This document shows positions 1-64,000 of a DNA stretch of 64,000 nt, piece by piece. The stretch is taken from assembly GCA_005791535.1 (NCBI GenBank), contig SXWH01000161.1, forward strand, positions 1 to 64,000, in the 5' to 3' direction. The position numbers and the translations under genes were made by a program. Each line of letters starts with the position of its first letter. The stretch's first letter is position 1. The notes under the pieces are model-generated. The model was not told the DNA's origin, searched no databases, and saw only the letters and a program-made list of their open reading frames with translations. The stretch is from Verrucomicrobiaceae bacterium. Its GTDB lineage: Bacteria > Verrucomicrobiota > Verrucomicrobiia > Chthoniobacterales > Chthoniobacteraceae.

Positions 1-615
1 CACCTCGCTCACCGGCGACATATCCAGCCCGCGCGCCACGATCGTCTCAAACTCCTCCTTATTATACGCGATGCCGCCGCCCGAACCGCCGAGCGTGAAC
101 GCCGGACGGATGATGAGTGGGAAACGCCCGATCTCCGCCGCGATTTTGCGCCCTTCCTCCATCGTATGCGCGACGCCGCTCAGCGGCATATCGAGCCCGA
201 TTTTGATCATCGCTTCCTTGAAAGCCAGCCGGTCCTCGCCCTTGTGGATCGCCGCCGGTTTCGCGCCGATCATGCGGACGTTGTATTTCTCCAGCACGCC
301 CATCTCGTGCAGCTTCATCGCGCAATTCAGCGCCGTCTGTCCGCCGAGTGTCGGCAAAAGCGCATCCGGCCGCTCCGCCGCGATGATTTTTTCCACCACC
401 TCGGGCGTGAGGGGCTCGATGTAAGTGCGGTGCGCAAACTCCGGGTCCGTCATGATGGTCGCGGGGTTCGAGTTTACGAGAATGACCGTGTAACCTTCCT
501 CCTTCAGCGCCTTGCAAGCCTGCACGCCGGAGTAGTCAAACTCGCACCCCTGACCAATGATAATAGGGCCGGAGCCAATGAGCAGGATTTTCTGAATAGT
601 AGTGTCTTTCGGCAT
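1..615 (-). CDS. carB: Carbamoyl-phosphate synthase large subunit, N-terminal part
   Basis: Start of the large subunit that makes carbamoyl phosphate from bicarbonate, glutamine-derived ammonia and ATP for pyrimidine and arginine synthesis in the cytosol. The ATG is at 615 on the minus strand and about 205 codons lie in the window; the rest runs off the left edge. The N-terminus reads [20 protein letters not shown], the CarB pre-ATP-grasp signature. It is followed by [20 protein letters not shown] and [13 protein letters not shown], both strongly conserved in this family, and by the ATP-grasp stretch [12 protein letters not shown]. The full protein is normally about 1070 residues. No disruption is visible in the part seen. 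No other carbamoyl-phosphate gene (carA) is in the window. Confidence 0.97.
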
Positions 616-740
616 GAGCAGTCGGAAAATTGAGCGTTAAAAGGTCAAAAGTCCGAGCGGTGTATCAGCCGAGGGCGGGAGGCGCAATGGGAGCGTGAGA
701 AATTTTCGCACACTGAAGGACTGCGTCATTCGTGTACACG

Positions 741-776
741 AAAAATGGGAAGTGAATCCAAGGATTCACCTCCCAT
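741..776 (-). terminator. Rho-independent terminator after the histone-like gene
   Basis: Near-perfect hairpin: arms 745-759 and 762-776 pair as ATGGGA-GTGAATCC against GGATTCAC-TCCCAT with one mismatch and a 2-base loop. On the minus strand it is followed directly by a T run (741-745). It lies 25 bases downstream of the 801-929 gene stop and so ends that transcript. Confidence 0.88.
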
Positions 777-800
777 GTTTCTTGTTCAGGCGTTGGAGCC

Positions 801-929
801 TTACTTTTTCTTAGCAGCAGCCTTCTTCGCAGGCGCTTTCTTTGCAGGTGCTTTTGCAGCGGCCTTTTTCTTCGGCGCGGCTTTCTTAGCAGGTGCAGCT
901 TTTTTTGCAGGAGCTTTCTTAGTAGCCAT
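801..929 (-). CDS. Lys/Ala/Pro-rich histone H1-like DNA-binding protein, 42 residues
   Basis: A tiny very basic protein starting at ATG 929 and ending TAA at 801. It is made almost only of Lys, Ala and Pro in repeats of the type KKAPAKKAA (residues 1-42) and has no hydrophobic core. This matches the C-terminal tail of eukaryotic histone H1 and bacterial AlgP/Hc1-like proteins, which bind DNA non-specifically and compact the nucleoid. A purine-rich Shine-Dalgarno (AAAGGGGGTG) sits about 10 bases before the ATG and a strong terminator follows, so it is a complete monocistronic gene even though it is short. The opposite strand also has an open frame, but that frame is a low-complexity shadow. 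Nucleoid-associated function is inferred from composition only. Confidence 0.8.
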   Translation of the reverse strand: MATKKAPAKKAAPAKKAAPKKKAAAKAPAKKAPAKKAAAKKK

Positions 930-1332
930 TCTGGGACACCCCCTTTCGACCGCAGTAGGCGGCAGGTAGAAAAATCATGTGGGAGAAAAATATTGCAGAG
1001 TCGGGCGTAAACATCACTCTGGGGAAAGCGAAGTATCCACAACCGCTAGACGGGTCAACAAAAAATTCGCGCCGGTTGACACAACATTTTGGGGTTGGCG
1101 TGGAAAACGAGCCGGAAATCAAGGCGGACAAAGGATTCCAGCGTGCTCGGTGTTTCAAAAAATATTTTTCATCAGAGGCGCTACTCTGACGAAAACAGCA
1201 TGCGATTCGTGCGTTTTCGCGGAGTTGGGAAACACAGAATTGCGCGGAAGATTTTTCGTTCGCTAATTTTACCGCGCTCTGCGGATAACTCCCCTCGCCG
1301 GCTTCAACGGCAAACATTCCATCCAACACACT
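930..1332. other. 403-bp intergenic region between divergent genes
   Basis: No convincing gene. It is more AT-rich than its surroundings and must carry the promoters of the histone-like gene (minus) and the exported oxidoreductase (plus). Short open frames here have no recognisable sequence or good ribosome-binding site. The only candidate element I can point to is the minus-strand promoter-like pair at 1030-1058. Confidence 0.6.
1030..1058 (-). promoter_or_regulatory. Candidate sigma-70-type promoter of the histone-like gene
   Basis: On the minus strand a TTGACC hexamer (1053-1058) is followed after exactly 17 bases by TACTTC (1030-1035), about 100 bases before the ATG at 929. The -35 is a good match and the -10 is poor, so this is a suggestion only. 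Confidence 0.3.
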
Positions 1333-2727
1333 ATGATCTACACTCCACGAACAACCCGTCGCTCCTTCCTCCGCGGAATCGCCGGCATCACAGCCGCCAG
1401 CGCATTCCCGAATGTCATCTTCGCCCAAGGTGCCGGCAAAAAAATCGGCATGGCAGCCATCGGCGTAGCCGGCAAGGGCGAGAGCGACGCCTCCGCAGCC
1501 GCGGAAGGCAACGAAATGGTCGCGATTTGCGACGTTGACGCAAACAGCCTGGCCAAGGCGCAGCAAAAGTATCCGAACGCGAAAGCGTTCACCGATTTCC
1601 GCAAGATGCTCGACGAAGTGAAGAGCATCGAAGCCGTGACCATCAGCACGCCCGACCACGCCCACTATCCGGCCGCGATGCACGCGCTCGGGCACGGAAA
1701 GCACATCTTCATCCAGAAGCCGCTCACGAACACCCTTTGGGAAAACCGCGAACTGCATATCGCCGCCCGGAAAAAGAAGGTGATCACGCAGATGGGCAAC
1801 CAAGGCCACACCTACGAAGGCAACCGAGTGACCACCGAGTGGGTAAAAGCCGGTGCAATCGGCAAGGTGAAGGAAATCCACGTTTGGACAAACCGCCCGA
1901 TCTGGCCGCAGGGCAAATCCGCGGTTTTAAACCACTCAGGCAAAGTGCCCGCGACACTCGATTGGGAACGGTGGCTCGCCGCAACTCCCGATGAAATCTA
2001 CTCGGATAACGTCCATACGTTCAAATGGCGCGGCTTCCTCGAATACGGAGCGGGCGCATTCGGCGACATGGGCTGCCATCTGATGGACGCACCATTCGTG
2101 GCTTGCGGGCTGAAAGTTCCGAGCTTCGTCACGGCCACACAGGTCGACGACCTAACCGACATCGCCTGGCCCACCGGCTCGGTGGTGAAGCTTGAATTCA
2201 CAGGCGTTCCCGGCCACGGCGACGTTCCGTTTTACTGGTACGAAGGCAAGAAGCCCGATGGCTCGCCGTATCTCCCCGAGTTCCCTGCTGCGATCGATTT
2301 CGCCGAGGCATTCCCGAAAGGAAAGGCCAGCGCAGGCGGATGGATGATCGTCGGAAGCGAGGGCGTCATCCTGAACAAAAACGACCAGGCGAAAGACATG
2401 GAACTGTGGCCGAAAGCCCGCCGCGACGCGTTCCCTGCGGACAAAATCCCGAAGACGGAAGCGCGCAGCGTACGTGCCGGAAATCCGCAGGCCGAATGGG
2501 CCGAGGCGATTCGAAATGGCAAGGAATTCGAATACATGGGCCACTTCGATTACTCGATTCCGCTCACTGAGACGACCCTCATCGGCGGTCTCGCGATGCG
2601 CTTCCCCGGGAAACGCCTCGCGTGGGACAGCGCCGCGCTCAAGGTCACAAATCACGACGACGCCAACAAGTTCGTGAAACGCGCGAAGTATCGCCAGGGA
2701 TGGGAATACTCCGCAGCTAAAGTCTAA
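1333..2727 (+). CDS. Tat-exported Gfo/Idh/MocA-family oxidoreductase
   Basis: A 464-residue NAD(P)-dependent sugar or polyol oxidoreductase of the Gfo/Idh/MocA family. The N-terminus has a twin-arginine signal (TTRRSFLRG, then a hydrophobic stretch ending near residue 34 at VIFA), so it probably folds with cofactor and is exported. A Rossmann fold follows, with acidic strand end VAICDVDAN. The usual EKP active-site motif reads QKP (IFIQKPLTNT), as in many planctomycete/verrucomicrobial secreted members. The C-terminal part is the family alpha/beta substrate domain (GDMGCHLMDAPF carries the conserved His). It is monocistronic, with a strong terminator right after the stop. The substrate cannot be predicted. 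It is the first of three family members in this window. Confidence 0.9.
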   Translation: MIYTPRTTRRSFLRGIAGITAASAFPNVIFAQGAGKKIGMAAIGVAGKGESDASAAAEGNEMVAICDVDANSLAKAQQKYPNAKAFTDFRKMLDEVKSIEAVTISTPDHAHYPAAMHALGHGKHIFIQKPLTNTLWENRELHIAARKKKVITQMGNQGHTYEGNRVTTEWVKAGAIGKVKEIHVWTNRPIWPQGKSAVLNHSGKVPATLDWERWLAATPDEIYSDNVHTFKWRGFLEYGAGAFGDMGCHLMDAPFVACGLKVPSFVTATQVDDLTDIAWPTGSVVKLEFTGVPGHGDVPFYWYEGKKPDGSPYLPEFPAAIDFAEAFPKGKASAGGWMIVGSEGVILNKNDQAKDMELWPKARRDAFPADKIPKTEARSVRAGNPQAEWAEAIRNGKEFEYMGHFDYSIPLTETTLIGGLAMRFPGKRLAWDSAALKVTNHDDANKFVKRAKYRQGWEYSAAKV

Positions 2728-2743
2728 TCTGCGGATTATTTTT

Positions 2744-2787
2744 AATAGGCCGCATGGAGCGCACTGCTCTGTGCGGCCTATTTTGTT
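2744..2787 (+). terminator. Rho-independent terminator after the oxidoreductase
   Basis: Perfect 11-bp arms AATAGGCCGCA (2744-2754) and TGCGGCCTATT (2772-2782) with a loop, followed by TTGTTT on the plus strand. It starts 17 bases after the stop codon at 2727. Confidence 0.85.
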
Positions 2788-2832
2788 TCCGCGGCATTAA
2801 TGACATCCGCCGCCGGCCTGATTTCCAACGCG

Positions 2833-3900
2833 TCAGACGCGGATGAAAACTCCCCGCCTGTAGAGAAAACGTGCGAGCAGGAGGAGGAGACAAAAAGCAA
2901 CCGCCGGCCCAATCCATTCCCACGGACCGTGCGAAATTGGGCCCGTAAACCGCGTGGCGAGGGCGCGGGGCTGCACGAGGTTTGCGACAATGTAGAGGGT
3001 GATGGGATTCATACCGATCCACACAAACGGAGTAGCCCATGCGCGCCAGTTACGAATCTCAATGATGTAGTAAAAGAGCGCTAGCAAAAGCGCGCTCCAG
3101 CCTCCGGCAACGAGAACAAAGCTTGAATTCCACAGCTTTTTCACGACGGGAAATTGCAAATTCCACGACCATCCTAACGCGAGCAATGTCGCACCAGCCA
3201 CAGCCAGCAAGAGTGATTTTCGCGAAGCCGTTGCTCCGCTTTGAAGCCATTTTCCCGCCAGGACGCCAAGGAGCGCAGTGGCGATGGCCGGGAGCGTGCT
3301 GAGAATGCCCTCGGGGTCGTGATCACCGTTGTATTTCCGCCCCGGCAGCCAACGTGCGTCGAACTGATTCGCGACGTTCATCCCCTCCGCGAAGTTGCCG
3401 CCATTCGTGAACGTGAGCAACGCCCAGTATCCGCCGAGCAACGAAACGAGCACCACCAATAGGCCGCGCGGCTTTAACCAGAGCGAAAACAGCCCCGCGC
3501 CCAGCGAAGCGAGGGCAATTCGCTGCAACACGCCAAGCCAGCGGACGCCATCCAGCCCCTTCGAAAATCCCCCGCTATAAAGGACACCGAGCAGAAACAA
3601 AACCGCACAGCGCTTCATCAATCGCAGTGCGGCACCGCTTCTGCCGAACCGGCTTGATGCGCGTGGCAGCGCAAACGTTTGCGATGCCCCCGCGATAAAA
3701 ACGAACAAAGGAAAAATGAGATCCTCGATCCGAAAACCCTCCCATGCAGCATGCTCAAATTGCGCAGCCAAAGCGGGGGCACCTGCGACCGTGGCAAGTG
3801 CGCGAAAGAATTCGCCGAGACCTATGATCATGGCCATGTCGAATCCGCGCAAGGCATCAAGGGAAACGAGACGTTGTGGGTGGTCGGACATCACAAACAT
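2833..3900 (-). CDS. DUF5009/HGSNAT-like multi-spanning acyltransferase
   Basis: A roughly 355-residue integral membrane protein. Its N-terminal RLVSLDALRGFDMAMII is the signature of the heparan-alpha-glucosaminide N-acetyltransferase-like (YeiB/DUF5009/DUF1624) family, which moves acyl groups across the membrane onto sugars. An Asp-rich motif and the EDLIFPLFVFIAGAS segment follow, then about ten hydrophobic helices. ATG codons at 3900 and 3891 are both possible; the homology begins right after the second. It is the last gene of the sialic-acid-type operon, 26 bases after the epimerase. Such genes often accompany amino-sugar and sialic-acid clusters in Bacteroidetes and Verrucomicrobia. A role in acetylating an amino sugar is likely, but the substrate is unproven. 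Confidence 0.85.
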   Translation of the reverse strand: MFVMSDHPQRLVSLDALRGFDMAMIIGLGEFFRALATVAGAPALAAQFEHAAWEGFRIEDLIFPLFVFIAGASQTFALPRASSRFGRSGAALRLMKRCAVLFLLGVLYSGGFSKGLDGVRWLGVLQRIALASLGAGLFSLWLKPRGLLVVLVSLLGGYWALLTFTNGGNFAEGMNVANQFDARWLPGRKYNGDHDPEGILSTLPAIATALLGVLAGKWLQSGATASRKSLLLAVAGATLLALGWSWNLQFPVVKKLWNSSFVLVAGGWSALLLALFYYIIEIRNWRAWATPFVWIGMNPITLYIVANLVQPRALATRFTGPISHGPWEWIGPAVAFCLLLLLARFLYRRGVFIRV

Positions 3901-3926
3901 CTACGCCGCAGCGCGGACTGGTTCAA

Positions 3927-5111
3927 TCATCGTGTTCCCGGCGCGCACTCTCTCCAGCAATACGCAAGCATCCGCGGCAGATGGAACGGACCTTTGAACA
4001 TGTTGCCCTTCGCACGCTGCGAGACGGAGCCGTCGCGATGGAGATAGCCGAACCATTCACCGTGCTCGCGATCCGGGAAATGCGCGAAACTCCAGTCGTG
4101 CACCTGTGCATGCATTGCCGCGTAACGATCCTCGCCCGTGAGTTTCCAAGCGAGCAGCGTGGCGATAATCGCTTCGCAGTGCGGCCACCAGAATTTCATG
4201 TCGTGCCAGTATTCCTGCACGGGCTTGCCGAGAACATCTGCAAAGTAGAGCAGTCCGCCGTACTCGCGGTCCCAGCCTCGCGCCCACATCCAGTCGAGGA
4301 TCTTCGCACCAAGGGCGATGAGACGCTCGTCTTTGCGGTGACGGCCTTCGTGCATGATGAACCACGCACACTCGATGGCATGGCCGGGATTCAAAGTGCG
4401 GCCGTCGATATGATCAATGACCGCTCCATCCGGCGCGACGACCTCCATCAGCGCCTCGTGTTCCGGCTTTAGAAAGTCTCGCTCGATTTCAGCGATGCTG
4501 GCCGTGATCCATTCGGTGCACGTCTTTCCGGAAACTTCGATATCGCCAAGATTCGCACGGATTTCCTGCGCGGTGACCATTCCGATCATGTGTGCGCCGA
4601 TTCCCTTCATCGGGCGGGTGGGCTCAAACTTCGGCAACATCGCACCGGGCGTGAAGCTGTAGTGCAGATAGATCGCGAGCGCTTTTGCCGCCTCATCTGC
4701 GGCACGCAAATCGCCCGTCGCCTTCGCGTAAGCGGCAAACGCAATCGCCGCGAACGATTCGCTGAAAACATACCGCCGCATCCGCAGCGGTCGCCCGTCG
4801 CGCGTGACGGTGAACCACATTTTGCCCTCCGGCGAAAAGCAATGCGCCCGCAGGAATTCCACGCAACTCCGCGAAGCCTCAAGCCACTCGGCACGCTGCT
4901 CCACGGTGTTATACAGCGAGCCGAACATCCAGCCGGCGCGGCCCTGAAACCACACGCTTTTGTCCGTGTCGAGCAGCGATCCATCGCGATCGAGCGCGGT
5001 GAGCATTCCGCCGTGCTCGCGATCCAGACCGTGCCAGAGCCAGAAAGGAATTATGTCATCCAGTAACGCATCGCGATAGATTGCGCCGTAGCGCGCGAGG
5101 TCGATGCTCAT
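3927..5111 (-). CDS. nanE: AGE-family N-acylglucosamine 2-epimerase (NanE type)
   Basis: A 394-residue cytosolic epimerase of the N-acylglucosamine 2-epimerase (renin-binding protein) family, which interconverts N-acetylmannosamine and N-acetylglucosamine. It has the (alpha/alpha)6 barrel pattern. The two expected catalytic histidines are in NPGHAIECAW (His244) and GPFHLPRML (His377); other family landmarks are SVWFQGRAGWMF near 52-63 and KFWWPHCEA near 307-314. The length is normal. Its ATG overlaps the stop of the lyase gene by 4 bases (ATGA, 5108-5111), indicating translational coupling. In Bacteroides fragilis an AGE-type NanE works with NanL and NanT, and the same trio is present here. 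A different 2-epimerase specificity (for example cellobiose or mannose) is possible but less likely in this setting. Confidence 0.9.
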   Translation of the reverse strand: MSIDLARYGAIYRDALLDDIIPFWLWHGLDREHGGMLTALDRDGSLLDTDKSVWFQGRAGWMFGSLYNTVEQRAEWLEASRSCVEFLRAHCFSPEGKMWFTVTRDGRPLRMRRYVFSESFAAIAFAAYAKATGDLRAADEAAKALAIYLHYSFTPGAMLPKFEPTRPMKGIGAHMIGMVTAQEIRANLGDIEVSGKTCTEWITASIAEIERDFLKPEHEALMEVVAPDGAVIDHIDGRTLNPGHAIECAWFIMHEGRHRKDERLIALGAKILDWMWARGWDREYGGLLYFADVLGKPVQEYWHDMKFWWPHCEAIIATLLAWKLTGEDRYAAMHAQVHDWSFAHFPDREHGEWFGYLHRDGSVSQRAKGNMFKGPFHLPRMLAYCWRECAPGTR

Positions 5112-6022
5112 TTCACCCAGTCAAAAAAGCCCATTACTTCCAACTCGCCGCGCAGTTTTGCAGTCTGTTCGGGCGAGAGCGAATTGTTTGGCAAGCGCGC
5201 CGGGCCGACATCCACGCCCAGCATCTTCATCGCAGCCTTCGCCGCACCCATGTAGCCGTAGCTCACGAAAAGCTGGATGAGCCGGACTCCGCGGAACTGC
5301 TCCTCCCGGGCCGCAGCAAGATCGCCGCGTTCGAATGCCGCGATGAGCCGGTTGTAAACCGGCGCGGCGAAGTTGAACCCGCTGCCCACCGCCCCCTGCG
5401 CACCAAGGGCCAGCGCGCCGAGCATGTGCTCGTCGATTCCCCACGGAACATCCCATCGTCCGCCATCCGCGCGAAGGCAGAGTTGATAGGCCATCATGTC
5501 GGGATTCGTGAATTTCAAGCCCGCGAGCCTGGGCAGCCGGTCCTTCGCCGCAGCGAGAAAATCAGGCATCGAGAGCGAAACACCCGTGAGCGCCGGGATA
5601 TCGTAGAAGTAAAACGGGATCTCCCGCGCATCGCGGATGATCTCCTCGCAGCAGGCCACGAGCATATCGACCGAACGCGGCTTGAAGTAAGACGGACACA
5701 GCGCAGAAATCGCAGCCGCGCCGACCTTCTCCGCCTGCCGTGCGAGCGCGCGGGCGTCCTGCAAACAGTTTGCCCCGACGTGCACGACCAGCCGGAGCGG
5801 TGTGCCCTTGATGACCTCGGACCATCGCTCGCAAAGCGCGAGACGTTCCTCCAGCGCGAGCGACGAGCTTTCGCCAGTACTTCCACCGATGAAAACAGTC
5901 CCGACGCCGCTCTTTTGCAAATGGGCAGCCTGCTTATCGACGGCATCCAGATTAAGCGAGCCATCAGCGTGGAACGGAGTGTGAGTCGCGGCCACGAGGC
6001 CGGTGAGTCTTTGTTTGGTCAT
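5108..6022 (-). CDS. nanA: N-acetylneuraminate lyase, NanL/NanA type (DapA superfamily)
   Basis: A 304-residue class I aldolase of the dihydrodipicolinate synthase superfamily, most likely splitting N-acetylneuraminate into pyruvate and N-acetylmannosamine. Visible motifs are the pyruvate-carboxylate loop FIGGSTGESSSL (residues 45-55), the tyrosine of FYFYDIPALTGV (Tyr140) and the Schiff-base lysine of GLKFTNPDM (Lys170). The last two look like the sialate-lyase subgroup rather than DapA. The start is the ATG at 6022, because upstream codons in frame lack similarity. The next gene begins inside its stop codon (ATGA). Neighbouring epimerase, mutarotase-like and transporter genes support the sialate function. 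Confidence 0.9.
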   Translation of the reverse strand: MTKQRLTGLVAATHTPFHADGSLNLDAVDKQAAHLQKSGVGTVFIGGSTGESSSLALEERLALCERWSEVIKGTPLRLVVHVGANCLQDARALARQAEKVGAAAISALCPSYFKPRSVDMLVACCEEIIRDAREIPFYFYDIPALTGVSLSMPDFLAAAKDRLPRLAGLKFTNPDMMAYQLCLRADGGRWDVPWGIDEHMLGALALGAQGAVGSGFNFAAPVYNRLIAAFERGDLAAAREEQFRGVRLIQLFVSYGYMGAAKAAMKMLGVDVGPARLPNNSLSPEQTAKLRGELEVMGFFDWVK

Positions 6023-6038
6023 AAAGGAGATACTGGAA

Positions 6039-7310
6039 TCATGATTCCGTCTTCGCGGCCTGCGGCTTGATGCACAGCATGCACACGACGGCAACCGCGA
6101 CTGCGGCCGCGAACGACGCAAAAAGCACGCTGTTCGAGACACCCGCCTTCCGCAGCGCACCGAACTGATGATCAGCAAAACCACCAATGGAGATGCTGAT
6201 GAAATTCATAAATCCATAGCCGGTCGCGCGCACCTCGGGTCGCGAAACCTGACTGAGAATCGGCATGTTGTTGCAGTCAAAGAATCCCCACCCGATACCG
6301 TAAACCGTGAGGCAAATGACAACCGCGATGAGGCCGTTTGCAAATCCCACGCCGAGCAGCATGCACGTGATAATCGAAAGCCCCGCCGCGCTCACCAGAA
6401 CACGCCCGCGCTCGGTCCGCCCGTGGAGTCGATCCGCCAGCAAACCACCCGACGCGGCTCCCAAAATCGACGCGAAGTTTACGAACACCGTAGCAAGCGC
6501 ACCCGCGAGGCCCTGAGTGATCTTGAACTCCGATTTCAAAATCGCGGGCATCCAGTCTTTGATCACCCACCCCGGAATCGCAGGAAGCGTGAAGCAGACA
6601 GCCAGAAGGAGAAAATTCCGATTGGTGAACAATTCCCTTGTCGCCTCCAAAGCCGGCACCCCGCGCGGCTTTGCGTCCGCTTTCCTCGGCGCGTCCCGCA
6701 GGAGCATCGCAAGCGGCACCGCGTAAACAATTCCCAACACACCGCACACATCGAAAACCATTCGCCACTGATTCACGTTGTAGCCGGCCGCGTCCGGATT
6801 TCCTGCCGCGAATCCGCTGAAGCCGCCAAGGGTTACTCCGATGTAAATCCCCATCTGGTGATAGCCGACTGCCCTCGAACGCGACTCGCCATCATGGTAA
6901 TCGGCAATCAGTGCGAGCGCAGCAGGTATGTAAAATGCCTCGCTGATTCCCATCAAAGCACGCACGACGCACATGCTCTCGAACGAGTGGCAATTGCCCG
7001 TCGCAATCGTCATCCCGGACCAGACAACCAGACTGCCGAATATCAGCCGGCGTTTGCTGAACTTGTCGGCGAGCCAGCCTCCGACCGGGCTGAAGATCGC
7101 GTAACTCCACTTGAACAAAGCCGGCAGCAAACCCCAGTTTGCGTCGTCCGCAAGCGCGGGGATGCTGATGCTGATGGATGTCTTCATCGCCGCGAGGAGC
7201 TGCCGATCAAGATAGTTCAGCAGCGCGACAGGGACGAGCAGCGCGACGACAAGCCACGCAGTGCGCATGGGCGATGTGGATGTAGAGTGGTTCAAGGCTT
7301 GTTCCCGCAT
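6039..7310 (-). CDS. MFS transporter, probable sialic acid or sugar-acid permease
   Basis: A major facilitator of about 423 residues with 12 predicted membrane helices. The N-terminal helix ends LLNYLDRQLLAAM, and a GGWLADKFSKRR loop 2-3 motif and central hydrophilic loop follow. It belongs to the ACS/hexuronate-type MFS group. It stops 16 bases before the lyase start, so it is probably co-transcribed. In B. fragilis NanT is also an MFS protein next to NanL and NanE, so sialic acid is the likely substrate here. The start is taken as the ATG at 7310; a GTG at 7334 and an ATG at 7268 are alternatives, and no clear Shine-Dalgarno decides between them. Confidence 0.85.
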   Translation of the reverse strand: MREQALNHSTSTSPMRTAWLVVALLVPVALLNYLDRQLLAAMKTSISISIPALADDANWGLLPALFKWSYAIFSPVGGWLADKFSKRRLIFGSLVVWSGMTIATGNCHSFESMCVVRALMGISEAFYIPAALALIADYHDGESRSRAVGYHQMGIYIGVTLGGFSGFAAGNPDAAGYNVNQWRMVFDVCGVLGIVYAVPLAMLLRDAPRKADAKPRGVPALEATRELFTNRNFLLLAVCFTLPAIPGWVIKDWMPAILKSEFKITQGLAGALATVFVNFASILGAASGGLLADRLHGRTERGRVLVSAAGLSIITCMLLGVGFANGLIAVVICLTVYGIGWGFFDCNNMPILSQVSRPEVRATGYGFMNFISISIGGFADHQFGALRKAGVSNSVLFASFAAAVAVAVVCMLCIKPQAAKTES

Positions 7311-7370
7311 ATCACAACACCCGGCCAATGCCACGGCGGTCTGCCTGTACGCATTCCGGACAAGCTCGAA

Positions 7371-8447
7371 TCAACGACCGATCACCCGGACTCGCTGGCG
7401 GCCTTCCGTGGAGCGTGTATTGCCGGGCACAACTTCCGCACCCTCCAGCCTCCACACTTCCGGCGAACGCACTCCAGGTCGCACTTCACCGCTGGGAATG
7501 GTCGCCGCACCGTTCCAGAAAGTCACCGGCACCGTCGCACGCGGAGCGGGGACGACGCCAAGCTCCGTCCACTTGTCGGCCTTGAAAGCGAGAATCACAC
7601 CGGGAAATCCCGGATGCTTTTCCACGGGCTGGAAACCAAATCGTGAACCATCGTCGCCACCGAGCACTTGAAACGCGCCGCTGATCCTGGGCAGCGGCGA
7701 CGGTGCGGCCGCGACTGTGCGGGGCATATCCGGAAGCTGCGACCATCCTTTGCGGTCATAAGCCCACGCGTCGCGCAGGTATTCGCGGACGACTTTCCCA
7801 TCCGATGCCGGAACGAGCGCAACTCCACCGAAGACCATGAAACGGTCACCGTCCGATGCCGCCGTGGCTAGAATGCGCGCTTTTCCCGGAAGCGAAGCGA
7901 TTTCCTTCCACTCGTTCTTCTCGAGACTCAGCATGAACGCGCGGTTCGTCGCCTCTTTTTCGCCGGGCACTTCTGCGCCGCCTGCCACGAAGACATTATC
8001 ACCAACGAGCGCACCGGCCATGTTTGCGAGCGGAATGGGGAGCGGCGCGAGCGGCTTGATCCGAAAGCCGTCGGGCTCGGTGGCGAGCAGGAATGTGTCC
8101 GCATAATGGCGATCCGCGTCGCTTCCGCCCACGCACACCACGCCGCCGCGCGCAGTCACGCTCACGCCGTAACCAAGCGGCCGCGGCAGCTTGCCGGCTT
8201 CACGCCATTTGCCGTCCGGCTTGTCGAGCGCCCACACTCGATCGTGCCAGACTTTCTTCCCGCCTTCCCACGGCATGCCGCCGGGAAAATTCGCACCGCC
8301 CGCCACGATGAGCGACGTGCCGGAGACGCCCGCATACGGCGCGGCGACACCCAGCGCATCAGGAATCGGCGGAAGCTTGCTCCATTTCAAAGGCTCCGTT
8401 GCGAAAGCCGATGAAACGGCCGCAAGAATCATTGCTGTTCTGAACAT
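7371..8447 (-). CDS. nanM: Periplasmic kelch-propeller N-acetylneuraminate epimerase-like (NanM/YjhT)
   Basis: A secreted protein of 358 residues. After a short signal peptide (cleavage near AVSSAFA, about residue 16) it has a row of kelch blades: LIVAGGANFPGG, VVCVGGSDADRH, VFVAGGAEVPGE, FMVFGGVALVP and FQVLGGDDGSRF. The first blade (GGANFPGGMPWEGGKK) is very close to E. coli NanM, which converts alpha- to beta-sialic acid in the periplasm before uptake. The length fits the family. It sits between the hydrolase (4 bases upstream) and the transporter gene, consistent with processing of released sialic acid outside the inner membrane. Start chosen at the ATG giving the signal peptide. Confidence 0.87.
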   Translation of the reverse strand: MFRTAMILAAVSSAFATEPLKWSKLPPIPDALGVAAPYAGVSGTSLIVAGGANFPGGMPWEGGKKVWHDRVWALDKPDGKWREAGKLPRPLGYGVSVTARGGVVCVGGSDADRHYADTFLLATEPDGFRIKPLAPLPIPLANMAGALVGDNVFVAGGAEVPGEKEATNRAFMLSLEKNEWKEIASLPGKARILATAASDGDRFMVFGGVALVPASDGKVVREYLRDAWAYDRKGWSQLPDMPRTVAAAPSPLPRISGAFQVLGGDDGSRFGFQPVEKHPGFPGVILAFKADKWTELGVVPAPRATVPVTFWNGAATIPSGEVRPGVRSPEVWRLEGAEVVPGNTRSTEGRQRVRVIGR

Positions 8448-8451
8448 CGGT

Positions 8452-9498
8452 TTATTTCGCGGCTGGGCGCAGGTCCATCCGGCAGCCTTCATCGTGCGGC
8501 ACAGGCTTCCCCACCGCTTCGACGGGATGGGTAAAAAGATAGCGCCACACATTCTCGTGGAGGAATTTTCCGTCAGCCCCCTTCACCGCGGAACCACCGG
8601 GAGTCACGCTGCCGTGCGCACGCTTCGCGTCGTTCTTCACATCCGCGCTCGTCACAAGACGGCGTGTGTTTCCGAAGGGTGGCGCAGTCTTGTCCACGTC
8701 GGTGACAGGCCCGAATTCGCGCAATCCGAGCAACTCCCACGAGCGGCAATAGTGATCGCCGCTCCATCCGCCATCGAGCGTGTGGCTGAAACCGAAGTAG
8801 CGGTTCGCCGGCGTGGCGGACGGAAGGCCCTGCCAGGTCTCGTACTGGTCGCGCGGACCGCAGAACATCACGACACGATCGACACGCCGATGCTTTGCAA
8901 ATCGCGCCGCAGTCGTGGAGCCGTGCGACGCTCCGGAGAGAATCACTTTCTCCCAGCGGAGGTCCGATTTATCGGGCGTCAGGAAGCTATCCCACCGTCC
9001 CTGCGGATTCTCCTTCGCAAGCCATTTTACGAACTGCACCGACCGCTCGTGGATGCCGTCGGGTTTCGGAATGTTCACCACGTCGCTGAAATCCTCACCA
9101 GTCGCGGCTTCAAGGCGGATCTTGCCAAGGAACTTATCATCCGGCGGCGGCGGCTCCTTGCCGAAGCGACCAAACCAACCATTCGCGTAATGAACCCTGA
9201 TAGCGTGCAACCCGTAGCTGTTCACGCGCTCGAACAGCGCGGGATTGGGCCCCATGAGCCAGATGACGAGCCGATCCTGCGGCTTAACGCGCGTGTCCAC
9301 GGATGCGTGCTGCAGATCCTGCGGCTTGCCGTCCTTTTCAAAAACGAAGTCGATCTCCGGATGCGGCTTCGCACGAGGATCAATCGCGCTCGCGCGTGCA
9401 GTGAACTCATACCGCTTTGGCGCAGAATCGGTGAAAGACAACGGTGCGTCAGCCGCAAGTGATGCGACGGTAAACAGGAGTAGAGCACGGAGAATCAT
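8452..9498 (-). CDS. Secreted alpha/beta hydrolase, BPSS1187-like
   Basis: A 348-residue exported hydrolase with a signal peptide MILRALLLFTVASLAAD. The nucleophile elbow is ILSGASHGSTTAARF (GxSxG type), followed by RVVMFCGPRDQY and HTLDGGWSGDHYCRSW, which may hold the acid and His of the triad. It resembles the poorly characterised BPSS1187 family. It is the first gene of the sialic-acid-type operon, ending 4 bases before nanM. An esterase role, such as removing O-acetyl groups from sialic acids before uptake, is a reasonable guess from this position but is not shown by the sequence. No upstream gene is coupled to it, so the operon promoter should lie in 9499-9624. Confidence 0.7.
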   Translation of the reverse strand: MILRALLLFTVASLAADAPLSFTDSAPKRYEFTARASAIDPRAKPHPEIDFVFEKDGKPQDLQHASVDTRVKPQDRLVIWLMGPNPALFERVNSYGLHAIRVHYANGWFGRFGKEPPPPDDKFLGKIRLEAATGEDFSDVVNIPKPDGIHERSVQFVKWLAKENPQGRWDSFLTPDKSDLRWEKVILSGASHGSTTAARFAKHRRVDRVVMFCGPRDQYETWQGLPSATPANRYFGFSHTLDGGWSGDHYCRSWELLGLREFGPVTDVDKTAPPFGNTRRLVTSADVKNDAKRAHGSVTPGGSAVKGADGKFLHENVWRYLFTHPVEAVGKPVPHDEGCRMDLRPAAK

Positions 9499-9624
9499 GG
9501 AGCGATACTCCCGCGAATCCCGCCCGGCCTCAACTCCCAACTGGGCTTCTTTCGATGTTAACGGCTGCGCCTGCGCGCCGGACGAACCGCGGGACCAGAT
9601 TTATCCCGCACCACTCAGGGTTCG

Positions 9625-12600
9625 TCAGGGCTCGCGAATTGCACGGCGGATGATGAGATGCTCGCCTTCGATGATTATGTTGCCCGCCCCGTTGAACATT
9701 CCACCCCCGAGGCTCCTCTCGATCGGAGGCGAAGCGAAAGGCGACCTTGCGCCCGGCGTAAAAATGATCTCGCTCAGCGCTGCGACCGGAATCTCGAATT
9801 TGCCCGCCGATAGCGACTGGCAGACGACGCGTCCATTTTCGAAACGAAACGTCTCCGCGGTAATCGCTCCTTTTCCGGCAAGACGGAATCGCGCACCCGC
9901 TGCGGCCATCGCCGGCGTAGGAGCAAACTCAACCATCGTCGCACGCTTCGCGGGAATCTCCAACTCACCGACTTCGCATTCAACGAAAAGCGAATCCGCC
10001 GTCGCGCGCTTCAGAATGCCGCGGGTTTCGTCGCCGTTCACGAGCGCAACAGCGTCCAGCGGAACCTCAGACTCCGATGATTCCTCCGCAGACTCGGCCT
10101 TTCCGGCGGGCTGCTCTTGTGCGGGAGTGATCGGAACACCGAGGATGTTCACAGCCCGGCGTCCGTTGACCTCAACAACACGCGGAGGCGCGACGAGGGC
10201 TTGAAGACCAGGAATCGCAAGAGCTCGATTTTGATTCACTTTTGACTTTCCCGCCGCGGGCGGCAACGAGCCGCTCCATGGCGCCACCCAAAGATTCGAT
10301 ATCGTGGGGCTTGAACTCCCAGCCTGCGGAGCAATCGAGATACCACGCCCGGGCTTTGGACTGTCTCCTCCGCCCTTGCGATTGAGCTGCCCGACGAGCT
10401 TCCCATTCACGACCATGTAGAATCGCCCGGTGCTCCGTTCGCCGTAGAATGTGTAGCGCCGGGTGTTGCCCTCGTTGCTGATCGAATCGCCGAGTTCAAT
10501 TTGTTGCTGCTGATTCCCAATCGCACGGGCCGCGCGCGGGCTCATGTCGTAAAGATACGCGAAGCTGCCGGAAGCCTGCACCATGATCCCGGGCTTGTTG
10601 TCATCGAAGAAAAAGTGGGCAACGAACGACGTCTGCACGGCCGGCGAGACATCGAAACTGACTTCACACTTGTCGGGGAGGTTCTCGATGATCCGCCCGA
10701 CGTTCGGGCCGGACGAGGAACCGGAGCGCCCCGACTGCGCGAGCGTGAAAGCGCCGTCAAAGTGCTTCCACGGCCCCGGTGCTGCGCCCTTGTCCTTCAC
10801 GGCGCGATTGGCATTCCAGTAACCCGGTGCCACGGCACCTTCCATCCACACATCGCGCCCGCTCGCGCCATCCCACACAGGCGCTTCGCCGCTCGGACCG
10901 AGGTAGAGCGCGGCGAGGCCCTCGCGGGGGATCTCCATCCGGTCGGCAAGCGAGGTTTTTAAAACGAGCCGGTCATTTTCAAACGCGACGAGATTTCCCG
11001 TCAGCCAGTCGCCATTCCTCCAACGGATGGCGACATCACCGGACGGCGTTGGATTCGCATCCTTGCGCGGCGCTAGCTGAATTCCGGCGATCAACTTGCT
11101 TTCGAACTGCACTTCGCCGCCTTTAGCGGGTTTCCATTTCACGCCCTGATCGTTCGCTGCGGAAAGCAACGCCCCGCGGAACTGGTCGCCATTCTTGAAA
11201 ACCAAAGAGTCGGTAGCTGCGGCATTCTCCTGATCGATGACGCCCATCTTGTGCGGAAACTCGATCGCGTGAACCGCCGCAATCGGGAGCGCGATCTCGC
11301 CGGCGAACGGCGTGCGCACTTTCAGGACGCCATCTTTGAAACCGAGTGCTGTAATATCGAACTCCCCGCGCTGCGCCAGCCACACACGGGCAATCGATGC
11401 GGATTCCGACGGCGCAGGCTTTTTCCCGAATCGTAAAAACACGGGATCCTTCCGCGAGACTTCCGCGCCGCTGAACATCACGGTCTCCGCGGTGAGGCCT
11501 TCAAAAACGCCCGCTTTGCGAATCGTCGGTGTCGGCTTGATAATGTCCTTTCCGGCGTCATCCGGATCGCCGTCCGGAATGGCTTCTCCATCCCACGGTT
11601 GAACTTTTACACCGCTCAGCGTCCACGCCATATCCGAGCTCCAGTAGCTCGGCTGGAAAGTCAGTGAACTCACGCGAGCCGGCGTTTTTGGCACGCCGAT
11701 CTTCCATTCCGCCGCACGCACACCGTTGACGCGGACCTGAAGCGTTCCCTCCTTCGTATCGTAAAGAAGACGGTAGCGGGAAATCTTTTCGGCCTTTGCG
11801 TTGTCCTGCTCAAAGTTGACGGACTGATTTTTCATCGCATTGCCGTCGTATGAATTCATCGAAACAGAATTCCCCTGAAACCTAAGATACACGGAGCCGA
11901 CCGAGTAGCCGGTCGTCCTTCCCTCCGGCTGAATCCACAACGTGAGACCGCGGTTTTGATTGCCGCCATCGCCCGCCGTAAACTGGATGTCGATACGCTC
12001 TGAAAGCACATCGAACTTCCGGGTAATTGCACTCGACTGCTTCGCGATGAGCGAATCGTCCGAGCAACTCCATGCTCCGGCTATGGGAGTCTCCCAACCG
12101 GAGAGACCCGCCGGGCCGCGCGGGCCTTCATACGCATCCGGAGGAAGCGGATCGAATACCGCCCATTCGACGAATTTTTTCTCCACCTCGATCGAAGGTC
12201 CACCACCGAGCTCGACGGCGAACCGATCATTGGCAAATGCGTTGACCTTCCCGACGAGCCAGTCACCACCCGCAAGCTTGAGCGTGGCATTTGCTGCGAC
12301 GTCCTTGGCCGCCACACGCTTGCCGAGGGTCAAGCGGCGAACGTCGCCCGGCGAAAACACGAGAGGCAGATTTGCGTCCGCACGCTGCCAGACGAGTTCG
12401 CTTTTCCCCATCGACACGAGCGTGCCGTGAATCTGCGATCCATCGGTGAGTTCGAGCAACTGACTGCCGGCCGGCTCCGGTTCCGCAGCAGCGGGCTTCT
12501 TTGCGGGCCGCGCTGCATCGCCGATGCCGCCCAACTCGAAAAGACCGTCTCCGTCAAACTCGAGCACGTTGCCATCGATCTCAATTACGCCACCCTGAAC

Positions 12601-12696
12601 TTGAACATCGGCAGCCATCGCACCAAACGCAGCCACAACCAACCCGGCCGCGAACGCGCTGGTTTTCAAAATAGCGTGCAAACGCCGGACTCTCAT
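9625..12696 (-). CDS. Giant secreted repeat protein A (seven small beta-barrel repeats, two jelly-roll domains)
   Basis: A 1023-residue exported protein of unknown function. A signal peptide (residues 1-29, AFGAMAAD) is followed by an ordered pattern that I read directly from the sequence. Short repeats of about 45 residues have consensus (L)xLxNGDxxxGxLxxxxxxxLxxxxxxGxxxIPxxxVxxIxF at 79-124, 137-181, 404-481 (longer), 496-542, 554-599, 880-925 and 935-980. They are interrupted by two LamG/concanavalin-like regions at about 205-372 and 612-812, each ending in WxxPWxG or VQPWDG. The short repeats look like small SH3/Sm-like beta barrels. Its ATG overlaps the toroid-gene stop (ATGA 12693-12696). 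It shares the whole plan with protein B at 13715-16627, so the pair arose by duplication. Last gene of the operon. Confidence 0.8.
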   Translation of the reverse strand: MRVRRLHAILKTSAFAAGLVVAAFGAMAADVQVQGGVIEIDGNVLEFDGDGLFELGGIGDAARPAKKPAAAEPEPAGSQLLELTDGSQIHGTLVSMGKSELVWQRADANLPLVFSPGDVRRLTLGKRVAAKDVAANATLKLAGGDWLVGKVNAFANDRFAVELGGGPSIEVEKKFVEWAVFDPLPPDAYEGPRGPAGLSGWETPIAGAWSCSDDSLIAKQSSAITRKFDVLSERIDIQFTAGDGGNQNRGLTLWIQPEGRTTGYSVGSVYLRFQGNSVSMNSYDGNAMKNQSVNFEQDNAKAEKISRYRLLYDTKEGTLQVRVNGVRAAEWKIGVPKTPARVSSLTFQPSYWSSDMAWTLSGVKVQPWDGEAIPDGDPDDAGKDIIKPTPTIRKAGVFEGLTAETVMFSGAEVSRKDPVFLRFGKKPAPSESASIARVWLAQRGEFDITALGFKDGVLKVRTPFAGEIALPIAAVHAIEFPHKMGVIDQENAAATDSLVFKNGDQFRGALLSAANDQGVKWKPAKGGEVQFESKLIAGIQLAPRKDANPTPSGDVAIRWRNGDWLTGNLVAFENDRLVLKTSLADRMEIPREGLAALYLGPSGEAPVWDGASGRDVWMEGAVAPGYWNANRAVKDKGAAPGPWKHFDGAFTLAQSGRSGSSSGPNVGRIIENLPDKCEVSFDVSPAVQTSFVAHFFFDDNKPGIMVQASGSFAYLYDMSPRAARAIGNQQQQIELGDSISNEGNTRRYTFYGERSTGRFYMVVNGKLVGQLNRKGGGDSPKPGRGISIAPQAGSSSPTISNLWVAPWSGSLPPAAGKSKVNQNRALAIPGLQALVAPPRVVEVNGRRAVNILGVPITPAQEQPAGKAESAEESSESEVPLDAVALVNGDETRGILKRATADSLFVECEVGELEIPAKRATMVEFAPTPAMAAAGARFRLAGKGAITAETFRFENGRVVCQSLSAGKFEIPVAALSEIIFTPGARSPFASPPIERSLGGGMFNGAGNIIIEGEHLIIRRAIREP

Positions 12697-13718
12697 CGCT
12701 CGTAGATCGGGAGGTAACGGTAATTCAGCGCGATCGAGAGCAGGCCAAGTGCCGTGCACGTTCCGGGACCAAGACCAGCATCCCAACTTCCGTCCTCGTT
12801 CTGCGTTTCAGCGAGCCGCTTTACCTGCTTGTCGTTCCATTCCTGCCAGCCCTTGTAGTCACCTTGGAAAAAGGCCTGGGCTGCGTAGTACTCGAGGTAA
12901 AACGGATACCCGCCGCCCCCTCCGCCGCTCTCGTCGTCCGACTTCATTTTCTTGAGCGCTTTTGTAAACGTCGGGTTGTCCCGCTTTCTGGCATAGGCGA
13001 ATGCCGCCACGCCAATTGCAGTCGTCGAACCGCCGTGCGCACCCGAGCGCGGCATGTAGCCGATACTTCCGTCCGAAGGGCTCTGGCAGTCGGTGAAAAA
13101 TTTCAGCGCATCCTCGAAGTTCTTATCCGGCACTTTCAGCCCGGCATTTCGCGCGGCGATCATCGCCACGAAACACGCACCGCTCACCGTGGAATCCGCA
13201 TCGGACGCCTCGGGCGAATACCGCCATGCCTTGAAGCGGTTTTTATCCTGCGAGCTGATGATTAACTCCACCGCCTTTTTCAGCGCGGGACCGATCTTCT
13301 CGTCCTGAAAAGCCCCATATGCCTCCGCGAGGCCCAGTGTCGCGAACCCATGGTTGTACATGGAACTGCCGATGTATCCGTTCTCGCCCTGGTTCTTCAA
13401 AATGTAATCCACGCACTTGCGAATGGCCTTCGCATACGGGCCGTGGTTCGGGTCGTCGCCGTGGGACAGAAGCGCCATGAGCGCGAAACCGACAACTCCC
13501 GGCTCCGTACCGTACTGGCCTTGGAACGAGCCGTCGTCGTTCTGCGAGCGGACAAGATAGCGAAGTCCCTTCTCGTAAATCCGCTCGACCTCGGGCGACA
13601 CCTGCGTGCCGCGATAAACCTGAAAGTCCTTTGCCGACTCGGACGTATTATCCGGAGCGTTCTGCGCGGAAAGCGGAAGCACGGAGGCCAGAGCGATGGA
13701 CAAAATGCGCGTGTTCAT
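12693..13718 (-). CDS. Secreted alpha/alpha-toroid protein (prenyltransferase/squalene-oxidase repeats)
   Basis: A 341-residue exported protein with signal peptide MNTRILSIALASVLPLSAQ. The rest is a chain of paired helices with repeat cores typical of the terpene cyclase/prenyltransferase fold: RYLVRSQNDDGSFQGQYG, YILKNQGENGYIG, FFTDCQSPSDGSIGYM and RLAETQNEDGSWDAG, plus a Gly-rich insert GGGGGGYPFY. It lacks the catalytic DXDD or DCTAE Asp clusters of real cyclases. Binding or scaffolding is therefore more likely than terpene chemistry. Similar proteins are common in Planctomycetes and Verrucomicrobia. It is coupled at both ends by 4-bp ATGA overlaps, with giant paralogue B upstream and A downstream, which argues for one complex. 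Confidence 0.85.
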   Translation of the reverse strand: MNTRILSIALASVLPLSAQNAPDNTSESAKDFQVYRGTQVSPEVERIYEKGLRYLVRSQNDDGSFQGQYGTEPGVVGFALMALLSHGDDPNHGPYAKAIRKCVDYILKNQGENGYIGSSMYNHGFATLGLAEAYGAFQDEKIGPALKKAVELIISSQDKNRFKAWRYSPEASDADSTVSGACFVAMIAARNAGLKVPDKNFEDALKFFTDCQSPSDGSIGYMPRSGAHGGSTTAIGVAAFAYARKRDNPTFTKALKKMKSDDESGGGGGGYPFYLEYYAAQAFFQGDYKGWQEWNDKQVKRLAETQNEDGSWDAGLGPGTCTALGLLSIALNYRYLPIYER

Positions 13719-16627
13719 AAATTCGGGACGGCTTGAGCGGGTTCGAGCGGCACGGCAGGGGCGGCCGCCTCGGCGGGCTTGGGCTTTTCCTCGGCCTTTG
13801 GCGACGAAGGCGCAGTCGGGAAGCGAATCGGCTGAGGCGCGAGAATCAATTCGGACACGTCCGCCGCGGCAAACTTCAGATCGCCGAGCGCAGCACTCTT
13901 TGCGGTAAGCGCGCCAGCCTCCCACCTGAACTCATCCACGTGGAAAATGGAACCGTCTTTGAGCCGGATCCGACCGGCCGCTTTTGCTGGCGACGGCGCA
14001 CCGCCAAACTCCACGCCGGCGATGCGGTCCATCGGGAGTTCGAATTCGCCCACATCCGTCTCAACGGCCATTTTCCCATCGCGCAGACCGAGCACTTTGC
14101 CCGCGGCGACATCTCCGTTTGCGAGCGCAATTGCTCCGCCATCGGTCGCACCGGTTCCCGGCATTTCACCGTTCCACGGGCCAATCCAAAAGTTCGAAAG
14201 CTTTGTCGCGCTGTAACCCGAATAGGAGGAGAACGAGATCGTGTGACCGAGGTTCACGAAGGTATCCTCCTTGCGCGTGCCAAGTTTTTTCAACAGGACT
14301 CCATCCATCAGCACGGCGAGAGTTCCCTTTTCGCGATCGACAAGCAGCCGCACGCTGCGCTGGCTCGATTGCCCAAATTTTCCACGCAACGGAACCTCCG
14401 TGGAGAACGACCGCCCATTTCCGCGCTGCGAATAGCCGTGGATGTTCAGTTCACCATACGAGAAGGAAAGGTTAAGCTGATTGTTGCCGTTTTTGGAAGT
14501 GAGAGAAATCGTGAAGTACGGCTCCGAGTTGCCGAAGACACGGGCACTGCAGCGGATCTCGTATCTCTGCGGAAGAGGGAGTCCTGTCTGCGTCAGATAC
14601 GAGTTGTCATTGAAGGCGCTGCCACCTGCCGATGTGCGCGTAAAGAAGGCGCCATCCAGCGCGATCCAGCGATCCAGAGTACTCGTGCGGCGGCCACCGT
14701 AATCGGGATCATTCTGTCCCCAATCCGACGCGCCATCGATGACCGGGCTGGTATAATAACTCCACGCCTGCGCGCCGGCGATATCGCGCTCCCCGGCAAG
14801 CGCGTGTTTGAATTTGAGCGTGTCTTTTCCAATCGCGACGAGTTCCCCGGCGACCCGATCACCATTTCGAAGCTCGAGCGTGGAATGCTTTGGTTTCGCC
14901 GGCTCCTCCTCCTTTTCCTCATCTTTCTTCACCTCGCGCACCGCGACCCGCGCTCCGGGCGGTGCCGACGGTGGATGCGGCTTCACGCCGAATCGAACTC
15001 CGGCAACGCGGTCCGGCTGGATTTCCACATCGAATCCGGCGGGCGTCTTCCATTTCAGCACGCCGCCGTTTATCGTTTCGACAAGCTTTCCCGGAAGCTC
15101 GTCGGCGTTTTTGAAAACCAGAACGTCCGACACGGCGGCTTCGCTGCTTTTCGACGGAAAGGCTATCGTCTGGAGCGAAGTCGTCTCCAATTCCAGCGAC
15201 GGCGAAAAGCTCGTGCGAAACTTCGCGCGGCCTTCGCGTATCTCGAGTCCACCGGCGGACAGTTCGCCATTCTGGCCAAAAACAAGTAACGCATCCGCAT
15301 CCGCCATGCCCTTTCCTGTGTCGGAAAACCGGAGCATCGTCCCGCTCATCAGATCCTTTTCCACTCCGCCAAAGGTAATCTTCTTTTCGGAAATCGCGGT
15401 GGTGCGCCCGGTCTCTGTCGGCGTGCTCGGCAGCGAAAGCCGGTCGGTGTCGGCAGGTTGCTCGGTCTCTGCGAGATTGCCGTCCCACGGTAACAGTCGG
15501 AAGTTCCCGACCACCACATCGCCCATGTTTTCGCGGTTAAAGCAGAGCCCTCGCAGAGTTTCGCGACCGTTCACCTTATCGTCCGCGAGCGCCCACTCCG
15601 CGGCTTTTGCGCCATTGCGCATCACGGTGAGTTTTCGATCCACGCCATCGTAAAAAACACGGACGCGATGCCATCCATCCTTCGCAGCCGGCGCATCCGC
15701 AGGCAGCTTCACTTTGTCGCGCTTGAATCCGTTTTCGTAAATGCAGCGCTCCATTTCGCTCTCGCCGATGCTCAGCTGCACAGTGCCCGTGCTGTAGGAA
15801 TTGGGCCGAGGCGAAAACGGCTGCAGCCAGAGCTGAAACGCGGCTTCCTCCGCCTTGGCGACGGGAATCTCAAAGGCGACCTCGAAGCGCTTCGGCGGCT
15901 TCATCGATTTCGCCACAAACGCATTCTTTGGAAACTTGATCCGTCCGTCCTTCAAATCCTCCGCTGGAGAGCCCGAAATAGTCCACGCCTCCACATTGGC
16001 GAAATCGAGTCCAAAGCCAGCCACCGCTTCCTTCCCGAAAAACATCCAGCCAATCTGCTCACGGGTCACGGTGAACGATGTGGAGCCGGGAAGCTTTACC
16101 GAATAGGTCTGCCCGTCGGCGCTGGAGACCTCGCCGTGCATCCAGTCCGTCCCGCCCAGCTTCACGGTCGCCATGGAGGTCGGCTCGGATTTCTTCGAAG
16201 TGCCCGCCTGCTGCATGACGAAATCATTGTCCGAGGAGGAAACCGGCCCGCGAAGCGAAACGCGGCGGATGTCCTTCCGCCCGAAACGAAGCGGCTGATT
16301 CACATCGATACGGCTCCATACGACTTCGTTCGCTGTGAGTTCCACCATCCGCCCACGCATCTGCCGGCCATCAGTGAACAGAAGCGTATGCTCCATTCCC
16401 TCCACCTTCGGGGTCTTCGGCGTGGACGATGAGGAGGAAATCCGTTTTGCACCGAAAATGTTCAGCAGCAAATTCGCCGCCGGTTTGACGACATCCGGCG
16501 CCCGCTTTTCCTCAACCGGGTCCGCTCCAAAAATTTCGACATCGGCACCGAGCGGAGTTTGCCCGCGCGCGACCGCCAAGGCCGCGAGGACCAACGGCGC
16601 GATCCACGATGAACGGAAACGCGTCAC
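13715..16627 (-). CDS. Giant secreted repeat protein B (same architecture as A)
   Basis: A 970-residue exported protein with a GTG start at 16627 and a GAGGAG ribosome-binding site inside the end of the preceding gene. After a signal peptide (about 22 residues) it repeats the plan of protein A in the same order. Short barrel-like repeats are at 79-126, 152-197, 428-490, 500-547, 582-625, 831-875 and 885-930, with jelly-roll-like regions at about 211-383 and 653-821; the latter ends IGPWNGEM. A charged Lys/Glu linker is at 566-580, and a Pro/Ala tail (932-970) has no counterpart in A. Function is unknown. Adhesion or a surface-layer/outer-membrane scaffold would fit the domains. Coupled to the toroid gene by ATGA (13715-13718). 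Confidence 0.8.
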   Translation of the reverse strand: MTRFRSSWIAPLVLAALAVARGQTPLGADVEIFGADPVEEKRAPDVVKPAANLLLNIFGAKRISSSSSTPKTPKVEGMEHTLLFTDGRQMRGRMVELTANEVVWSRIDVNQPLRFGRKDIRRVSLRGPVSSSDNDFVMQQAGTSKKSEPTSMATVKLGGTDWMHGEVSSADGQTYSVKLPGSTSFTVTREQIGWMFFGKEAVAGFGLDFANVEAWTISGSPAEDLKDGRIKFPKNAFVAKSMKPPKRFEVAFEIPVAKAEEAAFQLWLQPFSPRPNSYSTGTVQLSIGESEMERCIYENGFKRDKVKLPADAPAAKDGWHRVRVFYDGVDRKLTVMRNGAKAAEWALADDKVNGRETLRGLCFNRENMGDVVVGNFRLLPWDGNLAETEQPADTDRLSLPSTPTETGRTTAISEKKITFGGVEKDLMSGTMLRFSDTGKGMADADALLVFGQNGELSAGGLEIREGRAKFRTSFSPSLELETTSLQTIAFPSKSSEAAVSDVLVFKNADELPGKLVETINGGVLKWKTPAGFDVEIQPDRVAGVRFGVKPHPPSAPPGARVAVREVKKDEEKEEEPAKPKHSTLELRNGDRVAGELVAIGKDTLKFKHALAGERDIAGAQAWSYYTSPVIDGASDWGQNDPDYGGRRTSTLDRWIALDGAFFTRTSAGGSAFNDNSYLTQTGLPLPQRYEIRCSARVFGNSEPYFTISLTSKNGNNQLNLSFSYGELNIHGYSQRGNGRSFSTEVPLRGKFGQSSQRSVRLLVDREKGTLAVLMDGVLLKKLGTRKEDTFVNLGHTISFSSYSGYSATKLSNFWIGPWNGEMPGTGATDGGAIALANGDVAAGKVLGLRDGKMAVETDVGEFELPMDRIAGVEFGGAPSPAKAAGRIRLKDGSIFHVDEFRWEAGALTAKSAALGDLKFAAADVSELILAPQPIRFPTAPSSPKAEEKPKPAEAAAPAVPLEPAQAVPNL

Positions 16628-16630
16628 AGG

Positions 16631-19600
16631 TTAGTTCTTCTCCTCGATCGACTGGATGTAACTCTGCAACGCATCGCGGAACTCCTCGGGCCACTCGCCC
16701 GCACTTGAAGATCCACCGCTCTTGTCGACGACTCGGGAGTTCGATTTGTTGCGGCCTGCGGCACCATCCGCCGGCGTACCGGCAAGCGCGCTCGGGTTCG
16801 ACGACGCGTTGCGCCCCGGCTTTTTGCCTTTCGCCATCTGCTGCATCATCTTCTGCATCTGCGACTGGCTCTGGCTTCCACCCTTCTTATCCGGCGGAAC
16901 GAGAATCTCGATAATCGTGCCGTGAAGCTGGACCACTTCATCGCCCGTGCGGGGCGCCTTGAGTTCACCCGCTGATTCCCGCATCAACTCGTCCACCTTC
17001 TCGAGCGTGGGGCCGAACTTATCCATGAACTTTGCGAACTTCGGATCTTCGGTGAGTTTTTTGACGCTGCCCGCGAGACCGCTCTGTATCGCGCTGACCT
17101 TTACCGCCTCGGCAGCGTAGTTGTCTGCTGCCTTGGCTTTCTCAAGCTCCGTCGTCTGGTCGCGAATCGTGTCCTGCGCCACGGCCGCACGGACCATCGA
17201 AATCATCAACTCCATCAAATCGGGGTCCTGCTCGCCTTCCCCACCGTTCTTGCAGTTGCATTCACTCTGGATTGCTTCGGCCCATTTGTTGAGTTGATCG
17301 CCCCACTGCTTGGCGCGGCCCACACTCTTCAGTCCGAGGTTCGCGCGGACAAACCCGGCAAGTTCGCCGAGTTCGGAAACCACCTTGGTCTCCTCCATCT
17401 CCTTCACCACCAACTCGTATTTCTCGTTCGGAATGCGGCGCAAAAAGGCGGTCATGTCATTCTGGATGCCGCTCACGTCCTTCACGGCGCCGTCCTGATT
17501 TCCCGCCACACCGTCGAACTCCTTTTTGTGATCATCGGCGATTTCATCCGGCTTCAATCCCACCGTCGCCTTTGCGAGCTTCTTCAACCCGTCTGAGATC
17601 TTGAATTCCTGCGAAGCTGCGTGGCGGAGCCGGTTGTAGAAGTTCCGCGCAAACAGATTCTCGTTTGTCGTCTGCATCTTGCCCGCAGCCTCGCGCATCG
17701 CGTCGAGCGCTTTCTGCTGCTGATTCTGCGCCTGCTTCATCTCGCCCTGACGCTGCTCCTTCGACGACTGTCCGGCCTTCGCGAGCGAATCCGACGCCTT
17801 GTTCTGTGCCTGATTCGCGTCTTCATCGAGCTTCTTCGCGATCTCGCTGTACTCCTTGATCGTGTCGCTCTGGATGTCCTTGTTCCGGAGCGCGTCCTTC
17901 ATGATGTCCTGCATCTGGGCGACGAGCTTCTTCAACTCCTCGGAATTCTGCTTCTCCCCGGCTTCGGCGCGCTTGATGTCCTCGCCAGCCTTCTCCGAGT
18001 CGATGTCCTTCCGATCCGCAATTTCCTTCGATTCTTCAAGCTGCCGCTCCTCATCGCGAATGCGCTCATCGAGCTGTTTCAGGACGTTATCCATCCTCTC
18101 GCGAATGCGCTCCGCGTGCTTCTCCGGGCTCAACACGAAGATTGTGTATTTCCAAGACTGCACAGGTTTCCGGCCCGGGAAATAATCGAGCGCGTTTGCC
18201 GTGAGTTCGATAACCGAATCCGCAGGGACTCCCCAATCGGCAGGCGCCCACCGGACCGGACGAACCATCTCCTTCATCGTCTGAGCACCGGCAACGCGCG
18301 GCGTTTCGGGCTTCGGCTTCTCTGCAGTCGCGGCATCTTTCTTCGCGGTCGCCTCCTTTTTCCAATCCGCATAAAGTGACTCAAACGGGCTCTTCGCTGC
18401 CTCCTTCTTTCCCTTTTCCTCTTCCTTCTTCTGACCGGCCTGACGCATCTCCCAAGAAAGCCACGTTTCCTTCAGCCCGAAGTCATCGCTCGCAGCGAGC
18501 GTGAACTGCACGGACTCGTGTGGAAGAATCGCGAGTTCCGTCTCCATGTTCTGCACCTCAATGCGGGGCTCGGCGTCTTTTGCGGTCCCAACGCGCAACC
18601 CGTAGGCCTGAACCGGAGCCAGACCGTGAACATCCGCCCAGTTGAAACGGACCTCGCTCCCTAGATCCGCGAGGGCGATGGATGGCGTCTTGAACGAGTT
18701 CTGCTCGGCAGCCGCAGGCCATGTGAAATCCACTCCCGCCACTTCTCCGCGGCCGACTCCGCGCGCGATGGTTCCCTCAAACGAAACCTTGCTTCCCTCG
18801 AGAAACTCGCCCGCGCTTCCGTGCAGTTTCACGGCCTGTTCCGGATAACCGAGATATGCGGGCATCGTCACGCGCGCGGACAGCTCCTTGAGTTCCGGAC
18901 GGTGGAGCGGATGAACTGCGATCTCTTTCAAATAATCTCCAAACCGCAGCGCGATGACTCCGTCCTTCGTCTGGCCGGGAAACTGGAACAATGCGCGATT
19001 GTCCGAAACATCCGCAGTCAATTTCTCCTGCTCGCCAATCCGGGCAGTCGCGCTTCCCGGCTTCCACTGCGCATCGGCGCGGAGCCCGACTGCGAGTTCG
19101 AACTTTTCGCCATGCGCGACATAAAGCTCGGCAGGCAGTTGCTCTACAGTCGTGAACGTGAACCGCTCGATCTCGGCCCACGGCATCGCCCAGCGCTTGG
19201 CGGCATTGGTCGCGGCTTTCGGCGCGAGCAGGAATGGCGCTGCCGCGAGCGCGGCAACAACCGTCGCGGCGAACGCCCAACGCTTCGCAGGACGCGTCGG
19301 CACCGCCTCTTCGAAATTGCAGCGCCCGGACTCCTCGGCGACCTGCCGGACAGCCGCACGGAGCAACGCCGGCGAGATGTTCGCGGGCAGATCCTTCGAC
19401 TCCGTCAATTCGATCACGCCCTGCAGACGATCGCCGAGGCCTCGAAAGTGACCTTGCAAGAGCTTTGCGAGCTGCGCAGGGCCACGCCGCGTCCACAGCC
19501 AGTAACGCGCCCAGCTTTGCGCAAACATCGCAGCGAGAATCGCACCCGTCGCCGTCAGCACGATGCGCGCTGCAATCGGCGTATTCACAAATCGATCCGC

Positions 19601-19738
19601 CACAAAGAGAAGCACGTAAGTGATCAGCAAACCCGCAAGGCCACCGGTCACGGCGGCGATGGTTTCCATTCGCTTCAACCGCTGTTCGTAAGAGCGAAGT
19701 TGCGCGACGAGTGAGTCAGGGAGCGTGGCCGAATTCAT
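16631..19738 (-). CDS. Membrane-anchored coiled-coil protein, DUF4175-like
   Basis: A 1035-residue protein, first gene of the four-gene operon. Two membrane helices lie near residues 27-47 and 57-75 and a third near 152-172 (FAATVVAALAAAPFLLAP). Next comes a large extracytoplasmic Ig/beta-rich region, then a long highly charged helical region rich in Glu, Lys and Gln (for example RMDNVLKQLDERIRDEERQL), and a low-complexity C-terminus with Gln/Ser/Met and Gly/Ser runs. The layout matches the DUF4175 type of membrane protein often found near MoxR/BatA-like genes in this phylum, but no MoxR is present here. It ends 3 bases before the giant paralogue B. It probably anchors or organises the exported proteins encoded downstream. 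No catalytic motif seen. Confidence 0.75.
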   Translation of the reverse strand: MNSATLPDSLVAQLRSYEQRLKRMETIAAVTGGLAGLLITYVLLFVADRFVNTPIAARIVLTATGAILAAMFAQSWARYWLWTRRGPAQLAKLLQGHFRGLGDRLQGVIELTESKDLPANISPALLRAAVRQVAEESGRCNFEEAVPTRPAKRWAFAATVVAALAAAPFLLAPKAATNAAKRWAMPWAEIERFTFTTVEQLPAELYVAHGEKFELAVGLRADAQWKPGSATARIGEQEKLTADVSDNRALFQFPGQTKDGVIALRFGDYLKEIAVHPLHRPELKELSARVTMPAYLGYPEQAVKLHGSAGEFLEGSKVSFEGTIARGVGRGEVAGVDFTWPAAAEQNSFKTPSIALADLGSEVRFNWADVHGLAPVQAYGLRVGTAKDAEPRIEVQNMETELAILPHESVQFTLAASDDFGLKETWLSWEMRQAGQKKEEEKGKKEAAKSPFESLYADWKKEATAKKDAATAEKPKPETPRVAGAQTMKEMVRPVRWAPADWGVPADSVIELTANALDYFPGRKPVQSWKYTIFVLSPEKHAERIRERMDNVLKQLDERIRDEERQLEESKEIADRKDIDSEKAGEDIKRAEAGEKQNSEELKKLVAQMQDIMKDALRNKDIQSDTIKEYSEIAKKLDEDANQAQNKASDSLAKAGQSSKEQRQGEMKQAQNQQQKALDAMREAAGKMQTTNENLFARNFYNRLRHAASQEFKISDGLKKLAKATVGLKPDEIADDHKKEFDGVAGNQDGAVKDVSGIQNDMTAFLRRIPNEKYELVVKEMEETKVVSELGELAGFVRANLGLKSVGRAKQWGDQLNKWAEAIQSECNCKNGGEGEQDPDLMELMISMVRAAVAQDTIRDQTTELEKAKAADNYAAEAVKVSAIQSGLAGSVKKLTEDPKFAKFMDKFGPTLEKVDELMRESAGELKAPRTGDEVVQLHGTIIEILVPPDKKGGSQSQSQMQKMMQQMAKGKKPGRNASSNPSALAGTPADGAAGRNKSNSRVVDKSGGSSSAGEWPEEFRDALQSYIQSIEEKN

Positions 19739-19855
19739 GGCTGTTTTTGGTGTTTTGCGGACTGTATCGACGTTTATCCCGAAGGGAATGTTAGTTTTGT
19801 CAGAAAGTTGTTATTTCCAGCAGTCGGAAATAGACCCCCAAGGCACCGTTTTCGT
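19739..19855. other. Intergenic region with a 7-bp-arm hairpin, upstream of the repeat-protein operon
   Basis: A 117-bp gap between two minus-strand genes. It contains the inverted repeat TATTTCC (19812-19818) / GGAAATA (19826-19832) with a 7-base loop. There is no T run on the minus strand, so it is not a classical terminator. On the minus strand CTGACA followed by GATAAA at 19-base spacing is a weak promoter candidate for the operon. Confidence 0.4.
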
Positions 19856-20707
19856 TCACTTTCCGTCGATCGAAACAACAGCAACAACCGGGTAATGATC
19901 GGATACCTGCCGTTCTGCCCCGTCGCTTCCCGTATATTTGGTCTTCACAACCGTTCGGGAAACAAACTTCACACGACCCTTTTCGCCGAAAATGTAGTCA
20001 ATTGCCGGACCATCCGCACGGGCCGTGAATCCATTGAAAGTGCCTTCGTCCGACTGCTCAAGCGCCACCAAGCCGGAAACCAACACAGGCTTCTGCCATG
20101 CGGCGACTCGCTTAACGGGGGCCTCGCCCAGACCGCAGTTAAAGTCACCCGTCAGCAGCACCGGCGCGCCGGCCTTCTGCATCCGCTCAAGCACGACACC
20201 GATTCCCCGATCGCGTGCGTCAGCGCCCCGGTGGTCGAGGTGCACATTAAACAGGGCGAGGCGCGAGCCGTCGCGGCGATCGCGAAGCCGCACCCACGTG
20301 CAGATGCGAGGGAGCGACGAATCCCACGATTTGCTTGCAGGAACTCCCGGCGTCTCGGAAAGCCAGAACGTGCCCGATTGCTCCAATTCGAAGCGCTCCT
20401 TACGAAACGCGACGGGAACCGCTTCATCCGTATCATCTTTCTCACGGCCGATTCCGATGAACTCAAACTCCGGAAGCCGCTCCCGCAGCCAAGCGCGCTG
20501 ATTCGGCTTCACTTCCTGCAAGCCCGCCACGTCGGCCCGCGCGATTTCCTTCGCCACGGCCTCCCGGCGGTTCGGCCACGCATCGGCACCGTCGCGGGGG
20601 TTGTCGTAGCGGATATTAAAGGTGAGCACCTTCACGTCTTCCGCTTTTGCCGCGAGGGAACACGTGAGCAGAGCGAAGACGAATCGAATCGCAGAGATAG
20701 CTTTCAT
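19856..20707 (-). CDS. Exported endonuclease/exonuclease/phosphatase-family protein
   Basis: A 283-residue secreted enzyme of the DNase I-like EEP superfamily, with a signal peptide ending near residue 22 (SLAAKAE). It shows the full catalytic set: LTFNIRYDN (metal-binding Asn), DVAGLQEV (Glu), LFNVHLDHRGADAR (His/Asp), LLTGDFNCG (Asp/Asn) and DYIF with the final SDHYPVVAVV (Asp-His). Members of this secreted subgroup act on phosphodiesters such as nucleic acids, sphingomyelin or inositol phosphates, and the sequence does not say which. It follows RNase D on the same strand with a 59-base gap, so read-through from the rho cluster is possible. Confidence 0.88.
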   Translation of the reverse strand: MKAISAIRFVFALLTCSLAAKAEDVKVLTFNIRYDNPRDGADAWPNRREAVAKEIARADVAGLQEVKPNQRAWLRERLPEFEFIGIGREKDDTDEAVPVAFRKERFELEQSGTFWLSETPGVPASKSWDSSLPRICTWVRLRDRRDGSRLALFNVHLDHRGADARDRGIGVVLERMQKAGAPVLLTGDFNCGLGEAPVKRVAAWQKPVLVSGLVALEQSDEGTFNGFTARADGPAIDYIFGEKGRVKFVSRTVVKTKYTGSDGAERQVSDHYPVVAVVSIDGK

Positions 20708-20750
20708 TCCCGGCAATTACCGCATCCTGGGCAAGGCGAACAGTCGATTC

Positions 20751-20768
20751 AGGCGGAACGGTCCGCCT
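20751..20768. repeat. Perfect hairpin over the end of the RNase D gene
   Basis: AGGCGGA (20751-20757) pairs with TCCGCCT (20762-20768) around a 4-base loop. The distal arm covers the RNase D stop codon (TAG, 20767-20769 on the minus strand). No T run follows, so it is more likely an RNA-stability or pause hairpin than an intrinsic terminator. Confidence 0.5.
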
Positions 20769-21867
20769 AAACCCCAAGAAGCTCGCGCTGCCACGGCATC
20801 AGTTTCGCCGTCGCTTCCTCGGGGCGGAATGCGAGCCCTTCGAGTGCAGCCTTCGCCGCGATGAGCGAAGGATCGAGGTTGAGTTCCTCGGCTTTTGCGT
20901 CTCGGGTTTTCTTCAGTTCCAGAAAGCGCGCATACTGTTGCTGGGACGGACGATTTCGCGGCGCGCGAATCACCTTCGGCCAGTCTGCCTCGGGGCACAA
21001 AATGCCTTTTCTCGCAGCCTCGAAGAAGCGCTGCGCACGGGGGCCGCGGATGTGCTTGAACTCCACACGTTCGCCCGCGTGAATCCGCTCCGCAGCCTTG
21101 ATCAGCATCTCGCTGTGCAGGATGTGAAAGGTTGGCTTGTCCACACGCTTTGCCTCGTCCTCGCGCCAGTGCCAGAGCTCGCGGAAAATCGCAGCAGCAC
21201 GTCCGCGGAGCAATCCACTGCCGGGAATGCGCCACACCTGGTCGGGATCGTGTTCCTTGTCCACTTCCGACTGCCGGATTGCCCGTTCGCAGCACTGGTC
21301 AAACCACGCTCTCCGCCCGAGCCGGTCGAGTTCGTCGCTCAGCATGTCCCGCAACGCACCGAGATGCCGTGTGTCATTCACCGCATACTCCATCATCTGC
21401 GGAGAAAGCGGCCGCCGCGCCCAATTTGCCTTTTGCGAAGCCTTCGCAATGGGGATTTGAAAGCGCTTCTCCATGAGCGCAGCGTAGCTGAATTCCTTCA
21501 CGCCCGTGAGCCGAGCAGCCAGCATCGTGTCAAAAATCCGTGTAGGTGGCGGGCATCCCGCACGGCGGAGCAGGCGCAGATCGTAGTCCGCACCGTGGAA
21601 GATCAACTCACGCCCCGCCCAGCTCTTCCAAAGCGGTGAGAGATCCATCGGAGCAAGCGGATCGATGAGAAAGTCCTTCCCGGGAACGGTCACCTGAATC
21701 AGGCACAATTTCTCGAAGTAGCAATGCAACGAGTCAGCCTCCGTATCGACGGCGATTCGCTCATGCGGCTCAAAGTGCGGAAGTACTTCGGCGAGTGCAT
21801 CGCTCGTGTCCGTAAGCGGGACCAGCGGTGTTGGAACTTCGCTATTCTCGTGCTCCGACTGGTTCAG
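20767..21867 (-). CDS. rnd: Ribonuclease D
   Basis: A 3'-to-5' exoribonuclease that trims tRNA and other small RNA ends. With the start proposed here it has 366 residues, near the E. coli length (about 375). All DEDDy residues are visible: RIAVDTEADSLHCYFEKL (Asp and Glu), LIFHGADYDLRLL (Asp) and EYAVNDTRHL (Tyr...Asp). A C-terminal HRDC-like helical region follows. No ATG, GTG or TTG in frame exists early enough to keep the essential DTEAD motif. The first usable TTG (21729) falls just after that motif and would remove it. A CTG at 21865-21867 overlaps the rho stop codon (CTGA) and has GGGAGGG eight bases before it, so I take it as the start. It is translationally coupled to rho. Confidence 0.88.
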   Translation of the reverse strand: MNQSEHENSEVPTPLVPLTDTSDALAEVLPHFEPHERIAVDTEADSLHCYFEKLCLIQVTVPGKDFLIDPLAPMDLSPLWKSWAGRELIFHGADYDLRLLRRAGCPPPTRIFDTMLAARLTGVKEFSYAALMEKRFQIPIAKASQKANWARRPLSPQMMEYAVNDTRHLGALRDMLSDELDRLGRRAWFDQCCERAIRQSEVDKEHDPDQVWRIPGSGLLRGRAAAIFRELWHWREDEAKRVDKPTFHILHSEMLIKAAERIHAGERVEFKHIRGPRAQRFFEAARKGILCPEADWPKVIRAPRNRPSQQQYARFLELKKTRDAKAEELNLDPSLIAAKAALEGLAFRPEEATAKLMPWQRELLGV

Positions 21868-23309
21868 CCGCGCAACCCTCCCATCAATAACTGCGCATTC
21901 GACTGCGTCGCCTTCAGAGCATGGATGAGCACTTCCGTCGCCTCCAGCGCAGGCAACGACGCAAGCTGCCGCCGCAGCACCATGATGCGGTTGAATTCAT
22001 CGGGATGATACAGCAACTCGTCGCGACGCGTCGCACTTTGCAGAAGGTCGATCGCGGGGAACACGCGCCGGTCGCTGAGGAAGCGATCCAGCTTCACCTC
22101 CATGTTTCCGGTGCCCTTGTATTCTTCAAAAATGATGTCGTCCGCCTTGCTGTGCGTCTCAACCAGCGCCGTCGCGAGAATGGTAAGACTTCCCGCCTCC
22201 TCGGTGTTGCGCGCACTTCCGAAAAACTTCTTCGGCTTTACGAGCGCCTTCGTATCGAGACCACCGGTCATGATGCGACCTCCGCCCGGTCGCGCATTGT
22301 TGTATCCGCGGGAAAGCCGCGTGATCGAATCCAGGAAAATCAACACGTGCTTCCCCTGCTCCACGAGCCGCTTCGCGCGGTCCGAAAGGATTTCACAAAC
22401 CTGGATGTGGCGCGTGCTGGGTTCGTCGAACGTGGAGGCATACACCTCCGCCCCTTTCACGCTGCGTTGCAAATCGGTGACCTCCTCGGGCCGCTCGTCC
22501 ACGAGCAGAAGCATAACGTGAAGCCCGGGATTATTCGCGAGCGCCGCGATCGCGAGCTCCTTCAAAAGTATCGTCTTTCCAGCCCTCGGCGGCGCAACGA
22601 GCAGTCCACGCTGACCGCGCCCAATCGGCGCAATGATATCCACTGCCCGGGCCGTAACCGACGTGCGCCCCACTCCTTCAAGCCGGATGCGCGCATCGGG
22701 AAACCGCGGCGTCAACGTCTCGAAATCACGCGGTGGCTCCCATTCGGCGAATGGCTTGCCTTCCACGGAGACAATCTCCTCGACCATGAAGTGCTTCTCC
22801 TTGTGCTCGGCAGGACGAAACCGCACCTGCACCAGATGACCGCCGCGCATGCGCCATTTCTTTGCCTGTTGGAACGGAAAAAACGGATCCTGCGGGCACG
22901 GCCGGAAGCTGTAACGGGGGAAACGCACAAAGCCACATCCATCGCTCGTGATGAACTCAGTCACGCCCTCCGCCAGCAGCTTGTAGCCAAGCTTGTGATA
23001 AGCTCGGAGCAAATCGCACACGAGATAGTGGCGCGTCTTTTCAGGATTGGGACGCATGTTAAGCTGCGCGAACCGATCGTGCAATTCCTGCACGGTGAGC
23101 GAGTGAAGCTCATCAAGCCACAAGTCGCGGGGCGCAAGCTCCGGAACGACGGCGCGAGGGTCGCCATTCTCGTTTAAATTCTCGTCCGCAGACGCAGTCG
23201 CAGGCTGCGCCGATGCGGGCGCTTCCGAAGCGCCCACGGTCACGGGCAGTGCCACGGGTGTGTAAATCGGGAGGACTTCGTCCCCCGCACAATTATTTGT
23301 TGGGTTCAT
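21864..23309 (-). CDS. rho: Transcription termination factor Rho
   Basis: An RNA-dependent helicase hexamer that terminates transcription. It is 481 residues from the ATG at 23309. A non-conserved acidic N-terminal extension of about 60 residues precedes the Rho_N helical domain (LHSLTVQELHDRFAQLNM) and the cold-shock-like RNA-binding domain (GCGFVRFPRYSFRPCPQD). The ATPase core shows Walker A APPRAGKTILLKELA, the LLLVDERPEEVTDLQR segment, Walker B VLIFLDSITRLSRGYN and the arginine-finger region KFFGSARNTEEAGSLTI. The first 17 bases overlap the end of coaE, and its stop overlaps the RNase D start. Housekeeping gene with no anomalies. Confidence 0.97.
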   Translation of the reverse strand: MNPTNNCAGDEVLPIYTPVALPVTVGASEAPASAQPATASADENLNENGDPRAVVPELAPRDLWLDELHSLTVQELHDRFAQLNMRPNPEKTRHYLVCDLLRAYHKLGYKLLAEGVTEFITSDGCGFVRFPRYSFRPCPQDPFFPFQQAKKWRMRGGHLVQVRFRPAEHKEKHFMVEEIVSVEGKPFAEWEPPRDFETLTPRFPDARIRLEGVGRTSVTARAVDIIAPIGRGQRGLLVAPPRAGKTILLKELAIAALANNPGLHVMLLLVDERPEEVTDLQRSVKGAEVYASTFDEPSTRHIQVCEILSDRAKRLVEQGKHVLIFLDSITRLSRGYNNARPGGGRIMTGGLDTKALVKPKKFFGSARNTEEAGSLTILATALVETHSKADDIIFEEYKGTGNMEVKLDRFLSDRRVFPAIDLLQSATRRDELLYHPDEFNRIMVLRRQLASLPALEATEVLIHALKATQSNAQLLMGGLRG

Positions 23310-23928
23310 ATGATACGTTCCCGTCTCCAAAATACTGCTTGAGCCAGGCCGCGAGGAGGCGGGTCTGTCCGTCGAGATTGGAGACGGTGCTGTCATTCCA
23401 GATAACGTGATCGGCTCGCTGGGTCTTAACGCCGACGTCCAGTTGTGCTGCCATTATCCTCTCCGCGAGCTCCAGTGCAAGCCCTCGCTCGGAAATTAAT
23501 CGCCGCCGCTGGGTTTCGGGCGGACAGGCGACCACGATCACACGATCGAATTCCGCCTCGGCACCCGTTTCATAAAGAAGCGGGATGTCGACCAGCAGCC
23601 AATCCTCTGCGGCACGGGCACGAATTGCTTGCGCCATCCACGCGGCTCGAACCGCAGGATGCAGGATGGATTCCAGAGTCTTCCGGCGTTCGCCGCTGGA
23701 AAATACAATGTTTCTCAGACTGGCACGGCTTGGACGCCCGTCCTCCCCGAGCGCTGCCGGCCCGAACTCCGCAAGGATGGATTCCCTCACGCTTTCGTCG
23801 CCGGCGAGCAACTCGTGGACGCACAGGTCCGAGTCAAAATACTTTGCCCGCGGAAGCTCACGAAGAAATCGCGGGGCAAATGTGCTTTTACCCGTCGCAA
23901 TTCCTCCGGTCAGCCCGAGAACAGGCAC
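23293..23928 (-). CDS. coaE: Dephospho-CoA kinase
   Basis: Last enzyme of coenzyme A synthesis, phosphorylating the 3'-OH of dephospho-CoA. About 211 residues. The P-loop LGLTGGIATGKSTF is at residues 4-17, followed by the DSDLCVHELL and DIPLLYETGAEAEFDRVIVV motifs that define CoaE. There is no ATG near the N-terminus: GTG at 23928 or TTG at 23931 must serve, right after the secretin stop (TAA 23934-23936), so it is coupled to the secretin gene. It overlaps rho by 17 bases. Placing coaE and rho downstream of pilus genes ties housekeeping functions to that operon. Confidence 0.95.
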   Translation of the reverse strand: MPVLGLTGGIATGKSTFAPRFLRELPRAKYFDSDLCVHELLAGDESVRESILAEFGPAALGEDGRPSRASLRNIVFSSGERRKTLESILHPAVRAAWMAQAIRARAAEDWLLVDIPLLYETGAEAEFDRVIVVACPPETQRRRLISERGLALELAERIMAAQLDVGVKTQRADHVIWNDSTVSNLDGQTRLLAAWLKQYFGDGNVSYEPNK

Positions 23929-23933
23929 CAAAC

Positions 23934-26534
23934 TTACTTGCCAAAGCCCGTCAGCGCCGGGAGCGGCGGCGGCGGGAGATCAGGCATCGGGAGAGCCTCC
24001 ACCTTCTCTTCGACTTCGTCTTCCGAAGTGACGAGGTCACCGGCCGGATTAACGAGTTTCGCAGTTACGAAGATGATGAGGTTCCGCTTGATGTGTTGGT
24101 CAACCTTGGAGCGGAACAAACGTCCGACCACCGGCACGTCACCGAGAATCGGGGTCTTGTCCTCGACGCTTTGAACGTCTTCGCGGACGAGACCGCCAAG
24201 CACCACGGTTGCACCATCAAACACGGTAACATTGGTCGTCACCTTGCGGGTCGCAAAAATGGGCTGGTTGATCACGTTCGGCGTGATGACGTTCACGACC
24301 TGCTGGCCGAGCGCGTTCGTCGAAGTGCTTTGAATCGGGCTGCCGTAGTTGATGAAGCCTTCAAACTCCACAACCTGCGGCGCAAGATTCATGTCAATCG
24401 AGTAGCCATCCGGTCCGATCTGCGGTTCGACCTGCAACGTGACACCGGTGTTCTTGATTTCGAATGCCGTCGGCGTGGTGGGCGTGACCGGGAATGATCC
24501 GCTTCCGCCGCCACCAAGGAGACCTGCGAGACCGCCGCCTCCGTTGTTGCCGGTGTTGCCGAAGGTCTGCGGAATCTGCGGCTGCTCGAACTCCGTCGGA
24601 TACCGGAATTCACGGATGATTTCGATGACCGCCTGCTGGCCGGGCTTCGTCGTAACGCGCGGGGCCGAAAGAAGGTCCACGCCCTTCTTCTGGTCCAGTC
24701 CGCGCATCACAAGCTGGAACTGTGGATCAGTCCGGGCACCAACGAGTGAGAAGATGCCGGGCGCGATTGCCGAGCTTCCTGCGCCACCGAAGAGCAGCGC
24801 GTCGATTGCGTTGGCGCTGATGGCGAGCGATCCGCTGCGGTTTCCACCCGTGATCGGATTCTGGCCGATCGGGCTTCCGCCTTGGAGGAATACGAAATCC
24901 GCAGGATTGGTCTGCGGCAGCGTGCCGCGGGTTCCACCCGAGGTAAAGAGGCTGTTCGTCGAGATTCCAGGAACGTTCGATTGGCCGAGCAGCCAGTCGA
25001 AGCTCAGTTCCTTCAGGTTGTTCTGCGTGATTTCAACAAACTTCGCCTGAATTTCCACCTGCGTCACGCCGGTGCTGCTTTCGAGCGACTCGACTATCTT
25101 TTCGATGAGGTCGAGGTTCTCCGAGGTGTTCTTCACCGTGAGCGTGCTTGTCGATTTCGAGTAAATTGCAATCGAGCCCGCCGGGAATTGAACACCCGCT
25201 GCGATGAGCGTATCCTTCGCCGTCATGGCAGCGCCAAGCGGAGCAACCCCACCGGCTGCAGGATCGGGCGTCACTGCATTTAGACCGCCACCGCCACCGC
25301 CGCCGGGAATGCGCGCGAGGAAGTCCGGGCGCACTTTCCACTCCTTGGTGAACATTTCCGATGTGTCCGTATTGATCGGCACAACCGATACCGCGAATGG
25401 TTCAACCTTGAATTTCAAGCTCGCCAGCGTGGTGATATACTTGAGCGCCTCAACGAGCGGAACATTGTTGAGCGTGAGAGTGATTTTCGTATCCGCTCCA
25501 CCGCTTGCAACCGGAGCCGCAGGCGCTTCAGGAGCCGCAGGAACGGGGTCGAGGCCGGGGATGCCGCCGCCAGCAGGAGCCGCAGGCACCGGAGCCGGAG
25601 CCGAGATTCCACTTTGGTCGAGCTTGAGAACGATATTTACGCCCTCTTTCGCCTCGTCGAGTTCCTTGCTCTTCTTGCCGAGATATTCGATCGCTTCGCG
25701 TACCGTCGAATCACGGAAGTCAATCTTCGGAATGATGATCGAATTGAGCTTCTTGGTAATGTTGACGGTGTTCGGAGCATTGCTCTTGCTCTTCTCCGAA
25801 ATCTCCACAGTGCGCTTGTCGAAGCGGCGGTAAGGACGCTGCCACTCCTTCGTGACTTCCCACATGGCTTGGGCACGGGCGCTGTCGTACGCAACTTCCG
25901 CGAAGTCGCTCTTTTCATTCGCAATCGAAGCGCGCCGCATTTCCGCAGCCTTGTTGTATTTGTCCTTGTTCAGGACGCGCTGGGCGGCGATGTCCGCCAA
26001 ATCATAGCGACCGAGATCCTGATATTGCTGCGAATCGAGATGATCCTGCTTCACTTCCTCAAGTTTGGCGCGGAACTGAGGCGTCATCTTCTTGTTGAAA
26101 ATATCCGGAGCCTCGATGTTCGCGAGCAGGCGGTGCACCGGACGTGAATCCGGATTATGGCGAAGTACTTCCTTCAGTGCTTCTACCGCGCTGACATAAT
26201 AACCTTCGGTGATGCGCTGTTCTGCGAGGCGAAGACCGGCTTCCGTGAAACCGCCGACGGCTGTGCTGCGGGCCGACTGGGTGGCCGGGGCGTTGGCGAT
26301 GGCTTCGCATGCATTCTTGTAATGGGCAAATGCCGCTTCGTAATCCTTCGAGCGAAGGGCCGCGCGTCCTTTTTCGGTTTCCTGGCGGCCCTGAACTTCG
26401 CGCTGCATGCGGCGCTGGAGTTCACGCTCAGCGGTAGCTTCGGTACCTTGCGCATAGATCGCAACGGGTTGGACGATGGCGAAAGTCGCTACGAGGAGCG
26501 ACGCGATTGGTGTGGAGAGAGGGGGTCGTTTCAT
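23934..26534 (-). CDS. Type II/IV secretin (PilQ/GspD family; Amuc_1098-like)
   Basis: An 866-residue outer-membrane secretin, the gated pore of a type IV pilus or type II secretion-like machine. It has a signal peptide (1-29), then a TPR-like helical region (about 40-200), a small alpha/beta N-domain (FRDSTVREAIEYLGKKSKEL) with a second one after an Ala/Pro linker, and the C-terminal secretin domain. That domain holds VEIQAKFVEITQNN, LLSAPRVTTKPGQQAVIEI, a Gly-rich gate insert (GNTGNNGGGGLAGLLGGGGS), VFDGATVVLGGLVRE and the typical end DVPVVGRLFRSK...NLIIFVTAKLV. The TPR-bearing N-terminus and gene order match Akkermansia Amuc_1098. No pilotin gene is seen. It lies 60 bases after the Amuc_1099-like gene and just before coaE. 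Confidence 0.93.
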   Translation of the reverse strand: MKRPPLSTPIASLLVATFAIVQPVAIYAQGTEATAERELQRRMQREVQGRQETEKGRAALRSKDYEAAFAHYKNACEAIANAPATQSARSTAVGGFTEAGLRLAEQRITEGYYVSAVEALKEVLRHNPDSRPVHRLLANIEAPDIFNKKMTPQFRAKLEEVKQDHLDSQQYQDLGRYDLADIAAQRVLNKDKYNKAAEMRRASIANEKSDFAEVAYDSARAQAMWEVTKEWQRPYRRFDKRTVEISEKSKSNAPNTVNITKKLNSIIIPKIDFRDSTVREAIEYLGKKSKELDEAKEGVNIVLKLDQSGISAPAPVPAAPAGGGIPGLDPVPAAPEAPAAPVASGGADTKITLTLNNVPLVEALKYITTLASLKFKVEPFAVSVVPINTDTSEMFTKEWKVRPDFLARIPGGGGGGGLNAVTPDPAAGGVAPLGAAMTAKDTLIAAGVQFPAGSIAIYSKSTSTLTVKNTSENLDLIEKIVESLESSTGVTQVEIQAKFVEITQNNLKELSFDWLLGQSNVPGISTNSLFTSGGTRGTLPQTNPADFVFLQGGSPIGQNPITGGNRSGSLAISANAIDALLFGGAGSSAIAPGIFSLVGARTDPQFQLVMRGLDQKKGVDLLSAPRVTTKPGQQAVIEIIREFRYPTEFEQPQIPQTFGNTGNNGGGGLAGLLGGGGSGSFPVTPTTPTAFEIKNTGVTLQVEPQIGPDGYSIDMNLAPQVVEFEGFINYGSPIQSTSTNALGQQVVNVITPNVINQPIFATRKVTTNVTVFDGATVVLGGLVREDVQSVEDKTPILGDVPVVGRLFRSKVDQHIKRNLIIFVTAKLVNPAGDLVTSEDEVEEKVEALPMPDLPPPPLPALTGFGK

Positions 26535-26594
26535 AGGCGTAGTGTGTTTGGTTTGGTAAAGGTTAAGTGTGAGATTCGCGATTGGTTTGCCCGG

Positions 26595-27629
26595 CTATTT
26601 TCCGGCTGCCACTGGAGGAGTGGCCGGCGGATTTTCAGTCAGAACAAATGTTTTCTTTTCGCCAGACGGCAGGAGCACGTCCACTTCCTTGTCGCGAATT
26701 TCGATGACCTTGTAGGTCTTGTCGCGTTCAGGGTCCAGCGTAAACGTTTCGTCTTTCTTTTTGGCAAAGTCCCTCGTCGGCTCGGCTCCGGGAGCAACCC
26801 AGCGATACGAAAATTGCGCAAACGATTCCGGTGAGTTCCCCGGGACGTCTTTGACCAACGCGAGCTTCGCACCGGTCCGGACGTTCACCATGTTTGCGAC
26901 GGATTCGTCTTTGTCGGCGGTTTCCTTGTATTCGAAAGATTCGAATTTCCACTCCGTGTTCGGCACGGTCTGTCCGGGCTCAACAAACACTGTTTTCCCT
27001 CCGCGATCGATTGGATTGATCTGGATCGAACTGCACTTCTTCGCCTTCGTATCGTAATCGTAGGATCGGAGCAAAAGACGGAATGGGACCTTGTGAACCC
27101 TCACGAGATACAGCCGGGTGTGATAGGGTGGATGCGATTCAGCCTTGGTCGGGTCGGTTGCATCCGATTCCTCTACTGGCGCAACCGCTGTGAGCACTCC
27201 GTCATTGCCCGCATACTCCCAAACGAGATCAAATCCGTCCTTGTCAATGTCGTCGGTCAAAATGGTTGGGCTAGTAATATCAATGCCCCATTCGATAATC
27301 GGTCCATTTGGAACAGGAGGATGGAGAGGAGGTCCGTCTTTTCCAGGCTTAATTAACCGGCCATCCTTCACTAGATACTTCTCGGATACGAACGGACTCG
27401 CGGCTTTGGGTGTCCATGCCGCCGGCTTCTCAAGAGCCGCCATTCGATCGGCGACAGCCTGCAAGTCGGTCGGAGGGATTTTTCCGTCTTCACTTGGATT
27501 CACGTAGGCACCTTGGAAAGGCTCCTTGAAACTGTTCGCGTTTGAGTAAAGCACAAACGCGACGCCGAACATTACCAATGCGGCAACAATCAGCGACAAC
27601 TGTGCGGGATTCTTTTTGATCCAGTTCAT
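26595..27629 (-). CDS. Single-pass periplasmic protein of the secretin cluster (Amuc_1099-like)
   Basis: A 344-residue protein with one N-terminal membrane helix (about 9-28, LSLIVAALVMFGVAFVLYS) and a large periplasmic part without recognised enzyme motifs. Two segments near the C-terminus (NMVNVRTGAKLALVKDVPG and DKTYKVIEIRDKEVDVLLPS) look like small beta domains, as in inner-membrane pilus or secretion platform partners (PilP/GspC-like). By position it corresponds to Akkermansia Amuc_1099, between the Amuc_1100-like gene (3 bases upstream) and the secretin. A linker between the inner-membrane platform and the secretin is the likely role, inferred from topology and order only. Confidence 0.75.
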   Translation of the reverse strand: MNWIKKNPAQLSLIVAALVMFGVAFVLYSNANSFKEPFQGAYVNPSEDGKIPPTDLQAVADRMAALEKPAAWTPKAASPFVSEKYLVKDGRLIKPGKDGPPLHPPVPNGPIIEWGIDITSPTILTDDIDKDGFDLVWEYAGNDGVLTAVAPVEESDATDPTKAESHPPYHTRLYLVRVHKVPFRLLLRSYDYDTKAKKCSSIQINPIDRGGKTVFVEPGQTVPNTEWKFESFEYKETADKDESVANMVNVRTGAKLALVKDVPGNSPESFAQFSYRWVAPGAEPTRDFAKKKDETFTLDPERDKTYKVIEIRDKEVDVLLPSGEKKTFVLTENPPATPPVAAGK

Positions 27630-27632
27630 GTG

Positions 27633-28703
27633 TTACTTGGAGGCTTTTGCTTTTGTGTCGGCAGCGACCTTCACGTCAGCGAAGTCCACCATCTCCAATT
27701 CCAGTTCAACCTCAAGCTTCTCCTCTCCTACAATCCAGTTAATTTTGCCGGAGCCTCCAGCCGCAGGCGTTGGAGCGGCCGGTGCAGGCGCCGCACCTTC
27801 AGCTGGAGTGGCAGGCGTCGCAGGCGCAGCGGCCGGATCGGCCGGAGCAGCAGCGGGGTCGGCGGGCGGCGGGGCCACAGCGAGGCCGGGTGCTTCCTTG
27901 ATGGGACCATCAAGCTTTTCGTTCCGGACCACCACACGGCGAGGAATGATGAACGGCTGCTTGGCCTGAGAGATGTTGTTGAGAATCTTCATGAACGAAG
28001 ACTGATGGGCCTGAAACTTCACCTCGAATTTATGCGTCGTCACGAGCTTCGGGCCATCCTCGCCTTTGTTTTTTCCTCCGCTGGCCGGCTTTTTTTCGTC
28101 CCTTTTTTTCTCAGCCGCTTTTTCGCCGGCTTCCACTGGAAGCTTTGAGCGTTTGACCTCGTGCAGTTGGGTCACGCCGTTGTCGAGCAGTTGCTGCACG
28201 ACAAACTCAATAACCTTCAGCTCGCGCGCCAATTCGGATGATGCCTCGTCCTGCGGAAGCTTGTCGAGATAGTCGAAGCCGAGATTGAACGTCGCATCGG
28301 CCACCACCGCGGCGGCGTCATCCTTCTTCTGCCCGGGAAGGAGCATCTTTTTCGTCAGAGACTCGCCTTTGATGCGATCAATGGTCTGCTTGAGGCGATC
28401 CTGAAAGACATTCGGACGAACATCCTCAGCCGGGAACTCGGTCGCCACCAACTGCTGGTGAAGCTTTGAAATCTCGCCATCCACTTTCGCCAGTTCGGCC
28501 TTGTAGGCGGCGACGTTTTTGTCGTTCGGGAACGGCTTTCCGCCTTGAAGCGCCTGCAACTCGGAGAGCTTGCTCTCAAAATCGCTCTTCTTCTTCTCGT
28601 ATTCCCCTTTGGCACCGACAAGCAGAAACCCGACGGCTCCGGCGAGGACTACGGTGACGCCGCCGAAAATGGCGGTAAACTTGTTTTGCTGGAACCAACT
28701 CAT
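27633..28703 (-). CDS. Amuc_1100-like pilus-associated protein (PilO-like)
   Basis: A 356-residue protein. A short cytoplasmic start MSWFQQNKFTAIFGG leads into one membrane helix (about 10-30), then a coiled coil (GEYEKKKSDFESKLSELQAL and on to about 70), then a domain with KVIEFVVQQLLDNGVTQLHE and KFQAHQSSFMKILNNISQ, which has the look of a PilO ferredoxin-like fold. An Ala/Pro linker (about 290-330) and a final beta segment follow. The same order of parts is found in Akkermansia muciniphila Amuc_1100, the pilus-associated protein known for TLR2-mediated host effects. Coupled to the PilM-PilN gene by ATGA (28700-28703). If correct, this shows the Amuc_1100 family outside Akkermansia. Function in the bacterium is presumably assembly of the inner-membrane platform. 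Confidence 0.8.
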   Translation of the reverse strand: MSWFQQNKFTAIFGGVTVVLAGAVGFLLVGAKGEYEKKKSDFESKLSELQALQGGKPFPNDKNVAAYKAELAKVDGEISKLHQQLVATEFPAEDVRPNVFQDRLKQTIDRIKGESLTKKMLLPGQKKDDAAAVVADATFNLGFDYLDKLPQDEASSELARELKVIEFVVQQLLDNGVTQLHEVKRSKLPVEAGEKAAEKKRDEKKPASGGKNKGEDGPKLVTTHKFEVKFQAHQSSFMKILNNISQAKQPFIIPRRVVVRNEKLDGPIKEAPGLAVAPPPADPAAAPADPAAAPATPATPAEGAAPAPAAPTPAAGGSGKINWIVGEEKLEVELELEMVDFADVKVAADTKAKASK

Positions 28704-30430
28704 TTGAGCGAAATAGGTTTCTTGAGTGTGAGCGGGAACGAGAACTTGTCCGCCCACAACGTGTTGTTCATCGACGGGCGGCTGAGCTTCTCGCTGTCCT
28801 TCGGAGGCTCGACATATGGCGAAGCCTCAAGGTTTTTGATGAAATCATCGAACACCTCGCTCTTGCGCGGGTTTTCGAGCACGAGTCCATTGATTGTCAT
28901 TGTGATGACAGGACCGGCATCCGCCTCGGCTTTCGCCTTGCCACCACCGGGCTTCTTCGGTGGTTCAACCGGCTTCGCCTTTTCAACCTCTGCCGCAGTC
29001 GGCGGGATGAATTCCGTGATCCAGATATATTCGGCGGGGAGGCGGCTCGAGATATCGTCGATAACGCGAACCCAGTATTCACGGTCCGAAACAGCATCCA
29101 GAAGCGGCGCCGATTCCTTGACGCGGTCTTCAATCGCAGCGCGTGCGGTTTTGATAGGGCCGGCTTTTGAACTGAGCGCGCCGACCTTTGCCTCCACTTT
29201 GGCGAGTTCGTCGGCCGTGATGGTCGCCGCCTTGCTGTAGTAAGCGTAGAGGCCGCCGAGGGCCGCAAGCACACAGACACCAGTGGCCACAATGAATGGC
29301 TTCTGAGCAGCACGCGCTTCCGCAGCGGTGACGCTCTGCGGGCGCAGGCTCAATTCCAGCGGGCAGCTATTCGAGCTGCGCAGCGCAAGACCGACCAGTT
29401 CGCCGATCGAGTGCGCTTTGCGGCCGATTTCCTCCACGTCGAGATTTCCGGACACGGAAACATTGCGGAGCGGATTGAAGAAATCCACATCCATACCCGC
29501 GAACTTCTCCTGGAAGAATTCGCGCATATAAGGGAAGGAAGCCGTGCCGCCCGCGAGCAACACACGGACCGGCTGTGCGCCGCCATGTTCGCTGCGATAG
29601 AAAGTAATACTGCGCGCAATTTCCTGATGCAGACGCGTCATTTGATTGCGGATAATCTTCGACATCCGCGCGAGGTCGGCATTGTCCGGTTCGGCATAGC
29701 CGCCGCCGAGCGAGACGAACCCCTCCTGCACTTTCATGCGATCCGCGTCGCTGAAATCGAGGCTCAAATCCTTGGCAATCGCCGTGGTGATGCTGCTGCC
29801 ACCAATGTTCAGGCGGCGCGGGAAAATCTTGCCGGGCTCAACGAAAATGAGATTCGTCGTGCGCGATCCAATGTCCACGATAAGCGAGCATCCATCGGCA
29901 TCGGCATAATTGTAACGGAACGCATTATACAGTGCGAGCGGTCCGATTTCGATCACACCGGCGCGAACGCCCGCGCTCTCAACAGCGTCATTGATCTCGT
30001 CAAGCAGGTCGCTCTTGATCGCGCCGAGAATAACTTCCACGGAGCCATCAGATCCATCGTCGAGCAACTGCCAGTCCCACACGACCTGATTGATCGGATA
30101 CGGAACATTCTGCGCGGCTTCGAAACCGACGATCTGCTCCACCTGCGCCTGATCGCCCACGCTGGGAAGCGTGACCGGGCGGATGAAGACCACATTTGAA
30201 GCGATCGCGTAATTAACCTTCGCGCCCTTGAGCCCGAAGTTCGCGGCGAGCGACTGGATTTCGAGCTTCGACTGCGCGATGCGCGTCGCATCGACCGCCG
30301 GGTCGCCCAGAATCTCGCCCTGTTCGAAGCGGGAGAGCACCAGCCCTCCGGAAGCGTTGGTCTGAAACTCGGCCAGACTAACCGTCTGGGTTCCAAGATT
30401 CAGCGCGTAAATACGATTTGGTGCAGCCAT
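28700..30430 (-). CDS. PilM-PilN fusion protein (Amuc_1101-like)
   Basis: A 576-residue protein that joins two components normally made separately. Residues 1-360 are an actin-like PilM ATPase: the N-terminal RIYALNLGTQTVSLAEF phosphate loop, IVDIGSRTTNLIF near 184-196, and LLAGGTASFPYM near 291-302. A membrane helix lies at 378-398 (KPFIVATGVCVLAALGGLYA), followed by a coiled coil (408-450) and a PilN-like periplasmic domain (451-576) with YWVRVIDDISSRLPAEYIWI and ITMTINGLVLENP. PilM normally binds the cytoplasmic tail of PilN, so the fusion keeps the pair in a fixed 1:1 ratio. Its start is 24 bases after the Ig-like gene and its stop overlaps the PilO-like start. Confidence 0.88.
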   Translation of the reverse strand: MAAPNRIYALNLGTQTVSLAEFQTNASGGLVLSRFEQGEILGDPAVDATRIAQSKLEIQSLAANFGLKGAKVNYAIASNVVFIRPVTLPSVGDQAQVEQIVGFEAAQNVPYPINQVVWDWQLLDDGSDGSVEVILGAIKSDLLDEINDAVESAGVRAGVIEIGPLALYNAFRYNYADADGCSLIVDIGSRTTNLIFVEPGKIFPRRLNIGGSSITTAIAKDLSLDFSDADRMKVQEGFVSLGGGYAEPDNADLARMSKIIRNQMTRLHQEIARSITFYRSEHGGAQPVRVLLAGGTASFPYMREFFQEKFAGMDVDFFNPLRNVSVSGNLDVEEIGRKAHSIGELVGLALRSSNSCPLELSLRPQSVTAAEARAAQKPFIVATGVCVLAALGGLYAYYSKAATITADELAKVEAKVGALSSKAGPIKTARAAIEDRVKESAPLLDAVSDREYWVRVIDDISSRLPAEYIWITEFIPPTAAEVEKAKPVEPPKKPGGGKAKAEADAGPVITMTINGLVLENPRKSEVFDDFIKNLEASPYVEPPKDSEKLSRPSMNNTLWADKFSFPLTLKKPISLK

Positions 30431-30454
30431 GTAAGTTTTTTCGATTCCCTCGGA

Positions 30455-31024
30455 TTAGCGCGCGGGGCCTTTGACAGCCTCGTAGCGATCCCACCACAGA
30501 ACTTGAAACGGCGTGTCACCCTTTTTCACGAGTTGATCGGGCAATTGAGGAAGGTTCGGCATCGGCTTCTTCACCAGCGAATCTTCGCCAAGCAACTGGC
30601 CGGACTTGGTGACCTTCACCCAGATGTTCTCGATCATGCCCTGATTGAGAGTCTTTCCACCGGTAATGCGGTCCAGCGAGCGCGGCGAAATATACATCAC
30701 CGAGTAGCGATTGTTTCCCTTCGGGATGTTCACGTGCGTCACCTCGCCGGGGCAGAGCTTGCCGTTAATGAGAACGGTGTATTGAAAAGTCAGTTCATCC
30801 ACGAGTTCGACGCCATTCACTTCGAACTCCACTTCGATCTCGAACCATTTCAAAGCCTCCGAACGCTTGTTCGGAATGTTCACTCCATACTCCGGCGTCG
30901 AGACCACAGCCGGCGCGATTTTCTTGATCTTGACGTTCTTGTTCGTGACTGCGGTCGCAAGCTGGGCCGAGGCTCCTGCGACGAGCATTCCGATGGCGGC
31001 GAAAATAGCGGCGAGTTTTTTCAT
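30455..31024 (-). CDS. Secreted Ig-fold-like protein of the pilus cluster (Amuc_1102-like)
   Basis: A 189-residue exported protein, first gene of the secretin operon. The ATG at 31024 gives a clean signal peptide (MKKLAAIFAAIGMLVAGASA). The mature part alternates short beta-strand-like stretches (KWFEIEVEFEV, LTFQYTVLINGKLC, NRYSVMYISP, NIWVKVTKSGQLL) and ends WWDRYEAVKG. Position and size fit Akkermansia Amuc_1102, which has an immunoglobulin-like fold and is conserved with Amuc_1098-1101. No Shine-Dalgarno is evident (CCCCTT just before the ATG). Role unknown: an exported subunit or chaperone of the apparatus is the natural guess. Confidence 0.78.
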   Translation of the reverse strand: MKKLAAIFAAIGMLVAGASAQLATAVTNKNVKIKKIAPAVVSTPEYGVNIPNKRSEALKWFEIEVEFEVNGVELVDELTFQYTVLINGKLCPGEVTHVNIPKGNNRYSVMYISPRSLDRITGGKTLNQGMIENIWVKVTKSGQLLGEDSLVKKPMPNLPQLPDQLVKKGDTPFQVLWWDRYEAVKGPAR

Positions 31025-31293
31025 AAGGGGACAGTTGGTTGTCGGTTTGATTATTGTTTCGTGGTGGAAAAGCGGACGGTCTTTTTGTGAAAGCTGCGAA
31101 TGAATGAAAGGAAAAATTGCGGAAATAACGAACATTTTTCATTCGCTGCGCATTTAGTTCCCCGCTTTCCCGCACGCTGCTTCACCAATCCACACGGAAT
31201 TCGGACGGGCGATTCCACGCAGATTTCCCCGCGCTTGCACATCGCGGCGAGGCCTGCTTTTTATCCCGCCTCTCTCACGTAAATAACACCACT
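31025..31293. other. Divergent intergenic region between the pilus operon and an oxidoreductase gene
   Basis: A 269-bp AT-richer stretch. It must contain the promoter of the minus-strand pilus/coaE/rho cluster and of the plus-strand gene at 31294. A TTGCAC (31235-31240) lies a suitable distance before a T-rich block (31258-31263) on the plus strand, but this is too weak to call. No gene or repeat seen. Confidence 0.5.
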
Positions 31294-32439
<1,146 letters not shown>

Positions 32440-32460
32440 AGAGCTGCCAATTCAAACCGG

Positions 32461-32496
32461 AAAAACGCGCCTCGAAAGGGGCGCGTTTTTTCTTTG
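32461..32496 (+). terminator. Rho-independent terminator
   Basis: Stem ACGCGCC/GGCGCGT around a short loop, with an A run before (32461-32465) and a T run after (32486-32491). It lies about 20 bases after the oxidoreductase stop. Confidence 0.87.
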
Positions 32497-32582
32497 CCCA
32501 TTCGGAGTCGCAATCGCGAATTGCGACAGTCCATTTCCCGCATGTCTCGACTCCCGCGGCGCAGCCGGATAAGACGCTGCGG

Positions 32583-33467
32583 ATGAATTTGCAAAGCCGC
32601 ATCCTGCTCGCCGACCGCTGGAAGGACTACGAACTGCTCGACACCGGCGACGGGATGAAGCTCGAACGCTGGGGCAACGTCACGCTCGTCCGCCCCGACC
32701 CGCAGGTCGTCTGGCCCCGGCGCGAGCCCGCGCCCTGGAAATCGTGGGACGGATTCTACCATCGTAGCGATACCGGCGGCGGACGCTGGGAGTTCAGGAA
32801 ACCACTGCCGGAATCGTGGAACATCCAGTATGGCGCGCTCACCTTCCGGATTCGGCCGACCGATTTCAAACACACCGGACTTTTTCCCGAACAGGCGGCG
32901 AACTGGGATTGGTGCACGCAAAAAATCGCGGCGGCGCACGCAACCGGACGCGATGTGCAGGTGCTGAATCTCTTCGGCTATACCGGCGCGGCTTCGGTAG
33001 CCTCTGCAGCAGCAGGCGCATCCGTCTGCCATGTCGATGCATCGAAAGGCGTAGTGCAGTGGTGCCGCGACAATGCCGCACTGTCCGGACTGGCCTCCGC
33101 TCCGATTCGCTACATCGCGGACGACTGTCAGAAGTTCGTCGCGCGCGAATCGCGCCGGGGCCGACGCTACGACGCGATCATCATGGACCCACCCGTCTAC
33201 GGGCGCGGCTCGGGCGGCGAAGTTTGGAAACTCGAGCAGCATCTGTGGCCCCTGCTCGCTGAATGCCGCAGCATTCTCAGCGAAGCGCCGCTTTTCGTGC
33301 TGATCAACGGATACACCTCCGTTCTGTCTCCCATCGTACTTGAGAATCTGCTCGGCGAGATGATGCGAGGAAAGGCGGGCTCCATTTCCGCAGGCGAACT
33401 CGGAATCCCCGAAACACGCCACGGCCGCGTGCTGCCGTGCGGCTTGTACGGTCGCTGGGAGGCTTAA
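32583..33467 (+). CDS. Class I SAM-dependent methyltransferase (RlmI/RlmK C-domain type)
   Basis: A 294-residue methyltransferase. SAM-binding motif I is VQVLNLFGYTGAASVASA and the acidic loop is ASVCHVDASKGVVQW; motif IV is YDAIIMDPPVYGRG (the DPP-type motif of rRNA cytosine/guanine and PF10672 enzymes). The N-terminal segment (GNVTLVRPDPQVVW) and FKHTGLFPEQAANW are usual in this bacterial group, which methylates 23S rRNA or related RNA. The start is the ATG at 32583. The upstream in-frame codons show no conserved sequence and overlap the previous gene. Its stop overlaps, tail to tail, the stop of the sensor kinase gene (shared TTAA, 33464-33467). Confidence 0.88.
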   Translation: MNLQSRILLADRWKDYELLDTGDGMKLERWGNVTLVRPDPQVVWPRREPAPWKSWDGFYHRSDTGGGRWEFRKPLPESWNIQYGALTFRIRPTDFKHTGLFPEQAANWDWCTQKIAAAHATGRDVQVLNLFGYTGAASVASAAAGASVCHVDASKGVVQWCRDNAALSGLASAPIRYIADDCQKFVARESRRGRRYDAIIMDPPVYGRGSGGEVWKLEQHLWPLLAECRSILSEAPLFVLINGYTSVLSPIVLENLLGEMMRGKAGSISAGELGIPETRHGRVLPCGLYGRWEA

Positions 33468-36400
33468 TTCGCGCGACTCTGCAGTGCGTTCGACAGAGCC
33501 TGGGCGATCGTCGCCTTCTGGTAGGGCTTGTTCACAATCTGCGCGATCCCCACCTTCCGGGCGGCATCCTCGTCCACAGCACCGCCGAATCCGGTGCACA
33601 GAATAATCGGAATATCCGCTCGTACGGCACGAATTCGCTGGGCAAGTTCCACGCCATTCATCCCCGGCATCGCAAAATCGGTGAACACGAGATCAAACGC
33701 ATCCGGGTTCGCGGTGATCGCATCCACGGCCGCATTCGGCGAATTGAACTCATCCACCGTGTAGCCGAGCATTTCGAGATACCGACGGGCGATGTTGAGC
33801 ACCGCCGGTTCGTCATCCACGAGGAGCACGTGTTCGTTGTTCCCCATGATCACAATCGATCGTGTTACGGGCTCGCTGGATCCGGACGGCGGATCGGTAA
33901 CCGGGAGGTAGATGGAGAATGTCGTACCCTCGCGAAGCCTGCTCTCGACGGTGATCAGGCCGTTGTGGCTGTCCACAATTCCCTGGACTACTGCCAAACC
34001 CAGACCGGTGCCTTTTCCGACACCTTTGGTCGTGAAAAACGGATCGAAGATGTGTTTTAGCGTGTGATCGTCCATGCCCGAGCCCGTGTCCGAGACCGAT
34101 ATGCGGACATACCTTCCGCGCGGAATCTTCGGATTTGCCGCGCAGAAGGCTGCATCGGCACGGAGGCGCTCCGCTTTGATCCGGATGGATCCGCCGCCGG
34201 GGCCGAGCGCCTGCGCGGAGTTGGTGCACAGATTCACAATCACGCGCTGGATTTGCGATGCGTCGGCGAGAACAAAGGGCAGTTCATCCGGCACCTGCAC
34301 ATCAATGGAAACCGTGGCAGGAATTCCCGACCGAAGCAGGGCGAGCGAGTCTTTGATGGCAGGTCCGACATTCAGCGGAGCCAGCGCTGCAGGCCGGCGG
34401 CGGCTGTAAGTGAGAATCTGCACAACGAGGTCGCGGGCGCGACTGCCTGCCGTCATGATATCATTCAAAAGGGGAGCAAGCCGGGGGTCCCGCCCGAACT
34501 CCATGTGAGCGAGTTCCGCGTTGCCCAGGATAGAGGTGAGGATGTTGTTGAAGTCGTGTGCAATACCTCCGGCGAGCCTGCCGATAGCCTCCACCTGAGT
34601 GGCCTGCTGCAATTGCTTTTCGAGCGTCGTGCGTGACTCCTGTTCACGCAAACGTGCTTCGCGAAGCCCGAGCCGGAACTTGCTGATCCGCCCGAATACG
34701 AAGCCGGCGACGCATAGCGCGCACAGAACCATCAGCGCACGGAACCAGGTGGTTTCCCAATACTCGGGCAGGATTGTAAAGCCGACGCTTGTCTGCGGGT
34801 CCAGCACCGCGCCGTCGGAACCAATCGCCCGAACGTTGAAACGGTGCTTCCCGGGAGGAAGGTCAAAGAACCGGAACACCCGCTCATTGTCCGCCTGCTG
34901 CCACTGAGCCCTTGTGCCTTCGAGGCTGAAATCGATCCTCACAAATTCCGGTTTGCTGAGGCTGGGGACGGTGCACCGCACGGTGATATTTCGCGTGCCC
35001 TTCGGGATGACCACGTTGTCCCGGTTTGCTGCCGTCACTGGTATGGCAAGGCGCTCTGCACGGAATTCCTCAATGATCGCGGGAACGTCGTACGCCGGCA
35101 TCGAGATTCTGTCCGGTTTCGTTCCCACCGCCCCCTTGTGGCTGGCAAACCAAAGCGTTCCGTCCGGCTCACGCGCCGCCGTAGGCTGGTATCCCCGACG
35201 AAACAGGTCCGACGGAAGTCCGTCTCCACGGTTGAAAATCTGACTCTGCAAGTGCGGCTTTTTCCCCGTCGCAACAGCCTCCAGCGAGTGGCGGGGAATT
35301 CGCAGAAGGCCGTTCTCCGTCGACAGCCACAAGTCCCGGGCCGTCGGCACAATCGCTCCGATTGATCCTCTCGGGAGCCTGCTATCCGCGTTGAATACGA
35401 AAACCTGCGCACCGTCGACGCGCACAAGTCCGACTTTCTCCACGGCAATCCAAAGCGGACCCGCTGCCTCGCTAGCCAGAGCCAGCGGCGTCCCGGCGGG
35501 AATCTGGAATGGTGCCGGGATCGCCTGACCTCCGCGGACCAGATACACGCCCGCATCGTGAATCGCCACGATGGTGCCGTCGGCCCGCTGTGCAATTCCG
35601 CGGACATTGCGCAAGGTCGCAGCCCCGCTCGCCGGGAGCGGCGCAATAACCCCGTCCTTCCATGTAAACACGCCGGTTTCACAACCTATCCACACGCTGC
35701 CATCCATCGTTTCGTAAAGTGACCGCACGAGCTTCGCGACGTCCGGCGGCGAGGGAATCGCCGTCGTCTGGCCGTCCGAAACGAGAAACAGCCCGTGCGA
35801 TGCGACGGCCGCAATCGCGCGTCCATCGCGCAGGGCGAGTACCGATGTCACGCGCGCCCGCGCATCCAACGCGCCATCCGCCGTGACAATGCGACGCGAG
35901 GCTACGCCATTCTCGACGCCCACCAGCCCGTTGCCTTCCGTGCCCAACAGCACACGCCCGGGACCGGTCACGGCGATGGAGTTCACCATCGTGCCTGAAA
36001 GGCTTCCCGACTCACCAAGCAACACGGTGAAATTCGCGGGCTTGAATCTCGCAATCCCCGCACCAGCAGTGCCCACGATGACGTTCCGCTCGCGATCTTC
36101 AAAAATGCACGTTACCTGCGGGCGCAGCATCTCCCGATTGCCCGCCGACTCCAGCATCCGCCCATCCGCCGTGCGGACATGCAGGCCGTTGCTCTGGCTC
36201 CCAAACCACACGTTACCACCGGAGTCCTCGAGCATTTGCAGCGGCTCCACCCGCATCCCGACAGGAAGCGGCACCGTCTTCAAAAGACCGGCACGCGAGT
36301 AAAGCCTCAGTTCCTTGCCAGTCGAAATCCACACTCCGTCCGGCCCTCCCGGTGTAAGGGACTCCGCCGACGTATCGACAGGAAGATTCCGGTCCGCCGC

Positions 36401-37045
36401 AATCCACTCCTCATCCACGCGAATCCAGAGTGACGTCCGGGTCGCCATCCACAACTTCCCGTCGCGCGCGTGCCTCGCCTGAAGCGTGGGCAGCGCAGCA
36501 GCACCGGCCGGAAGCGGCAACGGCACAAGCTTTCCATTCCGAAAAGCCAGCAGCCGCATGCCCGCAACTGCAACCAACTCCCCGCCGCCGTGCTGCGTAA
36601 AGGACCGCACCGTATCCGCAGCTTCCCAACCGTCGTCCGCGCCGAATTTCCGCCAGACATCACTCTCCATGACGTAAAGCGACTTGTCGGTTGATGAACA
36701 CCATAACCGCCCGCCCGCGTCGGCAAATGTCGCGAGCGAACGCAGCGGGCTTGCCATCAACGGCACGCTCGTCCCGGAAAAACTCTTCGCACGGGCTCCG
36801 TCGAACCGCACTATCGAGTCCTGCGCAGCGAGCCACACGTATCCATTCCGCGTTTGCGTAATGGCCTTGACGGAGGTCGGAAGAATCCCCTCCGCCGTTT
36901 CCCACATTCGGAACATGAAGCGCCCCTCCAAACCCTCGGCAATCTGCTCCCCTTCCCGTTCCGCTCGGACGAAGGGACTCAACGAAATCATCAGCAATAT
37001 CGCAGTGACGATGGCGTGGCGGAGTTTGAGGACAGAAACTTTCAC
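33464..37045 (-). CDS. Hybrid two-component sensor kinase with propeller sensor and receiver domain
   Basis: A 1193-residue membrane protein. A GTG start gives a signal peptide (about 1-28). The periplasmic part (about 30-690) is built of repeated two-component regulator propeller blades (for example GYVWLAAQDSIVRFDGA, GNVWFGSQSNGLHV and GPLWIAVEKVGLVRVDG), followed by a Y_Y_Y Ig-like domain, a membrane helix (766-785) and a coiled coil. Then come the HisKA box GGIAHDFNNIL (phosphorylated His830), the HATPase core (VNLCTNSAQAL, VSDTGSGM, GKGTGLGLA) and a C-terminal receiver (1072-1193) with phospho-acceptor Asp1123 in DLVFTDFAMPG. Unlike Bacteroides HTCS it lacks a DNA-binding domain, so a separate phosphotransfer partner is needed; none is adjacent. 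Sensing of a glycan fragment is likely. Confidence 0.93.
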   Translation of the reverse strand: MKVSVLKLRHAIVTAILLMISLSPFVRAEREGEQIAEGLEGRFMFRMWETAEGILPTSVKAITQTRNGYVWLAAQDSIVRFDGARAKSFSGTSVPLMASPLRSLATFADAGGRLWCSSTDKSLYVMESDVWRKFGADDGWEAADTVRSFTQHGGGELVAVAGMRLLAFRNGKLVPLPLPAGAAALPTLQARHARDGKLWMATRTSLWIRVDEEWIAADRNLPVDTSAESLTPGGPDGVWISTGKELRLYSRAGLLKTVPLPVGMRVEPLQMLEDSGGNVWFGSQSNGLHVRTADGRMLESAGNREMLRPQVTCIFEDRERNVIVGTAGAGIARFKPANFTVLLGESGSLSGTMVNSIAVTGPGRVLLGTEGNGLVGVENGVASRRIVTADGALDARARVTSVLALRDGRAIAAVASHGLFLVSDGQTTAIPSPPDVAKLVRSLYETMDGSVWIGCETGVFTWKDGVIAPLPASGAATLRNVRGIAQRADGTIVAIHDAGVYLVRGGQAIPAPFQIPAGTPLALASEAAGPLWIAVEKVGLVRVDGAQVFVFNADSRLPRGSIGAIVPTARDLWLSTENGLLRIPRHSLEAVATGKKPHLQSQIFNRGDGLPSDLFRRGYQPTAAREPDGTLWFASHKGAVGTKPDRISMPAYDVPAIIEEFRAERLAIPVTAANRDNVVIPKGTRNITVRCTVPSLSKPEFVRIDFSLEGTRAQWQQADNERVFRFFDLPPGKHRFNVRAIGSDGAVLDPQTSVGFTILPEYWETTWFRALMVLCALCVAGFVFGRISKFRLGLREARLREQESRTTLEKQLQQATQVEAIGRLAGGIAHDFNNILTSILGNAELAHMEFGRDPRLAPLLNDIMTAGSRARDLVVQILTYSRRRPAALAPLNVGPAIKDSLALLRSGIPATVSIDVQVPDELPFVLADASQIQRVIVNLCTNSAQALGPGGGSIRIKAERLRADAAFCAANPKIPRGRYVRISVSDTGSGMDDHTLKHIFDPFFTTKGVGKGTGLGLAVVQGIVDSHNGLITVESRLREGTTFSIYLPVTDPPSGSSEPVTRSIVIMGNNEHVLLVDDEPAVLNIARRYLEMLGYTVDEFNSPNAAVDAITANPDAFDLVFTDFAMPGMNGVELAQRIRAVRADIPIILCTGFGGAVDEDAARKVGIAQIVNKPYQKATIAQALSNALQSRAN

Positions 37046-37092
37046 AAAATCAGTAACAGGGCGGTCTATTACAGACTCAGCCCGCAGGCGGA

Positions 37093-37131
37093 AATGAAAA
37101 AGCCCGCCGTTTTACCAGCGGGCTTTTCATT
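37093..37131 (-). terminator. Rho-independent terminator between oxidoreductase and sensor kinase
   Basis: Arms AATGAAAA-GCCCGC (37093-37107, one bulged A) and GCGGGC-TTTTCATT (37118-37131) form a long hairpin with a T run on the minus strand. It ends the exported oxidoreductase transcript (stop at 37156) and separates it from the sensor kinase gene downstream. Confidence 0.85.
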
Positions 37132-37155
37132 AAATCGGCGGTCTGTTGCTGCGCG

Positions 37156-38496
37156 TTACGCGGGCAGTTTGTAACGCCCCGGAACCGCGATAACCGGCTC
37201 TGGCGGCGCGGCGTCGAGCTTGATCGTGTCGATGTTCGCCGGCACCCACGACTCCTTGGAATTGATTGCGTCCTCCCACTCAATGGTGCGACCACTGTAG
37301 GCGCTCATGCGGCCCATGATGGCGACCATGGAACTGTGCGCGAGCTGTTCGCCGTTGTTGACGGGCTTGCCGGCGCGGATGCTCTGGATGAGCTCAAGGT
37401 GCTCCTGCACATACATTTCGTTCCGCGGTCCTTCGACTCCGCCCTCGCCACCGTTTTTCTCATAGAACCAGCGGTCGCCGTTCGTTTTCTCCAAAACGTG
37501 CAGCGGCTTGAAGCCGTTTACCTGGCCTTTTCCGTCCGCGCCCACGATGTAGTCGGCGTTCTCGTTCGAGCAGCCCGCCTGCTGACGGCAGAAGATAAAG
37601 CCGCGCCCGCCGTTCGGGAATTCATACATCACGCCGAAGTTGTCGAACACGTTGCCGAATTCCTTCTCCACGCGCTGGACGCGACCACCCAGCGCTGTGC
37701 ATCGCACGGGCGGCGCGTCTTTAAATGCCCAGTTCATCTTGTCCACGCTATGCACCGCCTGCTCGACGAGAATATCGCCGCTCAGCCACGTGTAATAGAG
37801 CCAGTTCCGAAGCTGATACTCGAGGTCCGTCCAGCCAGCCTGACGCTCCTTCGGCTGCCATGGGCTGCTCGTAAGATACGTGCCGTAATAAGCACGGATA
37901 TCACCGATGTATCCCTCGTGCAGCTTCTTCCAGGTCGCGCGTTCGGCCACGTTGAAGCGCCAGCAGAAGCCGGTCTGAATCGCGAGGTTTTTCTCCTTCG
38001 CCTTCTTCACTGCTTCCAGCGCGTGGCGAATCGAGGGCGCGTCAACACCGAGTGGCTTCTCGCAGAACACGTGCTTCCCGGCGTTGATGGCCTTGTGCAG
38101 ATGCGCCGGACGGAAGCCCGGAGGCGTCGTGAGGAAAACGATATCGATATCCGTCGCGAGCACGCGGTCGATCGCATCGAGGCCCACGAACTTGTTCGAG
38201 TCCGGCACCTTCACCTGCTTCTCGAATTTCGCGGAGATATTCTTGTGGCTCGCCTCCAGTTTCGCGGCGTCCACATCGCCCATCGCGACGAGTTCCACAT
38301 ATGGGTCGGCCTTCATGGAATCGACGAGCGCGCCGGAGCCGCGACCGCCGCAACCGACGATGCCGATGCGCACAGCCTTCGCAGCCTGGGCGTTGACGAT
38401 ATGAGGGAAGCTGCTCACGAGTGCCGCGCCCGCCAGACCGGCGGATCCGTTGCGGAGAAATGAGCGGCGGGATACTGGATGGATAGGTGTTTTCAT
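37156..38496 (-). CDS. Tat-exported Gfo/Idh/MocA-family oxidoreductase
   Basis: A 446-residue exported dehydrogenase. The N-terminus has the twin-arginine motif SRRSFLRNGSAGLAG, with cleavage near IVNAQA (residue about 38). The Rossmann motif is VRIGIVGCGGRGSG, the EKP motif is VFCEKPLGVD and the catalytic-domain signature is GDILVEQAVHSVDKMNWAF. This subtype (MDRG, PHI..NAQ, W-rich middle) is very common in Planctomycetes and Verrucomicrobia, often next to sugar-degradation genes. It ends at the strong hairpin terminator at 37093. Its promoter lies in the 152-bp divergent gap to the gene at 38649. Confidence 0.92.
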   Translation of the reverse strand: MKTPIHPVSRRSFLRNGSAGLAGAALVSSFPHIVNAQAAKAVRIGIVGCGGRGSGALVDSMKADPYVELVAMGDVDAAKLEASHKNISAKFEKQVKVPDSNKFVGLDAIDRVLATDIDIVFLTTPPGFRPAHLHKAINAGKHVFCEKPLGVDAPSIRHALEAVKKAKEKNLAIQTGFCWRFNVAERATWKKLHEGYIGDIRAYYGTYLTSSPWQPKERQAGWTDLEYQLRNWLYYTWLSGDILVEQAVHSVDKMNWAFKDAPPVRCTALGGRVQRVEKEFGNVFDNFGVMYEFPNGGRGFIFCRQQAGCSNENADYIVGADGKGQVNGFKPLHVLEKTNGDRWFYEKNGGEGGVEGPRNEMYVQEHLELIQSIRAGKPVNNGEQLAHSSMVAIMGRMSAYSGRTIEWEDAINSKESWVPANIDTIKLDAAPPEPVIAVPGRYKLPA

Positions 38497-38648
38497 TTGG
38501 ACGGTATATTGGAAAGAGCGGCGAATCTAGCGGAGCCCGGATTTTTGTCGAGCGCAGGTTCGCCGCGTCCGTGGAGAACCCGCGACTCCGCCGGAACTTT
38601 GGCACTGCGCGCTGGAAATCTTCGCGGTCACCGCTAACGTCGCCGCCA

Positions 38649-39404
38649 ATGTCGCGCGCCGCTCTTGCTGGTTTACTGGTCCTGTCCACGGTTTCATTTG
38701 CTGAAAACAGCACCGCCATTTCGGCGATGAAGCTAATCCCAAAGGATGCAGCGAAGCGCCTCGCCCGCATCGAGGCCCGCGAAGGCACACCGTGGCCGGA
38801 GCGCTGGTATTTCCTCGTCCACGACCCCGCCCTTCCCCGCGGACTCCGTGAATTCGCAGTCGCCGACGGCGGGCTCAAGGCAAACCGCTCGCTCTCGCAG
38901 TTTGCGGACATCATCAAGCCTGCCGAGGTGATCGGCGCGGACGCCGTGAAAATCGACAGCGATGCCGTCTCCGCAATCGCCGCACGCTACACCGTCGCAA
39001 ACGGAATGCGGATGGGCGCTCTCAATTACGAACTCGGCAAATACGGCGAAGGTGCGACGCCTGCGTGGCGAATCGGCGTGGAAAATCCCGCCGGCGATCC
39101 GCTGGGAATCCTCATCATCAATGCACGCACCGGCACCGTCGAGCGACATGATGGATTCGACAAGCAGCCCACCGAAGCCGCCGCGCCACCAAAGCCCGTC
39201 AAACCGACGCCGACGCCGACGCCAACGCCCGCGCCCGCGAAACCAGTCGCCACCACCAAGCCGGCAGCCACACCCACACCCACGCCCACGCCGCTGAAGC
39301 CATTCGTAATTACACGACCCGCAGCGACGCCCGCGCCGACGCCGCGTCCCAACGCCATCAAACGCATCGGCGGCTCCGTCAAAAAACTATTCGGCAACGA
39401 ATAA
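38649..39404 (+). CDS. Secreted protein with PepSY-like body and Pro/Thr tail
   Basis: A 251-residue exported protein of unknown function. Signal peptide MSRAALAGLLVLSTVSFAEN. Residues about 30-165 form a compact region with two motifs resembling PepSY-type domains (PAWRIGVENPAGDPLGILII, ARTGTVERHDGF). From about 175 it turns into a Pro/Thr/Ala repeat tail (TPTPTPTPAPA), and it ends with a basic motif (IKRIGGSVKKLFGNE) that could bind membrane or nucleic acid. The start is the ATG at 38649, just before the signal peptide. The stop and next start share one base (TAATG, 39402-39406). The Pro/Thr tail is probably an extended cell-wall or periplasm-spanning linker. Confidence 0.65.
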   Translation: MSRAALAGLLVLSTVSFAENSTAISAMKLIPKDAAKRLARIEAREGTPWPERWYFLVHDPALPRGLREFAVADGGLKANRSLSQFADIIKPAEVIGADAVKIDSDAVSAIAARYTVANGMRMGALNYELGKYGEGATPAWRIGVENPAGDPLGILIINARTGTVERHDGFDKQPTEAAAPPKPVKPTPTPTPTPAPAKPVATTKPAATPTPTPTPLKPFVITRPAATPAPTPRPNAIKRIGGSVKKLFGNE

Positions 39405-40777
39405 TGAACCTCGCCCAATCGCTCCGCAAAATCCTCGGTCCCGGCATCGTCGCGTCCGACGAGCCGACACTCACCGCACACGCAAAGGACCGTTGGTTTG
39501 CATCGCGCCAGCCCGATGTCGTGGTGCTCGCAAAAAAGCGCGCGCACGTTGAAAAAACACTCCGCTTTGCCAGCGAACACCGCATCCCCGTGACAACGCG
39601 TGGCGCAGGCTACGGCTACGTCGGCGGCTGCGTGCCATCGCATGGCGGCATCGTCCTGAGCGTTGCACCAATGAACCGCATCGTGGAAATCAACACCGCC
39701 GACGGCGTCGCAGTCGTGGAGCCCGGCGTCATCACTGGCGACCTCCAGGACGCCGTCCGCAAACTCGGCTGGTTCTACCCGCCCGACCCCGCATCGCTGC
39801 GCGATTGCAGCATCGGCGGCAACATCGCCACCAACGCCGGTGGACCGCGCTGTTTAAAATACGGCGTCACGCGTAACTACGTCCTCGGCCTCGAAGTCGT
39901 GATCGACGACGGCCGCGAGCTCAACTGCGGCGGACGCACTCACAAAAACAAACAAGGCTTCGATTTGATCGGCAACTTCGTCGGCAGCGAAGGTCTGCTC
40001 GGCGTGGTGACAAAAGCGACGCTGCGCATCCTGCCGCATCCGCCCGCGCGCTCCACGCTCGCCGCGAGCTTCCGCACTTTCCGCGAAGCTGCGGATGCCG
40101 TGCAGCGTATTTTCGCCGCAGGCTATCTGCCGAGCGCGTTGGAAATCGCCGATCCCTTCACGCTGAAAAGCGCGCGCGAATATCTGGGACGCGAAATCAC
40201 TCCCGGCGCAAAGTCGCTCGTGCTCGTGGAGCTCGACGGGCACGAAAAGTCCGTCCGCAGCGAAACCACCGATCTCAAAAAGCGCATCGACGCGATGGGC
40301 GCTATTGCCGTCCTCACCGCACACGGCGACGAACAGTGCGAAAAACTCTGGGGCCTGCGCCGCGCGTACAGCGCATCGCTCAAGGCCACCGGCCTCACGA
40401 AGCTGAATGAAGACATCGTCGTCCCGCGCGGCAAACTCGTGGAGCTCGCGGAATTCGGCGAGCGGCTGGCAAAGAAACATGACTTCCCCGTCGCGTGCTT
40501 CGGCCACGCGGGCGATGGAAATATCCACGTCAACATCATGGCCGCGAACTATCACGAGCAGCCAAAGATCAAAGCGGCCGTGGACCGCGCGCTCGACGAG
40601 CTTTTCAAATGGGTGCTCAAAGCCGGCGGCGTCATCACCGGCGAACACGGCATCGGCCTCGCGAAGAAACGCTGGTGGCCGCTCGCCGTGAACGAAACCG
40701 GACGCGACATCCACGCCGCGCTGAAAAGAGCCTACGACCCCAAAGGCATTTTGAATCCCGGCAAGTTTGTCGGGTAG
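39404..40777 (+). CDS. glcD: FAD-linked 2-hydroxyacid oxidase, GlcD type
   Basis: A 457-residue flavoprotein of the FAD-binding type-4 (VAO/PCMH) family. The FAD-binding loop TTRGAGYGYVGGCVPSHGGI, FYPPDPASLRDCSIGGNIATN and the C-terminal FAD-oxidase end (GDGNIHVNIM, ITGEHGIGLAKK, YDPKGILNPGKFVG) are all present and typical of glycolate oxidase GlcD and D-lactate dehydrogenases. GlcE and GlcF partners are not adjacent, so it may act alone or with distant subunits. It probably oxidises D-lactate or glycolate with electrons passed to the quinone pool. Start chosen by overlap (TAATG) with the preceding gene. Confidence 0.93.
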   Translation: MNLAQSLRKILGPGIVASDEPTLTAHAKDRWFASRQPDVVVLAKKRAHVEKTLRFASEHRIPVTTRGAGYGYVGGCVPSHGGIVLSVAPMNRIVEINTADGVAVVEPGVITGDLQDAVRKLGWFYPPDPASLRDCSIGGNIATNAGGPRCLKYGVTRNYVLGLEVVIDDGRELNCGGRTHKNKQGFDLIGNFVGSEGLLGVVTKATLRILPHPPARSTLAASFRTFREAADAVQRIFAAGYLPSALEIADPFTLKSAREYLGREITPGAKSLVLVELDGHEKSVRSETTDLKKRIDAMGAIAVLTAHGDEQCEKLWGLRRAYSASLKATGLTKLNEDIVVPRGKLVELAEFGERLAKKHDFPVACFGHAGDGNIHVNIMAANYHEQPKIKAAVDRALDELFKWVLKAGGVITGEHGIGLAKKRWWPLAVNETGRDIHAALKRAYDPKGILNPGKFVG

Positions 40778-40788
40778 CGGGCGAGAAC

Positions 40789-41070
40789 ATGAACACACTC
40801 GTCATATTTGCAGCGGCCGCTTGCCTTCTCTCAGGTTGCGGAACGATTAACAGTAGTCGAGAGCGCCAGACCTTGGCCGTTGCCCAAGACCTCCAAGCCA
40901 ACGGCAAGTCGTCTAAGTACTTCCATGAAGCAAGCCTCTGGTCCGACGTGCCAGGCACGCCAGTTAAAATCATCACGAAGAAACCAATCCGAGTGTCATT
41001 TTACCATTGGCCCTTGGGGCCTCGTCAGATTCTGAACCTTGAATCTGGAGAATGGAGTTACCGAGAATGA
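40789..41070 (+). CDS. Small lipoprotein of unknown function
   Basis: A 93-residue protein with lipoprotein signal MNTLVIFAAAACLLSGCGT (LSGC lipobox, Cys at residue 17). The mature part has no recognised domain; it ends LGPRQILNLESGEWSYRE. Codon use is more AT-rich than the genes around it. It starts 11 bases after the glcD stop. A possible ATG start of the beta-helix gene overlaps its stop by ATGA (41067-41070). Confidence 0.6.
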   Translation: MNTLVIFAAAACLLSGCGTINSSRERQTLAVAQDLQANGKSSKYFHEASLWSDVPGTPVKIITKKPIRVSFYHWPLGPRQILNLESGEWSYRE

Positions 41071-41084
41071 AACGGGGAGCACAT

Positions 41085-43778
41085 ATGATCGTCCGCAGCC
41101 TTCTCGGAATTCTTTTCGTCACCGCGTCGCTCCACGCCGCGGATTGGTATGTCGCGCCGGATGGAAATGACGCGTGGTCCGGCAAACTTTCCGCGCCGAA
41201 CGCGGCGAAGACCGACGGCCCTTTCGCCACGCTCGCGAAAGCCCGCGACGCCATTCGCGGGGTGAAGGAAAAGCGCACGGTGCATATTCGCGGCGGGCTG
41301 TATGAACTTCCGCAGGGCCTCAATTTTTCTGCGGCCGACTCCGGGACGAAGGACGCACCGGTCGTGTGGCAGGCATTTGAAAAAGAGACGCCGCTGCTGA
41401 TTGGCGGGCGCGTCATCTCCGCCTGGAAACCGTGGCGTGATGGCATTCTGCAGACCGATGTCGGCGCGCAGGGATTTGCCGGCGTCGCATTCAAGCAATT
41501 GCTTTTCGCCGGGCAGCGGCAGGTGCTCGCGCGGTATCCAAACTTCGACGCGAAGGACCCCATCGCCGGCGGCTGGGCCTACGCGGATGGCGAGATGTGG
41601 CCGATGTATGCGGACAAGGACGGCGAGGACCGGCACACACTGAAGGTAAAAAACTTCGACTGGCGAAAGTGGTCGCGGCCCGAGGACGTCGAGGTGTTCG
41701 TCTTCCCGCGCTACAATTGGTGGAACGACATCCTCCACGTAAAATCCGTGGACGAGTCGAGCTACACCGTCACCACCGCGAAGGACGCTAGCTACGCCAT
41801 GCGGGCAAACGACCGCTACTATTTCCAGGGCGCCATCGAGGAACTCGACGCGCCCGGCGAGTGGTATCTCGACAAGCAAACGTCCACGCTCTTTTTCAAA
41901 CCGCCCGCGCCCATCGACAGCGCGAAAGCCTATGCCCCGACCACCAGCGACATCGTGCGGTTCGACGGCACCGAATACATCACCGTGCGCGGCCTCACGT
42001 TTGAATGCGCAGAGGGCAGCGCCATCGCGTTTTCCAAAGCGAACCACAACCGCGTCATCGCCTGCACCGTGCGCAATGTCGGGCACCTCGGCGGCACCGG
42101 CATCAGCGTCAAAGACGGCGTGGATAATGGCATCGTCGGCTGCGATGTTTCGTTCACCGGCAGCAATGGCATCGCCCTCGGCGGCGGCGATGTGCCGACG
42201 CTTACCGGGGCGCAAAACTTCGCGGACAACTGCTACATTCACCACACCGGCGTCTTTTATAAACAGGGCGTCGGCGTCTCGCTCGGCGGCGTCGGCCAGC
42301 GCGTGTCGCACTGCCTCATTCACGACACGCCGCGCTTCGCGATCATGTTCACCGGCAACAGCCACACGCTGGAGTTCAACCACATGCGCCACCTCGCCCT
42401 CGAGACCGAGGATGTCGGCGCAACGTATTGCGGCGGGCGCGACTGGATTTCCCCGCGCGGCACCGTCATCCGCTACAATTTCATCCACGACGTCCTCGGC
42501 TTTGGATGGAACGGCAAATGGGTGTCGCCCTACTTCGCGTGGGGCATTTATCTCGACGACAATTCCGGCGGCGTGGACGTCATCGGCAACATCGTCGCCC
42601 GCTGCGGACGCTCGCTTTTCCACGGGCACAGCGCCCGCGATGCCCGCGTGGAAAACAACATCTTCGTCGAGGGTGGACTGCGCCAGTGGGAGTTCAACGG
42701 CTGGCTCACGACCCATCATTTCTGGACCTCGCACTTCGATTCCATGGTGAAAGGATACGAGTCCGTCGCGAATCTCCCCGCGTGGAAAACCATGCGCGGA
42801 ATGAACATCCACCCGCGCGACATCCCCGACGCCGAAGGCCGCGTCATGTCCGGGAACATCTTCCAAAAAAACATCATGGCGTGGAAAAACGACGAGGCCA
42901 AAGCGCTCAACACCGTCGCATTCAGCGCCGCGCGAAATACGTTCGACCACAACCTCTACTGGCACGACGGCAAGCCGCTCAAAACCGGCATCCGCGTCAC
43001 CGGAAAGATCATCAGCGGCAACCTCGCCCCGAACCCCGGCTTCCAGACCGGCGAGCCCGGAAAAATGCCCGCACACTGGACATTCCAGATCCGCCCGCCC
43101 GCTGCGAAGGCGGCGCTCGTCGAGGACGCCGGCCAGCGCGTCCTCCGCATCGACGCCGCATTTGACGACGCCAAAAAGCGCGACAATTACCCCATCGTCG
43201 TCGCCCGCGAAATCGAACTCCGCCCCGGCACCACCTACCGCATCCGGGCCCGCTTCCGCACCGACCGCGACACCGCAAAAGCCGCCCTCATGCTCCAATA
43301 CTACCACGGCGCAAAAGACGGCGAGCCCGGTCATTTCTGGGCCAGCAGCCCGAGCAGCGTCGCAGTCACCCGCGAATGGAAAGACGTCGAGTTCGCATTC
43401 GCCATCCCCGCCAAAGGCGAAAAAGGCTACCACGAGCGCATGAAGACATTCCGCCTCCGCATCGACTGGGCGGAGAAAGAAGGCGCGCTGTTTGCCGACG
43501 ACATCGCCCTCGAAGAAACCGAGCCCCTCGACGAATGGCAGAGCTGGCAAAAAATCGGCGGCGACATTCACAGTGTCATCGCCGACCCGAAGTTCGTGGC
43601 ACCCGAGAAAGACGACTACCGCCTCGCACCCGACAGCCCCGCATTCGCCCTCGGCTTCGAGCAAATCCCCGTCGAGAAAATCGGCCCCTACCCAAGCCCA
43701 GACCGGGCGACATGGCCGATCATCGAAACGCGAGGCGCAAGGGAAATGATGGCGGGCAAGCAGCCGCGCTCAGATTAA
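41085..43778 (+). CDS. Large secreted right-handed beta-helix protein with carbohydrate-binding-like tail
   Basis: An 897-residue exported protein. A signal peptide (MIVRSLLGILFVTASLHAA) is followed by DWYVAPDGNDAWSGKLSAPN, the PDGxD motif of DUF1565/pectate-lyase-like helices. A run of right-handed beta-helix coils spans about residues 40-560, with repeated Asn/Gly-rich rungs (NHNRVIACTVRNVG, DNGIVGCDVSFTG, GVDVIGNIVARCG). The 620-780 region is jelly-roll-like (ELRPGTTYRIRARFR), typical of a CBM4/9-like carbohydrate-binding module. This suggests a polysaccharide lyase or glycosidase acting on plant or mucus-type polysaccharide. The ATG at 41085 has GGGGAG five bases upstream; an alternative start at 41067 overlaps the lipoprotein stop. 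Confidence 0.85.
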   Translation: MIVRSLLGILFVTASLHAADWYVAPDGNDAWSGKLSAPNAAKTDGPFATLAKARDAIRGVKEKRTVHIRGGLYELPQGLNFSAADSGTKDAPVVWQAFEKETPLLIGGRVISAWKPWRDGILQTDVGAQGFAGVAFKQLLFAGQRQVLARYPNFDAKDPIAGGWAYADGEMWPMYADKDGEDRHTLKVKNFDWRKWSRPEDVEVFVFPRYNWWNDILHVKSVDESSYTVTTAKDASYAMRANDRYYFQGAIEELDAPGEWYLDKQTSTLFFKPPAPIDSAKAYAPTTSDIVRFDGTEYITVRGLTFECAEGSAIAFSKANHNRVIACTVRNVGHLGGTGISVKDGVDNGIVGCDVSFTGSNGIALGGGDVPTLTGAQNFADNCYIHHTGVFYKQGVGVSLGGVGQRVSHCLIHDTPRFAIMFTGNSHTLEFNHMRHLALETEDVGATYCGGRDWISPRGTVIRYNFIHDVLGFGWNGKWVSPYFAWGIYLDDNSGGVDVIGNIVARCGRSLFHGHSARDARVENNIFVEGGLRQWEFNGWLTTHHFWTSHFDSMVKGYESVANLPAWKTMRGMNIHPRDIPDAEGRVMSGNIFQKNIMAWKNDEAKALNTVAFSAARNTFDHNLYWHDGKPLKTGIRVTGKIISGNLAPNPGFQTGEPGKMPAHWTFQIRPPAAKAALVEDAGQRVLRIDAAFDDAKKRDNYPIVVAREIELRPGTTYRIRARFRTDRDTAKAALMLQYYHGAKDGEPGHFWASSPSSVAVTREWKDVEFAFAIPAKGEKGYHERMKTFRLRIDWAEKEGALFADDIALEETEPLDEWQSWQKIGGDIHSVIADPKFVAPEKDDYRLAPDSPAFALGFEQIPVEKIGPYPSPDRATWPIIETRGAREMMAGKQPRSD

Positions 43779-43807
43779 TTTCGGTGGTGTGCTCGACCAC
43801 CCGAAAT
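43778..43807 (+). terminator. Hairpin directly after the beta-helix gene
   Basis: Arms ATTTCGGTGGT (43778-43788) and ACCACCCGAAAT (43796-43807) pair with a single bulged C. It begins at the last base of the stop codon. No T run follows, so it may be a weak or Rho-assisted end, or mark the mRNA 3' end. Confidence 0.45.
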
Positions 43808-43900
43808 CCCTCGGCGCTTTGAAAGCCGCGAAACCCGGTTGCTTTGAAAGGGGCTCGACGGTCCGTATTCAAAAGCGCAAGAGTAGTCCAAGCTTCACCC

Positions 43901-45490
43901 ATGAACTACGCACGCACTCTTTTTCCCACCCTGATGTTCGCTCCGCTCGTGGCGTTGAGCGCTGCGGATATTCGGTTTGAGGATGTGACTGGGCCGGCGG
44001 GGCTGCGGGAGCCACTGGCGGGGTTGATGGGGCATGGCGGGGCCTGGGGCGATTTCGATGGCGACGGACGGATTGATTTGTTCGTCGGCGGGTTTGCGGA
44101 CCGCCCGGATGCGGAGTACGCGCCTGCGCCAGGGCCTGTATTGAACCGGCTGTTTCGGAATGATGGAGGCGGGAAGTTCGCGCCGGTGGACGTGCCCGGA
44201 CTGGGCGTGCCCGCGCGGACGAGCGGCGCGATTTTTGCAGACCTCGACAACAACGGGACGCTGGAACTTTACGTGGCGAACAATGCGAAACAGCACACGG
44301 GCAGGAACCCGCAAAAGCCGGCGCAGGCACAGCGGAGCCAGTTGTTTCGCAACGACGCAGGCAGGCTCACGGATATTTCTACGTCGAGCGGTGCGTGCCC
44401 AGAGTCGCTGTTCACGGCCCGCAATGTGGGCGTGCTGGATTTCGATGGGGACGGACTGCTGGATCTTTTGATCGTCGAGGACAAGTTCACAAAAGCTCCG
44501 CGCTCGGTGCTGCTGCGCAATCTCGGTGGCTTGAAGTTTGCAGACGCCAGCGAGGCGGCAGGGTTGCCGTCGGACATTTTCGGTCTCGGTCTCGCGGTGG
44601 CGGATGTGAATGAAGACGGGCGTCCGGATTTTTTCGTTGGGCACAGCAATCGGCTGTTCGTCAGTCAGCCGGGGAACCGGTATCGCGAGGCTGTGGAGCT
44701 TGCGCCGGTGTTCAAGCACGCGCCATTCGACGCGGAGGACTGGCCGTGCGGAGCGGCGTTTGGGGACTTGAATCGCGACGGGCGCATGGATCTCGTTGTC
44801 AGCGCTCATTCGGTGAAGGCGCGGAACCGGGTGTTTCTGAACGGCGGGATGAAGGACGGCGCTCCTCAGTTTCGGGAAATCACAGCGGAGGCCGGGCTTG
44901 CGGATGTGGTGCCGGTGCGCTGCCCGCATGTTGAGATTCAGGATTTCGACAATGATGGCTGGCCGGATATTTACGTGTCGGCAGCGTGGGTGGACGACGG
45001 CCGGGTGACGCCGCTGATTTATCATCACGATGGCGTGCGGGACGGTGTCCCGCGGTTCTCGCCGCCGCGTACGATCGCCATGCCGATGGTCTATTATCCG
45101 GCCGGACCGTCGGGGGATTTCGACGGCGACGGGAGGCTCGATTTATTCCTCATCAATTGGTTCGCGGGGAATCACTCACGGCTGCTGCGCAATGACGCTC
45201 CGGCGAAGGCGTGGCTCGATGTGCGCGTGAAGGGACGTACGTTCAACACGATGGGAATCGGATCCCGCGTGGAGGTTTTTGCAGCCGGGCATTCGGGCGA
45301 ACCCGGGCATCGGATTGGCACGCAGGAAATCGGCACGGGATTTGGATACGCGAGCGGTCAGCCGGCCGTGTGTCATTTTGGGCTGGGCAATGCGGAGGCG
45401 GTGGATGTCGAAGTCCGCCTGCCGGATTCCACAGTCGTGAAATTTCCGAATACCAAAGCCTGTCAAACCCTGCGGGTCGAACAACCATGA
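43901..45490 (+). CDS. Secreted FG-GAP/VCBS propeller protein with UnbV/ASPIC domain (CRTAC1-like)
   Basis: A 529-residue exported protein. A signal peptide (about 1-21, ALSAADI) is followed by seven calcium-binding DxDxDG-type loops in propeller blades: GDFDGDGRIDLF, ADLDNNGTLELY, LDFDGDGLLDLL, ADVNEDGRPDFF, GDLNRDGRMDLV, QDFDNDGWPDIY and GDFDGDGRLDLF. The C-terminal 90 residues form the UnbV/ASPIC domain (WLDVRVKGRTFNTMGIGSRV, GYASGQPAVCHFGLG), as in animal CRTAC1-like and many planctomycete proteins. Such proteins bind surface ligands and calcium. Its stop overlaps the next start by ATGA (45487-45490). The ATG at 43901 is the one that gives the signal peptide. Confidence 0.9.
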   Translation: MNYARTLFPTLMFAPLVALSAADIRFEDVTGPAGLREPLAGLMGHGGAWGDFDGDGRIDLFVGGFADRPDAEYAPAPGPVLNRLFRNDGGGKFAPVDVPGLGVPARTSGAIFADLDNNGTLELYVANNAKQHTGRNPQKPAQAQRSQLFRNDAGRLTDISTSSGACPESLFTARNVGVLDFDGDGLLDLLIVEDKFTKAPRSVLLRNLGGLKFADASEAAGLPSDIFGLGLAVADVNEDGRPDFFVGHSNRLFVSQPGNRYREAVELAPVFKHAPFDAEDWPCGAAFGDLNRDGRMDLVVSAHSVKARNRVFLNGGMKDGAPQFREITAEAGLADVVPVRCPHVEIQDFDNDGWPDIYVSAAWVDDGRVTPLIYHHDGVRDGVPRFSPPRTIAMPMVYYPAGPSGDFDGDGRLDLFLINWFAGNHSRLLRNDAPAKAWLDVRVKGRTFNTMGIGSRVEVFAAGHSGEPGHRIGTQEIGTGFGYASGQPAVCHFGLGNAEAVDVEVRLPDSTVVKFPNTKACQTLRVEQP

Positions 45491-46812
45491 GACATCTTCT
45501 TCACGCCGCGTTACTGCTGGCGCCCGCGTTTTCGGGCTTTTGTGCGGACAAGCCCGCTGATGTCACCTTCCCTCCTCGGCTTTCCGATGGCGCATCGAGC
45601 GTCACGGAAAGTTCGCCCGAATTCCTGAAGGCGCCCGCTGGTTTTCCTGCGGATGTGGCAATCGCAAAGACTGCGCCGACCGTGGATTTCGCGTTTATTC
45701 CGGGGCAGGATTATCCGGGCAAACCGTGGTCGGCGTGGGGCGACAGCCTCGCGGTGAACGGAAAATACTATGCCGCCGTGGGCGACCACCTCGCGCCGGG
45801 GAATGCGTTTGTGTACGAATTCGATCCGGCGACGAAGCAATTCCGCCAGCTCGCCGATGTGAAGAAGCTGCTGCGACTTCCAGAAGGACACTACACGCCG
45901 GGCAAGATTCACAGCCGGCTCGACCTCGGCAGCGACGGTTGGCTCTACTGTTCCACCCATCGCGGTTCCACGCGCATCACGACCGATGCGAATTTCTACA
46001 AGGGGGACTGGATCATTCGATGCAATCCAGCGGACGGAAAGTGCGAGATCGTGGCACACGCACCCGTGCCGAAGCACTGCATCCCGTGCAGTGTGCTGGA
46101 CGGAAAGCGGATGGTTTTTTACGGCGGCACCGCACCGGGCAGCGACAGCGATCCGCTGGGAATCCAGTTCTTCGCCTACGACATCCGCGGGCGCAAAGTG
46201 CTCTACTCCGGCGCCGACGGCCCCGCTCGCTACATGGTCTTCGCGCCATCCACCGGACGCGTCTATTTTAACGGCAGCAAGTCCGGCGAACTCCTGCGCT
46301 ACGACCCGGAGAAAGGCGGGGCGCCCGTGCGGATCGCAGCGACCATCGGCATCCGCGCGGCGTCGGATGAAACGAAGGATGGATTTGTTTACACGGTATC
46401 CGAGGGCAAAGCCGGCCACGCTCCCGAGATTTATGCCTTCAACACGAAAACCGAGCAGGCCGAGTCGCTGGGTCCCGCTTCGGTAGGTACGCAGGGCTAC
46501 ATCGCATCGCTCGACGTGGACCCGGCCGGACGTTACCTTTACTACGTGCCCGGCGCACACGGCGGCAGCGACAAGGACGGCGGCGCGGTGGTTCAATTCG
46601 ACGTGAAAACAAAAACGCGGAAATTACTCGCGTTTCTTTCGCCGCTTTTCGCTCAAAAATACGGCAGCACATTGAAGGGCACCTACAGCACCGCCATCGA
46701 CCCAGCCGGCGACAAACTTTACATCACATGGAACAACAGCCGCGGTACGAAGGCTTGGGATTCCGTCGTGGTGACGGTGGTCCATATCCCCGTTTCCGAG
46801 CGGCAGCCGTGA
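45487..46812 (+). CDS. Secreted beta-propeller-like protein
   Basis: A 441-residue exported protein translated together with the FG-GAP gene (ATGA overlap). Signal peptide MRHLLHAALLLAPAFSGFCAD. The rest is made of irregular repeats with Trp, Gly and Asp, such as DSLAVNGKYYAAVGDHLAPG, SRLDLGSDGWLYCSTHRGS, ARYMVFAPSTGRVYFNG and ASLDVDPAGRYLYYVPGAHG. They suggest a six- to eight-bladed propeller of the SMP/lactonase-like type, but I cannot assign a catalytic family. Coupling to the CRTAC1-like gene suggests a joint extracellular function. Four Cys are present. Confidence 0.7.
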   Translation: MRHLLHAALLLAPAFSGFCADKPADVTFPPRLSDGASSVTESSPEFLKAPAGFPADVAIAKTAPTVDFAFIPGQDYPGKPWSAWGDSLAVNGKYYAAVGDHLAPGNAFVYEFDPATKQFRQLADVKKLLRLPEGHYTPGKIHSRLDLGSDGWLYCSTHRGSTRITTDANFYKGDWIIRCNPADGKCEIVAHAPVPKHCIPCSVLDGKRMVFYGGTAPGSDSDPLGIQFFAYDIRGRKVLYSGADGPARYMVFAPSTGRVYFNGSKSGELLRYDPEKGGAPVRIAATIGIRAASDETKDGFVYTVSEGKAGHAPEIYAFNTKTEQAESLGPASVGTQGYIASLDVDPAGRYLYYVPGAHGGSDKDGGAVVQFDVKTKTRKLLAFLSPLFAQKYGSTLKGTYSTAIDPAGDKLYITWNNSRGTKAWDSVVVTVVHIPVSERQP

Positions 46813-46854
46813 TGCCGAGACACGCCTCTTTTCTCTGAAAAACCACCTAAATGC

Positions 46855-46887
46855 GACTGATTCGCAAATAGTTCTTGCGAACGAGTC
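46855..46887 (+). promoter_or_regulatory. 33-bp palindrome upstream of feoA, candidate iron-regulator operator
   Basis: The sequence GACT-GA-TTCGCAA (46855-46867), a 7-base centre and TTGCGAA-CG-AGTC (46875-46887) is an extended inverted repeat. It ends 27 bases before the feoA ATG. The core GCAAATAGTTCTTGC resembles the TGCAAAT-type palindromes bound by Fur-family regulators in some bacteria. It does not match the E. coli Fur box exactly. It could also be an RNA hairpin. Confidence 0.5.
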
Positions 46888-46914
46888 TCAGTCCCGCCAT
46901 CGTTTCCGCAGAAC

Positions 46915-47157
46915 ATGAACTGCAACCCGACAAAGCTGACTCTCGCAGACGCCAAATGCGGCGACCGGTTGCGTGTCGTTCATATTTGTCCCGATTGTCC
47001 GCATTGCCTGCGTTTGCGGGAGATGGGCTTTCACGACCGGATGGTGATTAAAAAGGTTGCAGACGGGAACGCTGTCATCTGCGTCATCATGGGAACGCGG
47101 ATGGCGCTCGGTCGGGAGCTTTGCGAGCACATCGAGGTGGAGCGCCTCGCAGCCTGA
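46915..47157 (+). CDS. feoA: Ferrous iron transport protein FeoA (first copy)
   Basis: An 80-residue cytosolic SH3-like protein, accessory to the FeoB iron permease. It shows the FeoA pattern LTLADAKCGDRLRVVHI, then REMGFHDRMVIKKVA and VICVIMGTRMALGRELCEHIEV. It has an unusual cysteine pair near residue 26 (ICPDCPHCLRL), not usual in FeoA. First of two tandem FeoA genes, 14 bases before the second, in the feo operon behind a palindrome. Confidence 0.9.
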   Translation: MNCNPTKLTLADAKCGDRLRVVHICPDCPHCLRLREMGFHDRMVIKKVADGNAVICVIMGTRMALGRELCEHIEVERLAA

Positions 47158-47171
47158 TTTTTCCGACCAAT

Positions 47172-47420
47172 ATGAGCGAACAGGCCGCCACAAACGTCCC
47201 GCTTTCGAGCCTCGTCCCCGGGGAAAAGGGTCGTATTTCCACAATCGAACTGCCCGGTGCCGCTCGCGGACGCGTGATGGAAATGGGGATGACCATCGGC
47301 ACGACTATCGAGGTCGTGAAAGTCGCGCCGCTCGGCGATCCGGTCGAATACAAGGTGCGCGGCGGGCACATCTCTTTGCGAAAAAACGAAGCTTCCCAGA
47401 TCCGAGTCCAGCGGATCTGA
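47172..47420 (+). CDS. feoA: Ferrous iron transport protein FeoA (second copy)
   Basis: An 82-residue FeoA family protein: VPLSSLVPGEKGRISTIE, then RGRVMEMGMTIGTTIEVVKVAPLGDP and YKVRGGHISLRKNEASQIRV. It is closer to the common FeoA consensus than the first copy and has no cysteines. The start at 47172 is the first ATG that precedes the homology. It ends 44 bases before feoB. Two FeoA paralogues before one FeoB suggest that each binds a different site on FeoB. Confidence 0.92.
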   Translation: MSEQAATNVPLSSLVPGEKGRISTIELPGAARGRVMEMGMTIGTTIEVVKVAPLGDPVEYKVRGGHISLRKNEASQIRVQRI

Positions 47421-47464
47421 GGAATCCTGCCGCCTGCGAACTGGCGATAACTCTTTAAAACCTT

Positions 47465-49540
47465 ATGGCTGACGAACTGTTTCGCCGCGTGGCCATCGCG
47501 GGGAACCCAAATACAGGCAAGACCACGATTTTCAATGCGCTGACGGGGCTCCGTCAGAAGGTGGGGAATTATCCCGGTGTAACGGTGGAGAAAAAGACCG
47601 GGCGCTTTTTCGGCAGCCACGGTGAGCAGATGGAACTGATCGATTTACCCGGCAGCTACAGCCTCCAGGTGCGCTCGCCCGATGAAGCGGTCGCGCGGGA
47701 TTTGCTGCTCGGGCGCGTGGCTGGCGAGCGGAGGCCGGACGTGATCATTGCAGTCGTCGATGCGTCAAACCTCGACCGCCATCTTTACATCGCCGCCCAA
47801 ATGCTGGAGTTGGGAATCCCCGTGGTCGTCGCGCTGAACATGGTGGATGTCGCCGAGGAGCGCGGGCTGATCATCGACCTCGTGGAATTGAAGGAAAGGC
47901 TGGGAGTGCCGGTGATTCCGATGGTTGCGGCCAAGGGAACGGGAATCATTGAACTCAAGCAGGCCGTCTCCCGTTCGCCGCTGCCGAAGCCGGAGCAACG
48001 CGCGCAGCTCCCGATTGTCTTCGAGCGCGAAATCAGCACGCTTGCGAAAACCACGGGCGGTGGCGCTGAAGTCGCGCGGATGGACGCGATGCTTTATCTT
48101 TCGCTCGATCAGCAGGGGCTCGCTTCGTCCGGTCTGGATGAGTCCATGCTCGCGGCGGTGAATGCCTCGCAAAGCCGTCTCCGCGCCGCGGGAATTGATC
48201 CCATCGCAGCACCTGTCGATGCCCGCTACGACTGGGTCGCAGTCATCTGCTCAGCAGTGATCCGCCGCCAGGGTGAGGACACCGAAGGACTCACGCTCAG
48301 CGATCGGCTCGACATGGTGTTCACGCACAAGCTCTGGGGCTGGGTCGCATTCGTGGCGATGATGGCGCTGATGTTTTTCTGCATTTTCACCGTCGCTGCG
48401 TATCCGATGGACTGGATCGACGGCGGCATTTCCGCACTGAAGGACTGGGCGTCGGCGCGAATGTCGCCGGGGAATCTCCAGTCGCTCGTCGTCGATGGAA
48501 TCATCTCCGGCGTCGGCGGCGTGGTCATTTTTCTCCCGCAGATTCTCGTGCTCTTTTTCTTCCTCGGTCTACTCGAGGACAGCGGCTACATGGCCCGCGC
48601 CGCCTTTATCATGGACAGGCTCATGTCGCGCGTCGGGCTCCACGGAAAGTCATTTGTGCCGCTGCTGTCGTCCTTCGCGTGCGCAATTCCCGGCGTGATG
48701 GCCACGCGCACGATCGAGAACCGGAAGGACCGCATCGTAACCATCCTCGTCGCTCCGCTGATGAGTTGCTCGGCGCGGCTGCCCGTTTACATCGTGATGA
48801 TCGCCGTCATGCTTCCCGCCGCGAATGCATTTCAAAGCGCGGGCATCATGCTCTCGATGTATCTGCTCGGCCTCATCGCGGCTTTTGTGATGGCGTGGCT
48901 TTTCAAAAATACGCTGCTCAAAGGCGAGACGCCGATGCTGTTGCTGGAACTTCCTCCTTATCGCGCGCCGGCACTGCGCGGAATTGTCCAGCGCATGTGG
49001 GAGCGCGGCCTCATTTTCCTCCGCCGCGCCGGAACCGTTATTCTCGCGCTGAGCATCATCCTTTGGGCGCTCATGACGTATCCGAAGCCTGAAAACCCGG
49101 ATGCCACGAAGTCCGAAGCTCTCGCTCACAGCATCGCAGGCCGCATGGGGCACACGATTGAGCCCGTGATTAAGCCCCTCGGCTACGATTGGAAAATCGG
49201 TATCGGTCTCATCGCCAGCTTCGCGGCGCGTGAAGTCTTTGTCGGCACGATGGGACAGATTTATAACATCGAGGATGCCGATGAGGAGAACGAAGAGCTC
49301 CGTGAGCAAATGCGTTCCGAGCGCCGCCCGGATGGCTCGCCTCTGTTCACGCCGCTCGTCTGTCTGAGCCTCATGGCGTTTTACGTGCTCGCGATGCAGT
49401 GCATCAGCACCGTGGCCATCGTCCGTCGTGAAACCGGCGGATGGCGATGGCCGCTATTTCAAATCGCCTACATGACCGGCCTCGCCTACCTCGCGGCGCT
49501 CGTCGTTTATCAGGGCGGCAAACTCCTCGGCTTCCAGTGA
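47465..49540 (+). CDS. feoB: Ferrous iron permease FeoB
   Basis: A 691-residue GTP-gated Fe2+ permease. The N-terminal G-protein domain shows G1 GNPNTGKTTIFNALTG, G3 DLPGSYSL and G4 NMVD. A GDI-type region and membrane helices follow. Gate-related cysteines appear in SFACAIPGVMATR and PLMSCSARLPVY, as expected for FeoB. The C-terminal end is ALVVYQGGKLLGFQ. Length is typical. The next gene starts within the stop (GTGA 49537-49540). Housekeeping iron uptake under anoxic or micro-oxic conditions. Confidence 0.97.
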   Translation: MADELFRRVAIAGNPNTGKTTIFNALTGLRQKVGNYPGVTVEKKTGRFFGSHGEQMELIDLPGSYSLQVRSPDEAVARDLLLGRVAGERRPDVIIAVVDASNLDRHLYIAAQMLELGIPVVVALNMVDVAEERGLIIDLVELKERLGVPVIPMVAAKGTGIIELKQAVSRSPLPKPEQRAQLPIVFEREISTLAKTTGGGAEVARMDAMLYLSLDQQGLASSGLDESMLAAVNASQSRLRAAGIDPIAAPVDARYDWVAVICSAVIRRQGEDTEGLTLSDRLDMVFTHKLWGWVAFVAMMALMFFCIFTVAAYPMDWIDGGISALKDWASARMSPGNLQSLVVDGIISGVGGVVIFLPQILVLFFFLGLLEDSGYMARAAFIMDRLMSRVGLHGKSFVPLLSSFACAIPGVMATRTIENRKDRIVTILVAPLMSCSARLPVYIVMIAVMLPAANAFQSAGIMLSMYLLGLIAAFVMAWLFKNTLLKGETPMLLLELPPYRAPALRGIVQRMWERGLIFLRRAGTVILALSIILWALMTYPKPENPDATKSEALAHSIAGRMGHTIEPVIKPLGYDWKIGIGLIASFAAREVFVGTMGQIYNIEDADEENEELREQMRSERRPDGSPLFTPLVCLSLMAFYVLAMQCISTVAIVRRETGGWRWPLFQIAYMTGLAYLAALVVYQGGKLLGFQ

Positions 49541-49719
49541 GCGACGCCGTTCAACAGGTCGTCGTCGCGGCAGCCGTGATTGGCTCGATTGTGTATCTTA
49601 TTCTGCGTGGACGCAAAAAAGCGGAATGCGGCGGCGGATGCGGGACATCGTGTGCGGCGAAGAATCTCGGCACGAACGGCGATGACGCGGACCGGAAGAA
49701 AACGCCGATGGGTTCCTAA
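49537..49719 (+). CDS. FeoB-associated Cys-rich membrane peptide
   Basis: A 60-residue peptide with one membrane helix (about 7-24, VVVAAAVIGSIVYLILRG) and a Cys/Gly cluster (CGGGCGTSC) after it. It matches the FeoB-associated cysteine-rich membrane protein family and takes the place of FeoC. The GTG start overlaps the feoB TGA by 4 bases, so it is translationally coupled. The charged tail (DADRKKTPMGS) is probably cytosolic. It may act as an iron or redox sensor for FeoB, but its function is not established. Confidence 0.8.
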   Translation: MSDAVQQVVVAAAVIGSIVYLILRGRKKAECGGGCGTSCAAKNLGTNGDDADRKKTPMGS

Positions 49720-49721
49720 AT

Positions 49722-49736
49722 TGCGCGGAGGCGCAA
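49722..49736. terminator. Short hairpin between convergent feo and sulfatase genes
   Basis: TTGCGC (49722-49727) and GCGCAA (49731-49736) with a 3- to 4-base loop. It sits between the last feo gene and the sulfatase stop at 49741. A few T residues follow on both strands, so it may serve both operons as a weak bidirectional terminator. Confidence 0.45.
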
Positions 49737-49740
49737 CGCT

Positions 49741-51123
49741 TTACTCGGCGTTCTGTTTCCGTTTGCGTTGAGGGCCGCCCGGTTCCTTGCCGTCGCTGTC
49801 GCCACCGCCGTCTCCCCACAGTGGCTTCACATTCGTGGAATTCCACGCATCCCATTTTGCCTGCAGCTCCTTTACTTTGTCGGGCTCGGCGGCTGCGAGG
49901 TCCTTCGTTTCACCGATATCGTTCGCCAGATTGTAGAGCTTCGCCGCGCTCACGGGCTGGTTTCGTTTGCCTGTGCCGGTATCGGCGTTTGTGTCGTAGC
50001 GGACAAGTTTGTAGTCGCCCGAGCGCACCGCCATTTGCGCGCCAAATCGCCAGTAGAGTGCGTCGTGTGGGTTTTCCCTCGCTGCGCCGGTGATGAACGG
50101 CACAAGGTCCACGCCATCGAGTTTCCATTCCGGTTTTGCCTCCACGCCCGCAGCCGCCAGCGCCGTGGCGGAAAGGTCGATTTGATTCACCGGCTGATCG
50201 TAAACGCCCGGCTTCACGCGCGCCGGCCACGACACCAGGAACGGCACCCGCACGCCACCTTCGAGCGTCGTCCGCTTTGAGCCGCGCAGCGGTTCGTTTC
50301 GCGAACCGTTCACCGTCACGCCGGGCATTGTCGGTCCGCCGTTGTCGCTGATGAAAAAGACCAGCGTGTTTTGCTCAAGCCCTGCGTCCGCAAGTTTCCG
50401 GCGCACTTTGCCGATGGCTTCATCCATCGCGAGCATCATCGCTGCGTAGGTGCGGCGCTGTTTGTCGGCGATGCCGGAGAATTTCGCGAGCCGCTCGTCC
50501 GTAGCGTGCATCGGAGTGTGCACGGCATTGAAAGCGAGGTAGAGAAACCACGGCTTCGCTTGATGGCGATCGATAAATGAGACGGCCTCGCGACCAAAAG
50601 CGTCGGTGGTGTAATCGAGTTCCGTCACCGGTGTTGTCCCGCGCAGAATTCCACGCGACTCAAAGTAACTGTGCGCACCGCCGAGGAAGCCGAAGAATTC
50701 ATCAAACCCGCGCTTTTGTGGCTGCATCGCCTCCTGATTGCCCAGGTGCCACTTTCCGACAAGCCCGGTGACGTAACCTGCCGACTTCAGTCGGTCCGCG
50801 ATGGTGGTCTCGCCGACCGGCATCCCCGTCGTGGCCCCGCCGGGGTTGAACTCATGACCGAAGCGGTTTTGATACCGGCCGGTCAGCAACGCGGCCCGTG
50901 TCGGCGAGCAGTAGGGGCCCGTCACATACCCGCTGGAGAAACGGACGCCGGACTTCGCGAGCGCGTCGAGATTCGGCGTGGGGATGTCCTTGCAGCCATG
51001 AAAACCGACATCCGCGTAACCCATGTCGTCGCCGACGATGAGCAGGATATTTGGCTTATCCGCTGCGTGCGAAAGCCCGGTGATTGCGAGAAGAGAGGCT
51101 AGAAGTGCGAAAAGTGGCTTCAT
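49741..51123 (-). CDS. Secreted sulfatase (Cys-type, formylglycine)
   Basis: A 460-residue exported arylsulfatase-family enzyme that removes sulfate from sugars. A signal peptide (to about residue 20, SHAAD) is followed by NILLIVGDDMGYADVGFHG, where Asp32 and Asp33 bind calcium, and GPYCSPTRAALLTGR, which has the C-x-P-x-R maturation motif; Cys72 becomes formylglycine. Later motifs GKWHLGN, PLRGSKRTTLEGGVRVPFL and FISDNGGPTM are all present, so the enzyme looks intact. It needs a formylglycine-generating enzyme, not seen here. The C-terminus is a Pro/Lys/Arg-rich tail (GDGGGDSDGKEPGG). No operon partner; it faces the feo genes. Confidence 0.94.
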   Translation of the reverse strand: MKPLFALLASLLAITGLSHAADKPNILLIVGDDMGYADVGFHGCKDIPTPNLDALAKSGVRFSSGYVTGPYCSPTRAALLTGRYQNRFGHEFNPGGATTGMPVGETTIADRLKSAGYVTGLVGKWHLGNQEAMQPQKRGFDEFFGFLGGAHSYFESRGILRGTTPVTELDYTTDAFGREAVSFIDRHQAKPWFLYLAFNAVHTPMHATDERLAKFSGIADKQRRTYAAMMLAMDEAIGKVRRKLADAGLEQNTLVFFISDNGGPTMPGVTVNGSRNEPLRGSKRTTLEGGVRVPFLVSWPARVKPGVYDQPVNQIDLSATALAAAGVEAKPEWKLDGVDLVPFITGAARENPHDALYWRFGAQMAVRSGDYKLVRYDTNADTGTGKRNQPVSAAKLYNLANDIGETKDLAAAEPDKVKELQAKWDAWNSTNVKPLWGDGGGDSDGKEPGGPQRKRKQNAE

Positions 51124-51356
51124 TGAGTTGGCGATTGAATGCAACGCTTTGACACGCCGCGAATGGGAAACAGCAGCGCAGCGCCCGATTGCCTCCAGAA
51201 TTTCATCAACGACGAAGCGAATAACCGCACGGTTGAATGTTAATCGGCTTGAATCTAAAACCGATGCGCCCACTCTCAGCACGATTCCAGAGTAATCGTA
51301 GATTTATTCGAACGCTCGGAATGCGGCCCCTAAACTCAATCAGCCCAACAACCATG

Positions 51357-51397
51357 ACACCAACGCCGACACCAACGCCGACACCAACGCCGACACC
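51357..51397. repeat. 12-bp tandem repeat ACACCAACGCCG, three copies plus a partial
   Basis: Exact copies at 51357-51368, 51369-51380 and 51381-51392, followed by ACACC. It lies just upstream of the glycosyltransferase start. In one plus frame it reads Thr-Pro repeats; in the frame of the downstream gene it reads Asp-Thr-Asn-Ala. Such repeats can vary in number by slippage. Confidence 0.85.
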
Positions 51398-51418
51398 CTC
51401 AATTCCGCCTACGTATAC

Positions 51419-52612
51419 TTGACGGAAAACAGTCGAATTTTTGTTTCGATCGCGGCTTACCGCGATAGCGAGCTGCCGCAGACCATTCGCGACCTTGTTT
51501 CCCACGCGACGAAGCCGGAGAACCTCGTTGTCGCGATTTTCGAGCAAAGCGAATCGCGGCTCCCGAGCAGCACGTTTCCCGAAGGCATCACTTTCATTCA
51601 CGATTTCGCCCCAGCATCGGAGAGCCGAGGCGTCGGCTGGGCCCGGGCCCGACTTCAACAGCATTTCGACGGGGAGGAATTTTATCTCCAACTCGACGGC
51701 CATCACCGCTTCGCGCCGGGATGGGACGCGAAGCTAATGGCAGAGTTTCGCCGCTGCGAATCGGAGCGTCCCATTTTCAGCGGCTATCTTCCCCCAATTC
51801 CCGAAGGATGTGAATTCGATCCGCGCGGGGGCACGCTCCGCGCTTCCCATTTCGATCCCGAGGGTGTCCTCCACCTTCGCTTCCATCCGATCGCCGGCGG
51901 GATCGAAGGGCCACCAGTTCGCGGCAGCTACCTTTCCGGGCACTTCATCTTCGCGCCCGGGGAACTCGTCCGCGATGTCCCGTACGACCCTGATTTTTAT
52001 TTCTTCGGCGAGGAGGTGAGTCTGAGCGCACGGGCCTTCACGCACGGCTACGATGTTTTTCATCCGCGGCGTTCAGTCGTCTGGCACCGCTACGGGCGCG
52101 GGGGTGCTCGCAGGCACTGGGATGATCATTCATCCACCTGGCGTGAGCTTCAGAGTAAAAGCGTGGAAAAATGGCGGCGGCTCTTTGGCCACGAGCCGCT
52201 CATCGGCGGAGCCGACGGTTTCGGGACGCGGCGTTCGCTTGCGGAATTTGAGCGATGGACTGGCGTCGATTTCCGATGGCAGGTCATCCACCCGTCAGCG
52301 CTCACCGGTGAACCGCCACCCAGCAAGGCGACCGAAGGCTGGGTGCTCGCGGAAGGTCTCGTGAACCAGCGCTCGGTGACGGTCGCGCTTCCATCGCTCG
52401 CCGATGAACCGCACGAGTCCGTCTATATCGCAATTCGTGATGCGACGCCGAGGGATGTCTTCGTTCTCCGGCAAAGTGCGGCCGAGTACGCCCGGCTGCG
52501 GGAGCAAGGCCTGACCGCGACCATCCGCTTTCGCGAGGGGCCGCTCTCGGTCGTCGTGCTCCCGTTTTTCAACGGCGCCTGGTGTGCGAGTCGCGAATGG
52601 ATGCTCGCCTAG
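51419..52612 (+). CDS. GlcNAc-type glycosyltransferase (PF11397-like)
   Basis: A 397-residue cytosolic glycosyltransferase. The N-terminus RIFVSIAAYRDSELPQTIRD is the start of the GT-A family with UDP-GlcNAc:polypeptide transferase homology. FYLQLDGHHRFAPGWD has the DxD-like metal site, then ESERPIFSGYLPP and FYFFGEEVSLSARAFTHGYDVFHP follow. The family is related to the Dictyostelium Skp1 GlcNAc transferase. The frame is open upstream, but with no ATG or GTG; the only ordinary start is TTG at 51419, overlapping a TGA in another frame (TTGA). It is flanked by the 12-bp repeat. The product may modify a cell-surface or cytosolic protein. Confidence 0.8.
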   Translation: MTENSRIFVSIAAYRDSELPQTIRDLVSHATKPENLVVAIFEQSESRLPSSTFPEGITFIHDFAPASESRGVGWARARLQQHFDGEEFYLQLDGHHRFAPGWDAKLMAEFRRCESERPIFSGYLPPIPEGCEFDPRGGTLRASHFDPEGVLHLRFHPIAGGIEGPPVRGSYLSGHFIFAPGELVRDVPYDPDFYFFGEEVSLSARAFTHGYDVFHPRRSVVWHRYGRGGARRHWDDHSSTWRELQSKSVEKWRRLFGHEPLIGGADGFGTRRSLAEFERWTGVDFRWQVIHPSALTGEPPPSKATEGWVLAEGLVNQRSVTVALPSLADEPHESVYIAIRDATPRDVFVLRQSAAEYARLREQGLTATIRFREGPLSVVVLPFFNGAWCASREWMLA

Positions 52613-52657
52613 GAATAAGGTCGCCAGCCTGAAGCGAACCGGCTTAAATCGTTGCCC

Positions 52658-53230
52658 GTGCAGGATATCACGCTGTTACTCGAAGCAATAAGGACCGGTG
52701 ACCCTGGAGCGGGGGAGAATCTTCTCCCGCTCGTCTACAACGAATTGCGCAGACTGGCCACCCATAAACTCGCGAAGGACAAGAACGCGCACACTATTCA
52801 GGCGACGATGCTTGTTCACGATGCATGGCTGCGCCTTAGCGCTGACGCCGGTGTGGCTTTTGAAAGCCGAGCGCACTTCTTCGGTGCCGCAGCCGAAGCC
52901 ATGCGGCGAATTCTAGTCGAAAGCGCGGAACGGCGAAATGCGGCGAAACGCGGTGGAGGCGTGGAGCATGTCGACATCGCCGGACTGGAAATCGAGGCAC
53001 CGTGTGGGACGGACGATGAGCTCCTCGCTGTAAACGAATCGCTTGAGCGCTTCGCCGCGGTGGACGCGCAGAAGGCTGAACTTGTAAAACTGCGCTATTT
53101 TGCCGGCATTACCATCGAGGAAGCGGCGGCGCTTTTGGGGATCGCCGTTCCGACCGCAAACCGGCACTGGGCCTACGCGCGCGCCTGGCTTCACCAGGAC
53201 ATTTCCGAGCGCCGATCAAAAGAATTTTAA
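52658..53230 (+). CDS. ECF-type sigma factor (acidobacterial/planctomycetal group)
   Basis: A 190-residue sigma-70-family regulator of the ECF group common in Planctomycetes, Acidobacteria and Verrucomicrobia (Sig-70_X6 type). Sigma-2 contains NELRRLATHKLAKDK and LVHDAWLRLSADAG; sigma-4 contains LVKLRYFAGITIEEAAALLGI and PTANRHWAYARAWL, the helix-turn-helix for the -35 box. The start is GTG 52658 or TTG 52652. It lies 47 bases before the Ser/Thr kinase gene; such sigma factors are usually paired with kinases of this type and may be switched by their phosphorylation. Confidence 0.9.
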   Translation: MQDITLLLEAIRTGDPGAGENLLPLVYNELRRLATHKLAKDKNAHTIQATMLVHDAWLRLSADAGVAFESRAHFFGAAAEAMRRILVESAERRNAAKRGGGVEHVDIAGLEIEAPCGTDDELLAVNESLERFAAVDAQKAELVKLRYFAGITIEEAAALLGIAVPTANRHWAYARAWLHQDISERRSKEF

Positions 53231-53277
53231 AAAATCTTCACTTTTGGTGATACGTTTTGCCCAAATTTTCCGCATGT

Positions 53278-56200
53278 ATGGGTATGAGCAACGTTGCTCC
53301 AATGCCCGATAACTTTAAGCTGACTGAGGAGGAGGTCTTCCAATGCGCGGCTGCGCTACCGGCGTTTGAACGCGCGCAGTATTTGGAATCTGCCTGCGGC
53401 GGCGATTTGGCATTGCGGCGCCGGGTCGAGCGGCTTTTGAAATCCCATGAATCGACCGGATTCATGGATGTACCGGTTTCGCCGGAGATTCTGGCTGAAA
53501 TCGAGCGGCTGAAGCCCGAGGATGCCGGTGACTTTATCGGGCCCTACAAGCTTCTGCAGGAGATCGGACACGGCGGTTTTGGCACGGTGTGGATGGTCGA
53601 GCAGCATCGCCCCGTCCGCCGCAGGGCTGCGCTGAAGGTGGTGAAACTCGGGATGGACACCAAGGAGGTAATCGCGCGATTTGATCAGGAGCGGCAGGCG
53701 CTTGCGCTGATGGATCACCCGAACATCGCGCGGGTATTCGATGCGGGAATGACGCCCTCGGGACGCCCGTACTTCGTGATGGAGTTGGTGCGCGGAACGA
53801 AACTCACGGAGTTTTGTGATACGCACAAACTCTCGATGGAGGAACGGCTCCGTCTCTTTGTCCGCATCTGCCACGCGGTCCATCACGCGCATCAAAAGGG
53901 CATCATCCATCGCGACCTGAAGCCCTCGAATATTCTGGTGGGAACAGTCGACGGTGTGGCGGAGCCGAAGATTATCGATTTCGGAGTGGCGAAGGCGACG
54001 CAAACGAGACTCACGGATCATTCCCTGTTTACCGAGTTCGGCCAGATTATCGGAACACCCGTTTACATGTCACCGGAGCAGGCCGAAACGACTACGCTCG
54101 ATATCGACACGCGAAGCGATGTCTACAGCCTCGGAATTGTGCTGTATGAGTTGCTGACGGGGAGTACGCCGTTCAACCGGGACGCAATTGAAAGCGGCAA
54201 CATCGAAGCGATTCGGAACATCATCAAAAACACCGAACCGAAACGTCCATCCACAGCACTCGGAACGCTCTGCAATGTCGAGCTGGCTACTGTGGCGAAG
54301 CACCGCCATACCGAGCCTCCCCGTTTGATTGGTGCGTTGAAGCGCGACCTCGATTGGATCGTGATGCGAGCCATCGAGAAAGAACGCAACCGTCGTTACG
54401 ACTCTGTGTCGGCACTGGCGGAGGATATTGAGCGCCACCTCCGCGCCGAGCCGGTTGTCGCGAGACCTCCCACGGTCGGGTACCGTACTCGCAGGCTCAT
54501 CATGCGGAACAAGGCCGCATTCCTCACCACCACAGCCATTGCTGCGACGCTGGTATGCGCGACGTTTATCAGCGTGAGTCAGGCGATTCGTGCACGGGAG
54601 GCCCTGGGCGAACTCCGCGCAACTGCGCCTGCTTTTGCTGCTCAAGCCCGCGAACTGGCCGTCGCCGAATCATTCGACGCGTCGCTCGAAAAGCTCGGCT
54701 ACGCGATTAAACTTCAGCCGGACTCTGCGGAGTACCGGCTATCCCGCGCCGACATCCTTCAGGCACTGGGCCGTCTGGAGGATGCGGCGCTGGACTACCG
54801 CGGAGTGCTCGCCTTTTCACCGGGACATCCCCGCGCAACGGCAAATCTCGCGCTTTGCAACAAACTGCTCGCGAGTCCCCGCCAGCCGGACGGCAGCATC
54901 GGCCGCGAAGCCCTCGCGACCCTGCGCATCGCAATGTCCGCCGAATCCCGTCCGCCAGGCGAGATCATGCTCGTGGCACGCAAAATCGGGCAGGAGAACG
55001 AAATCGCCCTCGAATACTGGCGCGCCCGGCTCCGCGGCCTGACGAATCATTCCGACAAGCCTGTTGCGGATCGCCTCGGCGTACGAAAGGATGGGCTGCT
55101 GGATCTCGATTTGAAAGGAACCGGCATCTCGGACCTCAGTCCTCTTTCCGGCGCGCCCGTCGGCAGCCTCAATCTCGGCGATTGCCGCGACGTCCGCAGC
55201 ATCGAGCCACTCCGCGGAATGCCTCTGCAATGGCTCAGCCTTTCGCGCACATCGGTCGAAGACCTCTCACCCCTGGCGGGCTCCTCCACGCTCACAGAAC
55301 TTAATCTTTCACATACCCCGGCGTCCGACCTAGGTCCGCTCGCAAACCTCAAGCTCAGTATGTTGCAGCTTGGTTACAGCGAGGCTCGCGATCTCACGCC
55401 GCTGAGCAAACTCCCGATCAAGTATCTTGATCTGGAGAATGCTCGCGGCGTGGGGTCACTTGCCGCGCTCGCGGACATGCCGCTCGAGTGGCTGAGTTGT
55501 GCCTACATTAACGTCACCGATTTCTCGCCGCTCGCCGGCCTCCCCCTCAAGAAGCTCTGGTTGCAGGGCTGCACAGTCGGCGATCTCAAGTTTTTGCGAA
55601 CGCTTCCCCTTGACACCCTCATTCTCACCAAGGCGAAGGACGCAGTGAATTTTGCCGCTCTGACGGAACTGAAATCGCTCAACACGCTCGCGCTCCCGTC
55701 AGACATCGAAAAACTCAGCGACGCGGATCTCGACGCAATCGAAAGTCTGCGCAGCAATCCCGTGATCGAGCGTCTCACCAGCCGCCTTCCGGAAGGCTCC
55801 GTGCCTGCCGCGGCACAGACTGCAGAATCATTTTGGGCGGAGTGGGATCGCGACGTTTCCTGGCAGCGCGGTCTGCGAAAAGTGGGCATCACTCCCCGCA
55901 TCACACGACAGCCGGATGGCTCCTGGCACGTAACCGCATGGAGCAGCCCCGAAATTCACGACCTCGCCATCTTCAAAGGTGCAAATATCAGCGCACTGGA
56001 CGTCAGCCTTTGCTGCAATGTGCGCGACATAAGCCCGCTGGTGGGCGTCCCGCTGAAGATCCTGAAATTTGCCCATACGAAAGTGGAGGACCTGACGCCG
56101 GTGCGGCAAATGAAGCTGGACGAGATTTGGTTCGCGGAAACTCCCGTCAAGGATCTTTCTCCGCTCGCCGGACTTCCTCTACGCCGCGTGTATTTCGACA

Positions 56201-56727
56201 AGTGCGCGAACCCGATGGATATCGCGCCATTGGCGTCCATCGCCACGCTCGAGGAGGTCATCCTGCCCGACCGCCCCCTCTCCGTGGAAAGCCTCCGCAA
56301 TCACGAGCGCCTGCGCTACCTTGCATTTAACTTCAGCAGCAAGACATTCCGCCCCTCGCGGACCGCAGCCGAGTTCTGGAAGGAGTGGGATGGTTTCACC
56401 TGGCTGCCCGCGCTCGCGGGAACCGATTTCTCGATCTCACAGCGCGCCGACGGAATTACCACGCTCATTATCCGCGATCCGGCATTTGATAATCTGGCGT
56501 TGATTTCCAAATCAACCCTCACCGGTCTGGATATCGGAAAGACAGCGGTGACGGACCTCGCACCGCTGGCGGGAATGCCAAGCCTCCGGCATCTGACGTT
56601 CCCCGAGGGCGCGCTAAATGCCGGCGCGCTCCGCAATCTTCCGCAGCTTGAACGAATTTCCACAACCCGCGCCAAAACGGGCGAACCGGCGCAGACCGCT
56701 GTCGAGTTCTGGAGCGGCAGAAACTAA
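53278..56727 (+). CDS. Membrane Ser/Thr protein kinase with TPR and leucine-rich repeats
   Basis: A kinase of about 1149 residues. The kinase domain has P-loop [10 protein letters not shown] (about 96-105), Lys120 in AALKVVK, catalytic loop [10 protein letters not shown] (Asp213), DFG at 234-236 and APE-like MSPEQ. A membrane helix lies at about 413-435, followed outside by a TPR-like region and then leucine-rich repeats of the type [16 protein letters not shown] (about 600-1130). A further short repeat, T-A-x-E/S-F-W-x-E-W-D, occurs at 848-857 and 1029-1038, with a truncated third copy ([10 protein letters not shown]) forming the very C-terminus (1140-1149). The start is ATG 53278 or 53284. 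It is the natural partner of the sigma factor just upstream. The LRR part probably senses an outside ligand. Confidence 0.92.
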
Positions 56728-57998
56728 CCCCCCGCTCGCGAAACTGCTCGTCGCAGAACGTCCACACCTTCCCGGTGGCGGCGCTCGACAAAGGCGCGCC
56801 CCTTCGCCGCCTTTTCCTTCGCAGCCGCCGGGTTCCGCGCCATCGCGAGCACTGCGGCGGGCATGGCTTCGAGGTCCGCGTCGCGGTCGAAATCAAACAG
56901 CCATTCGCCAAGCCCGATATCGCGCCACATGATGCCCTTGCTCGTCTGCTCGGCCCAGCGGCAGACGATGGCCGGGATGCCGTTGCCAATGCACATGATG
57001 GGCGAATGCATCTCGTGCCCGAACAGACCCGCGCTGCGGCGATAGGTGCTGATCGCCTCGGCAGTGAGCCAGTAATTCTCGCGCCACACACACCGCGCGC
57101 GGATGTCGGCGGGCAGTTTATCGAGGATCATTTCCTTGTTCACAGCCATCTGGGTCTCGTCCTCGGGGCAGAGGAGAATTTTGAGGTCCGTCTGCTGCAC
57201 GACCGCCGTGATCGCGTCGCGGAGCGGCTTGCAATCATGCTCTTTCATGGCCTCGTTGCGCGCGTGCTTCGTCTCGTCGCGCGCCGCCTTCTTCGCGGGA
57301 ATCAGCCAGTAAGGCGTGTAGCGAAGCCGCGGGATGCAGCAGAGAAACTTCCCGTCCTCCAGGCCGTTGGCTTTTAAAAACGCGTCGGCCTTTGCGTCAT
57401 CGCGCAGGTCCGTTGCAAACGCGCCGTCCGGCCCGAAGTCCATGACAGGGCTCGTGCAGCCTTTCGCTTTCGCGAGTTCGAGCGAAACGGAATCGCGGAA
57501 GAATACGAAGCTCGCACCGCTGAGGACGGCAATCGTCTGCGCCACTGCGCTGTCCGGAGCCGGCTTCGTCGCCGTGGAACCGGTCATCGAAAAGGTAATT
57601 CCGAAAACGCCATACGGCTTCGAAGTCTCGCGGCTCCAGCGCACGACGTCCTTCTCCGCAACGAGCGAAGGTCCCGAGCCGTGCAGGAGGAAATCGCACT
57701 CGTCAAACGCCGCCTTCAAAGCCGCGGGATCCTGGACGATGGTGAGCTTCGGAAACCGTGCGCGAAGCATGGCATCGACGCCATTCCCGACACTGCCCGG
57801 CCAGAGCCGCACCTCGGCTTCGGGGAAGTGCTTTTCCAAAATCGCAAGCACGCCCGGCGTATGCGCGATGTCGCCGATGTTCACCGTCTGCCACGACGAC
57901 CTCAGCAGGATGCGGGGCGCGCGCTTTTCCGCCGCGGGGACGGATGCTGCGATGGATGCGAGAAACGCGGCGTGGATGAATTGACGGCGGCTGTGCAT
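56724..57998 (-). CDS. Exported polysaccharide pyruvyl transferase-family protein
   Basis: A 424-residue protein with a Tat-like signal ([21 protein letters not shown]). The rest follows the polysaccharide pyruvyl transferase fold: [54 protein letters not shown] and [22 protein letters not shown]. Pyruvyl transferases normally act in the cytosol, so the export signal is unusual and suggests a periplasmic variant or another sugar-binding use. It overlaps the kinase gene tail to tail by 4 bases and follows the M56 gene by 60 bases on the same strand. Confidence 0.82.
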
Positions 57999-58058
57999 GA
58001 CGGTGGTGCCTCACTCACAAACACAAGCCGGCAAGCCCGCGCAAGCCGGGACCCGCGG

Positions 58059-59069
58059 TTACGGGGCTTCGCCCGGGAACGGATTCGCGCCGAGGCGGAG
58101 CTTGATCTCCTCAACCGGGTATCCGGCTGGAGATGCAATCGCGGCGGGGCGGCACGCGGAGCAGAATACGAGAAGCGCAACCGCTCCGGCTGCGACAACC
58201 GCGTCGAGCGCACCAGCCATGCGGCTCGTCCTGCGTGCCGGCGCAAGGATGCGGCGGACGCGTTGCTCGAGCTTGCCCTGCTGGCGCTGTGCCATCGCGA
58301 GATATGCGGCGGCTGCCGAGGGCCGGCGCGTCGCGGACTTCGCCATTTCCCAAAGGACCGTTGCGTAGTCGGCCGGCGCGACACCGTGTTCCACGACGAG
58401 TTCATCCACAGCATACTCGCGTTCCAAAGAGAGCTGGTGCTGCAGCGCCCAGACGAACGGATTGAACCAATGCAACGCACAGGCAAAGCGGCCCAGCGCA
58501 TGAATCCAGAGGTCTCCGCGGCGGAAGTGTCCGAGTTCATGGAGAAGCACGAGCCGACGTTGCTCGACAGTCCAGTGCAGTGCTTCGTCGGGCAGCAGGA
58601 TGGTGCGGCGGAAAAGACCTGTCGCACTCGGAATGAAGCCCGGGCCCGCGAGCCGCAGATGCACGCGACCGCGAATCCCCAGCATTTCCTGAGCGGCGGC
58701 GAGGCACTCGGACCATTCTCCGCCCGGCACCGCGCAAGTTTCACCGAGCAGGGAGCGGATTGCAAAAACACCAGACAGCAGACGCGCGAGACAGGTGATT
58801 GCGCCGGCGATCCAGACCAGCGCCAGCCATTGCCAGTCATCGGAAGGCGCAGCAGCGGCAAGCCCCGCAACAGCAGCGGGGGCATCGATTTTCACCGGCG
58901 CGAATTTCCACAGCGGGAGCACCAGAAGCATCACGAATGCAACCGCAGGCACCGAACGCCGGAGCCTGCTGCGCCACGCCGCCGGGCATAAAAATACGCA
59001 CGCCGCGGCAAGGCCGCCGATTGCGAGGGAACGAATGATCCAGTCCGAGGTGAACGTGATGAGGCTCAT
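58059..59069 (-). CDS. M56-family membrane metallopeptidase (BlaR1/MecR1-like, no sensor domain)
   Basis: A 336-residue membrane protease. Membrane helices lie near 11-31, 40-57 and 80-105. The zinc motif LLHELGHFRRGD (HELGH at 177-181) and EREYAVDELV (third ligand about Glu218) are intact, and a helix follows at about 288-306. The penicillin-binding sensor domain of BlaR1 is absent: the protein ends about 35 residues after the last helix. The start overlaps the stop of the BlaI-like gene (ATGA 59066-59069), so both are made together. Such pairs control genes other than beta-lactamase in many bacteria; in this window no beta-lactamase is seen. Confidence 0.9.
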   Translation of the reverse strand: MSLITFTSDWIIRSLAIGGLAAACVFLCPAAWRSRLRRSVPAVAFVMLLVLPLWKFAPVKIDAPAAVAGLAAAAPSDDWQWLALVWIAGAITCLARLLSGVFAIRSLLGETCAVPGGEWSECLAAAQEMLGIRGRVHLRLAGPGFIPSATGLFRRTILLPDEALHWTVEQRRLVLLHELGHFRRGDLWIHALGRFACALHWFNPFVWALQHQLSLEREYAVDELVVEHGVAPADYATVLWEMAKSATRRPSAAAAYLAMAQRQQGKLEQRVRRILAPARRTSRMAGALDAVVAAGAVALLVFCSACRPAAIASPAGYPVEEIKLRLGANPFPGEAP

Positions 59070-59443
59070 TGTTTTTTTCTTTCGTCGATCATCGCCTTGA
59101 TGCGGGCGAGTTCCACGTCATCGACGTCCTTCGGGTCGAGCAGCGTGGCGACAAGTTCCGCGGGGCTGTTGTTGAAAAAAGTGGAGAGGATTCGCTTAAG
59201 CGCGTTCTTGCTGGCTCGTTCGGGCGACGCGGTGGGCAGGTAAAAATACCGCTTTCCTTCGCGCTCGTGGCGGAGGTGACCTTTCGTGACCAGCACCGCG
59301 AGCAAAGCGCGAACGGCGGAGTAACTCGGCGCATCGGATAGTTGCTCGTGCACTTCATTCGCCGACGCGCGACCAGCCCGCCAGATGATGTCCATAATCT
59401 GGCGCTCGCGTCTTGAAAGTGGATCGTTCTGTTCAGCAGGCAC
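59066..59443 (-). CDS. blaI: BlaI/MecI-family transcriptional repressor
   Basis: A 125-residue winged-helix repressor: PLSRRERQIMDIIWRAG (recognition start), ANEVHEQLSD, YSAVRALLAVLVTKGHL and the wing HEREGKRYFYLP, then a dimerisation helix with SKNALKRILSTFFNNSPAELV. It is cleaved by the M56 protease in known systems. GTG start at 59443. Possible targets are its own operon and the lipoprotein gene divergent from it at 59548. Confidence 0.93.
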   Translation of the reverse strand: MPAEQNDPLSRRERQIMDIIWRAGRASANEVHEQLSDAPSYSAVRALLAVLVTKGHLRHEREGKRYFYLPTASPERASKNALKRILSTFFNNSPAELVATLLDPKDVDDVELARIKAMIDERKKQ

Positions 59444-59547
59444 GATGGGTATTGTGCCTCGAAAAAACGGCGCGTCAAAAAGAAAGTGCAGGTTTTTTAG
59501 CAGAAAGTCCTTGCCGGCTGTTCGGGAATCTGCTGTATTTTTAGCAC

Positions 59548-60255
59548 ATGAACACCAAACCCGCTTGTTTCCTTGCTCTCGCCGCCGCCGCGTTCTTCTC
59601 CGGATGCGCCTCCTACGTCAACTCACCCGCCGCCCGCTCCGCCGTGGCCCAGCGCCGCGAGGCGTTTTCGCACTCGCTTATTTCGAAGGCTTACAATGCA
59701 CAGCCGACGATGCGTTTTCCAGCAACCGTCGCCATCGCGCCGATGGGCTCCGAGGCGGTGATGCACATCCGCGCGCTCGATGCGCTGGGCAGACTCGAGC
59801 CGCTGAAGTCGCTCCCCGAGTTGCGCAATCTGCCGATGGCGACGTCCCTGCTGGAAAACTCCGCCGACCACAAGGATGAGGGAAATGTCCCGCTGCTTCG
59901 CTTGCGCGAGGCCGCGGCGCGACTGCATGCCGATGTCGTGCTGTTGATCTCCGTGGAGACCAACGCCACGGACGGCCAGATGTTCGCGCCGCTCACGACA
60001 GCGACGCTCGGGCTCTTCCCGAACAACCGCTACGAAATCGTCGCAACCGGCTTGGCGGCTCTCATCGATACGCGCACAGGATACGTTTATGGGACCTCGG
60101 AAAAGAGTGCGGCGAAATCGGGTGTCATGATGGTTGCCGGAAGCAGCGACGCGCTCGCGCGCCGCAAGCAGCAGGCGCAGCGCGAAGCCGTGGAGAAGTT
60201 GCTGAAGGAGTTCCCTTCATTCTGGAGCGGAGTCGTCGCGGCGCACCGGAAGTAG
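59548..60255 (+). CDS. Lipoprotein of unknown function
   Basis: A 235-residue protein with lipoprotein signal ending FFSGCAS (Cys about 20). The mature part contains ATVAIAPMGSEAVMHIRALD, a region of beta strands (DVVLLISVETNATDG, YEIVATGLAALIDTRTGYVYG) and a Lys/Gln-rich end. The pattern loosely resembles GNA1162/LpoB-like lipoproteins that form small alpha/beta domains, but I cannot assign it. It is divergent from blaI (104-bp gap) and is followed by another lipoprotein gene 37 bases later. Confidence 0.7.
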   Translation: MNTKPACFLALAAAAFFSGCASYVNSPAARSAVAQRREAFSHSLISKAYNAQPTMRFPATVAIAPMGSEAVMHIRALDALGRLEPLKSLPELRNLPMATSLLENSADHKDEGNVPLLRLREAAARLHADVVLLISVETNATDGQMFAPLTTATLGLFPNNRYEIVATGLAALIDTRTGYVYGTSEKSAAKSGVMMVAGSSDALARRKQQAQREAVEKLLKEFPSFWSGVVAAHRK

Positions 60256-60292
60256 CTGTGCATTTGCCCGTTCCGATGATAACCGACCGCGC

Positions 60293-61078
60293 ATGAAATT
60301 CATCGTTCCATCGCTCATCTGCATTCTGCTTTTCGTCACCGGCTGCACGACTTCGCAGCGGCAACCCCCGACTGCACGTGCACCGCTTACGCATGTGGAG
60401 ACCACCGGCGAGCGGCCTGGCATCGGCACGGCGTGGGGCGAGCAGCGGGAATCGTGCGTGGAAAAGGCGAGCTTCGTCCGCGGCTGGATCGATCGTCCCG
60501 GCGGAACGGGCATGCTGTACTACAACGACGCGGAGGGAGTTGACGCGATGCTCGACTTCCTCGGCGGCGAACCCAAGCCGCGAACCGGACTTTATCCCAC
60601 GGCGAACGAACTCGTGAGCATCGGGCTTCGTGACAAGGACGGCCACTGGTTCGCCGGTCACGAATTGAAAGGGAAGCGGTTCGTCACGGGCATCACCGGC
60701 GAGCGGTACGCGATCGTCGTGAAGAACGAAACCGACCGCCGGCTGGAGATTGTGCTGAGCGTGGACGGGCTCGACGTCCTCGACGGAAAAGCCGCGAACT
60801 ACAAAAAGCGCGGCTACATCGTGGAGCCGGATGCCGAACTTGAAGTGGACGGCTTTCGCACGAGCGACTCCAGCGTGGCGGCGTTTCGATTCGGAACCGT
60901 GCCCGAAAGCTACGCCAACTTGAAGAAGCGCGGCACTGCGAATGTCGGCGTCATCGGCGTCGCTGTGTTTCAGGAGCGCGCCGGAGCGTCGCCGAAGGAG
61001 GGCCAGGAGGCTTTTCGAAAAGTATCCCAGCGTCCGGTGCCGACCAACCGCACCTACGCCGCACCGCCTGAGGCGTAA
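60293..61078 (+). CDS. Lipoprotein of unknown function
   Basis: A 261-residue protein with lipobox FVTGCTT (Cys about 18). The mature part has the segments GIGTAWGEQRESCVEKASF, ITGERYAIVVKNETDRRLEIVLSVDG and a repeat-like beta region (TNRTYAA). No catalytic motif. The short lipoprotein gene that follows begins 39 bases later, and the set looks like one envelope operon. Confidence 0.7.
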   Translation: MKFIVPSLICILLFVTGCTTSQRQPPTARAPLTHVETTGERPGIGTAWGEQRESCVEKASFVRGWIDRPGGTGMLYYNDAEGVDAMLDFLGGEPKPRTGLYPTANELVSIGLRDKDGHWFAGHELKGKRFVTGITGERYAIVVKNETDRRLEIVLSVDGLDVLDGKAANYKKRGYIVEPDAELEVDGFRTSDSSVAAFRFGTVPESYANLKKRGTANVGVIGVAVFQERAGASPKEGQEAFRKVSQRPVPTNRTYAAPPEA

Positions 61079-61117
61079 TCACCATTTCCCCGGAACAAAA
61101 AACAAAACACATACACA

Positions 61118-61243
61118 ATGAAACATACCATCCGTATCGTCCTCGCCGCTCTCGCGGTCACCGCAATCACCGCATGCTCTTCGAGCGCGCCCGTCCAGCC
61201 CGTGAAACCCACCGGCAAGACCTACGTCCCGACGGGCAAGTAA
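61118..61243 (+). CDS. Very small lipoprotein, 41 residues
   Basis: ATG at 61118, stop TAA at 61241-61243. The first 20 residues (MKHTIRIVLAALAVTAITAC) form a lipoprotein signal with Cys20; the remaining 21 residues are polar with repeated GK/TG motifs (PTGKTYVPTGK). It is short but has a clear signal and stands in line with two lipoprotein genes upstream, so I think it is real. It is followed by two adjacent perfect hairpins. Confidence 0.65.
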   Translation: MKHTIRIVLAALAVTAITACSSSAPVQPVKPTGKTYVPTGK

Positions 61244-61245
61244 GC

Positions 61246-61285
61246 GGACCGGCAACCCGGTCCGGAGTCAGGCGCGCATGACTCC
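61246..61285. repeat. Two back-to-back perfect hairpins
   Basis: GGACCGG/CCGGTCC (61246-61252 with 61257-61263) is followed directly by GGAGTCA/TGACTCC (61264-61270 with 61279-61285). No T run follows either, so they are not ordinary terminators, but they end the lipoprotein operon and could stabilise or pause the transcript. Confidence 0.6.
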
Positions 61286-61318
61286 GGCTGGGGACCGACC
61301 CGCACGCCGACCGCGAAA

Positions 61319-62197
61319 TTACGCGGCGGTTTTCTTCTTCCTAAACAACACTCCCAGAACGCCTGCGATGGCTCCGATTCCGGCGCCGATCATGGCTTTG
61401 TCGCCGATTCGCGACCAGTCGAGCCCGAAGCTGGACGCCTCGTCCCCGGGTTGAATCGGATTCGCCGCGATGACAGCGGTAGCCCATTCCTTCGCCGTCC
61501 TGCGCGAAGACTCCAGAGCTTCGCTGCCCGAGCCCGGATAGTAGGCATAAAGCTGCACGGCCTTCCCGCGCACGTGAGCCATGATACCGGTTCCGGTCAT
61601 CTCTTCTTCGATGCCGACTCCGCCAGCACCGTTGACCTGAAAGCCCATCCGGAAGCTGAAACCGAGCATCGAAGCCTCATCAAGATGGGGCGGCATGAAC
61701 ACGCTCTGGCCGGGCGTCAGCTTTACATCGCCGCCGGTGCTCGCCGCGATCCGCTTCGACGTGTCGCCAAGCGCCTTCTCCGCTTCTGCGACCATTTTCG
61801 CTGAGTCGCCGAGTTCCTTCAGCATCGACTTCCTCACGTTTGCGAAGTCCGCCGTCGAAAAGCGTTTGTTTTCAAAGGTCTTGTTAATCTGCACCTGGTA
61901 AAACGGCCCCGATGGCGGCTTGCTTCCCGCTTCCACATTCGACGCTTCGCTGATGCCGTAGAATGCCGCCTCAAGTCGCAGCATCGGCGGCAGAGCCGAC
62001 TCGACCGACTTGAAAACACCCGAAGCCTTGGACACAGCGCGCGTTCCCGCAGGAGCGGGGACGTTCAAAGTGAGGTCCGCCACGGTGATCGCCGCATCAC
62101 CTGCCTGAGTGCCTGATTCGGCAACGACCGGCACCCAGGCGCACGCGAGAAGTGTTGCAACGGAAAGGAAAGCACAGCGGCTGCGGACGTTTTGCAT
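61319..62197 (-). CDS. Secreted protein with C-terminal membrane anchor, unknown function
   Basis: A 292-residue protein. The N-terminal signal is MQNVRSRCAFLSVATLLACAW, with cleavage near VVAES. A body of mixed alpha/beta segments contains LRLEAAFYGISEASNV and VQLYAYYPGSG. A C-terminal Gly-rich helix (IGAGIGAIAGVLGVLF) followed by RKKKTAA acts as a sorting-like membrane anchor. The Lys tail after the helix recalls stop-transfer signals. No domain recognised. Confidence 0.6.
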   Translation of the reverse strand: MQNVRSRCAFLSVATLLACAWVPVVAESGTQAGDAAITVADLTLNVPAPAGTRAVSKASGVFKSVESALPPMLRLEAAFYGISEASNVEAGSKPPSGPFYQVQINKTFENKRFSTADFANVRKSMLKELGDSAKMVAEAEKALGDTSKRIAASTGGDVKLTPGQSVFMPPHLDEASMLGFSFRMGFQVNGAGGVGIEEEMTGTGIMAHVRGKAVQLYAYYPGSGSEALESSRRTAKEWATAVIAANPIQPGDEASSFGLDWSRIGDKAMIGAGIGAIAGVLGVLFRKKKTAA

Positions 62198-62302
62198 CGC
62201 TGAAATAAAGCGACGCGCCTTCCCTCTGGCAAGGCGGGTATCGCGCCGTTTCCGTTCTGCGCTTGCGTCGCAGGGTCGCCAGCGGCGACAAAGACTTGCT
62301 TC

Positions 62303-64000
62303 ATGCTCACCATATCCGCTGTTTCAAAAAGCTTCGCAGGCCGCGTCCTGTTTCGCGACGTATCGCTGCAGGTCAATCGTGGCGACCGTCTCGGCCTCGT
62401 CGGCGCGAACGGAGCGGGGAAGTCCACGCTCTTCTCGCTCATTCTTGGTGAAGCGACGCCCGACGAGGGGCGCGTGAGCATGGAACGCGGAATCACGTTC
62501 GGATTTCTCCCGCAGGAGAGCGCTCCGGTGGGCGATGAAACCGTGCTGGACCTCGCTACGGCGATTTCACCGGAGCTCGCAAAGGCGCGGAAAATCATCC
62601 GCAAATACGAAAGCGCGGACGACCACGAGTCGCACGAATACCACGAGGCTCTCGCGGAGTTCGCGGAGCACGACGGCCACGCGATCACGGCGAAAGCAAA
62701 GCGCATCCTCGCCGGTCTGGCTTTCCGCGAGCGGGATTTCGACCGCCCGGCGCGAGGCCTCAGCGGCGGCTGGATCATGCGCGCGCATCTCGCGCGGCTT
62801 CTCACGCAGGAGCCGGATTTGCTCCTTCTCGACGAGCCCACCAACCATCTGGATCTCGAATCGCTGGTCTGGTTCCGCGAGCATCTTCGCAATTATCCCG
62901 GTGCGATCGTGATGATTTCGCATGACCGCGATTTCCTCAATCAGCTCGTCGGCTGGATCGTGGAAATCTCGCGCGCACGCCTGAATCGCTACCGCGGAAA
63001 TTACGACGATTTCCTCGTGGAGAAAGTCGCGCGCGACGAACAGCACGCGGCCGCCTACGAGAACCAGCAGCGTGAAATTGCGAGATTGCAGGACTTTGCC
63101 GACCGCTTTCGCGCCAAGGCCAGCAAAGCATCGCAGGCGCAGAGCAAGCTCAAGCAGATTGAGCGGATGGACCTCATCGAGGCACCGCTGCACGCCGAGG
63201 CGACCGTGAAGTTTCGCTTTCCGCAGCCGCCTCGCAGCGGGCACCGCGTCATCACACTCAAGGACGTGGACCACAGCTACAAGCTCGCCGAGGGCGGCGA
63301 ATTGACCGTGTATCGCGGACTGAATTTCGAAGCGGAACGCGGCCAGCGCATCGTGCTCGTGGGCCCGAACGGCGCGGGTAAAAGCACGCTGCTCAAACTG
63401 CTCGCCGGCGTGTTGCCTGTGCAAACCGGCGAGCGCACGCTCGGACACAACGTCGTCTCCGGCTACTTCGCGCAGCAGCGCGTGGAGGTGCTCAATCCGC
63501 GTCACACTGTTCTCGAGTCCGCGCAAGACCTGCCAAACCGACCGGGCGAACAGACGGCACGAACGATTCTCGGATCGTTCCTCTTCCGTGGTGACGATGT
63601 CTTCAAGCCTGTCGCCGTCCTGAGCGGTGGTGAGAAATCGCGCCTCGCACTTGCCCGACTGCTGCTAGCGCCGCCGAATCTTTTGCTGATGGACGAGCCG
63701 ACGACGCACCTCGACATCCCGAGCATCGACGCGCTCATCGGTGCACTCGACCAGTACGAAGGAACGCTGATTTTCATCAGCCACGACGTGCATTTCATCC
63801 GCAAACTCGCGAAGCAGGTTTTGCACATCAGCGCCGGGCAACTCACGCCTTACGCGGGCGACTACGACTACTATCTCGATAAATCGAACGCCGTGTCGGA
63901 AAAGGCCGGTCTGGTCGCAGGCACACAGCTTTCCGACCACCAGCCCAAAGCCGCCGTTGAAAAACCCGACCGCACCGGCATGAGTATGCGCGAAGTAAAA
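62303..64000 (+). CDS. ABC-F family ATPase, truncated by window end
   Basis: A cytosolic tandem ABC ATPase without membrane segments, of the ABC-F type (Uup/EttA/YheS-like), acting on ribosomes. Visible parts are Walker A GLVGANGAGKSTLFSLILG, signature LSGGWIMRAHLARLL, Walker B LLLLDEPTNHLDLESL, and in the second half Walker A VLVGPNGAGKSTLLKLLAG, signature LSGGEKSRLALARLLL and Walker B LLLMDEPTTHLD. A linker rich in Gln/Lys (about 245-300) contains the P-site tRNA interaction motif region. The 566 codons present are in frame at the right edge with no stop, so the C-terminus lies outside. ATG at 62303. Confidence 0.93.
   Translation, partial: MLTISAVSKSFAGRVLFRDVSLQVNRGDRLGLVGANGAGKSTLFSLILGEATPDEGRVSMERGITFGFLPQESAPVGDETVLDLATAISPELAKARKIIRKYESADDHESHEYHEALAEFAEHDGHAITAKAKRILAGLAFRERDFDRPARGLSGGWIMRAHLARLLTQEPDLLLLDEPTNHLDLESLVWFREHLRNYPGAIVMISHDRDFLNQLVGWIVEISRARLNRYRGNYDDFLVEKVARDEQHAAAYENQQREIARLQDFADRFRAKASKASQAQSKLKQIERMDLIEAPLHAEATVKFRFPQPPRSGHRVITLKDVDHSYKLAEGGELTVYRGLNFEAERGQRIVLVGPNGAGKSTLLKLLAGVLPVQTGERTLGHNVVSGYFAQQRVEVLNPRHTVLESAQDLPNRPGEQTARTILGSFLFRGDDVFKPVAVLSGGEKSRLALARLLLAPPNLLLMDEPTTHLDIPSIDALIGALDQYEGTLIFISHDVHFIRKLAKQVLHISAGQLTPYAGDYDYYLDKSNAVSEKAGLVAGTQLSDHQPKAAVEKPDRTGMSMREVK

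Follow-up and report, generated by a model that had tools for sequence, protein, structure and literature searches.

Four genes lie head to tail on the minus strand of the 64,000-nucleotide stretch of Verrucomicrobiaceae DNA analysed here (hereafter the window). Based on the sequence and its open reading frames, the order in the direction of transcription is M, B, T and A:

19738-16631, minus strand: M, a membrane protein of 1035 aa
16627-13715, minus strand: B, 970 aa, with a GTG start, 3 bases after M
13718-12693, minus strand: T, an alpha/alpha-toroid protein of 341 aa
12696-9625, minus strand: A, 1023 aa
13715-13718, minus strand: ATGA overlap of the B stop and the T start
12693-12696, minus strand: ATGA overlap of the T stop and the A start

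The gene order, the 3-base gap and both overlaps had been claimed in a first-pass annotation of this DNA and are all present in the sequence. That annotation also called A and B giant proteins, a label to be toned down given their real size of about 1000 aa. The long reading frames did not arise by chance, since homologues across the phylum preserve both frame and order. A scan for promoters and terminators gave no excess over shuffled sequences. Upstream of M, the window carries an endonuclease/exonuclease/phosphatase-family gene, an RNase D-like gene and a rho-like gene, and a BPSS1187-family protein is encoded directly downstream of A (8452-9540, minus strand; NCBIfam, E 1e-75). Elsewhere in the window, a secretin with TPR and a PilM-like gene (23934-30430, minus strand) probably belong to a gene set for type IV pili or type II secretion, and a hybrid two-component protein of 1193 aa (33464-37045, minus strand) combines Reg_prop propeller, Y_Y_Y, histidine kinase and receiver domains.

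Neither A nor B has a Pfam match. The two proteins are paralogous, as had been proposed, with E values of 1e-41 to 1e-45 and 28-29% identity over ca. 490-750 aa. Each consists of exactly two end-to-end fused copies of a unit of ca. 480 aa, here called U, which comprises two SH3-like barrels, a lectin-fold jelly-roll and two further barrels. When a profile was made from relatives with a single unit, it found two matches in A and two in B, each spanning almost an entire unit. The AlphaFold2 model of A (mean pLDDT 74, pTM 0.74) places the units as follows:

11260..12462, minus strand: first U unit of A, residues 79-479, with barrels at 79-123 and 137-181, a jelly-roll at ca. 189-367, and barrels at 384-422 and 436-479
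9763..11211, minus strand: second U unit of A, residues 496-978, with barrels at 496-540 and 555-599, a jelly-roll at ca. 606-806, and barrels at 881-923 and 935-978

The plan first assigned to both proteins was two barrels, a jelly-roll, three barrels, a jelly-roll and two barrels. The shared layout, the ends and the two jelly-rolls stand, while the model of A contains eight small barrels arranged as 2, jelly-roll, 4, jelly-roll, 2. There are four barrels in the middle and not three because A and B each comprise two whole U units in tandem. The small barrels and jelly-rolls expected for A are supported by the model and by fold comparison. The modelled first jelly-roll adopts a ConA-like lectin/glucanase fold (Z 13-15.5 against ConA-like lectins and GH16 enzymes, rmsd ca. 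3 A over ca. 170 residues), a predicted lectin fold which is common and indicates no ligand. Apparent kinship of A with botulinum binding domains, neurexin and laminin was rejected, as TM-scores were below 0.35 and rmsd values above 19 A; these matches reflect the common ConA-like jelly-roll. A sequence search of the U profile against solved structures found no relative. Consistent with small barrels, some U proteins weakly match Hfq/LSM. B matches the small SH3/Sm-like barrel repeat families LB_137 and LIC_13076 (NCBIfam) weakly, with E values of 0.0013 and 0.005, scores that lie far under the curated cut-offs and concern the barrel region. A U protein at another locus (L109, 12265-13806) carries a C-terminal LysM motif, a peptidoglycan-binding element, and one genome (G159, locus L202) encodes a U protein of 937 aa.

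In a tree of individual units, the N-terminal halves of A and B cluster together (22 rows), as do the C-terminal halves, the latter with two single units (24 rows). Pairwise scores agree: the two N-terminal halves match at E 8e-40 and the two C-terminal halves at E 7e-26, with weaker matches between N- and C-terminal halves. This separate grouping argues for one fusion before the duplication into A and B. Most likely, U genes were originally tandem single genes, of which two fused once in a Chthoniobacteraceae-like lineage, followed by duplication of the fused gene. The duplicated architecture noted at the outset is therefore real, and is now explained by two tandem genes having fused and the product having then been duplicated. 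B is a lineage-specific paralogue of A; an A-type gene was found in 9/9 relatives within the genus, and close B orthologues (59%) are present in G290 and G295. The fused gene of locus L120 falls elsewhere in the unit tree and looks like a separate fusion.

T matches the squalene-hopene cyclase/prenyltransferase toroid models of Pfam, and its profile matches solved squalene-hopene cyclases. By sequence, T shares the fold of these alpha-alpha toroids and differs from the cyclases in having about half their length, an export-like N-terminal segment and no DxDD motif. Many residues are invariant across the T family, and most relatives end in P[IV]YER. A likewise has an export-like segment at its N-terminus, and a hydrophobic N-terminus is found in 72/80 T and 116/137 U family proteins. 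These features bear on a possible carbohydrate-processing set, in which the jelly-rolls would be GH16- or DUF1080-like enzymes and T a terpene or hopanoid cyclase or lyase. The likeness of the jelly-roll to GH16 enzymes as well as lectins, the sequence similarity of T to squalene-hopene cyclase and its many invariant residues would all suit such a set. However, a simple pattern for the GH16-type catalytic motif found no instance in A or B, and 45 U proteins gave no GH16, LamG or DUF1080 match at E 0.1. Further, DxDD, the catalytic motif in class II cyclases, occurs in only 1 of 124 T proteins, and there within an over-long reading frame, while 122 of the 124 carry D-[AG]-D-[ST]-T in its place. 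Without DxDD, T probably does not act as a class II terpene cyclase, and we regard carbohydrate processing as an improbable account of the operon.

M has three predicted transmembrane segments (residues 27-45, 55-73 and 154-172), followed in the prediction by three Ig/Fn3-like domains at ca. 200-535 and a long helical coiled-coil tail at ca. 538-970. Loop charges suggest that the N-terminus lies inside and that the large part of the protein is periplasmic. The description of M as DUF4175-like holds remotely: 5 of 35 relatives match DUF4175 (PF13779; best E 1.8e-4), while M itself has no Pfam match. Like DUF4175 membrane proteins, M has N-terminal transmembrane segments and a large C-terminal part; unlike them, it escapes the model, and better DUF4175 matches lie at other loci of the same genome, on contigs C118 and C65. 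Matches of M to solved folds are weak. Foldseek matches include complement C3 and alpha-2-macroglobulin, and a paralogous toroid on contig C240 of the window's genome weakly matches the TED model (E 8e-5), which raises the idea of a split macroglobulin-like trap with the Ig-like array of M as macroglobulin domains and T as the toroid (TED) domain. Against this, the thioester motif CxEQ is found in 0/124 T proteins, making a thioester trap unlikely for T, the Z values of ca. 7.5-10 for M are in the range usual for Ig arrays, and the long coiled coil of M is unlike macroglobulins. We rejected the complement and macroglobulin matches as generic Ig arrays and hold such a trap to be very improbable.

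A profile of T retrieved 324 related stretches in named genomes, of which the best 80, picked by T similarity alone, were taken as loci. Nearly all of these 80 are labelled Verrucomicrobiota, Lentisphaerae or Kiritimatiellae. The operon is also present at locus L078, from the cultured relative Chthoniobacter flavus Ellin428. A protein-only scan of genome contigs with B gave no match. The conserved gene order sought in relatives is there: of these 80 loci, 67/78 have M directly upstream of T, and 73/77 have a U gene directly downstream. Two U genes follow T in 40 of these loci, one in 25 and three in 9, and M and T overlap by ATGA (gap of -4) in 28. Many loci further carry genes for vWA, BatA, DUF58 and MoxR ATPase proteins upstream of M, where Pfam identifies MoxR-type AAA_3, DUF58 and BatA. 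BatA, vWA and M together stand upstream of T in 22/48 of the best 80 loci with enough sequence, and one operon often holds all the genes in the order MoxR-DUF58-BatA-vWA-M-T-U(-U-U). Loci L193-L197 come from genus g9 of family f8, with genomes of 2.7-3.2 Mb. In 4/5 of them, M occupies two reading frames (of which L196 shows one), and T, U and U come next; the L193 locus has two methylmalonyl-CoA mutase genes next to it.

The M-T-U module can come apart, since M lies on another contig than T and A in G289 and G296. Scattering of the large genes away from the membrane and toroid genes had been named as evidence against a common complex. To that extent it occurs, as do solitary extra copies of U, yet T is present in 12/12 further U-bearing genomes examined.

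Co-inheritance was scored in 155 genomes of the phylum, all at least 90% complete except the window's own. M was found in 25/155 genomes. All 25 also have T, which gave one additional weak match (G098), and the vWA/GATase-like protein occurs in exactly the 25 with M. M and T lie on one contig within ca. 2.5 kb in 25/25 genomes. The vWA gene is linked to M-T in 12 of the 25 and lies on another contig or far off in the other 13, including the window's genome. In six genomes, M-T and vWA share one long contig at a distance of at least 0.4 Mb, even measured round a circle, and both are retained; here, the split does not result from assembly breaks. Three genomes of genus g9, the genus of these six unlinked cases, are without M, T and vWA (G005, G051 and G069). 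As the 25 positive genomes fall in 12 of 86 genera and counts were not corrected for kinship, the co-occurrences are not independent events. M-T-U is thus co-inherited with the ATPase cluster, as scored by its vWA protein.

In the window's own genome, MoxR, DUF58, BatA and vWA genes are located on contig C53, apart from M-B-T-A. MoxR is cut at the contig edge, and other genes follow DUF58, BatA and vWA there. The DUF58 and vWA proteins of C53 are 72% and 68% identical to operon-linked copies of G306. Two more M-like DUF4175 proteins are encoded on C118 and C65 (L065, 7494-9302; L152, 8875-11958), with a DUF58 gene ca. 1.7 kb away in one case and a MoxR gene ca. 3.4 kb away in the other, which suggests several MoxR-type systems in this genome. 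Further DUF58-BatA(-vWA) clusters on C110, C183 and C289 (L188, L192 and L189) have no M, T or U nearby.

These data bear on the original reading, in which M, T, A and B alone would form a co-assembled complex, extracellular or at the cell surface, independent of any MoxR cluster. Tight coupling in the window, the lectin-fold and SH3-like domains of A and B, and the location of the MoxR cluster elsewhere in the window's genome fit such a complex. It is weakened by co-occurrence, as exactly the M-bearing genomes carry the MoxR cluster's vWA protein, which is kept even where unlinked and often lies within the same operon; we consider a self-contained complex unlikely. The broader proposal of an envelope-located, functionally coupled set fares better, being in agreement with strong synteny and co-occurrence, the three predicted transmembrane segments of M and the export-like N-termini of most T and U proteins. 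The first-pass annotation could not match the genes to a named system; they can now be recognised as the distal portion of a MoxR-DUF58-BatA-vWA cluster.

We therefore favor, as reasonably probable, the reading that M-B-T-A supplies the membrane and exported components of a MoxR/Bat-type ATPase system restricted to part of Verrucomicrobiota. Its linkage to the MoxR-Bat cluster is well supported. A point against the MoxR/Bat reading is that BatA-vWA stand upstream in only about half of the loci that are long enough. The Bat (Bacteroides aerotolerance) operon and the Rhizobium RL3499-RL3502 MoxR operon have in common a clustered MoxR AAA+ ATPase, DUF58 and BatA/vWA membrane proteins. The system described here adds M, the toroid T and U, which in the window stand apart from the ATPase genes. 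To our knowledge, M, T and U proteins are part of no described Bat operon. A literature search, with most subscription papers outside its reach, returned no paper joining a Verrucomicrobia MoxR operon to a squalene-cyclase-like gene. New here is the pairing of a MoxR/Bat system with a toroid that is exported and proteins in which lectin/barrel units are fused.

In such a system, the cytosolic MoxR ATPase and DUF58 would act on membrane-anchored BatA, vWA and M, and together these proteins could drive or gate how envelope material is folded, assembled or positioned. Outside the inner membrane, the exported proteins, T and the U family with its lectin-fold and SH3-barrel domains, may bind peptidoglycan, glycan or a client protein. 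From the folds, the export signals, the one LysM-bearing U protein and the phenotype of the Rhizobium MoxR operon, we infer a possible role in envelope maintenance with glycan or peptidoglycan binding. RL3499 of Rhizobium, a MoxR protein of the MRP subfamily, plays an important part in membrane integrity and cell morphology (PMC3893208, PMC5700661). The analogy does not fix the function, because bat deletion in Leptospira biflexa resulted in no growth, shape or oxidative-stress phenotype (PMC3557215). Taken further, and put forward tentatively, the genes might encode a previously undescribed membrane-spanning, ATP-driven envelope machine in which a MoxR/BatA/vWA engine works via the coiled-coil protein M on the toroid and the lectin/SH3-barrel proteins that are exported. 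Such a machine would be inherited or lost as a whole across Verrucomicrobiota, even where its genes sit at separate places on the chromosome.

That tandem U genes have fused hints at two different U units acting side by side. MoxR/Bat operons are widespread, and their targets and function are unsettled. By naming the exported partners T and U and the membrane partner M through linkage and co-inheritance, the analysis provides concrete proteins for the study of MoxR/Bat systems.
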